Shown here: positions 1 to 34,479 of the stretch, in pieces
How positions within the stretch are numbered: position 1 is the first letter of the stretch
Layout: each line of letters starts with the position of its first letter
NCBI GenBank assembly: GCA_946402945.1
Contig: CAMIYB010000013.1
Location: 1 to 34,479 of the forward strand
Source of the DNA: an uncultured Bacteroidales bacterium
GTDB lineage: Bacteria; Bacteroidota; Bacteroidia; Bacteroidales; UBA932
DNA: 34,479 nt
Reading direction: 5' to 3'
Program-made: the position numbers and the translations under genes
Notes under the pieces: generated by a model
The model's database searches: none
What the model was told of the DNA's origin: nothing
Seen by the model: only the letters and a program-made list of their open reading frames with translations

Positions 1-210
1 GGGCATGACGGAAAGGGTGCGGCCGGAAGGAGAGATGCCCGGTCGGAGCCGGGCATGACGGAAAGGGTGCGGCCGGAAGGAGAGATGCCCGGTCGGAGCC
101 GGGCATGACGGAAAGGGTGCGGCCGGAAGGAGAGATGCCCGGTCGGAGCCGGGCATGACGAAAGCAGCCGGGCAGAAGCAGGGGATGCCCGTTCGGAGCC
201 GGGCATGACG
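1..210. repeat. 50-bp tandem repeat carrying a hairpin
   Basis: Three identical 50-bp units occupy 1-50, 51-100 and 101-150. A diverged fourth unit lies at 151-200 and the first 10 bases of a fifth at 201-210. Each unit junction holds an inverted repeat with arms ATGCCCGG and CCGGGCAT around a 6-base loop, at 35-56, 85-106 and 135-156; the copy at 185-206 has one arm mismatch. The array begins at the window edge, so its full length is unknown. It follows the 3' end of the leftward M1 peptidase gene and may act as a transcription end or RNA stabiliser. That role is inference; the repeat itself is plain. Confidence 0.95.
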
Positions 211-265
211 GCAGGGAGGGTTTCCGCCGGGAGGTAACGCGCTGGGGCCTTTTTTGAAAAAAACG

Positions 266-2623
266 TTAGTCCGAGACGCGGAGGTGCTGGCGGACGCGAA
301 GGGGGTCGGCGGCTTGGAGAAGTTTGTTCAGAAGAAGGGGAGGATAGTCGGGATGGGCTGTGATCCAGGAGGTTACGAGGCTGTCGGCCTCGGGGGAGGC
401 GTGGTCGGAGAGGAGCGCGGTGAGCCAGTCTTTCGGGAAGAAGATATCGCCGGTACGCTGGACCTCCTGCAGGGCGTCCAGCGCCGGGACGATGTAGCCG
501 AGGGACTCGCGCTGGCGGAGCGGGTGGTTCAGCAGGGCCAGGGAGCGGGTCACCCAGGGCTCGACGAGGCGGTTTTCGGCCTGGAGGAAGGAGGCGAAGA
601 CGGAGTCGCGGACGGCCTGGTCGGGCGAGGTGGCCGGGGCGATGAAGTCGAAGGCGGCGAGCCGGTCGGGGTTGGCGATGCGGGCGCGCTGCTCCCGGAG
701 GATGGCGTCCCGACGCTTCGGCTGGCGGATGGCCAGTTCGTAGGCGAGCGTGGTATAGTCCGCCTCGTCGAGGACGAGTCCGGGCCAGGGCCGGCGGCTT
801 TCCCAAACAGAGAAGAGTTCGGCGGTCGTCGCGGGACGGACATGCCGATGGACCAGGCTGCGGAAGGCGGTAAGCCGGATCTGGGCCGGGACGTCCGCGT
901 TGTGGGCAAGAGAAAATAGCAGATACTCAACGCCTTGCGGACCAATCGCCGCGACATCGTCCAGGTACTGGATGGCCACGCCGGCCACCAGCGGGTCGGT
1001 CTCGCAGCGCAGCAGCGAGTCGATGCAGGCGGCCAGCACCTGCGGCGACAGACGTCCATGAAGCATGTTCTCGTAGAGATTGGCCAGCGTGGAAAGCCGC
1101 TGATGCGCTTCGGGCAGGCTCCGGATCCCCGCCATAGAACATTCCAAGCCCTTGTCCGTCAGGGGATAATAGCCATATCCCAGGGCGGAAAGATTGGCCA
1201 GAGTGTCCGAAGGGGCATAGACCGGCATCCCCTTCTCCTCCACCCAGCGGTGGCTCCATGCAGCCAGGTCGGCCGGGGTGTGGCGGTCCAGGATGGCAAT
1301 CAGTTCCGGCCAGGTGGCATTGCCGTAGCGGAAGGTCTGCAGGTACTCGCGCAGGCCGGTCCGGAAGGCATCGGCGCCGAGGGTGTCGGCGAGCATCCGC
1401 ATCACCACGGGGGCCTTGTGATAGACGATGTTACCATAGACCAGACCGGCGTCCTTGAGGTTGTCGAGCTCCTGGCGGATGGGCGTGCTCCCGGCCGTAC
1501 GGTCTTCCTGGTAGGCCCGGACATTGAAACTCCGGAAATCGCGCAGGCGATAATCCACCTGCGGGAAAAGGGGCCGCGTGATCATGGCGGCGAAATGGTT
1601 GGCGAAGACCTCCTTGGTCCATACATCGTTGAACCAGCGCATGGTCACGGCATCGCCGAACCAGAGGTGGGCGGTCTCATGGGCCAGCAGGTCGATGCGC
1701 GCGAGACGGTCGGCATCGGTCGGCGCCTCGCCGAGGAACAGGCGCTTGTCGTTGAAGAGAATGGCGCCGGGGTGCTCCATCCCCCCGAACTGGAAGCCCG
1801 GCACGATGACATAGTCGTATTTCTCGAAGGGCATCTCCATGCCCGTGAAATCCTCCATCCAGTCCAGCGCATAGACAATCTGGTCCTGAATATCAGGAAG
1901 TTGCGCCACCTTGGCAGGGTCGGTCTCCCGGTAATAGACCGTCATCGGACGGTCGCCGCGCAGGAAGGTCTTCCGGGACCAGCGACCGGCCGTAAACTCA
2001 AAGAGATAGGTGCTGATGAGGCCGCTGGGCGCAAAGGAAAGGTGCCTGCGGCCATCCATGACGGTATCGCGGAGGGCCGGGCCGTTGGACAGGGCCACCC
2101 ACTCCGCAGGAATCTCCGCCTCCAGGAAAAAACGGGCCTTGAGGTCCGGCTGGTCGAAGCAGGGGAAGACCGTCCGCGCCCGTTCCGGCACCAGCAGCGA
2201 ATAGAGATAGTCGGGATGGCGGTTCAGGGAGGCCCCCTCGGGGAGGAAGGACAGTTTCACCTCGTTGCGGCCGCGCCGGAGCAGGCGGGCCGGGAGCAGG
2301 ATATGCTCGGCACGGCAGTCCGGCTCGACGGCATGTCCATTGACCGTCAGGGCCAGGACCGACTCCCGCCCGGGACGCCAGTCCAGTTGGAGCGGACCGC
2401 CGCCCTTGCGCGTAAATACCAGGGTTTCACTGCCCTCAACGGGTTGCGCCGGATCTTCCGGCACCGAAAATGCCAGATGATACTCCAACTGATCGAGCGT
2501 AGCTGAACGCCGCTCGGCCAGCGTGCGGCTCACGCCCTCTTCGACGGGCAGGGAGACGCAGGCCGCCAGCAGCAGGGCCGGCAGGAACAGCAGGCTATTC
2601 GTAATACGTAAACGTATAGACAT
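266..2623 (-). CDS. M1 family metallopeptidase (aminopeptidase), lipoprotein
   Basis: This is a 785-residue zinc metallopeptidase of the gluzincin M1 family, which usually removes N-terminal residues from peptides. The zinc site is intact: HETAH at residues 315-319 and the third ligand Glu338, in WTKEVFA, at the expected distance. The substrate-binding motif reads GGMEHPG at 280-286 where most family members have GAMEN or GGMEN. A signal peptide ending in lipobox LAAC makes Cys22 the lipidation site, so the enzyme should be anchored in an envelope membrane. The C-terminal half is helical and weakly conserved, as is usual. The start is an ATG that lies inside the end of the upstream lipoprotein gene (29-bp overlap), suggesting coupled translation. 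It is the last gene of the leftward kduD series; any link to uronate metabolism is not evident. Confidence 0.9.
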   Translation of the reverse strand: MSIRLRITNSLLFLPALLLAACVSLPVEEGVSRTLAERRSATLDQLEYHLAFSVPEDPAQPVEGSETLVFTRKGGGPLQLDWRPGRESVLALTVNGHAVEPDCRAEHILLPARLLRRGRNEVKLSFLPEGASLNRHPDYLYSLLVPERARTVFPCFDQPDLKARFFLEAEIPAEWVALSNGPALRDTVMDGRRHLSFAPSGLISTYLFEFTAGRWSRKTFLRGDRPMTVYYRETDPAKVAQLPDIQDQIVYALDWMEDFTGMEMPFEKYDYVIVPGFQFGGMEHPGAILFNDKRLFLGEAPTDADRLARIDLLAHETAHLWFGDAVTMRWFNDVWTKEVFANHFAAMITRPLFPQVDYRLRDFRSFNVRAYQEDRTAGSTPIRQELDNLKDAGLVYGNIVYHKAPVVMRMLADTLGADAFRTGLREYLQTFRYGNATWPELIAILDRHTPADLAAWSHRWVEEKGMPVYAPSDTLANLSALGYGYYPLTDKGLECSMAGIRSLPEAHQRLSTLANLYENMLHGRLSPQVLAACIDSLLRCETDPLVAGVAIQYLDDVAAIGPQGVEYLLFSLAHNADVPAQIRLTAFRSLVHRHVRPATTAELFSVWESRRPWPGLVLDEADYTTLAYELAIRQPKRRDAILREQRARIANPDRLAAFDFIAPATSPDQAVRDSVFASFLQAENRLVEPWVTRSLALLNHPLRQRESLGYIVPALDALQEVQRTGDIFFPKDWLTALLSDHASPEADSLVTSWITAHPDYPPLLLNKLLQAADPLRVRQHLRVSD

Positions 2624-3584
2624 GCCTCCTTACTACAGTTTTCATTTCAGGGTCGTCCGCGAAAGGCCGGATGATGACCTCGACACGGGAAAGAACGGTC
2701 TTGTCCCGGTTCCATTCGTATGAAAAATCCATTTTCCGGTTGCGGAAATAGGTATTGGCATAGAGGGGAAGATTCGCGGAGCCCCGGCCTTTCAGTCCGT
2801 AGGGATCGACGCCCTCGAGCAGAAGGCCGCTGATATCGTAAGCCTTGCCCAGGGTGGGGTTGGCATCAGACGTATAAGAATAGGCCAGGGTACCATCCTC
2901 GTCCGGGTCGTCGGCAGCCTTGGGATTGTGTTCCCTGGCGCGGGTCAGATTGCCTTTGCTGTCCCATTCGAACTCCCAGGGGTAAGCGTGATTCCCCTCG
3001 CTCTCCGCGGTCTGGATATACGAGCCGGACAGGCCGGGAATCGTCCCGTAAGTGTAGTTGGTGGTGGAGTTTGTATTCCATTGGCCGCTTCGGAAATAAC
3101 CGCTGACCGCCTTGGAGAAAAGGCCATCCTCATCGATTTCCGCTTTCAGGTAAGCCGTCTCTTCCTCGGGATGGGCCCGCCGCTCGTACTTTCCGCCAGG
3201 CAGGTAGTAGTGGTACTGCCGGGAGGTCAGCGCACCCTCGGACGATTCGACGCCGTTTTCATCGTAGGACCGGTTGACGGTAGTCTCCAGCTTCACGCGC
3301 CCGTCGGTGCCGTACTCGACCGTCGTCACCTCCTGCATGCTCTTGTACTCCTTGGCGGAAGTACCGACCATGTAATAGTCCTTGGTGATGGTCTTGACAA
3401 GGCCGGAGAGCGAGGGGGCCTCGCCGGGGCCGGGGTTACCGCCGGAAGGATCGTCGCCGCCGGAAGGATTGTCGTCGCCCTGCTGGGACGAAGGACCGTT
3501 GACCATTCCGGTGCGGAAATGGAAGGAATCGCAGCCCTGGCTCACGATGGCGAGGACGCAGAGGAGGGTGATCATTCTTTTCAT
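2595..3584 (-). CDS. Putative lipoprotein with YD-like beta repeats (DUF4595-like)
   Basis: This 329-residue secreted protein has no function I can assign. It starts with a signal peptide ending in a relaxed lipobox (SQGC, Cys18). A flexible linker rich in Gly, Asp, Ser and Pro follows at about residues 30-60. The rest contains repeating aromatic strands of the type 'x-Y-x-Y-G/D-x-x-G-N-L' (for example the stretches near EFEWDSKGNLTRA and SYEWNRD), which resemble the beta-strand repeats of Bacteroidota DUF4595 or YD-repeat lipoproteins. That family name is tentative. Its last 29 bases overlap the start of the M1 peptidase gene. It begins 27 bases after the small DUF1538-like frame, so it is probably in the same transcript. 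Confidence 0.75.
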   Translation of the reverse strand: MKRMITLLCVLAIVSQGCDSFHFRTGMVNGPSSQQGDDNPSGGDDPSGGNPGPGEAPSLSGLVKTITKDYYMVGTSAKEYKSMQEVTTVEYGTDGRVKLETTVNRSYDENGVESSEGALTSRQYHYYLPGGKYERRAHPEEETAYLKAEIDEDGLFSKAVSGYFRSGQWNTNSTTNYTYGTIPGLSGSYIQTAESEGNHAYPWEFEWDSKGNLTRAREHNPKAADDPDEDGTLAYSYTSDANPTLGKAYDISGLLLEGVDPYGLKGRGSANLPLYANTYFRNRKMDFSYEWNRDKTVLSRVEVIIRPFADDPEMKTVVRRHVYTFTYYE

Positions 3585-3611
3585 AATTCGGTAGAGATAT
3601 GGACTGTAAAC

Positions 3612-3758
3612 CTATTCCAGGGTCGTTTTGCTGACCGGCAGGGAGAATACGATGCCGATAATCAGCAGGCTGACTGGCATGACGGACAGCAGGGATTCCC
3701 GTAGTTTTTCACGAAGAGCTTTCCATAGGTCTTTTCGTAATAGTTTTTTATCGTCCAT
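3612..3758 (-). CDS. 48-residue membrane peptide, probable truncated DUF1538 protein
   Basis: A short intact frame starts at ATG 3758 and ends at TAG 3612-3614. It encodes a basic amphipathic start (MDDKKLLRKDLWKALREKLR) followed by one hydrophobic segment (LLSVMPVSLLIIGIVFSLPV). A basic helix followed by a 'SLLSVxPxSL' hydrophobic segment is how DUF1538 membrane proteins begin, but those normally run for more than 200 residues. Here the frame stops after the first helix. The start overlaps the end of the DUF4861 gene by 11 bases, which favours coupled translation. It is either a decayed remnant at a deletion junction or a genuine micro-membrane protein. The family match is from memory of the motif, not from a search. 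Confidence 0.55.
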   Translation of the reverse strand: MDDKKLLRKDLWKALREKLRESLLSVMPVSLLIIGIVFSLPVSKTTLE

Positions 3759-4614
3759 TCTCTTCCGTCTCCCGAACCAGTTTAAACCATTCTTTCGCTG
3801 TCGTTATTTTCCCTTTGGACCAGCAGGAACCGACGCGGTAACGCAGGATCCCGCCGGAAGGGAGGGCGCGCACCAGGAGGGCGTGATCGTCGGTAAGCAC
3901 CTGATCTTCCGCGCCTTTCATGGTGATGGCGACCCCGATCATTCCGTCCTCCGGCTCAACGCCCTGGTCGGAGGCATGTTCCCAGATCGCGACCCGGTCC
4001 ACGTCGAACAGGGTCGATACGACCGTATGCTGCTCGCCATGGAGTTTGAAGCCCGCAGCCACCAGCAGGGTGTCCGCGCCGGTGAAGGTGTAGCGGTCCT
4101 GCACATCGGCGAAATAACTGTCCGCCCGGAGCGAGACCTCCTTGCGGAGCGCGGCGGTGATGCCCTCGGCGACTTCCCAGGCGGGATAGTCCAGGGCGAA
4201 GACCACCTTGTCCGGCTTCAGTTCCAGCACTTCGCAGTTGCGGTAGTTGGTGGCCGGATAGCAGAGTTTGCGGTCCACATAGGGCACGGACGCGCCGCCG
4301 CCGAGCGACACACCCACCTTGTAGCAGTCCTTTCCGCCATGGTCGCGGTGGTAGTATCCGGGATCCTTCAGCGCCTCGGCGTACCAGGTGTCGGCGACCA
4401 GCGGCCCGGGCAGTTTGACCCAGATGTCCAGCCCCGGGGAGGTGGGATTGCCTTCCAGCGCCTTGCCGTAGAAACGGCCGGCGATCAGATTGTTCTCGAA
4501 GACGAAATCATCCGCCCTCTCCGGCACGGCCCGCGCCATGACCCGCTGCTCCGGCGTGGAGCAGGAGGCGGCGAAAAGGACCGTAAAAAAAAGAAATACA
4601 AATACTTTCCTCAT
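3748..4614 (-). CDS. DUF4861 family lipoprotein, pectin/uronate-locus associated
   Basis: This 288-residue secreted protein belongs, by overall pattern, to DUF4861, a family often encoded beside kduI and kduD in Bacteroidota pectin and uronate loci. Its biochemical activity is not known to me. The N-terminus MRKVFVFLFFTVLFAASC is a lipoprotein signal peptide with Cys18. The body is beta-rich with motifs such as FENNLIAGRFYGKAL and DLGGG-like turns, and the His/Glu-containing stretch KLHGEQHTVVSTLFD; these resemble galactose-mutarotase-like sandwich folds, which is an inference. The longer frame open to 4806 was trimmed to this ATG because the extra part overlaps kduI and lacks secretion features. 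Only two bases separate the start from the kduI stop, so it is operonic. Confidence 0.8.
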   Translation of the reverse strand: MRKVFVFLFFTVLFAASCSTPEQRVMARAVPERADDFVFENNLIAGRFYGKALEGNPTSPGLDIWVKLPGPLVADTWYAEALKDPGYYHRDHGGKDCYKVGVSLGGGASVPYVDRKLCYPATNYRNCEVLELKPDKVVFALDYPAWEVAEGITAALRKEVSLRADSYFADVQDRYTFTGADTLLVAAGFKLHGEQHTVVSTLFDVDRVAIWEHASDQGVEPEDGMIGVAITMKGAEDQVLTDDHALLVRALPSGGILRYRVGSCWSKGKITTAKEWFKLVRETEENGR

Positions 4615-4616
4615 GG

Positions 4617-5459
4617 CTAACGGAGATCTTCGGTGGCGCACCAGTCCATGTCGTTGTAGTCGTCGTTCTCGCCGCACATGCCCCAGATGAAGGTGTAGTT
4701 GCGGGTGGCGCAGGCGGAGTGGATGCTCCACTGCGGGGAGATGACGGCCTCCTCGTTGTGCATCCAGATGTGGCGCGTCTCCTGGGGCTCGCCCATGAAG
4801 TGGCACACGGCGGCGTCCTCAGGTACTTCAAAGTAGAAATAGACCTCCATGCGGCGGTCGTGGGTATGGGCCGGCATGGTGTTCCAGGTGCTTCCGGGCG
4901 CGAGTTCCGTCATGCCCATCTGCAACTGGCAGCAGGGAACCACCTCCTTGACCAGCAGACGGTTGATGGTGCGCTCGTTGCTTTCCTCGAGACTGCCCAG
5001 ATGCATCACGACGGCGTCGGCCTTGCTGACCTTCTTGATTCCGGTCTCCCGGTGGGCCGTGGCGGAGTTGAAGTAGAAGTGGGCGGGGTGATCCGGGTCG
5101 AGGCTGCGGAAGGAAACGTGGCGGTTGCCCCTGCCGATATACAGGGCCTCCTTGAAGGGAATCTCGAACGTTTCCTCCCCTACTTTCACGACGCCCGTAC
5201 CGCCGACGTTGATGATGCCGATTTCGCGGCGCTGGGTGAAAAAGTCGCTGCGAAGAATGTCCGGCGGGGTGAGGGTCAGTTCCTCCTTTACGGGCACGGC
5301 GCCGCCGGCGATGATGCGGTCGAAGAGGGAATAGACCATATTAATCTCGTCCGGAACCATCAGGTTTTCAATGAGATAATGCTTCCGGAGCGTCGCTGTG
5401 TCATAGTGTTTCGCATCGTCCTGATGGGACGGATAACGAACTTCACAGTTGATTTTCAT
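4617..5459 (-). CDS. kduI: 5-keto-4-deoxyuronate isomerase (4-deoxy-L-threo-5-hexosulose-uronate ketol-isomerase)
   Basis: KduI converts 5-keto-4-deoxyuronate, the product of unsaturated uronide cleavage, to 3-deoxy-D-glycero-2,5-hexodiulosonate. The 280-residue length is typical. The cupin metal ligands are visible: His198 and His200 in MPAHTHDRRMEVYFYF, Glu205 in the same stretch, and His247 in WSIHSAC. The opening KINCEVRYPSHQDDAKHYDT and the segment GNRHVSFRS are also family hallmarks. It is cytoplasmic with no signal peptide. It sits 3 bases after kduD and 2 bases before the DUF4861 gene, and should be controlled by the LacI-type operators upstream of kduD. Confidence 0.97.
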   Translation of the reverse strand: MKINCEVRYPSHQDDAKHYDTATLRKHYLIENLMVPDEINMVYSLFDRIIAGGAVPVKEELTLTPPDILRSDFFTQRREIGIINVGGTGVVKVGEETFEIPFKEALYIGRGNRHVSFRSLDPDHPAHFYFNSATAHRETGIKKVSKADAVVMHLGSLEESNERTINRLLVKEVVPCCQLQMGMTELAPGSTWNTMPAHTHDRRMEVYFYFEVPEDAAVCHFMGEPQETRHIWMHNEEAVISPQWSIHSACATRNYTFIWGMCGENDDYNDMDWCATEDLR

Positions 5460-5462
5460 AGT

Positions 5463-6266
<804 letters not shown>

Positions 6267-6295
6267 ACTGTTGTATTTCTTTTACTTTTCACTAG

Positions 6296-6326
6296 CAAAG
6301 ATACAAACGTTTGTATAAATATCAAA
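6296..6326 (-). promoter_or_regulatory. kduD promoter (Bacteroides-type)
   Basis: On the minus strand a -7 box TATCTTTG (6303-6296) fits the Bacteroidota consensus TAnnTTTG. A TTTG (6326-6323) lies 19 bases upstream, matching the -33 element. The -7 box shares its first three bases with operator 1, so a bound repressor would block it. The leader to the ATG at 6266 would be about 25 bases. Confidence 0.7.
6301..6316. promoter_or_regulatory. LacI-family operator 1 (kduD side)
   Basis: ATACAAACGTTTGTAT is a perfect 16-bp palindrome with a central CG, the usual form of LacI-family operators, where the hinge helices bend the DNA at the central CpG step. An identical copy starts 43 bp to the right. 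It overlaps the kduD -7 box. The adjacent divergently transcribed LacI-type gene is the obvious binder, by inference. Confidence 0.88.
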
Positions 6327-6332
6327 AGATTT

Positions 6333-6364
6333 CTTGGCAGATAATACAAACGTTTGTATCTTTG
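6333..6364 (+). promoter_or_regulatory. lacI-type regulator promoter (Bacteroides-type)
   Basis: A -7 box TATCTTTG lies at 6357-6364, and a partial -33 element (CTTG, 6333-6336) lies 20 bases upstream. The box overlaps the last three bases of operator 2, the mirror image of the kduD side. Only 8 bases separate it from the regulator's ATG at 6373, so the transcript should have almost no leader. Confidence 0.65.
6344..6359. promoter_or_regulatory. LacI-family operator 2 (regulator side)
   Basis: This is a second exact copy of ATACAAACGTTTGTAT. It is 43 bp from the first, close to four helical turns, so two repressor dimers would sit on the same face of the DNA. It overlaps the -7 box of the rightward operon, implying autoregulation of the regulator together with the KDG genes. 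Confidence 0.88.
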
Positions 6365-6372
6365 CCGTCGCA

Positions 6373-7362
6373 ATGGTTACCATCACCCAGATCGCAGCGG
6401 CGCTCGGCGTTACGCCATCGACGGTCTCGCGGGCCCTGAGCGGCAGTCCGCGGGTCAAGCCGTCCACCCGCCTGGCGGTGGAGAAAGTCGCCGCCGAGAT
6501 GGGATACGAGCGCAATATCGTCGCATCGAACCTGCGCCGCGGCCGTTCCGACATCGTCGGCATCGTGGTTCCCCGCATCGGCCGCGAGTTCTTCTCCAAC
6601 GCCATCGGCGGCGCGGAGGCGGTCCTGAACGAGGCCGGCCTGAACGTGCTCATCTGCCAGACGCACGAACGCCTCGACGATGAGGTGCGGGCGCTGCGGA
6701 CCCTGCGGACGAACCGTGTCTGCGCGGTGATGCTTTCCCATGCCATCGAATCGAAGGACGGCAGCCACATCGCCGACATTCTGGGCGGCCAGATCCCGCT
6801 GGTACAGTTCGACCGCGTGTTCAGCGACCTGCCCGGCTGGAAGGTGGTCAACAACAATTTCGAGGGGGCGTATCTCGCCACGAAGCACCTCCTCTCGCAA
6901 GGGTACCGCCATATCGGCACCCTGGCCGGCTACATGAGTTCCGAGGCCTATGTCCAGCGCCTGGAGGGGTTCCGCGCCGCGCTCGCGGACGCCGGGCTCA
7001 AACCCGCCGCGGAATTCCTCGAGACCATCGTCCCGGAAACGGGCCGCCAGGCCGGGTCCCTGGCGCTGGAGGCAGGATGCGACGCGATCTACAGCGCCGG
7101 CGATTTCTCCGCCCTCGGCGCCCTCCAGACCGTCCGGGAGCGGGGCCTGCGCATCCCGCAGGACTTCGGCATCGTCGGCACCGCCAACGAGTCGTTCACG
7201 TCGCTGATCCAGCCGTCCATCTCCTCCCTGGCGCTGAAGGCGGCCGAGCTGGGACGGACGTCCGCGCGCGCCATCCTTTCGGCCCTGGGGGACGGGGAAA
7301 CGGTCATCCCCATGGAACTGATTATCCGGCAGTCATCTGACAGAAATATGAATATCAAATAG
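6373..7362 (+). CDS. LacI family transcriptional regulator, probable KdgR-type uronate repressor
   Basis: This 329-residue protein has an N-terminal helix-turn-helix (VTITQIAAALGVTPSTVSRA, residues 2-21), a hinge helix ending SNLRRGRS, and a periplasmic-binding-protein-like sensor domain from about residue 58 on (DIVGIVVP, then VMLSHAI, LVQFDRVF, GYRHIGTLAG). The start at 6373 was chosen because family members begin exactly with this M-V-T-I stretch; a more upstream ATG would put 13 residues and operator 2 inside the gene. It heads an operon with kdgK, eda and the phosphodiesterase-like gene (gap to kdgK 5 bases). Two palindromic operators upstream suggest repression of both divergent operons, with relief by a uronate intermediate such as KDG; the effector is inference. 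Confidence 0.92.
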   Translation: MVTITQIAAALGVTPSTVSRALSGSPRVKPSTRLAVEKVAAEMGYERNIVASNLRRGRSDIVGIVVPRIGREFFSNAIGGAEAVLNEAGLNVLICQTHERLDDEVRALRTLRTNRVCAVMLSHAIESKDGSHIADILGGQIPLVQFDRVFSDLPGWKVVNNNFEGAYLATKHLLSQGYRHIGTLAGYMSSEAYVQRLEGFRAALADAGLKPAAEFLETIVPETGRQAGSLALEAGCDAIYSAGDFSALGALQTVRERGLRIPQDFGIVGTANESFTSLIQPSISSLALKAAELGRTSARAILSALGDGETVIPMELIIRQSSDRNMNIK

Positions 7363-7367
7363 TTACT

Positions 7368-8405
7368 ATGGCAAAAGTTGTTACTTTCGGCGAAGTGATG
7401 CTGCGGCTCGCCACTCCTGGATACCTGCGCTTTTCGCAGGCACGGGCCTTTGAAGCGACCTTCGGCGGCGGCGAGGCCAACGTGGCCGTATCGCTGGCCA
7501 ACTATGGCATTGACGCTCATTTTGTTACGCGCCTTCCCAAGAACGATGTCGCCGACATGTGCGTAGCGGAACTCCGCGGCCTGGGCGTCGGCACCGACAG
7601 CATCGTCTATGGCGGCGAACGCATGGGCATCTATTTCCTCGAAACCGGAGCCGTGGCCCGAGGGTCCAAGGTTATCTACGACCGCGCCCATTCCGCCATC
7701 AGCGAGATCCGGCCCGGCATGGTGGACTGGCACAAGGTGCTCGAAGGCGCCGACTGGTTCCACTGGACCGGTATCACGCCGGCCCTGAGCCAGGGAGCCG
7801 CCGACGCCTGCCTGGAGGCCATCCGCGTGGCGAACGAAATGGGCGTGAAGGTCTCCTGCGACCTCAACTACCGCAAGAAACTCTGGCGCTACGGCAAGAC
7901 GGCCGCCGAGGTGATGCCCGCGCTGGTGGAGGGCTGCGACCTGATCCTCGGCAACGAGGAAGACGCCGAAAAAGAGTTCGGCATCAAGCCGGAAGGCTTC
8001 GACGCGGAAAAGACCGGCGGCGAGATCGACCAGAGCCGTTTCGAGAGCGTCTGCCGCCAGCTGATGGCCCGTTTCCCGCGCTGCAGGAAGGTGGCCGTGA
8101 CCCTGCGCGGTTCCGTCAACGCCAACCACAACACCTGGGGCGGCGTCCTCTACGACGGCCGGACCCTCTGGCAGAGCCGCCGCTACGACATCACCCACAT
8201 CGTGGACCGCGTGGGCGGCGGAGACAGTTTCATGGGCGGACTCCTCTACGGGCTCCTGACCTATGGTAAGGACCAGCAGGCCATCGAGTTCGCCGCGGCG
8301 GCCTCCTGTCTCAAACACACCATCCCCGGCGACTACAACCGCGTGACGGTCGCGGAGGTGGAAGCCCTTATGGCCGGCGGCGGAAGCGGCCGCGTCAGCA
8401 GATAA
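7368..8405 (+). CDS. kdgK: 2-dehydro-3-deoxygluconokinase (KDG kinase, PfkB family)
   Basis: KdgK phosphorylates KDG to 2-keto-3-deoxy-6-phosphogluconate using ATP. The 345-residue protein opens with VVTFGEVMLRLATPG, has the substrate-site GGGEANVA at 33-40, and the PfkB C-terminal signature DRVGGGDSFMGGLLYG, with Asp286 as the catalytic base and GGGD as the anion hole. DLNYRKKLW (165-173) is also typical of KDG kinases. It is cytoplasmic. It lies between the regulator and eda, so the two steps after KduD are co-expressed. A His/Ser/Gly-rich tail (MAGGGSGRVSR) has no evident role. Confidence 0.95.
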   Translation: MAKVVTFGEVMLRLATPGYLRFSQARAFEATFGGGEANVAVSLANYGIDAHFVTRLPKNDVADMCVAELRGLGVGTDSIVYGGERMGIYFLETGAVARGSKVIYDRAHSAISEIRPGMVDWHKVLEGADWFHWTGITPALSQGAADACLEAIRVANEMGVKVSCDLNYRKKLWRYGKTAAEVMPALVEGCDLILGNEEDAEKEFGIKPEGFDAEKTGGEIDQSRFESVCRQLMARFPRCRKVAVTLRGSVNANHNTWGGVLYDGRTLWQSRRYDITHIVDRVGGGDSFMGGLLYGLLTYGKDQQAIEFAAAASCLKHTIPGDYNRVTVAEVEALMAGGGSGRVSR

Positions 8406-8426
8406 CGATTCCCTTTTCAGCAGATT

Positions 8427-9089
8427 ATGGCAAAGTTCAAGAAAATCGATACGCTCAGTATCATCCGAAGCACCGGCATCGTTCCGGTCTTCTACCACGC
8501 CGATGTGGAAACGGCCCAAAAAGTCGTCAAGGCCTGTTATGACGGCGGTATCCGCGCCTTCGAATTCACCAACCGCGGCGACGGCGCCCACAAGGTGTTC
8601 GAGGCCCTGACCGCCTTCGTCCGGGCGGAATGCCCGGAGATGGCTTTCGGCGCCGGGACCATCCTGGACGCCCCCACGGCCGCCCTGTACCTGCAGATGG
8701 GCGCCGATTTCATCGTGTCGCCCTGCCTGGTACCGGAAGTGGCGCCGCTCTGCGGCCGTCGCGGCGTGCCCTACAGCCCCGGCTGCGGCACCGTCAGTGA
8801 AATCGTCCGCGCCATGGAACTGGGCTGCGACCTGGTAAAGGTCTTCCCGGCCGGCACCGTGGGCGGCCCCGCGTTCGTCAAGAATGTCCTCGCCCCGCTG
8901 CCCTGGGCCATGATCATGTGCACGGGCGCCGTGGAGCCCACCGAGGAGAATCTCTCCGCCTGGGCGAAGTCCGGCGTCACCGCCGTCGGCATGGGCTCAA
9001 AACTCTTCCCGAAAGAAATCGTCAAAGCCGGCGACTGGGCCGCCATCTCGGCCCTCTGCCGCCAAAGCCTCGACTGGTTCAAAAAGTAA
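8427..9089 (+). CDS. eda: 2-dehydro-3-deoxy-phosphogluconate (KDPG) aldolase
   Basis: This enzyme splits KDPG to pyruvate and glyceraldehyde-3-phosphate, the last step of the uronate route. The 220-residue class I aldolase shows the Schiff-base lysine in LVKVFPAG (Lys138), the general acid/base region FEFTNRG (Glu46), FGAGT at 74-78 (GVGT in many homologues) and the phosphate-binding TGAVEPTEEN near 166-175. It follows kdgK by 21 bases and precedes the phosphodiesterase-like gene by 3 bases. It could also cleave 2-keto-4-hydroxyglutarate, as relatives do. Confidence 0.95.
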   Translation: MAKFKKIDTLSIIRSTGIVPVFYHADVETAQKVVKACYDGGIRAFEFTNRGDGAHKVFEALTAFVRAECPEMAFGAGTILDAPTAALYLQMGADFIVSPCLVPEVAPLCGRRGVPYSPGCGTVSEIVRAMELGCDLVKVFPAGTVGGPAFVKNVLAPLPWAMIMCTGAVEPTEENLSAWAKSGVTAVGMGSKLFPKEIVKAGDWAAISALCRQSLDWFKK

Positions 9090-9092
9090 CTT

Positions 9093-10766
9093 ATGAAAAC
9101 GAGAAGTTTTCTGATGAGCGTCCTGGCGCTCGTGCTGGCCCTTTCCGCAGCCTCCTGCGGCGGAGATGCCTTACAGAACGCCAACCAGACAGAAACGCCT
9201 GAAACACCTGATGTAAAACTTCCGCCCTCCAAAGGGGCCTACAAGCACGTCGTCATCCTCGGTGTAGATGGTGGAGGCACCTTTTTCAAGGACACCCCCA
9301 CTCCGCGCTGCGATGAAATCTTCAAGGACGGAGCCACTTCCTACAGCGTCCTGACCTCCGACCCGACCATCAGCGCCCAGTGCTGGGGTTCCATGCTCCA
9401 CAGTGTCCTGCCCGAATTCCACCGGCTCTCCAACCAGATTGTCGCCGACCGGGCTTTCGACCCCGAGAGCGATTACCCTTCCATTTTCCGCGTCGTGCGC
9501 GAGGCGATGCCGAAGGCGCCGCTGGCGTCCTTCTGCAACTGGGCTCCCATCAACAAGGGTATCATCGAAAACAACCTTGGCGTCACCATGGGCAGCGGAG
9601 ATGACGCAGCCGTGGCCCGGCAGGTGGTTTCTTACCTGAAAACCGCCTCCCCGACCCTGCTCTTCGTCCAGTTCGATTCCGTCGATGCGGCCGGTCACGC
9701 TAGCGGATACGGCTCTGAGACCCATCTGACCGCACTCAGCGTCGTGGATGCCCTGATCGGGCTCATCTACGACGCCCTGGCCGCGAACGGCATGCTCGAC
9801 GACACCCTGCTGATGGTGACGGCCGACCATGGCGGCACCCCGGCCGGCAGCCACGGCGGCGACTCCGATGCGGAGAAATACATCTTCCTCGGCGTCCGCG
9901 GCAAGACCGTCGCCAAAAACGCCGTCATCGAAGAGGCCGTCGTCCGCGACATCGCGGCCATCGGTGCCTATGCCCTGGGGCTGGAATTCCCTGAGACCTG
10001 GACCGGCCACGTGCCCACGGGCGTCTTCTACGACGTCACCGCCACGGCGCGCAAGGAAATGGAGATTCCCGTTTCCGTCACCCGCGACCACAAGACCGTC
10101 CCCACCCCGGCGCTGAGCGCCTTCACCACCCTGATGCAGGGACATACGCTCCTGGCCTACCTGCCCTTCGACGACAGCCCCGCGGACACACTCGAACAGA
10201 TCCAGACCTCCCGCAGCGGCAACCTCTATTTCTACGACGCCTACTTCGGCAAGGGCGTGGCCCTGGACGACGGCTACGTAACCCTGGAGGACCTTTCGGT
10301 GGGCAAGGGCTCCTTCTCCGCCGCTTTCTGGCTGAAAACGGGCGGCGTGCCCGACGATCCCTGCCTGCTGGCCAACAAGGACTGGAATTCCGGGCTCAAC
10401 GACGGTTTCGCCCTCTCGCTCCGGCCCAACGACATCAAGTTCAACGCCGGCAGCAAGTCCCTAAACGTGCGGATGGACCTCGAGGCTCCTCTGCCGCTGG
10501 ACTACAAGGAAGGCTGGATGCACGTGACGCTGACGGTGGACCGTACGGCCGGCAAAGTCCGGATCTGCTATGATTTCAAGAAAGCGGCAGAAACAGACAT
10601 CCCCGCCTCGCTCCAGGACGTTTCCTTCGACGGTCTGAAGCTGAACGTAGGACAGGACGGACGCGGCAACTACGGCCATACGCCCGTCCAGATGGATGAA
10701 CTGTTCCTCACGGCCGATGTCCTGACAGACGCCGACCTGGAGGCCCTGAAAGCCTATTATCAGTAA
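9093..10766 (+). CDS. Alkaline-phosphatase-superfamily (type I phosphodiesterase-like) lipoprotein with LamG-like domain
   Basis: This 557-residue secreted protein joins two domains. Residues about 50-330 match the nucleotide pyrophosphatase/phosphodiesterase type of the alkaline phosphatase superfamily, with a full set of likely metal ligands: Asp59 in ILGVDGGG, Asp198 and His202 in DAAGH, Asp245-His246 in TADHGG, and His254 in GSHGG. The nucleophile should lie in the DPTISAQCWG stretch (Thr92 or Ser94); the usual T-G-x-x-P context is absent. Residues about 350-557 resemble a concanavalin/LamG-like sandwich (FSAAFWLKTGG, GWMHVTLTVDRTAGKVRI, MDELFL). The signal peptide ends in SAASC, lipidated at Cys22. 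It is the last gene of the lacI-kdgK-eda operon, an odd place for an envelope phosphoesterase. Substrate unknown; a sulfatase or phosphonate-type activity cannot be excluded. Confidence 0.82.
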   Translation: MKTRSFLMSVLALVLALSAASCGGDALQNANQTETPETPDVKLPPSKGAYKHVVILGVDGGGTFFKDTPTPRCDEIFKDGATSYSVLTSDPTISAQCWGSMLHSVLPEFHRLSNQIVADRAFDPESDYPSIFRVVREAMPKAPLASFCNWAPINKGIIENNLGVTMGSGDDAAVARQVVSYLKTASPTLLFVQFDSVDAAGHASGYGSETHLTALSVVDALIGLIYDALAANGMLDDTLLMVTADHGGTPAGSHGGDSDAEKYIFLGVRGKTVAKNAVIEEAVVRDIAAIGAYALGLEFPETWTGHVPTGVFYDVTATARKEMEIPVSVTRDHKTVPTPALSAFTTLMQGHTLLAYLPFDDSPADTLEQIQTSRSGNLYFYDAYFGKGVALDDGYVTLEDLSVGKGSFSAAFWLKTGGVPDDPCLLANKDWNSGLNDGFALSLRPNDIKFNAGSKSLNVRMDLEAPLPLDYKEGWMHVTLTVDRTAGKVRICYDFKKAAETDIPASLQDVSFDGLKLNVGQDGRGNYGHTPVQMDELFLTADVLTDADLEALKAYYQ

Positions 10767-10778
10767 AATTCCGTTCCC

Positions 10779-12233
10779 CTACACCTCCACGGGCTTGTAC
10801 TTCGGGACGAGGGACTTCATGATGACCCAGGCGATGAGGTAGGCCAGGCCGCAGTAGCAGAAGATGATGAAATAGCCGGCCGGCTTGCCTTCGAAGCCCA
10901 TGAAGTGGAAGGCAGACCCGGCCTGCTCGGCGTAGGTGAAGAGGTTGCCGGCCACTTTCTGGATGATCATGGAGCCCAGGCCGCCCGCCATGGCGCCGAT
11001 GCCGGTGATGGAAGCGACGGTGCTCTTGGGGAACATGTCGCCGACCGTCGAGAAGATGTTGGCGGACCAGGCCTGGTGGGCCGCCGCCGCGATGCCGATC
11101 AGGATGGCCGGCCACCACGGGCTGCCGCTGGCGATGCCCAGGGGCTGGGCGAGCAGCGACACGAGCGGGAAGAAGGCGAAAAGCAACATGGCCAGCATGC
11201 GGCCGTTATAGGGAAGCATTCCCTTTTTGTCCACCAGCAGGCGCGGCAGGTAGCCGCCGAAGAGCGACAGCACCGTCACAATGGCGTAGAGGGTGAAAAT
11301 CAGCCCCTGGCCCAGGCCGGAAGAGGCCGGCGCATGGAACTGGTCCTGGAAATAGGCGGGCGCCCAGAAGAGGAAGAACCACCACACCCCGTCGGTGAAG
11401 AATTTCCCGAAAAAGAAGGACCAGGTCTGCCGGTACTTGAAGCACTGGATGAAGGGGATGGATTTCTCCTTGGAGACAGCGGCTTTGGCGGCCGCCTCTT
11501 CGGCATCGTCCTGGTGGATGTATTCCAGTTCAGCCTCGTTGACATGCCTGCTTTCCTCGGGCTTGTCGTACATGAACTGCCAGAAGAACATCCAGATGAA
11601 GCCGAGGCCGCCGATGATGACGAAGGCCCACTCCCAGCCGAGGGCCTTGGCCAGCGGCGGGATGGTCAGCGGAGCCGCGAGGGCGCCTACGGAGGCACCT
11701 GCGTTGAAGATGGAGGTGGCGAAAGCCCGGTCTTTTTTCGGGAAGTATTCGGCCGTCGTCTTGATGGCGGCCGGGAAGTTGCCCGCCTCGCCCAGGGCCA
11801 GGATGCCGCGGCACAGCAGGAACAGATAGACCGAGGTGGTGGAAATGGCCAGGGCCACGTTGGAGCCGGCCTCGACGGCCCGCAGGGCGGCCACGGAATC
11901 GATGTCCGGAACGAGAACGGCCGTCGCCCAGCCGCAGGCGGCGTGCATCACGGCACCGGCGGACCAGACCCCGATGGAGATCATGTATCCCTTCTTGGTC
12001 CCCATCCAGTCCACGAATTTCCCGGCGAACAGGCAGGCCAGGGCGTAGAAAATGGAGAAAAGGGAGGTGATGGTGCCGTAGTCCGCGTCGGTCCAGTGGA
12101 ATTCGGGAGCGATGAACTCCTTGTAGGTCAGCGAGAGGACCTGGCGGTCGAGGTAATTGACCGTCGTGGCGACAAAAAGCAGGGAGCACAGCCACCAGCG
12201 CCAGTTGGTCATCAGTTTCTTTTGCGTTGACAT
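10779..12233 (-). CDS. exuT: Hexuronate transporter, MFS (anion:cation symporter family, ExuT-like)
   Basis: This 484-residue protein has twelve hydrophobic segments and is a major facilitator superfamily member. The N-terminal VNYLDRQVLS (25-34) and the loop GKFVDWMGTKKGY (71-83) are characteristic of the ACS subfamily that includes ExuT and related sugar-acid carriers. A hydrophilic central loop at about 225-265 separates the two halves. It should import a uronate or its deoxy-keto derivative across the inner membrane with a cation. It starts 15 bases after the dnaE stop, so it may be carried on the dnaE transcript; no separate promoter is evident in that gap. It ends 12 bases from the convergent phosphodiesterase-like gene, with no terminator hairpin visible between them. 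Confidence 0.85.
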   Translation of the reverse strand: MSTQKKLMTNWRWWLCSLLFVATTVNYLDRQVLSLTYKEFIAPEFHWTDADYGTITSLFSIFYALACLFAGKFVDWMGTKKGYMISIGVWSAGAVMHAACGWATAVLVPDIDSVAALRAVEAGSNVALAISTTSVYLFLLCRGILALGEAGNFPAAIKTTAEYFPKKDRAFATSIFNAGASVGALAAPLTIPPLAKALGWEWAFVIIGGLGFIWMFFWQFMYDKPEESRHVNEAELEYIHQDDAEEAAAKAAVSKEKSIPFIQCFKYRQTWSFFFGKFFTDGVWWFFLFWAPAYFQDQFHAPASSGLGQGLIFTLYAIVTVLSLFGGYLPRLLVDKKGMLPYNGRMLAMLLFAFFPLVSLLAQPLGIASGSPWWPAILIGIAAAAHQAWSANIFSTVGDMFPKSTVASITGIGAMAGGLGSMIIQKVAGNLFTYAEQAGSAFHFMGFEGKPAGYFIIFCYCGLAYLIAWVIMKSLVPKYKPVEV

Positions 12234-12248
12234 GGTATCTTGACGATT

Positions 12249-15200
12249 TTATTTCCGGATTGGCTTGAAGGAGATGCCCAGGTCGCGGAGTTGCCGGCAG
12301 AAATCGGCTGTCACGGCTACCTGGAACTTCTTCGAGAGGAATTCGATCTTATATTTGGTCTGCGGATCGTAGAGGTACATGGTAAGGGGAATGTTTCCCT
12401 TGTTTCGGCGCATCAGTTCCACCAGGCTCTTCCGGAAGGCGGGAGAGAGCATGGGGGTGGTCACGATGATGGCGAAGCCGCTGAGGAAGGTCTCCGCCGT
12501 GTTGCCCAGCAGCATCATTTTCCGCGGACGGAAGACGTAGGGGGGCGGCGGGTTATCCGGCTTGGGCCGGTATTTCTCGCAGATCTCCCCTTCGATATAA
12601 ACGGCGGTGTGGAGCTGGCTCAGATAGGGGAAATACTGCTCATGGTCTTTCGAGAAGAGGGACAGTTCGTAGGAGCCGTTATAATCCTCGATGAGGGTCT
12701 TGCTCCAGGGCTGACCCGTCTTGGTGGCCCGTTCCTGGTAGGCGGTAATAAACCCGGCCACAGCCACTTTCTGCGAGGTTTTCTTCGCCTCGCAGTCGCT
12801 GATGCGGGCGGCGATTTCGCCGACAGGGCAGGTGGTGAAATTCTCCAGTTCGAAGGCGTATTTGTCGAGGGGATGGGACGACAGGAACATACCCACGAGC
12901 TCTTTTTCCTTCTGGAGCAGGTCCATGATGTCCTCCTCGGCGGGGCGGACGGGCGCTTCGGGGCGGACGGGCTTGAGTTCCTCGACGTCGCCGAAGAGCG
13001 ACCCGCCCTCATCCTCGGCCGAACGCTTGAAGAGTTCGCCGTAGGTGAGCAGTTCGTCGATCCAGAGGTTGCCGCTGCGGCCGGGGGAGAAATACTGGCT
13101 GCGGGCATAGCCGAAGGAGTCGAAGGCGCCGGCATAGACCAGGGTCTCGAAGGCCTTGCGGTTCACCAGGCCGGACATCCTTTCGGTGAAATTGTAGATG
13201 TCGGAGAAAGTCCCGTGCTCCGCGCGTTCGCGGATGAGGGCATCGACGATGTTGCCGCCGAAGCCGCGCATGCCGCCGAGGGCGAAGCGTACGTCGCCTG
13301 CGGCATTGGCCGAGAAGGTGGCGCCGCTCTCGTTCACGTCAGGGTTCAACACCTTGATTCCGTGGCCCTTGCAGTCGTCCATGATCTTCTTGATTTCCTC
13401 CATGCTCTTGGCGTTGGAGAGGCAGGAAGCGAAGAATTCGGAGGGGTAGTGGCACTTGAGCCAGCCGGTCTGGTAACTGACCCAGGCGTAGCAGGTGGCG
13501 TGGGATTTATTGAAAGCGTACTGGGCGAATTTCTCCCAGTCTTTCCAGATTTTGTCCAGCACCTTTTCGGGGTGGCCTTTGGCGATGCCTCCGGACATGA
13601 ACTTGTCCTTCAGGGAGTTCAGGATATCGATCTGCTTCTTGCCCATGGCCTTGCGGAGTTTGTCCGCCTCGCCCTTGGTGAAGCCGGCGAGTTTCTGCGA
13701 GAGCAACATGACCTGCTCCTGATACACCGTGACACCGTAGGTGTCCTGGAGATATTCCTCCATCTCCGGGAGGTCGTATTCGATGGCCTTGACGCCGAGT
13801 TTGCGGGCCACGAAATCGGCGATGTAGTCCATCGGCCCGGGCCGGTAGAGGGCGTTCATGGCGATCAGGTCCTCGAAACGCTCGGGGTGAAGCTGCTGGA
13901 GCCAGGTCTTCATGCCGTCGGATTCAAACTGGAAGACGCTGGTGGTGTCGCCGCGGCCGTAGAGTTCATAGGTGGGCTTGTCGTCGATGGGGATGGCCTC
14001 GATGTCGATATCGACGCCATGGTTGGCCTTGATGAGGTCCAGGGCGTTGTGGATAATCGAGAGGGTGATCAGCCCGAGGAAGTCCATCTTCAGCATGCCG
14101 ACATCTTCGATGTAGTGGCCGTCGTACTGGGAGGTGCGGACGTCCTCGCCGGTATCCTTGTCCTTGGACAGGCAGATGGGGAGGTAGTCGGTCAGGTCGC
14201 CGCGGCCGATGATGGTGGCGCAGGCGTGGACGCCCACCTGGCGGACGCAGCCCTCCAGGGCCTGGGCGTATTTCAGGACCTCTTTGTTGAGGTCGGAACC
14301 GTTCTTGAGTTCCTCCTGGAACTCCGGCACCAGGCGGAAGCAGTTCTTCAGGGTGATCTTGACGTCGGTATCCTCCATACCGCGCTGGAAGGTCTTCTTT
14401 ACCAGGACCTTCTGTCCGTCGCGCTCTTCTTCCACCTCTTTCTCGACCACCTTGAACCCGGGCTTGAGGTCATCCAGCTTGGGATTGAAGGGGTATTCCT
14501 TCTCCTTTTTCTCGCTGAGGCGGTCGGGGACCATCTTGGTCAGGCGGTTGGACTCGTCGATGGAGACATGGCTGATGCGGGCGACATCCTTGATGGCGCT
14601 CTTGGCGGCCATGGTGCCAAAGGTGATCACGCGCGAGACGTGGTCGGCGCCATAGCGCCGTTCGACGTATTCATGGGCCTTGGTAAGGTCCTCGAAATCA
14701 ACGTCGATATCCGGCATGGAGATGCGGTCGGGGTTGAGGAAACGCTCGAACAGGAGCTGGTAGCGGATGGGGTCGAGGTTGGTGATGCGCAGGCAGTAGG
14801 CGACCACGCTGCCGGCGGCGCTGCCTCGGCCCGGACCGACCATGGAGCCCATGGCGCGGGAGGCCGCGATGTAATCCTGGACGATGAGGAAATAGTCCGG
14901 GAAACCCATCCTGGAGATGGTTTTGAGCTCGAAATCGATGCGCTCGCGCTGCTCCTCGGTGAGGACGTCGCCATAGCGCTCCCGGGCACCCTTGTAGGTC
15001 AGGTGGCAGAGGAATGCGACCGAGTGGCAGAAGCCGTCGCCGCGGTAGTTGCCTTTCTTGTCGAAGCGGCCGGCGTCGATGACATCCTTGTATTTCTCCA
15101 TCTGGGCGTCGATGTCCTGCATGAAGGCCGGGTCGATCTCGAAGACGGGGAGGACGGGGTCACGGTCGATGCTGTAGGACTCCACCTTGTCCAGCACTTC

Positions 15201-16019
15201 GAGGGTGTTGGACAGGGCTTCCGGATGGTCCGGGAAGAGGGCCTGCATTTCCTCCTCGCTCTTGAGGTATTCCTGCTGGGTGTAGCGGAGGCGGTCCGGA
15301 TCGTCGATGTAGGCATTGGTAGTCAGGCAGATAAGCCGGTCGTGGACGGGGCCGTCCTCCTTGCGGACGAAGTGGACGTCGTTGGTGGCGATGACCTTCA
15401 CGCCGTGTTTTTCCGCCATCTCGAAGACGACGGGGACGTAGCGGCTCTGGCCTTCGTACACGTCCATGGGGCCGCCCACGACTTCGGTCTTGTGGAGCAT
15501 GACCTCGAGGTAATAGTCCTCGCCGAAGACGCGCTTGTGCCAGGCGATGGCCTCGTCCACGGCCGCCATGTCGCCGGAAAGGATCTTCCGGGCCACCTCG
15601 CCGGCCATGCAGGCGGAGGAGCAGATAAGCCCCTCATGGTACTTTTCAATCACCTCGTGACTGACCCGCGGCCGGTAGTACATTCCCTCCACATGGGCGA
15701 TGGAGACGATCTTCATCAGGTTTTTATAACCGGTGTAGTTCTTGGCAAGGAGGATGAGGTGGTAGTACGCACGGTTGGCCTTGTCCTTGAGGTGATGGTC
15801 GCCGATGGATACGTAGATTTCACAACCGATGACAGGCTTGACCGAAGGGTGTTTCTTGGCATATTTGAAGAACTCCTTGACCCCGTACATGTTGCCGTGG
15901 TCGGTGATGGCCAGGCCGGGCATGCCGAGCTCTTCGGCCCGGGAAAAGAGGCCGTCGATCGACGATTGGCCGTCGAGGATGGAGTACTGGGTATGGACGT
16001 GCAGATGGACGAAAGACAT
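12249..16019 (-). CDS. dnaE: DNA polymerase III subunit alpha
   Basis: This is the replicative polymerase catalytic subunit, 1256 residues. The N-terminal PHP domain keeps its metal-binding pattern: His7 and His9 in HLHVHT, Asp16, Asp40-His41 in ITDHGN, Glu67 in GCEIY, and Asp214/His216 in TNDVHF. Its own phosphoesterase or proofreading activity may therefore be intact, as in many non-proteobacterial DnaE proteins. The polymerase core shows GPGRGSAAGS (395-404) and the catalytic acidic motif PDIDVDF (436-442), followed by the finger region and RPGPMDYIADFVARK. An OB-fold segment lies near the C-terminus (VAVAGFITAYQERATKTGQP). It is preceded by a TACCTTTG -7 box only 7 bases from the ATG. A housekeeping gene in the middle of a uronate region is unusual. 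Confidence 0.97.
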   Translation of the reverse strand: MSFVHLHVHTQYSILDGQSSIDGLFSRAEELGMPGLAITDHGNMYGVKEFFKYAKKHPSVKPVIGCEIYVSIGDHHLKDKANRAYYHLILLAKNYTGYKNLMKIVSIAHVEGMYYRPRVSHEVIEKYHEGLICSSACMAGEVARKILSGDMAAVDEAIAWHKRVFGEDYYLEVMLHKTEVVGGPMDVYEGQSRYVPVVFEMAEKHGVKVIATNDVHFVRKEDGPVHDRLICLTTNAYIDDPDRLRYTQQEYLKSEEEMQALFPDHPEALSNTLEVLDKVESYSIDRDPVLPVFEIDPAFMQDIDAQMEKYKDVIDAGRFDKKGNYRGDGFCHSVAFLCHLTYKGARERYGDVLTEEQRERIDFELKTISRMGFPDYFLIVQDYIAASRAMGSMVGPGRGSAAGSVVAYCLRITNLDPIRYQLLFERFLNPDRISMPDIDVDFEDLTKAHEYVERRYGADHVSRVITFGTMAAKSAIKDVARISHVSIDESNRLTKMVPDRLSEKKEKEYPFNPKLDDLKPGFKVVEKEVEEERDGQKVLVKKTFQRGMEDTDVKITLKNCFRLVPEFQEELKNGSDLNKEVLKYAQALEGCVRQVGVHACATIIGRGDLTDYLPICLSKDKDTGEDVRTSQYDGHYIEDVGMLKMDFLGLITLSIIHNALDLIKANHGVDIDIEAIPIDDKPTYELYGRGDTTSVFQFESDGMKTWLQQLHPERFEDLIAMNALYRPGPMDYIADFVARKLGVKAIEYDLPEMEEYLQDTYGVTVYQEQVMLLSQKLAGFTKGEADKLRKAMGKKQIDILNSLKDKFMSGGIAKGHPEKVLDKIWKDWEKFAQYAFNKSHATCYAWVSYQTGWLKCHYPSEFFASCLSNAKSMEEIKKIMDDCKGHGIKVLNPDVNESGATFSANAAGDVRFALGGMRGFGGNIVDALIRERAEHGTFSDIYNFTERMSGLVNRKAFETLVYAGAFDSFGYARSQYFSPGRSGNLWIDELLTYGELFKRSAEDEGGSLFGDVEELKPVRPEAPVRPAEEDIMDLLQKEKELVGMFLSSHPLDKYAFELENFTTCPVGEIAARISDCEAKKTSQKVAVAGFITAYQERATKTGQPWSKTLIEDYNGSYELSLFSKDHEQYFPYLSQLHTAVYIEGEICEKYRPKPDNPPPPYVFRPRKMMLLGNTAETFLSGFAIIVTTPMLSPAFRKSLVELMRRNKGNIPLTMYLYDPQTKYKIEFLSKKFQVAVTADFCRQLRDLGISFKPIRK

Positions 16020-16026
16020 AGTAAGA

Positions 16027-16057
16027 CAAAGGTAAAAAAAATCCGCGGCCTTTGCAA
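16027..16057 (-). promoter_or_regulatory. dnaE promoter (Bacteroides-type)
   Basis: On the minus strand TACCTTTG (16034-16027) matches the -7 consensus TAnnTTTG, with a TTG (16057-16055) 20 bases upstream as a partial -33 element. Only 7 bases lie between the box and the dnaE ATG. The -33 element falls in the loop of the tonB terminator. Confidence 0.6.
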
Positions 16058-16066
16058 GGCCACGGA
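16034..16066 (-). terminator. Intrinsic terminator after tonB
   Basis: Read leftwards, arms TCCGTGGCCTT (16066-16056) and AAGGCCGCGGA (16052-16042) form an 11-bp stem with one G-T pair and a 3-base loop, followed by eight T residues (16041-16034). This is a strong rho-independent terminator 38 bases beyond the tonB stop. Its T tract runs into the dnaE -7 box. Confidence 0.9.
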
Positions 16067-16103
16067 CCTATGAAACACGAATGTGTTTTCAGGCTGTTTT
16101 CGC

Positions 16104-16793
16104 TTACCGGAGCTGGAAGATCACCGGGAAGGTGTAGGTTACCTTGACGGCGCGGTCACGCTGCTTGCCGGGCTTCCATTTCGGGGAGCTGGACACGACG
16201 CGGACGGCTTCCTTGTCGAGGGAGGAATCGACGCCACGGAGCACCTTGACGTTGGAGACGGTACCGTCGGCATTCACCGTAAACTGAAGAACGACACGAC
16301 CTTGGACGCCGTTTTCCTTGGCGATTTCGGGATAGACGAGGCGGGAGTTGACCCACTTGGAGAACTCGTTGGCATCGCCGCCGTTAAAGGACGGCTTCTC
16401 CTCCACGAGTTGGAAGGGGATGGCCTCTTCCTCGACGACTTCCTCTTCGACTTCCTCGACATAGTCCATGATTTCGACACCCATGTTGGCGTCGTCTTCC
16501 AGACTCATGAAGTTGTCTTCGATTTCGATGTCATCTTCGACGATGTCGATCTGGTCGGACAGGATAGGGATCTTCGGGGCGGCCTCCGGCGGCGGAGGGG
16601 TCTCCTGAGTGATCGGGACCATGTCTTCGATTTCGATGGCCTGCTGGTCGGCTTCGAGGGTGGCGGTCTTTACGTCATGGGAGGTGTACTCGAAAGCACC
16701 GAGGACGACGCCGAGCGCGACGACGAATCCGATTTCGGTGAAGAGCAGTCTTTTATTTTCCAGACTGGCTTTTTCGCTTTTCTTGACTTCCAT
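16104..16793 (-). CDS. tonB: TonB family energy-transducing protein
   Basis: This 229-residue protein links the inner-membrane proton-motive-force motor to outer-membrane SusC-type receptors. It has a cytoplasmic start, one transmembrane helix at about 15-34 (LLFTEIGFVVALGVVLGAF), and a short proline run (PPPPEAAP, 66-73). The periplasmic linker is very rich in Asp and Glu (about 78-124) rather than the Pro/Lys-rich linker of enterobacterial TonB. The C-terminal TonB domain (about 140-229) shows YPEIAKENGVQGRV and PKWKPGKQRDRAV. The acidic linker is seen in other Bacteroidota homologues. It stands alone between two terminators, so it is probably expressed independently. Confidence 0.93.
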   Translation of the reverse strand: MEVKKSEKASLENKRLLFTEIGFVVALGVVLGAFEYTSHDVKTATLEADQQAIEIEDMVPITQETPPPPEAAPKIPILSDQIDIVEDDIEIEDNFMSLEDDANMGVEIMDYVEEVEEEVVEEEAIPFQLVEEKPSFNGGDANEFSKWVNSRLVYPEIAKENGVQGRVVLQFTVNADGTVSNVKVLRGVDSSLDKEAVRVVSSSPKWKPGKQRDRAVKVTYTFPVIFQLR

Positions 16794-16857
16794 ACTGCTA
16801 ATGTTTTTGCGGTCCTGCGGCCTCTTCCATCCTCGGCCACTACGGATTTCACTGCTG

Positions 16858-16865
16858 CAAAATTA
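16858..16865 (-). promoter_or_regulatory. Possible tonB -7 box
   Basis: TAATTTTG on the minus strand matches TAnnTTTG and would give a leader of about 60 bases to the tonB ATG. The nearest TTTG upstream is 23 bases away (16892-16889), slightly longer than usual, so the assignment is moderate. Confidence 0.45.
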
Positions 16866-16890
16866 GCATATAATTTCCAAGCAAGCAGCA

Positions 16891-16926
16891 AAAAATCGCC
16901 GAGATAATCTATCACAGGCGATTTTT
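16891..16926. terminator. Terminator hairpin closing the PUL operon
   Basis: Arms AAAAATCGCC (16891-16900) and GGCGATTTTT (16917-16926) form a 10-bp stem around a 16-base loop. T tracts flank both sides, so it could work in either direction. It lies about 120 bases beyond the rhaM stop and just before the tonB promoter, and so should end leftward transcription from the PUL. Confidence 0.75.
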
Positions 16927-16933
16927 AAATAGT

Positions 16934-17003
16934 TAATAATCAAGTATTTGGGCGCGTAGTTATTCTATAAAAACTCTCACCCTGCGTAAATACTTGATAA
17001 TTA
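16934..17003. repeat. Inverted repeat in AT-rich spacer
   Basis: An exact 11-bp pair, ATCAAGTATTT at 16939-16949 and AAATACTTGAT at 16988-16998, extends outwards with one mismatch to about 16 bp (16934-16949 and 16988-17003). The 38-base centre is GC-richer. It lies in the AT-rich spacer between rhaM and tonB and contains no gene that I can see. It could be a protein-binding site or a weak secondary structure; no role can be assigned. Confidence 0.7.
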
Positions 17004-17043
17004 GTAATTTATAATTATAGTATTATCTATCAATTACTTACCA

Positions 17044-17358
17044 CTAATCCATATGAAAAACCTCGTCAAGCGGAATGCTGACCGGCGAATTGTCGGGATT
17101 GGTATCCATGATGTCGGCCATGTATGCCCACCAGCGCTGGACGATGGGGTTGTCGCCCAAATCCTGCGACCCGCCCTCACCCGAGGTTTTCTGGAAAGCG
17201 AAGAGTATATTGGTCTCTTTGTCCCAGAAAATGGAATAGTCGCTGACACCCGAGGCGCTGAGCAGCGCTTTCAGTTCGGGCCATATGGCATTGTGCCGGC
17301 GCTGGTACTCCTCCTCGCAGCCGGGCTTGAGATACATTTTAAAGGCTTCGCGTTTCAT
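17044..17358 (-). CDS. rhaM: L-rhamnose mutarotase
   Basis: RhaM interconverts alpha and beta anomers of L-rhamnose, readying the sugar for its isomerase. The 104-residue protein matches the family along its length: EEYQRRHNAIWPEL with His22, Tyr41, the paired Trp76-Trp77 in QRWWAYMADIM, and the NPDNSPVSIPLDEVFHMD ending. These positions agree with the active-site residues of the E. coli enzyme. It is cytoplasmic. It is the last gene of the leftward PUL array, 69 bases after the acetylesterase gene. Its presence is the main sign that the target polymer contains rhamnose; no rhamnose isomerase, kinase or aldolase is present in the window. Confidence 0.93.
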   Translation of the reverse strand: MKREAFKMYLKPGCEEEYQRRHNAIWPELKALLSASGVSDYSIFWDKETNILFAFQKTSGEGGSQDLGDNPIVQRWWAYMADIMDTNPDNSPVSIPLDEVFHMD

Positions 17359-17427
17359 ATTAGTTCAGGATAATTATGTGAATCTTCGGCAATTTAGCAT
17401 TATTTCAGCGAATTCGCAAGTTAATCT

Positions 17428-18858
17428 CTACCAGTTGTCGGTCCGGAACGGCCTGGCCGGAAGTCCGAACACGTTGGTCAGCGTGCCGACTTTGTAGTTG
17501 CGAAAGCAGTAACGGACGGCGACAATCTCCGATACCTGTTCGCAAGTCAGTTCAACGTTGAACCTGTCTCCGACACGTGCCGTGGCCGGGTAAAAAACCT
17601 TGTCGCTGCCGGCAACCTCAAATCCTGCGATGTCCTGATTCAGCGGTGCCAACCCCCCGGGACCGGTCTTGAAGGTCAACACCGCCTTCGTACCTTCGTA
17701 TTTTACTGAATCGAACTCGGGATAGCTGAAATCAACTTCTCCCAACAGCCCGTAATTCCGTTGGAAAGCGAGCAGCGCCAGCCGGCGTCCGACTTCCGGC
17801 TTCTGAGCCGGATGGATAACCACCGGATTACCGATATCGTTGGTCACTACCATGCCGCTGTTGGGAAGCAAATCCAAAGTCAGGGCCTGCTGCTCGCGCA
17901 GATAGGCGGCTTCCAGGTCATCAGCGCCGGAATAATTGTAAGGAGCAATTTCAACAAAATAGAATGGCTGCTTGTCGGACCCGTCACCAAAATTCTCCCT
18001 CAACATCTTTCCGAATGCGGTCTGCAATCTGCTATAGGGAAATTCCGGATCGTTTCCCGGCCGGTTGGACTCTCCCTGATACCAGATAAAGCCCTTGACC
18101 GTAAAAGGGGCGAGCGGAGCCAGCATGGCATTGTAGAGTACCGTAGGCGCCGATTCTTTCTTGACTGCAAAACTATCCTCCTTGTCGGAAAGGTCGTACC
18201 CGAGAGCCCTGAGGCATTCTTCGCTCATCCATGGCTCGATGGCCGTCCCTCCCCAGTCGGAAATAACAAGACCGACAGGGACATGAAGCCTCTCGCATAG
18301 GATTTTGCCAAAATAATAGGCTGTTGCACTGGCCCGGGAAATGGCATCGGGCTCGTTGAGGTTCCACCCGTCCACGCGACAGTCCCATTTCCTTTCCATA
18401 GACGCCTGGCGCGGAAGACGGGCTATGCGCAGCGGGAAAGAGGACTCGGCGGCGAGCATGGCGTCAAGGGCGCCCTCAACGGGCTGGCGGCCATATCCGC
18501 GCATGGGCATTTCCATGTTGGACTGACCGCTGCAAAGCCATACCTCGCCGATAAGTACGTTATTCAGGGTGAGGGATTGGCCGTCGCTTATGGTCATGGT
18601 GTACGGACCTCCAGCAGCAGGGGTTTCAATACGGACCAGCCAACAACTGTCGGCACCAGCCTCTGCACGCGCAGACTTCCCCCACGAACCCTTGACCGTC
18701 ACTTTCTTTCCGGGAGCGGCCTTCCCCCAGACCACTGCCCGGGTCTGCTGCTGAAGCACCATATTATCGCTGAAAATAGCCGGAAGGCGCACCTTGGCAT
18801 GCGAAACGGTGGCAACAAGCAGAAGACCCGACAGGGTCAGGTATAATCTAAGACGCAT
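17428..18858 (-). CDS. SGNH-type carbohydrate acetylesterase (sialate O-acetylesterase family)
   Basis: This secreted esterase of 476 residues probably removes O-acetyl groups from sugar residues. Block I is GQSNMEMPM, with the nucleophile Ser113; WYQGESN (about 259-265) is a further family block; the Asp-x-x-His pair is in NDIGNPVVIHP (His349). The signal peptide is MRLRLYLTLSGLLLVATVSHA with cleavage after HA, so it is a soluble periplasmic or exported protein rather than a lipoprotein. I chose the ATG at 18858 because it gives a proper signal peptide 10 bases after the upstream stop; an ATG at 18888 adds ten residues and overlaps that gene. Annotated relatives are often called sialate esterases, but here the context (GH105, rhaM) suggests acetylated rhamnose or uronate residues. 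Confidence 0.88.
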   Translation of the reverse strand: MRLRLYLTLSGLLLVATVSHAKVRLPAIFSDNMVLQQQTRAVVWGKAAPGKKVTVKGSWGKSARAEAGADSCWLVRIETPAAGGPYTMTISDGQSLTLNNVLIGEVWLCSGQSNMEMPMRGYGRQPVEGALDAMLAAESSFPLRIARLPRQASMERKWDCRVDGWNLNEPDAISRASATAYYFGKILCERLHVPVGLVISDWGGTAIEPWMSEECLRALGYDLSDKEDSFAVKKESAPTVLYNAMLAPLAPFTVKGFIWYQGESNRPGNDPEFPYSRLQTAFGKMLRENFGDGSDKQPFYFVEIAPYNYSGADDLEAAYLREQQALTLDLLPNSGMVVTNDIGNPVVIHPAQKPEVGRRLALLAFQRNYGLLGEVDFSYPEFDSVKYEGTKAVLTFKTGPGGLAPLNQDIAGFEVAGSDKVFYPATARVGDRFNVELTCEQVSEIVAVRYCFRNYKVGTLTNVFGLPARPFRTDNW

Positions 18859-18868
18859 TTTATCTTGT

Positions 18869-20929
18869 TTAATTATCAATGTCGACATCCACGCTCAGCA
18901 GACGTGTGTAGCCGAGTTGGTCGTGCATCTGCATGATCTTGGCATTGTTGGGATAGGTTGCAGCCGATGCTTTGTTGTTACTGGCCCGGTCCGGCATGGC
19001 AACTATCACCGATTTAATTGCAGTATTGGAAGGATACGCATTATAGCCAAGTTCAAACAGTCCGTGAAGGTCGCCGGCCAGGCCGATACGCTCGTCTTCG
19101 CCCGTGTAGTAGCCGCCCTGCAGGCTGGCGTCCGGCGGATTGGAGGCGTAGAACGGAGCATAGAAGGTGTACGCCAATTCGAGGTTTTCACCGGTGGGGC
19201 AGGTGTAGGCAAACAAGTCCGGGCCTCCCGCATTCTTGACTGAACGGGCGATTGTCGAAAGCATCTGGAGGGTAAGGCTCGCATACTGGAGACCCTTGTC
19301 AGGTGCCGTGGAATGACGGAATCTGTCGATAATCTCGCCGGTCTTGGGTGCAACGGCATTCGGGTCGCGCGGGTTGGGGCTGTCGCCCTCCATCAGGATG
19401 CATCCCTGCAGGCAGTCATAGAAATCGCGGGGGTTGTCGATGCTGTCAAGGGCATATTCCACAATCGACATGTCTCCAAGTGCGTAACCGACGGACACAA
19501 GGCCCCAGACGCATGCAACGATATGATTCTGGTAATACTGCTTGTCATAGTAGTCGTTCGCCTGCCATTCAGTCTGGGACTCCTTGATGATGTCGACAAT
19601 CTTACGGAACCAGGCTTCGATGGTGGTCCGTTGGGTGGCCGTGGAGAAATTGTCACTCAACTTGGCGAACTGATAATATACGAACCAGGGGAAGCAGGCG
19701 CGGGCAAGCATGGGGCCGGCGGAGCGCTTCGGGGAGTATTCCACGTTCATGCAGGCCTCGGCCCAGTCCACGAGCAGCGGCGTGGCATAGGTGCCATAGG
19801 TGCTGGTCCTGAGGCTGCCATTGCCCATCTGCGCATACATGAACGCATTCAGGGTGAGCAGGGAGATATTGTGCGCATTGCTGTAGAATTGCTCAGGATC
19901 AGTCGTCGCTTTGTCGTCGTCCGAGACGGATTCCTTGTCGTGCGAGGTAATTCCATTGCCCCTTGTATTCATATAGGTACGGGCCTGAACGAGTGTTGCC
20001 CCAGCACCGTCCCTGACTTTGTTTTTCTGAGCGGCGGTAAAGAGCAGAGTCATAGCGTGTGGATCGGTCAGCGAGAGTTTGTCGCGGTCGTAAGAGAGGC
20101 CGTTATCCAGCACACCAAGCTCGAACACCCGGCCGGCCGAGCCGGTAGCCGCAGCCTTCTTTGCCTTGCTGTAGATCTTGCCATCGGTCTTGGTAACATT
20201 AACCGTAAGGCCGTCAGTAAGGCCGAAAGGCAACACGACAATGTTGTATGTACCTGGTTCAAAGGTTTCCCCGTCGGGCAGCAACTGGACCTTGCTCCAG
20301 GCAATACCCATGGCTTCGGTGTCGATAGAGGGGGCGCCGTTGGCATCAATGACGATGGAAACGTCGCCTGCCAGTTTCTCTGAGTTGTTGGCTTTGATTA
20401 CGACGGCATTAACGTCCGAAGAAGAGATCGTGAAGCGAAGGAGCGTACCGACATTCTGGAAGATGAACTTTCCGTCGGACCCTATCTTTGCAACGGAGAG
20501 GTTGGTCATATCCTGGAATCCCTCCTTGACGGCCGTCTGCTTGTGGGACAGGCTGGTCGTAATGGTTTTGGTGGAGTAGTCCCAAGTAGCATCGCTGTTG
20601 TAAGGATACAGGGCGTAGAACTCTTGGGCTTCTGAATCAACATAGCCCGAGAAGTAGGTGGTACCGCCTGCCGCAGAGGCCGTAAAGGCTTCGTAGGAGG
20701 CGCAGGTTGCCGTTTCGTCGAAGACATTGATTTTATCGGTTGCAGACCACACTACGGACAGTCCGTCCCCGTCGAGAGCCGTCTTGGTGAAAGCCGACGA
20801 GAAGGTCTTCTCTACTAGTCCATTGGACTTTACAGATACCTTGATGCTCTCTTGTGAGCAGGCAGCGACGGCCAGCAGGGACACCAGGCCCAGGGCAAAT
20901 GCTATTCTGTTTTTCATCCTGTTATTCAT
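18869..20929 (-). CDS. Lyase-like lipoprotein 3: fimbrillin-like domain fused to alginate-lyase-like all-alpha domain
   Basis: This lipoprotein of 686 residues (from ATG 20929; Cys24 in LAVAAC) has two parts. Residues about 30-275 resemble Bacteroidota fimbrillin-like proteins (FTKTALDGDGLSVVWSATDKINVF, then TTYFSGY and FYALYPYN). Residues about 285-686 match the alginate-lyase (PF05426-like) alpha/alpha barrel: NDYYDKQYYQNH with Asn468-His469, then IIDRFRH with Arg538-His539, GLQY with Tyr549, and GGYYTGEDERIGLAGDLHGLFELGYNAYP. Asn/His, Arg and Tyr are the sort of residues used for uronide beta-elimination in such folds; the catalytic assignment is inference. It starts 5 bases after the small peptide gene. 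It is closely related to the protein at 21093-22649 in the barrel domain. Substrate unknown; a binding-only role is possible. Confidence 0.8.
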   Translation of the reverse strand: MNNRMKNRIAFALGLVSLLAVAACSQESIKVSVKSNGLVEKTFSSAFTKTALDGDGLSVVWSATDKINVFDETATCASYEAFTASAAGGTTYFSGYVDSEAQEFYALYPYNSDATWDYSTKTITTSLSHKQTAVKEGFQDMTNLSVAKIGSDGKFIFQNVGTLLRFTISSSDVNAVVIKANNSEKLAGDVSIVIDANGAPSIDTEAMGIAWSKVQLLPDGETFEPGTYNIVVLPFGLTDGLTVNVTKTDGKIYSKAKKAAATGSAGRVFELGVLDNGLSYDRDKLSLTDPHAMTLLFTAAQKNKVRDGAGATLVQARTYMNTRGNGITSHDKESVSDDDKATTDPEQFYSNAHNISLLTLNAFMYAQMGNGSLRTSTYGTYATPLLVDWAEACMNVEYSPKRSAGPMLARACFPWFVYYQFAKLSDNFSTATQRTTIEAWFRKIVDIIKESQTEWQANDYYDKQYYQNHIVACVWGLVSVGYALGDMSIVEYALDSIDNPRDFYDCLQGCILMEGDSPNPRDPNAVAPKTGEIIDRFRHSTAPDKGLQYASLTLQMLSTIARSVKNAGGPDLFAYTCPTGENLELAYTFYAPFYASNPPDASLQGGYYTGEDERIGLAGDLHGLFELGYNAYPSNTAIKSVIVAMPDRASNNKASAATYPNNAKIMQMHDQLGYTRLLSVDVDIDN

Positions 20930-20934
20930 GGCAA

Positions 20935-21081
20935 TCAAAAATAAGGGGAGACATTCTCATCCTGATGGAAAGGTTCGTTGGAAGCAGCCCAGGGATTTCC
21001 CGTCTCACTTCCAGTAAGAATGCCGGCCGACGGCAGGAGATTCACCGCCTCGCATTCCGGTTGATAATACGTTTTCTTCAT
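20935..21081 (-). CDS. 48-residue small protein of unknown function inside the PUL
   Basis: A complete frame runs from ATG 21081 to TGA 20935-20937. It encodes a short polar protein beginning MKKTYYQPECEAVNLLPSAG and then ILTGSETGNPW, ending NVSPYF. It fits the gap almost perfectly: 11 bases after the stop of the lyase-like gene at 21093 and 5 bases before the ATG of the next one. The opening 'MKK-x-Y-x-x-P-E-x-x-x-x-x-L' followed by a Ser/Gly/Thr-rich stretch is a pattern I recognise in many unnamed short Bacteroidales proteins, often near fimbrillin-like genes. It has no signal peptide and no membrane segment. I cannot assign a function. Confidence 0.7.
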   Translation of the reverse strand: MKKTYYQPECEAVNLLPSAGILTGSETGNPWAASNEPFHQDENVSPYF

Positions 21082-21092
21082 CTTTTTAGCGC

Positions 21093-22649
21093 TTACTTTG
21101 TTGCATCTGCATCGATACTGTAGAGGCGGGTGTAGCCCAGCTGGTCATGCATCTGGACTTTGTTCTGCGCCCGGTTGGGAATAGCGTCGATGACGGCCTT
21201 GATGGCCTCGCTGTCGGGATAGGCATTGTAACCCAGCTCAAAGAGTCCCTGCATGTCCCCGGCAATTGTCAGACGCTCCGTCTCGCCGGTGTAATATCCA
21301 CCCTGGAGGGAGGCGTCCTTCTGGGCGTAGAAGGGGGCATAGAACTCATACGCCAGGCGGAGGTTCTCGCCGGTCGGGGCTTCATAAGCATACATGTCAA
21401 TTCCGTTGTTGTAGCAGGTACGGGCGGCGCAGGACAGCAGCTGCAGCGTCAGGCTGGTGTACTGCAGGCCCTTCAGCGGACCGGTTTCGTGACGGTACCG
21501 GTCGTAGATCTCGCCGGTCTGCGGAGCCTTGGACGAGACGGATTCCCGGCTGCAGGGGGTATCGCCCTCCATGAAAATGCAGCCTTGTATCAGCTCGTAG
21601 AAGTCGCGGGGATTCTCATCGGAATCAATGGCATACTGTACGAGGGAGGCATCTTCCAGCACATAACCGATGGTCAGGAGGCCCCACATGTGGGCTGCCA
21701 GGTGGTTCTGGTAATACTGCTTGTTGAAATAATCATTGTTCTGCCAGGCGTTCATACTGGCCTTGATGGCCTTTTCGATGTTCCGGAACCACGCCACGAT
21801 GACCTGGTCCTGGGCATCAGTAATGTACTGGGTGCCGCGAAGCATATCATAGGTCGCAAAGAAGGGCCAGGCGGCACGGGCCAGGTACATGCCGGCGCCG
21901 GTGGAAGGCTCTTCGAGGTCTTCCGTGCTGTTAATCGGATAATCGACATCCTTGCACGCCACGGCCCAGTTGTGGAGAATATCCACGGCGCCGGCCGCAT
22001 AGCTGTCCTTCTTCGAGGCATCCGTCGTCAGATGGGTCGCAACCGCGCGGTGAAGCGCCAGGACGGCAGGGCCCTTCATGGATTTGTACAAAGTCCCCAT
22101 ATCGGAGGTCTCCTGCTTGGCGGCCGTAGTGACCGCATTCGGGTCATAGGTTCCGCCGGCCCGGGTATAGATGAAATCAACCGCTTCCTTCAGGCTCGGG
22201 GCGCCGGCTGTATACGCATCCGCGATTTTCTTGAACTGCTCTGCGGTAAACGCAATGGACGGGTGCTTGAATGTGATTTCCAGCTTCTTACCGTCCTGCT
22301 TGACCACGACGGCAGCTGTCAGTTCGCCGGCTGAAATCTTGAGCGTTGCGCTGCGCTCGGTCTTTTCGTCGTTGGCGACAACATCAAGATTGATTTTTCC
22401 GTTTCCACTACCTTCAGAAGCTCCGGAGAAGGAAATCCAGTCTGTAACTTCGCCCTCGAGGGCCGCTGTCCAGGCTCCGTCGCAGATAAATTCGACCAGA
22501 ACGCCTTCCTGACCGGCATAAGGCACAGTGACGATGTCGTCCGTAACTACGGAAAGTTTGGTAGGACCAGTCGGGACGGGATCCTTGGGCTGGCAGGCTC
22601 CCATCAGAAGCATGGAAGCCGCTACGAGAAAGAGTGCAATCTTTTTCAT
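21093..22649 (-). CDS. Lyase-like lipoprotein 2: BACON domain plus alginate-lyase-like all-alpha domain
   Basis: This 518-residue lipoprotein (Cys19 in LLMGAC) has a BACON-type beta domain at about 31-120 (VTVPYAGQEGVLVEF, WISFSGASEGSGNGKINLDV, ATLKISAGELTAAVVVKQDG), often a spacer or mucin/glycan-contacting module. Residues about 135-518 form the alginate-lyase-like barrel: NDYFNKQYYQNH with Asn315-His316, IYDRYRH with Arg386-His387, GLQY with Tyr397, and GGYYTGETERLTIAGDMQGLFELGYNAYP. The Arg-to-Tyr spacing is 11, the same as in the protein at 18869-20929. The start overlaps the GH105 stop by 4 bases (ATGA), a sign of translational coupling. The likely role is cleavage of a uronic-acid polymer at the cell surface; this is inference from fold and context. 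Confidence 0.82.
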   Translation of the reverse strand: MKKIALFLVAASMLLMGACQPKDPVPTGPTKLSVVTDDIVTVPYAGQEGVLVEFICDGAWTAALEGEVTDWISFSGASEGSGNGKINLDVVANDEKTERSATLKISAGELTAAVVVKQDGKKLEITFKHPSIAFTAEQFKKIADAYTAGAPSLKEAVDFIYTRAGGTYDPNAVTTAAKQETSDMGTLYKSMKGPAVLALHRAVATHLTTDASKKDSYAAGAVDILHNWAVACKDVDYPINSTEDLEEPSTGAGMYLARAAWPFFATYDMLRGTQYITDAQDQVIVAWFRNIEKAIKASMNAWQNNDYFNKQYYQNHLAAHMWGLLTIGYVLEDASLVQYAIDSDENPRDFYELIQGCIFMEGDTPCSRESVSSKAPQTGEIYDRYRHETGPLKGLQYTSLTLQLLSCAARTCYNNGIDMYAYEAPTGENLRLAYEFYAPFYAQKDASLQGGYYTGETERLTIAGDMQGLFELGYNAYPDSEAIKAVIDAIPNRAQNKVQMHDQLGYTRLYSIDADATK

Positions 22650-23845
22650 AATGATTCGTGTTTTTTGTGGATATATTTTAAGACTTGAAGGCCGGCAAGC
22701 GTGAATGCCGCCGTACCGTAAACTTCATTTTTATCGGCCGAAATGTGGTCGGGGGTGTCACCTATCGGCTGGACCCAACCAAGCTTTCCACCGGGCTGCA
22801 AGGCCGCAATCATGGCTTTCCATCCTTTTTTTGCGGAAGGCAGAAAAGTTGCTTCATCCAACAGTCCATTGTTGATGCCCCACCATAAACCGAAGGTCAG
22901 GAAACCGGTGGCGCTGCTTTCCGGAGACGGGAAGTCTTCCGGGTCAAGAAGGCTTGTACGCCAGTAGCCGTCCGGACCTTGAAGCCTTTGCAGACGGGTT
23001 GCCATGCAACGGAAAAGTTCCTCATACTTCGGACGGTCGGGGTAGCCGGCAGGCAGAAGGTCCATCACGCGGGCCAGTCCGGCGAGCGCCCAACCGTTGC
23101 CGCGCCCCCAGAACACTTTGGCACCATTTGGTTCACGTGCATCGAAAAAGCGGCTGTCGCGGAAAAACAGGCTGTCGGAAGGAGAATAAAGGTAGCCTGT
23201 CGTGCGCCAAAACTCACGGTTCATGAATTCGCGGTATTCGGAATTACCGGTGAGCATGGCGTACTTCGCATAGACCGGAGCCGCCATATAGAGGGCGTCG
23301 CACCAGCTCCAGCACTCATGGCTGGAAGTCAGCAGAAAGTCCAGACCGCCATCCACCGGCCAGTATTTCATCTGGAAATCCAGTCGCTCCATAGTCGGCG
23401 TCAACATGTACCAGCCACCCCTGAGCGTATCCAGGGCCGCCTGGTAGTCGGATATCCGTTCTTTTAAAAACCGCGGCCGCGGATTGTCTTCATAAAGGGA
23501 TGCGTAGAGCATGCTCACGGCGATGTCGTTGGCCGGATCGAAGGATTTTGGGGCAGGCTCATACGAGGTTATTTCAGCGATTTCGGCAAGGCGCCTGCGG
23601 ATTTCCGGACTGCCTTCCCACAATGCTGCCGCGCTAAGAAAAACGCCGTCAGCCCATCCGACGTAACGCGGATTGAACCAGAAACGTCCACACTCCGGCA
23701 TATTGTCCAGTTGCCAGAGAATGGCGTCCTCAACGGCCGACTTGACCGCATCCTCGGTAAGGGCGTCGCTATAGGCGGGCGCCTTGCCTTTCTGCCCGCA
23801 GGAGAGCACCAACATGGCAAGGCCTGCAATCAGTATCTTTCTCAT
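22646..23845 (-). CDS. GH105-like unsaturated uronyl hydrolase (rhamnogalacturonyl hydrolase type), lipoprotein
   Basis: Enzymes of this type remove the 4,5-unsaturated uronic acid that a polysaccharide lyase leaves at the non-reducing end, giving 5-keto-4-deoxyuronate for KduI. The 399-residue protein (from ATG 23845) has an all-alpha barrel pattern, with Asp66 in YVGWADGVF and Asp183 in CWSWCDALYMAAPVY as the candidate acid/base residues. WGRGNGWALAG (246-256) and ESSATGFLTFGLWWG are family motifs. The second acidic motif (WCDALYM) departs from the common W-I/V-D-D-x-Y/F-M form, so GH88-like relatives are possible. Signal peptide ends in VLSC (Cys16). Its ATG overlaps the SusD stop by 1 base; another ATG two codons upstream is equally possible. 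Confidence 0.87.
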   Translation of the reverse strand: MRKILIAGLAMLVLSCGQKGKAPAYSDALTEDAVKSAVEDAILWQLDNMPECGRFWFNPRYVGWADGVFLSAAALWEGSPEIRRRLAEIAEITSYEPAPKSFDPANDIAVSMLYASLYEDNPRPRFLKERISDYQAALDTLRGGWYMLTPTMERLDFQMKYWPVDGGLDFLLTSSHECWSWCDALYMAAPVYAKYAMLTGNSEYREFMNREFWRTTGYLYSPSDSLFFRDSRFFDAREPNGAKVFWGRGNGWALAGLARVMDLLPAGYPDRPKYEELFRCMATRLQRLQGPDGYWRTSLLDPEDFPSPESSATGFLTFGLWWGINNGLLDEATFLPSAKKGWKAMIAALQPGGKLGWVQPIGDTPDHISADKNEVYGTAAFTLAGLQVLKYIHKKHESL

Positions 23846-25548
23846 CACCATCCCGGATTATTTGGTAGCAGATTAGGGTTATTGGTAGTTTCTTCGGAAG
23901 GAATCGGCCATAGGTTGTGACGGTCTTCAAAGGTTCGTGTAAACAGCGTCGTTCCGGTGAATTCAACCTCTTTGCGACCGTCCAGGAGCTGCTTTGCTAT
24001 ACCCCAGCGACGAATATCCGAGAATCGGTGACCCTCCCCGGCAAGCTCGAAGGCCCTTTCGTCGCGGATGCGCTGGCGCAGGCCTTCCTGTCCGCCGGAG
24101 GCAAGCCACTGCGGACCACTGTCTATTCCAGGCATATCCACGCGGCTTCTCACGCGGTTGACACAACCCACGGCCTTTTCCAAATCGCCATGTTCGCAAT
24201 AAGCCTCGGCCAGCATCAGCAGCACGTCGGCAAAACGGATAATCGAGAAGTTTACAGGACTGTGACGACGGTCGGTGAGCGCCCCTTTCATATCGCCACA
24301 AGGAACGAACTTGCGGTAGAGGTAGACTTTCCATCCTCTGTCAAACTGGATGAAGCCATTGGCCGCCGTCGTACCGGCGGCAATAGCATACTGCTGCATC
24401 ACGGCCTTGTCCGTAACCCAGCCTTCGTACCAGGAATACGGCACGATGAGGGATGAGGTCATCCGCGGATCCCGGTCTGCATATATCCGGGCCAGCATGG
24501 TTGTATCGGGAACAGTTTCATAGTCTGTCAGTTCAGCATTGAGCTTGGCTTCGAAGGCGGTCCGCTTCACGGCGTCATCTGCGTTGAAGCCGGGGATGTA
24601 ATCATCCCAGTTGAAAGGCTTTCCATCCTTGAGCTGATACATGTCGGCCAGTTTCACGCTTGGCATGCATGTGGCACGTCCTGAACCATATGTACCGCGC
24701 GTTCCATAGAGTATCGGGAATTCCATTCCATATAGAGCTCCGACCGAACCTTTGTTCTGGATTGTGAACACTTCTTCGTGATTGCCGGAAATCGGACCGG
24801 CCGTGGAGAACAGGGCCCCGAAATCCTTATAGAGTTCGTAACCATATGATTCCGATTTGTTTTCGACTATTTCCTCGAAATCGGATATGGCTTTTTCCCA
24901 CTGCTTCTGAAAGAGCCAGGCCTTGCCGCGGAGGGCATATGCAGCACCTTTTGTAGCGCGTCCGTAGTCGGCGGCAGGCCATGTCACGGGCAGCCGCTCT
25001 ATGGCCCGGGTGAGGTCGTCGGTTATGAATTTCCAGCACTGCTCGGCCGAAGAACGGGGAAGAAGCATCTCCATGTATTTTTCGGTAATGTCCCACGTCT
25101 CGTCATACAGGGGCACGCTGCCGAAGAAATCCACCAGGTGAAAATAGTACAGGGCCCGAAGGAAGTAGGCTTCTCCCATTATCTGTCGTTTCACGGCGTC
25201 GTCCAGAGACATTGCCGCCGTGTTTTTCAATACGGTATTGGCGCGATGGACACCATCCCATGTATCTTTCCAGTTCGACACCAGAAAGTCTTCCTTGGCC
25301 GTATATTTTCCAGTTTCAAGGCCGGAACCGGGACCATGGCCTATATCGGAATATGTGTCCCACAGGGGCATGTAGCCGTAGGAGCCCATTTCTTTCAACT
25401 GGGCGTAAACACCCATGACAGCGCGGGTGGCGTCTTCTTCCGTCTGCCAGAAATTGCCCTGCGCCACGGAATCGTACGGCGCCGTATCAAGGGAAATGCA
25501 GCTGCCGGCCATGACGCCGAGCATCAGCAGTATAATAGTTCTTTTCAT
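23845..25548 (-). CDS. SusD/RagB family outer-membrane glycan-binding lipoprotein
   Basis: SusD-like proteins cap the SusC barrel and capture oligosaccharides at the cell surface. The 567-residue protein has a signal peptide ending in AGSC (Cys17) and the family start LDTAPYDSVAQGNFWQTEEDATRAVMGVY. TPR-like helices follow (GEAYFLRALYYFHLVDFFG; ALRGKAWLFQKQWEKAISDFEEIV), and the typical C-terminus RIRDERAFELAGEGHRFSDIRRWG and LWPIPSEETTNNPNLLPNNPGW. It lies 4 bases after susC, the usual pair arrangement. The ligand cannot be deduced from sequence. Confidence 0.96.
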   Translation of the reverse strand: MKRTIILLMLGVMAGSCISLDTAPYDSVAQGNFWQTEEDATRAVMGVYAQLKEMGSYGYMPLWDTYSDIGHGPGSGLETGKYTAKEDFLVSNWKDTWDGVHRANTVLKNTAAMSLDDAVKRQIMGEAYFLRALYYFHLVDFFGSVPLYDETWDITEKYMEMLLPRSSAEQCWKFITDDLTRAIERLPVTWPAADYGRATKGAAYALRGKAWLFQKQWEKAISDFEEIVENKSESYGYELYKDFGALFSTAGPISGNHEEVFTIQNKGSVGALYGMEFPILYGTRGTYGSGRATCMPSVKLADMYQLKDGKPFNWDDYIPGFNADDAVKRTAFEAKLNAELTDYETVPDTTMLARIYADRDPRMTSSLIVPYSWYEGWVTDKAVMQQYAIAAGTTAANGFIQFDRGWKVYLYRKFVPCGDMKGALTDRRHSPVNFSIIRFADVLLMLAEAYCEHGDLEKAVGCVNRVRSRVDMPGIDSGPQWLASGGQEGLRQRIRDERAFELAGEGHRFSDIRRWGIAKQLLDGRKEVEFTGTTLFTRTFEDRHNLWPIPSEETTNNPNLLPNNPGW

Positions 25549-25552
25549 GGCA

Positions 25553-28500
25553 TCAGAATGTTACGTTGATTCCGGCAGTGAACTGACGGAGAGTCGGATA
25601 AGTTGTGCCGCCAACCTCGGGGTCAATGCCCCTGTAGTTCGTGAGAGTCAGAAGGTTCTCGGCAGAAACATAGAAGCGGAGCCTGGAAATCATTATTTTC
25701 TCGGTGAGCGAAGACGGCAGCGTATAGCCCAGCTGGATGTTTTTCAGCCGGATGTAGGACTTGTCCTCAACCCAGTAGTCGCTGGGCTGGTTGTTGATAG
25801 TGTTGGTACGAGTCAGCAGGCGGGGAGCCGTGGCATCAGTCACGCCGGGACGCCATGCACCTTCGGCAAGACGCGTATTGATCGGTCCGCCGTAGTTCAG
25901 ATAGCCCATATTGAAATTGTCCATCCACAGCACTTTATAGCCTGCATTTCCTTGCAGCATGAATGAAAAGTCGATGCCTTTGTAGTCCAAACCGGCCTGC
26001 ACGCCGAAAATCCATGGGGCAACCGCACCGTTTCCAACGGCATATCGGTCGTTTTCGTCAATGACCCCGTCGCCATTCAGGTCTTTATAGAGGAAATCTC
26101 CCAACTGCGGCGTACCATAGGCCGAGAACGGGTTTTTCTTCTGACCGGAGGCAGGATCGACCGGGGCGTTTTTTTGCATCTCCTTGACCAGCAACATATC
26201 GTCATCGGTCTGAAGGATGCGGTCGACGGCAAGGACATACTGAACATTGATCGGATAATTCTCCTTTATCATATTCACGCCGCTGATTGTAGCTTCATCC
26301 CCCTTGTAGCGGACAACCTTGTTGCGTACCCACGCCAGGTTGCCGCCGATGTACCAGTTAACAGAACCGATGCGGTCGCGCCAGCGGATATCGAAGTCGA
26401 AACCACGGTTGTCAACCCGCGCGGCGTTGGTCTTGGGAATGGAGGCATTGCCGACCAGAAGGGGAGCCGGAAGGTCTATGAGAATATTCTGTGTATCCTT
26501 GTCGTACCAGTCCAGAGAACCGGTAAGGCGGGAGCCGAAGAATGCGAAATCCAGACCGATGTCCGCCACATAGGTGGTTTCCCAGGTAATGTCAGCATTG
26601 CTGATTTCCAAAATAGCCAGACCCGGAGAAACCGCCCCGCCAAGAACATAGTTGTCCTGGCCGAAAGTAGCCTGGCTGTCATAGTTGCCGACTGCATTGT
26701 TGCCCAATGCGCCCCAAGAGCCGCGCAGTTTCAACTGAGAGATCCATTCCACATCGCTCAGGAACGGTTCTTTCTCCATTCTCCAACCAAGCGAGAACGA
26801 GGGGAAAAAGCCCCAGCGGTTGGCCCCTTTCTTGAACCGGGACGACCCGTCTGCACGTAAATTAGCTTCAAAGAGGTATTTATCGTCCCATACGAGATTA
26901 ACCCGACCGAAGAACGAGTGCATTGCCCACTCTGACTTGGATCCCTTCGCCTCGGCATCTCCCGTAGCGGCGTTAAGCACAGACAGGGATTCTTCGATAA
27001 GATCATATCGCTTGCCGCTGAAGGATTCTGAAATGGCCCGCTCCTGACTGGCTCCGGCCATGGCGCCCAACCACAGGCGTCCGCCGAAGGTATGGTCGTA
27101 GCGGAGGATGGCTTCGGTCAGTAGCCTGGACCCCGAGGATATGTAGCTATATGCATAATCCTTTCCGTTTTTGGCATAGACTACGGTGTTCATCCTGAAA
27201 CTCCACAGATCTTGATACTCAGGATGATAGTTTTGAAGCTCGTTCTTCCTGGAGTAGTTCAGGGAGCCCTCGAGCGTCAGGCCTTCCGCCAGTTTGACAT
27301 TTGCGAAGAACCTGGTCTGCAAAGTATTGTCTTCAGTGGCTCCTTTTAAGGTGTTGAACATATAGAGCGGACTCATGCTCTGGGCATTTTCTTCCGGATT
27401 TTCTATGCCGCCGTAGCGTCCGTCGCTCCAGCGGTAAATCATTCCAGGCATCCCGACAGCGCTGAAAAGAGATTTCATCTGGTTGGAGAGACCGCCTATA
27501 TCCGCCTTACCCACTTTTCCGCTGACGTTCATTCCGAGAGTCAGGAAATCCAACACCTGCGCCTTCGCATTAAGGCGGGCGTTGTAGCGGGTGTAGGCGG
27601 AGTTCTCAATTATACCCGGATTATGCATGTAACCGAGCGAGCCATAAACTGAAATGCGTTTTGTGCCGGCAGAAAACGACAGGTTGTGATTGTTGGCCAG
27701 TCCTGTCTGGAAGACCTCCTTCGTCCAGTCCGTATTCGGGTATAGAGGATTACCCTCGTTGCTGCGCCATAACTGGATCATGCCGTCGGAATACTGCTGC
27801 TTCGCGCTGGGATCGGTGTTGTGGACCGCTTCATTATAGTACGTCATGTAGTCAGCGTAGTTGCTGACCGTCTCCAGCAGATGGCTCGGGCGCGACGCGG
27901 ATATGTAACCGTTGTAGGTGACGGAGAATTTACCCTCCTTGCCGGTCTTGGTAGTGACAAGTACGACGCCGCCGGCTGCTCTTGAACCATAAATAGCTGA
28001 GGATGAAGCGTCTTTTAAAATAGAAATTGCCTGGACATCCTGCGGATTGACAGATGCCAAGTCCCCTTCCACGCCATCTATGATAACCAGCGGTGAAGCA
28101 GAGTTGAGCGTACCGCGCCCGCGTATCAGTAGTGTTGCCCCGTCGGCATTGGGACGGCCTGAAGCCTGATTGACGTAGAGACCGGCACTAAGGCCGGCAA
28201 GGCCGGCAGAGATGCTGGTCACAGGACGTCCTTCAAGCATTTCCTCCATATCTACGGACGATACGGATCCGGTCAAGTTGGCTTTTTTCTGCACTCCATA
28301 ACCTACTACGACTGTTGCATCGAGTGACTGGGTGCTTTCTCGAAGGACCACCGTTGCATTCTTCAACACAGAGGCCGCCTTTTCAACATCTTCATATCCG
28401 AGGGCCGAGAAAAGGACAAGCACCTCAGCATCAGCGACATCGAGTGTAAAACTTCCATCAGTTCCAGTAACGGTCCCATGCGTAGTGCCCTTTTCCAGGA

Positions 28501-28633
28501 CGCCGGCGCCGGGAACGGGACTGCCCTGGGCATCGACCACTTTGCCGCTGATTTTGAACGGGGTCTGCCCCCACACTATCATCGGCAGCAATAGCGCTGC
28601 AAGAAGCATGATTCGTTTTCTGTTAATTGGCAT
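25553..28633 (-). CDS. SusC/RagA family TonB-linked outer-membrane transporter
   Basis: This 1026-residue outer-membrane barrel imports oligosaccharides using TonB energy. After a signal peptide (about 1-23) it has a carboxypeptidase-regulatory-like domain (FKISGKVVDAQGSPVPGAGVLEKG..., about 26-105), then the plug domain (VVVGYGVQKKANLTGSVSSV, then VTSISAGLAGLSAGLYVNQASGRP and LVIIDGVEGDLASVNPQDVQAISILKDASSSAIYGSRAAGGVVLVTTK). A long barrel follows, ending TLRQFTAGINVTF with a terminal aromatic as is usual for barrel insertion. No STN signalling domain is seen, so it is not likely to drive an ECF sigma/anti-sigma pair; regulation probably goes through the HTCS. The start lies 12 bases after the first lyase-like gene. 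Confidence 0.97.
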   Translation of the reverse strand: MPINRKRIMLLAALLLPMIVWGQTPFKISGKVVDAQGSPVPGAGVLEKGTTHGTVTGTDGSFTLDVADAEVLVLFSALGYEDVEKAASVLKNATVVLRESTQSLDATVVVGYGVQKKANLTGSVSSVDMEEMLEGRPVTSISAGLAGLSAGLYVNQASGRPNADGATLLIRGRGTLNSASPLVIIDGVEGDLASVNPQDVQAISILKDASSSAIYGSRAAGGVVLVTTKTGKEGKFSVTYNGYISASRPSHLLETVSNYADYMTYYNEAVHNTDPSAKQQYSDGMIQLWRSNEGNPLYPNTDWTKEVFQTGLANNHNLSFSAGTKRISVYGSLGYMHNPGIIENSAYTRYNARLNAKAQVLDFLTLGMNVSGKVGKADIGGLSNQMKSLFSAVGMPGMIYRWSDGRYGGIENPEENAQSMSPLYMFNTLKGATEDNTLQTRFFANVKLAEGLTLEGSLNYSRKNELQNYHPEYQDLWSFRMNTVVYAKNGKDYAYSYISSGSRLLTEAILRYDHTFGGRLWLGAMAGASQERAISESFSGKRYDLIEESLSVLNAATGDAEAKGSKSEWAMHSFFGRVNLVWDDKYLFEANLRADGSSRFKKGANRWGFFPSFSLGWRMEKEPFLSDVEWISQLKLRGSWGALGNNAVGNYDSQATFGQDNYVLGGAVSPGLAILEISNADITWETTYVADIGLDFAFFGSRLTGSLDWYDKDTQNILIDLPAPLLVGNASIPKTNAARVDNRGFDFDIRWRDRIGSVNWYIGGNLAWVRNKVVRYKGDEATISGVNMIKENYPINVQYVLAVDRILQTDDDMLLVKEMQKNAPVDPASGQKKNPFSAYGTPQLGDFLYKDLNGDGVIDENDRYAVGNGAVAPWIFGVQAGLDYKGIDFSFMLQGNAGYKVLWMDNFNMGYLNYGGPINTRLAEGAWRPGVTDATAPRLLTRTNTINNQPSDYWVEDKSYIRLKNIQLGYTLPSSLTEKIMISRLRFYVSAENLLTLTNYRGIDPEVGGTTYPTLRQFTAGINVTF

Positions 28634-28645
28634 ATCAGTAATTGC

Positions 28646-29893
28646 TTATATTCCATGAGTCAACACAACGTTGCCAAAGAGGTGCAAGTTGCAATTGACC
28701 GTTCTGTCATTATTGTCGAGCACTTCCCGGAAAGACTTTTCGCCGGGATATCTGGCCGCGGCAATTTCCCACAGGGAGCTGGCCGCCTGGTCGTTGTGGT
28801 TTATGAACCATTCCTCCCCGGCGTAGATGCTGCCGGAACAGTCGTGAGTGGAGAAATACCTTGCGTAGTGTTTCCACGTCTTGAATATGCTCTCGCCGTG
28901 TTCGCCTTCCCAGGAATAGAGGTCGAAGCCGTTATTGCGGCATATTTCCGCCGCTGCGACCAGCAGAGTCGTAGTCAGACAGCAATACTGCAGTCCGCGA
29001 TCTGGCTTCGTGACATAATCCTTGTAGTGGCCGCTCATCTGGAAATGACGGTAGCGGTCGAATATTTCGCCGTCGTGGACAGGATAGCCTGATGGTTCGC
29101 GGTAGTAAGGCTCGTCTCCCTCCATCAGGATGCAGCCTTCCACAAGGTCAAGGAGGTCGCGCTCGTTTTCGTTGCTGTCAAAGGCATATTGCAACAGACT
29201 ATCATCGCCAAGAATAACGGCAATCGCCAGAAGCCCGAGCGTTTCGGCAGCAGGATGGTTCTGGAAGTACTGACGGTCGTAGTAGTCATTGATTTTCCAT
29301 CGGCGGGCTCCTTCTTTAATAACCGGGACAAGAGCTTCAACCCACTGGCAAAAACGCTTCTGAAGTGCCTCTGACGGCAGATTGTCCGCCATTAGGAGGT
29401 CGTAGCCATACAGGAAAGGGAATATACCGCGGGCCGCCAGCATACCGCCTTCGCCACTGTCGGTACTGTCGTTGATCCGGGTCCCGGCAAAGCTTTCTCC
29501 GGAAGTCCATTGTTCCAGGATTCCAATGGCGGCGTCGGCATATCTCTTATTCCTCGTAATCTGCCAGAGGATGGCCAGATCCCTGACCATTGCGCCGTCA
29601 CGCTGGCCGCCGTTGTAGAACGACATGCCATCATCTCCGAAATACGGCGAGGCTGTCCAGGTGCCGGATACGGCATCGCTACACGACTCCCTGAGAAAAA
29701 GAAAGCACTCCTTGAATGGCTCTTTGCCCGAAAGGGCCTTCTGCTGCATTGATGCAATATCCTGGCTGGAAAGAATCAGACGTGGAAACGATTGGCTTAT
29801 CGCAATAGTCCGACCCGGGGCATTGACAGACATGCACCCTGTCAGAATGAGCAAGGCTATAATTGTGATATTCGTTAATTTAAATCGTTCCAT
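28646..29893 (-). CDS. Lyase-like lipoprotein 1: single alginate-lyase-like all-alpha domain
   Basis: This is the first gene of the PUL array: 415 residues, lipobox LTGC (Cys20). It consists of little more than the barrel domain. It shares with the other two lyase-like proteins INDYYDRQYFQNH (Asn212-His213), IFDRYRH (Arg282-His283), GLQY (Tyr303) and CILMEGD. An insertion of ten residues between Arg282 and Tyr303, and a different C-terminal part (SGSIYAGEEWFINHNDQAASSLWEIAAARYP), make it the most divergent of the three. N-terminal strands such as PRLILSSQDIASMQQKAL resemble the start of alginate-lyase and heparinase-type catalytic modules. Placing a lyase before susC is consistent with a role in initial attack on the polymer; activity is inferred. 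Confidence 0.82.
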   Translation of the reverse strand: MERFKLTNITIIALLILTGCMSVNAPGRTIAISQSFPRLILSSQDIASMQQKALSGKEPFKECFLFLRESCSDAVSGTWTASPYFGDDGMSFYNGGQRDGAMVRDLAILWQITRNKRYADAAIGILEQWTSGESFAGTRINDSTDSGEGGMLAARGIFPFLYGYDLLMADNLPSEALQKRFCQWVEALVPVIKEGARRWKINDYYDRQYFQNHPAAETLGLLAIAVILGDDSLLQYAFDSNENERDLLDLVEGCILMEGDEPYYREPSGYPVHDGEIFDRYRHFQMSGHYKDYVTKPDRGLQYCCLTTTLLVAAAEICRNNGFDLYSWEGEHGESIFKTWKHYARYFSTHDCSGSIYAGEEWFINHNDQAASSLWEIAAARYPGEKSFREVLDNNDRTVNCNLHLFGNVVLTHGI

Positions 29894-30020
29894 ACTTGTC
29901 TATCTAATTGCAAATTTAATTGCATATTCCGGCGCCGAATGGGCGAAAATTGCCTTTAAATTGGGTAGAAATCGTCTTAATAGCTTGCGGCGCCGGTTTT
30001 TTTTATATCTTTGAATTGCT
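29894..30020. promoter_or_regulatory. Divergent PUL/HTCS control region
   Basis: Leftward, TAAATTTG (29918-29911) fits the -7 consensus, 17 bases from the first PUL gene, with no clear -33 element, as expected for an activator-dependent promoter. Rightward, TATCTTTG (30006-30013) lies 7 bases before the HTCS ATG, with TTG (29985-29987) 18 bases upstream. Two octamers TAATTGCA lie at 29905-29912 and 29917-29924, 12 bp apart; the hexamer AATTGC recurs at 29948-29953 and 30014-30019. An inverted pair CCGGCGCCG (29929-29937) and CGGCGCCGG (29988-29996) also lies here. Any of these might bind the HTCS output domain. Confidence 0.6.
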
Positions 30021-33000
30021 ATGCTGACTTCGCTATTATTACTGTTTCTTTCTGTCCTGCCAACCCCGGTTTTTCACCATAAGGGGATGGAATCAGGCTT
30101 GTCCCAACTCACTATAAACGGTCTGTATCAGGACGAAAACGGAACATTGTGGGTTGGAACCCGCAACGGCGTAAAATATTACGACGGAACATCGTTTCTG
30201 CCTCTTACTTTCCCGGAACAGAGTTCCTGGGTCATGTCCAACCTGGTTCCGACTGTTTGCGGAGACGGCACCGGGTCTATTTTTATCAATACCGACTATT
30301 CCGTAGTCCGCTATGACCTGGCGGAAGACAAAACAGAGACGCTTTTCTCTCAGACGCGCACTTCTTCCCCGCCCGATATTTCCATTCATTTCGGCCCTTC
30401 GGGACTATGGATCGGCTGCGCAAACCGGATTTACCGATGGACCAGGGAAACTGGTCTCCAAAATATCACTTCGCTTAAAACACCCGGGGCTTCCATTTCC
30501 TCCTTGCTTGAACATGACGGAACCTTGTATATAGGTACGCGAAAGGACGGGCTTCTGGGTCTCTCGTGCAGCGAAAAAGAAGATGTGCTTATTGGCCCTT
30601 GCAGCGAAGTGATAACCCTGTTTGCGGATTCCGCGGGGCATATCTGGTGCGGGACCTTCGAACATGGGGCATATTCCCTGGACGGAACTTCCATTTTGAA
30701 TTATTCCACGGCCGGTCCTGTCAAACTGAGCAGCAATTATATCCGTACTTTTTCAGAAGACAGCTACGGACGTATCTGGATAGGAACTTCACATGGCGTT
30801 GATATTATTGACCTTTCGGCGGAAAAGGTCACTCATTGCGGACTTTCCACTCCGGGCCATCCCGGATTGAGCAACCTTTCAGTCTGGTCTCTGCTCAGGG
30901 ATAGGCAGGGTAACATGTGGATAGGCTCCTATTATGGAGGCCTGGATTATTGTTCATTTGCCAATGAGGTTTTTTCTTTCGAGAATTTCGGCCTGACCGG
31001 CGGCAATGGTTATCCGCTTATCAGCGATGCCGCCGTTGACCGCAGTGGAATCGTATGGCTGGCAACGGAAAGCAATGCCCTCATCCGCTATGACGGCACC
31101 TCATGGCGTTTCATGCGCGAACTCCCTTTTGCCGGATATAATATCAAAGACCTCCTGATGGAAAAGGATTCCACCACACTGTGGGTCAGTACGCATATGG
31201 GTGGCCTTTGGCGTTACAATACTGTAACCGGTCAAAGTAAACACTTCACTATCAATAATAAAGATATGACAGCCCGGTCGGAGAGCCTTATCTCTGCCGG
31301 CAAATTCGGACGCCATCTCCTTATCGGGACGCTACAGGGAGTGTATTGGGTGAATCCGGAAAGCGGGCAGATCAATCCCGTCCCTGAAGTAAACCGTTAT
31401 GTATATGAAGCCGACAGGGTACTTGTCTGCGCCGACTCTGCAACTATTTGGCTGTCAGGCAATACTTTATGTCGGTACACTCCGGGGAACGGCGTTGTCG
31501 AAGACTATTCCGACAATCTGAAAGAACTTACGGGCGGAGCTCCAATCACCCTTATTTCAATAGCGGAAAACAGCAGCGGAGATATCTATGTAGGTACTGC
31601 AGGCTACGGACTACTTTCCTTTGACCGGCAAAACAATCGCTTTATCAAGGTAAAACCCAGAAAATCTAATTTCCCCAGCCAGTATATCAGTTGCATTTAT
31701 CCTTCAAGGGACGGGTATCTTTTACTCGGCACTGACAAGGGTCTATGCCGGTATAATCCAGCTACCGGATTTGTGTATCTACTTGACAATCAATCAGGCT
31801 TTCCGCTTGTTTCAATGCTTCCGGGGTGTATCTCCGACAACCGCGGACAGCTTTTTTTGGGCGGGGTCAACGGTCTGGCGGTAACGACGGAATATCTGCT
31901 CAGCGAAATGCAGAGGCCACAGACGCTTTCGTTCTCAAGACTTCTTGTAAATAACCAGCCTGTACGTCCTGGGGACAGTTCCGGAATTCTTTCAAAAGCC
32001 CTTCGCCTCACGGAGGAAATAATCCTTTCGCATCGCCAAAACGAGCTTACGTTCCATCTCGGAACCGACCATCCGGCAGCCGCCGAGCAAGTCAATTATC
32101 TGTTCCAACTGGAAGGATTGGACAAGGAATGGACTTTGCACAGCCTTAAGGAACCTATTCATTATGACGGACTTGCTCCTGGCAACTATCATCTTCTTAT
32201 AGGGCAGGTCGCCACTCCCGACGAGGTAAGCCTGAAACTCGACATAAGGATTCGCCCTCCGTTCTACTCGTCTTGGTACGCCTGGACCATGTATGCCCTT
32301 CTGCTACTTGGAATTGCTGCATTTGTCTTCTATTTCTTCCTGACGAAATTCAAATTGACGACATCGCTTGCCCTTGAAAGGAAGAATCAGGAGGAAACCG
32401 AGAAACTCAATAAGCAGAAACTGAGGTTTTTCGCCAATATGTCGCATGAGTTGCGGACGCCGCTGACCCTGATTATGGGACATCTTGAACTTCTTAAGAA
32501 ATCGTCTCCTCTCATGGCAAGGCAACGCGAAGAAGTGGATATGGCCTACCGCACTGCGGAAGACATGGTCGATATGGTCAGGGACCAGCTTTCATTTATC
32601 AAAATGGAAGAGGGCGGTTTCCAACTTCATCCTGTTTCCGGGGACCTGGTAAGTTTCGTGCGTAACATTATCGATGATTTCCAGGTACTTGCGAGGCAAA
32701 AAAACATTTCTCTTTCCTATACTTCCAGCCTGCCGGAATGCAATGTATCTTTCGACAGGGACAATTTGAAAAAAGTGTTTTACAATTTACTGTCCAATGC
32801 CTTCAAATACACGAAAGAAGAAAGCGGACTCATCAGGGTGTATCTCGGTCAGGACAGGCCCGGGGAAGTTTTCATTCGCATTTCCGACAACGGGATAGGC
32901 ATAGACAAAAACTCTGTAGGAAAGGTGTTTGAACGCTTCTATCAGTCGGATAACGCCATTAATCGAGATGCTTCGATGACCGGCGCCGGTATCGGCCTTT

Positions 33001-33959
33001 CCATGGCCTCTGAAATCATCTCTATGCATAAAGGACGGATTACGCTCGAAAGCAAGGTGGGTCAAGGAAGTACCTTCACCGTGTTTTTGCCTGTCCTTGA
33101 AGATGCTGTTACTCCGGAAGTTGAGGTCTCGGCACAGGAAGTCCTGCAAAATGATTATTCTCCCACCGAACCCGCTTCTTCGAAGAAAAGGAAATTGTTG
33201 CTTGTCGAGGATGATGAGGCACTTCGCAATATGCTTGTAGAGGTTTTCCGGCCTAAATTCAAGGTTTTGGTGGCATCCAACGGAAAGGAGGGGCTGATGG
33301 TAGCCGAACGCGAAAGTCCGGATTTAATCATATCAGATATCATGATGCCGGTAATGACCGGTGATGTTTTCTGCAGAAACATCAAGTCGAATTTTGCGAC
33401 CTCGCATATTCCAGTCATACTCCTGACTGCACTGGCCGACGTCGAGGACAATATTCATGGATTCAACTGCGGCGCAGATGATTATATCACAAAGCCATTC
33501 AACATCGACCTGTTGGTTGCAAGGAGTATCGGACTGCTCAACAACAGGGCTTTGCTCCAGAAGCGTTTTTCCGCTGCCGAACAATCCGACCCACAGATGC
33601 TTTCCGAAAACAACGAGGATATCGAATTCATTGGCCGGCTGATACGCCTTATCGAGGATAATATCTTTGATAAGAATATAAGTGTCAGTTATTTATGTGA
33701 GCAGCTTGCTATGGGGCACACCAAACTTTTCAATAAGATCAAGGGGCTCACCGGGCACTCTCCGCAGGAACTCATTCTGTCGGTGAAAATAAAATATGCG
33801 GCCAGAATGCTTCGCGAACAGACTGCGCTAAACGTCAGCGATATCGCATACCAGCTTGGATACAATTCCCTGAACTACTTCGGGAAATGTTTCAAGTCGG
33901 CTTTCGGAATGTCGCCTTCCGCCTATAGGAAAGAGCACGTTGCTTCCTCGGAGAAATAG
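30021..33959 (+). CDS. Hybrid two-component system sensor-regulator (HTCS)
   Basis: This 1312-residue one-protein signalling system senses oligosaccharide in the periplasm and switches on PUL genes. After a signal sequence (about 1-16) comes a series of reg_prop beta-propeller repeats (for example DENGTLWVGTRNG 38-50, DSYGRIWIGTSHGV 247-260, DRQGNMWIGSYYGG 294-307), then a Y_Y_Y domain (about 670-745) and a membrane helix (about 753-776). The cytoplasmic part has a kinase domain with His809 in FFANMSHELRTPLT, N box NLLSNAFKYT (922-931), DNGIGI (956-961) and GAGIGLS (988-994); a receiver domain with Asp1106 (ISDIMMPVM) and Lys1158; and an AraC-type DNA-binding end (about 1205-1305, VSDIAYQLGYNSLNYFGKCFK). 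All key residues are present. It is divergent from the PUL genes and so almost certainly their regulator. Ligand unknown. Confidence 0.96.
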   Translation: MLTSLLLLFLSVLPTPVFHHKGMESGLSQLTINGLYQDENGTLWVGTRNGVKYYDGTSFLPLTFPEQSSWVMSNLVPTVCGDGTGSIFINTDYSVVRYDLAEDKTETLFSQTRTSSPPDISIHFGPSGLWIGCANRIYRWTRETGLQNITSLKTPGASISSLLEHDGTLYIGTRKDGLLGLSCSEKEDVLIGPCSEVITLFADSAGHIWCGTFEHGAYSLDGTSILNYSTAGPVKLSSNYIRTFSEDSYGRIWIGTSHGVDIIDLSAEKVTHCGLSTPGHPGLSNLSVWSLLRDRQGNMWIGSYYGGLDYCSFANEVFSFENFGLTGGNGYPLISDAAVDRSGIVWLATESNALIRYDGTSWRFMRELPFAGYNIKDLLMEKDSTTLWVSTHMGGLWRYNTVTGQSKHFTINNKDMTARSESLISAGKFGRHLLIGTLQGVYWVNPESGQINPVPEVNRYVYEADRVLVCADSATIWLSGNTLCRYTPGNGVVEDYSDNLKELTGGAPITLISIAENSSGDIYVGTAGYGLLSFDRQNNRFIKVKPRKSNFPSQYISCIYPSRDGYLLLGTDKGLCRYNPATGFVYLLDNQSGFPLVSMLPGCISDNRGQLFLGGVNGLAVTTEYLLSEMQRPQTLSFSRLLVNNQPVRPGDSSGILSKALRLTEEIILSHRQNELTFHLGTDHPAAAEQVNYLFQLEGLDKEWTLHSLKEPIHYDGLAPGNYHLLIGQVATPDEVSLKLDIRIRPPFYSSWYAWTMYALLLLGIAAFVFYFFLTKFKLTTSLALERKNQEETEKLNKQKLRFFANMSHELRTPLTLIMGHLELLKKSSPLMARQREEVDMAYRTAEDMVDMVRDQLSFIKMEEGGFQLHPVSGDLVSFVRNIIDDFQVLARQKNISLSYTSSLPECNVSFDRDNLKKVFYNLLSNAFKYTKEESGLIRVYLGQDRPGEVFIRISDNGIGIDKNSVGKVFERFYQSDNAINRDASMTGAGIGLSMASEIISMHKGRITLESKVGQGSTFTVFLPVLEDAVTPEVEVSAQEVLQNDYSPTEPASSKKRKLLLVEDDEALRNMLVEVFRPKFKVLVASNGKEGLMVAERESPDLIISDIMMPVMTGDVFCRNIKSNFATSHIPVILLTALADVEDNIHGFNCGADDYITKPFNIDLLVARSIGLLNNRALLQKRFSAAEQSDPQMLSENNEDIEFIGRLIRLIEDNIFDKNISVSYLCEQLAMGHTKLFNKIKGLTGHSPQELILSVKIKYAARMLREQTALNVSDIAYQLGYNSLNYFGKCFKSAFGMSPSAYRKEHVASSEK

Positions 33960-33981
33960 TTTGGCGGGTGTGGACAGGTAG

Positions 33982-34023
33982 CCGTGGAGGATAAACAAGT
34001 GCTTATCCTCCACGGGCTTATTT
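33982..34023 (+). terminator. Terminator between convergent genes
   Basis: A perfect 13-bp stem, CCGTGGAGGATAA (33982-33994) with TTATCCTCCACGG (34003-34015), surrounds an 8-base loop. It starts 23 bases after the HTCS stop and is followed by a broken T tract (TTATTTG). No T tract follows on the minus side, so it mainly serves the HTCS gene. Confidence 0.8.
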
Positions 34024-34479
34024 GCTGCGGATCAGGGAGAGATAGGTTTCGCCGCCAGGGAGGGCGGCAAGGCGGTCTTTCAGACGGTGGACGCGGTTGT
34101 AGACGTTTTGTTTGTCGCGGCCGGTAAGGGTGGAGAGGGTGGTGTTGGAAAGGCCGGCGGCGAGGTAGGCGGCAAGGCGGACATCGTCGTCTTTAAGCGT
34201 CCCCTGCAGGGAACGGACGGTGGCGGCGGTGCGGTCGTCCAGCAGGTAGAAGGGGTCGCGGCGGAGGGTGTTAATCAGCAAGTTGACTTCGCCGAGCACC
34301 TTGGGCTTGAGGTTGTCCGTGCCTTCGTAGATGTAGTATTGTTCGCAAAGGCGCTCGAGGACTTCTCGCTCGGGGCGGCGGGCCGAAAGCCGCGACTGGA
34401 GGTCTTCGGCCACGGACAGGAGCCGCTCGGTTTCGGCGTGTTCTTCGGCCAACTGCTTTTCAGTCAGGAGTTTTCGGGC
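34018..34479 (-). CDS. C-terminal part of a LuxR-like helix-turn-helix protein (5' end outside window)
   Basis: The frame stays open to the window edge, and the only nearby upstream start-like codon is a TTG at 34452, so this is the end of a longer gene. The visible 153 codons start with a Glu/Leu/Arg-rich coiled-coil segment (about 34479-34370) followed by a charged helical region and a terminal helix-turn-helix: LAAYLAAGLSNTTLSTLTGR and DKQNVYNRVHRLKDRL. The pattern 'AGxSxxxISxLxxxxxxxVYNRxxRLKxxL' is one I associate with Bacteroidota TPR/coiled-coil regulators that end in a LuxR-like domain. Its target is unknown and it converges on the HTCS gene. Confidence 0.6.
   Translation of the reverse strand, partial: ARKLLTEKQLAEEHAETERLLSVAEDLQSRLSARRPEREVLERLCEQYYIYEGTDNLKPKVLGEVNLLINTLRRDPFYLLDDRTAATVRSLQGTLKDDDVRLAAYLAAGLSNTTLSTLTGRDKQNVYNRVHRLKDRLAALPGGETYLSLIRSK

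Follow-up and report, generated by a model that had tools for sequence, protein, structure and literature searches.

A Bacteroidales PUL with three lyase-like PF05426 proteins, possibly directed at a glycan of rhamnose and glucuronate

Organization of the locus

The window, that is, the whole stretch of 34,479 nucleotides analyzed here, comes from an uncultured Bacteroidales bacterium. According to Pfam and NCBIfam matches, positions 17044–33959 form one PUL, in which glycan enzymes and a regulator accompany a SusC/SusD pair, and a set of Kdu-type genes lies elsewhere in the window.

28646–29893, minus strand: PL_C (P0003), PF05426 lyase-like lipoprotein of the C-type subfamily, first gene of the likely operon
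25553–28633, minus strand: SusC, TonB-dependent transporter (TIGR04056, 901.6 bits)
23845–25548, minus strand: SusD, surface glycan-binding lipoprotein (PF07980 and PF14322)
22646–23851, minus strand: GH88/GH105 unsaturated uronyl hydrolase (P0005; PF07470, 216.2 bits; 4ce7, 203.5 bits)
21093–22649, minus strand: PL_B (P0002), BACON domain and PF05426 toroid, B-type subfamily
18869–20929, minus strand: PL_A (P0001), N-terminal part of no assigned family and PF05426 toroid, arisen by a later duplication in the B-type branch of the tree
17428–18888, minus strand: SASA-type acetylesterase (P0004; PF03629, 53.4 bits; 7kmm, 245.5 bits)
17044–17358, minus strand: L-rhamnose mutarotase (P0009; TIGR02625, 120.9 bits with a cut-off of 99.6; 6hhn, 148.6 bits)
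30021–33959, plus strand: HTCS regulator (hybrid two-component system; Reg_prop, HisKA, HATPase_c, Response_reg, HTH_18)
3748–9089: Kdu-type genes (Pfam), namely DUF4861, KduI, short-chain dehydrogenase, PfkB kinase, and KDPG/KHG aldolase

The minus-strand genes run in the order PL_C, SusC, SusD, GH105, PL_B, PL_A, SASA esterase, and rhamnose mutarotase, with successive gaps of 12, 4, −7, −4, 163, −20, and 69 bases, so these eight genes likely constitute one operon; the HTCS gene is divergent from PL_C. A preliminary description of this DNA had placed SusC, SusD, a PF07470 hydrolase, an acetylesterase, and a rhamnose mutarotase around the three lyase-like proteins, and the Pfam and NCBIfam matches bear this out. 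A ligand hint was sought from SusD, and none was obtained. The GC content of the PUL genes is 0.53–0.57 and that of the HTCS gene 0.48, compared to 0.60 for dnaE and 0.59–0.65 in the left part of the window; the lower values over 17000–34000 point to a possible foreign origin.

The Kdu pathway proposed earlier is present, with the short-chain dehydrogenase in the place of KduD, but is not part of the operon, as MFS, dnaE, and tonB genes lie between them. It is a possible sink for unsaturated uronate, which would link it to the PUL. The KDPG aldolase gene is adjoined, outside the PUL, by a gene for a phosphodiesterase/sulfatase-superfamily protein with a laminin-G-like domain (9093–10766; PF01663, 59.9 bits; PF00884, 24.2 bits with a cut-off of 25).

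The three PF05426 proteins

The three open reading frames were recovered where they had been described and match PF05426 (Alginate_lyase) with 38.5 (PL_A), 47.3 (PL_B), and 59.9 (PL_C) bits, all above the curated Pfam cut-off of 22.2 bits. No further PF05426 gene was found in their genome, which is 70.6% complete. The shared barrel motifs reported for them were found as NDYYDKQYYQNH, NDYFNKQYYQNH, and NDYYDRQYFQNH, together with DR[YF]RH...GLQY. Counted from the ATG starts, the residues concerned are N468, H469, R538, and Y549 in PL_A, N315, H316, R386, and Y397 in PL_B, and N212, H213, R282, and Y303 in PL_C, which agrees with the histidine numbers given previously (469, 316, and 213).

The proteins are 415–686 aa long, and the toroid occupies their C-terminal end. 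A lipobox identifies PL_A and PL_B as lipoproteins; both carry an additional N-terminal part, and PL_C has no additional domain. The models of PL_B (121–518) and PL_C (29–415) show a toroid lyase fold reaching the end of the model. We also considered a fimbrillin-like N-terminal part for PL_A, since its relative P0054 is tagged PF13149, and rejected it after hmmscan found PF13149 in none of seven proteins, six of them of PL_A length.

Related loci in other genomes

A pattern-based search of genome contigs retained 22 of 211 stretches, representing 16 loci, of which L016 and L019 cover overlapping parts of a single contig. At least two family domains were found at 13 of the 16 by tblastn with the window proteins and by HMMs; the others are L018, L022, and L023, the first and last of which are close to contig ends. 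SusC, SusD, and the PL_C/PL_B pair recur at L008–L012, accompanied by a close GH105 at L008–L011 and, at L012, by a PF07470 protein that is less closely related. By tblastn, a mutarotase was detected at five loci (L008, L009, L012, L013, and L016, the last from a Planctomycete) and not at the remaining 11, which include L010 and L011.

The near relative L008 (RUG387) has PL_C at 97% and PL_B at 86% identity and the same gene order, including tonB and dnaE. It carries an extra 542-aa gene without a Pfam match between PL_B and PL_A (11654–13279), absent from the window. The locus is rare. At E 1e-30, P0003 has matches in 3 of 398 genomes of the family, all from its own genus; in the sets of 393 genomes for the order and 395 for the phylum, its own genome is the only one with a match.

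Some of these loci showed features of their own. L011, from a Rikenellaceae MAG, has in-frame stops at 3574 (TAG), 6302 (TGA), and 9283 (TGA) in SusC, SusD, and PL_C, respectively, which may reflect decay, assembly error, or recoding; its GH105 and PL_B have none, nor do the same genes of L010. DUF1961 proteins that are 43% identical stand beside the lyases at L012 (12735–13550) and L013 (3565–4368), possibly as a further pathway enzyme. In the Planctomycete locus (L016, 5909–7328), the rhamnose mutarotase gene adjoins a URO-D gene, and the locus also encodes a LacI regulator and lyases of both the B and the C type.

Neighboring enzymes point to rhamnose and glucuronate

P0005 has the features of GH105/GH88, with PF07470 and a WCDALYM stretch that aligns with WCDALFM of 4ce7, the two sharing the catalytic region WCDAL[YF]M. 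Its nearest solved relative is 4ce7, a GH105 unsaturated 3S-rhamnoglycuronyl hydrolase (203.5 bits), followed by 5noa (178.2 bits), 4q88 (163.4 bits), and, far behind, YteR (37.1 bits). The enzyme 4ce7 acts on a beta-linked residue and YteR on an alpha-linked one. An ulvan PUL would be expected to contain a sulfatase, and no sulfatase family was matched by Pfam in the PUL proteins; a sulfated substrate like that of 4ce7 is therefore not implied. The PUL also has no galactanase of the kind expected for arabinogalactan.

P0009 has the L-rhamnose mutarotase 6hhn as its nearest relative, and the genome encodes RhaA (rhamnose isomerase). The presence of a mutarotase in the PUL and at five of the 16 related loci points to free rhamnose and disfavors plain glucuronan or alginate. 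The earlier statement that no rhamnosidase, PL1/9/11, or PL6/17 is evident holds for the scanned genes of the window; elsewhere, the genome has six GH78-type matches.

Targeting of the rhamnogalacturonan I (RG-I) backbone would also account for several of these genes. The lyases would cut Rha-1,4-GalA, the GH105 would cleave DeltaGalA-Rha, and the esterase would deacetylate GalA; for this, a lyase, a GH105, an acetylesterase, and a rhamnose mutarotase would be enough, and plant-fed hosts are plausible. We nevertheless consider this unlikely, and RG-I was dropped as the first-choice substrate after the GH105 comparison, because P0005 is close to 4ce7 and far from YteR, the RG-I enzyme, which favors glucuronate. 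The nearest folds of the trio are PL5, PL38, and PL17, and PL5 and PL17 act on mannuronate, guluronate, or glucuronate and are not known to act on galacturonate. The same is reported for PL38 in two articles (PMC13027841, PMC13169297).

The uronate polymer initially proposed as substrate can thus be narrowed, with moderate confidence, to one containing rhamnose and glucuronate, RG-I, plain glucuronan, and alginate being disfavored. Judging by gene content, a linear acetylated Rha-1,4-GlcA glycan would need about this set of lyase, GH105, esterase, and mutarotase.

Phylogeny, paired subfamilies, and fusions

A quick tree search was performed on 93 of 136 rows (407 columns, SH-aLRT support only) after rows more than 80% identical were dropped. 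Eleven proteins, several of them lacking the histidine, were missed by the motif pattern and are outside the tree, and were included in the conservation count below. The tree set 71 family rows apart from four PL17-like rows and a further 18 PF05426 rows from the phylum (SH-aLRT 95), with a program warning that long branches may join the two outgroups. The 18 rows can stand for PL38, because a profile built from seven of them, Bacteroidota PF05426 proteins, recovers both 3nfv (2e-109) and BoPL38 (3e-83, 283 bits).

PL_C falls in a 14-row clade (SH-aLRT 99) with the N-terminal halves of P0032, P0034, P0036, and P0037, and PL_B and PL_A in a 34-row B-type clade (SH-aLRT 100) with the C-terminal halves of P0032 and P0036. 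Within the latter, PL_A arose by a later duplication. Hence, the three proteins are not the equals they had been taken for: PL_A and PL_B are close paralogues and PL_C is an older branch. The paired B and C subfamilies are a new point of this analysis.

Subfamily HMMs agree with a C-B pairing in P0032, P0034, P0036, P0037, and P0038. They prefer a C-B pair in all 12 fused proteins and in three fused locus genes (L015, L017, and L021), but with small margins for P0033, P0035, P0039–P0042, P0048, and the locus genes, and in the tree the two halves of P0039, of P0040, and of P0048 all fall into a single clade (SH-aLRT 98). We therefore rejected the idea that all fusions are of the C-B type and claim this pairing only for the five proteins named first. 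As there are other two-domain proteins whose halves group differently, the data suggest that the domain was doubled more than once.

The trio could instead be remote PL38-like enzymes whose substrate is glucuronan, alginate, or a GAG, the mutarotase being incidental. They have the same fold as PL38 with Asn, His, and Tyr in place, and two articles describe PL38 members active on alginate, glucuronan, hyaluronan, and chondroitin (PMC13027841, PMC11790493). Identity to BoPL38 (8bdq and mutants) is 12–15%, however, and to 3nfv/3nnb 13–17%, Gln stands where BoPL38 has His297, and single-sequence searches with the window proteins did not find BoPL38. The profiles of the trio reach it at about 1e-7 (about 33–35 bits, partial cover), against 3e-83 with the PL38-type profile. 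This difference and the separate clade led us to drop PL38 membership, and with mutarotase neighbors in two phyla they make PL38-like action improbable.

Conservation of the putative catalytic residues

The 123 domain rows examined comprise the window proteins and P0011–P0118, with 12 two-domain proteins cut in half. In PL_B numbering, Trp302, Gly379-Glu380, Arg384, Arg386, Gly394, Gly427-Glu428, and Glu471 are invariant; Asn315 is kept in 122 rows, Gln311 in 121, Tyr397 in 120, and His316 in 103. The preliminary claim that Asn-His, Arg, and Tyr are retained in all copies is thus true of the window, but His is replaced in 20 family rows by Met (12), Gln (4), Trp (2), Ile (1), or Ser (1).

The His-less rows are P0015, P0016, P0018, P0021, P0031, P0043–P0047, P0050–P0054, P0057, P0061, P0065, P0080, and P0082. 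They include neither P0003 nor any of P0107–P0118, none is a fused half, and most keep Asn and Arg. P0054, P0080, and P0082 may be inactive, since they lack Tyr as well.

One partner might be a dehydratase or C5-epimerase preparing ends for the other partner or for the GH105. This seems decidedly improbable, as the known dehydratase is reported to need Asp, Arg, and Lys and not Tyr, whereas Tyr is almost always kept here. Least probable is that PL_A, and possibly PL_B too, serve for binding and have given up catalysis or are in the course of doing so, leaving PL_C as the sole working enzyme, a scheme consistent with the loss of His (and of Tyr in three rows) only outside P0003 and P0107–P0118 and at odds with the retention of Asn, His, Arg, and Tyr in every window copy.

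Proposed pathway and possible wider role

We see about even chances that the trio performs beta-elimination at a Rha-1,4-GlcA-type linkage. The lyase activity, sugar, linkage, and cell location are predicted from genes, two models, conservation, the clade, and kinship. The enzymes would probably cut at O-4 of beta-linked D-glucuronate beside what is likely L-rhamnose, giving an unsaturated glucuronate that the neighboring GH105 would remove. PL_A and PL_B would cut the chain at the cell surface, SusC and SusD would import the pieces, PL_C and the GH105 would finish them in the periplasm, and the SASA enzyme would remove acetyl groups. Rhamnose would then pass through the mutarotase to the RhaA of the genome and the unsaturated uronate to the Kdu-type genes. 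In the active site, Asn and Arg may hold the carboxylate while Tyr carries out the elimination, which for glucuronate is expected to be syn; His, which some B-type members do without, may be a helper or serve C5 epimers.

At L009 (13350–16830) and L013 (12322–21121), the lyase cluster is flanked by a URO-D protein (71% identical between the two), an MFS transporter, and an aldo-keto reductase; a third stretch, L039 4394–6714, goes with this observation. L013 adds corrinoid methyltransferase genes (MtaB, a B12-binding corrinoid protein, and an activation domain), and the genome of L009 (G107) has similar corrinoid genes without MtaB on another contig. These neighbors hint at an O-methylated sugar in the glycan. 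For the window PUL, O-demethylation was rejected: URO-D had no match in G000 or G330 and occurs in 16 of 151 congeners, and MtaB in one of 28 genomes searched. Because both are so sparse, it is kept as a side idea.

A long shot is a two-enzyme module forming a new PL family, in which the C-type keeps His, the B-type can drop it and work with Tyr alone, and the two were fused more than once. It would attack a rhamnose-glucuronate glycan, with O-methyls stripped by corrinoid methyltransferases in some lineages. In its boldest form, one partner would eliminate methanol from 4-O-methylglucuronate and the other rhamnose. If true, these proposals would define a lyase family whose sole Pfam label, "alginate lyase", probably names the wrong substrate, and predict the use of rhamnose-glucuronate glycans by these bacteria; the two-site fusions and natural His-less homologues would directly test the residue deciding between syn and anti elimination.

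Comparison with known lyase families

Profile and structure comparisons with PL5, PL38, and PL17, as recommended previously, showed a common toroid fold. The trio shares the toroid with PL38 and the toroid with Asn-His, Arg, and Tyr with PL5. Identity to the PL5 alginate lyase A1-III (1qaz, 4f10, 4f13) is 14–16%, single-sequence searches with the window proteins gave no PL5 match at E <= 1, and profile A3 reached 1hv6 (PL5) at 1.2e-5 over a short stretch only. In contrast to PL5, the trio belongs to a lipoprotein PUL setting with a GH105 and a mutarotase.

The N-terminal toroid and NH motif of PL17 (Alg17c, 8bdd) and PL39 (6jp4) are also found in the window proteins, which lack the large C-terminal domain of these families; in PL17 the toroid is followed by a C-terminal beta domain, whereas the PL_B and PL_C models end with the toroid. 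The residues reported for PL37 (ulvan dehydratase P29_PDnc) differ from those of the trio. PL27 and PL42 are Rha-alpha-1,4-GlcA lyases, the linkage proposed here, and release rhamnose without a rhamnosidase. One article gives PL42 a His-His-Asp catalytic center, unlike that of the trio (PMC13169297), and no PL27 or PL42 chain appeared in the single-sequence searches or among the structure matches listed.

No description of the clade was found in the available parts of the literature on PL38, PF05426, Rha-glucuronate lyases, GH105/ulvan, and arabinogalactan. By sequence, tree, and models, the proteins lie outside PL38 and PL17, which they resemble, and, with PL37 compared by description, would be a new enzyme family. 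Of the alternatives first put forward, this fits a distant branch, a lyase-like clade remote from PL5 and PL38 that has the fold and catalytic residues in common with them.
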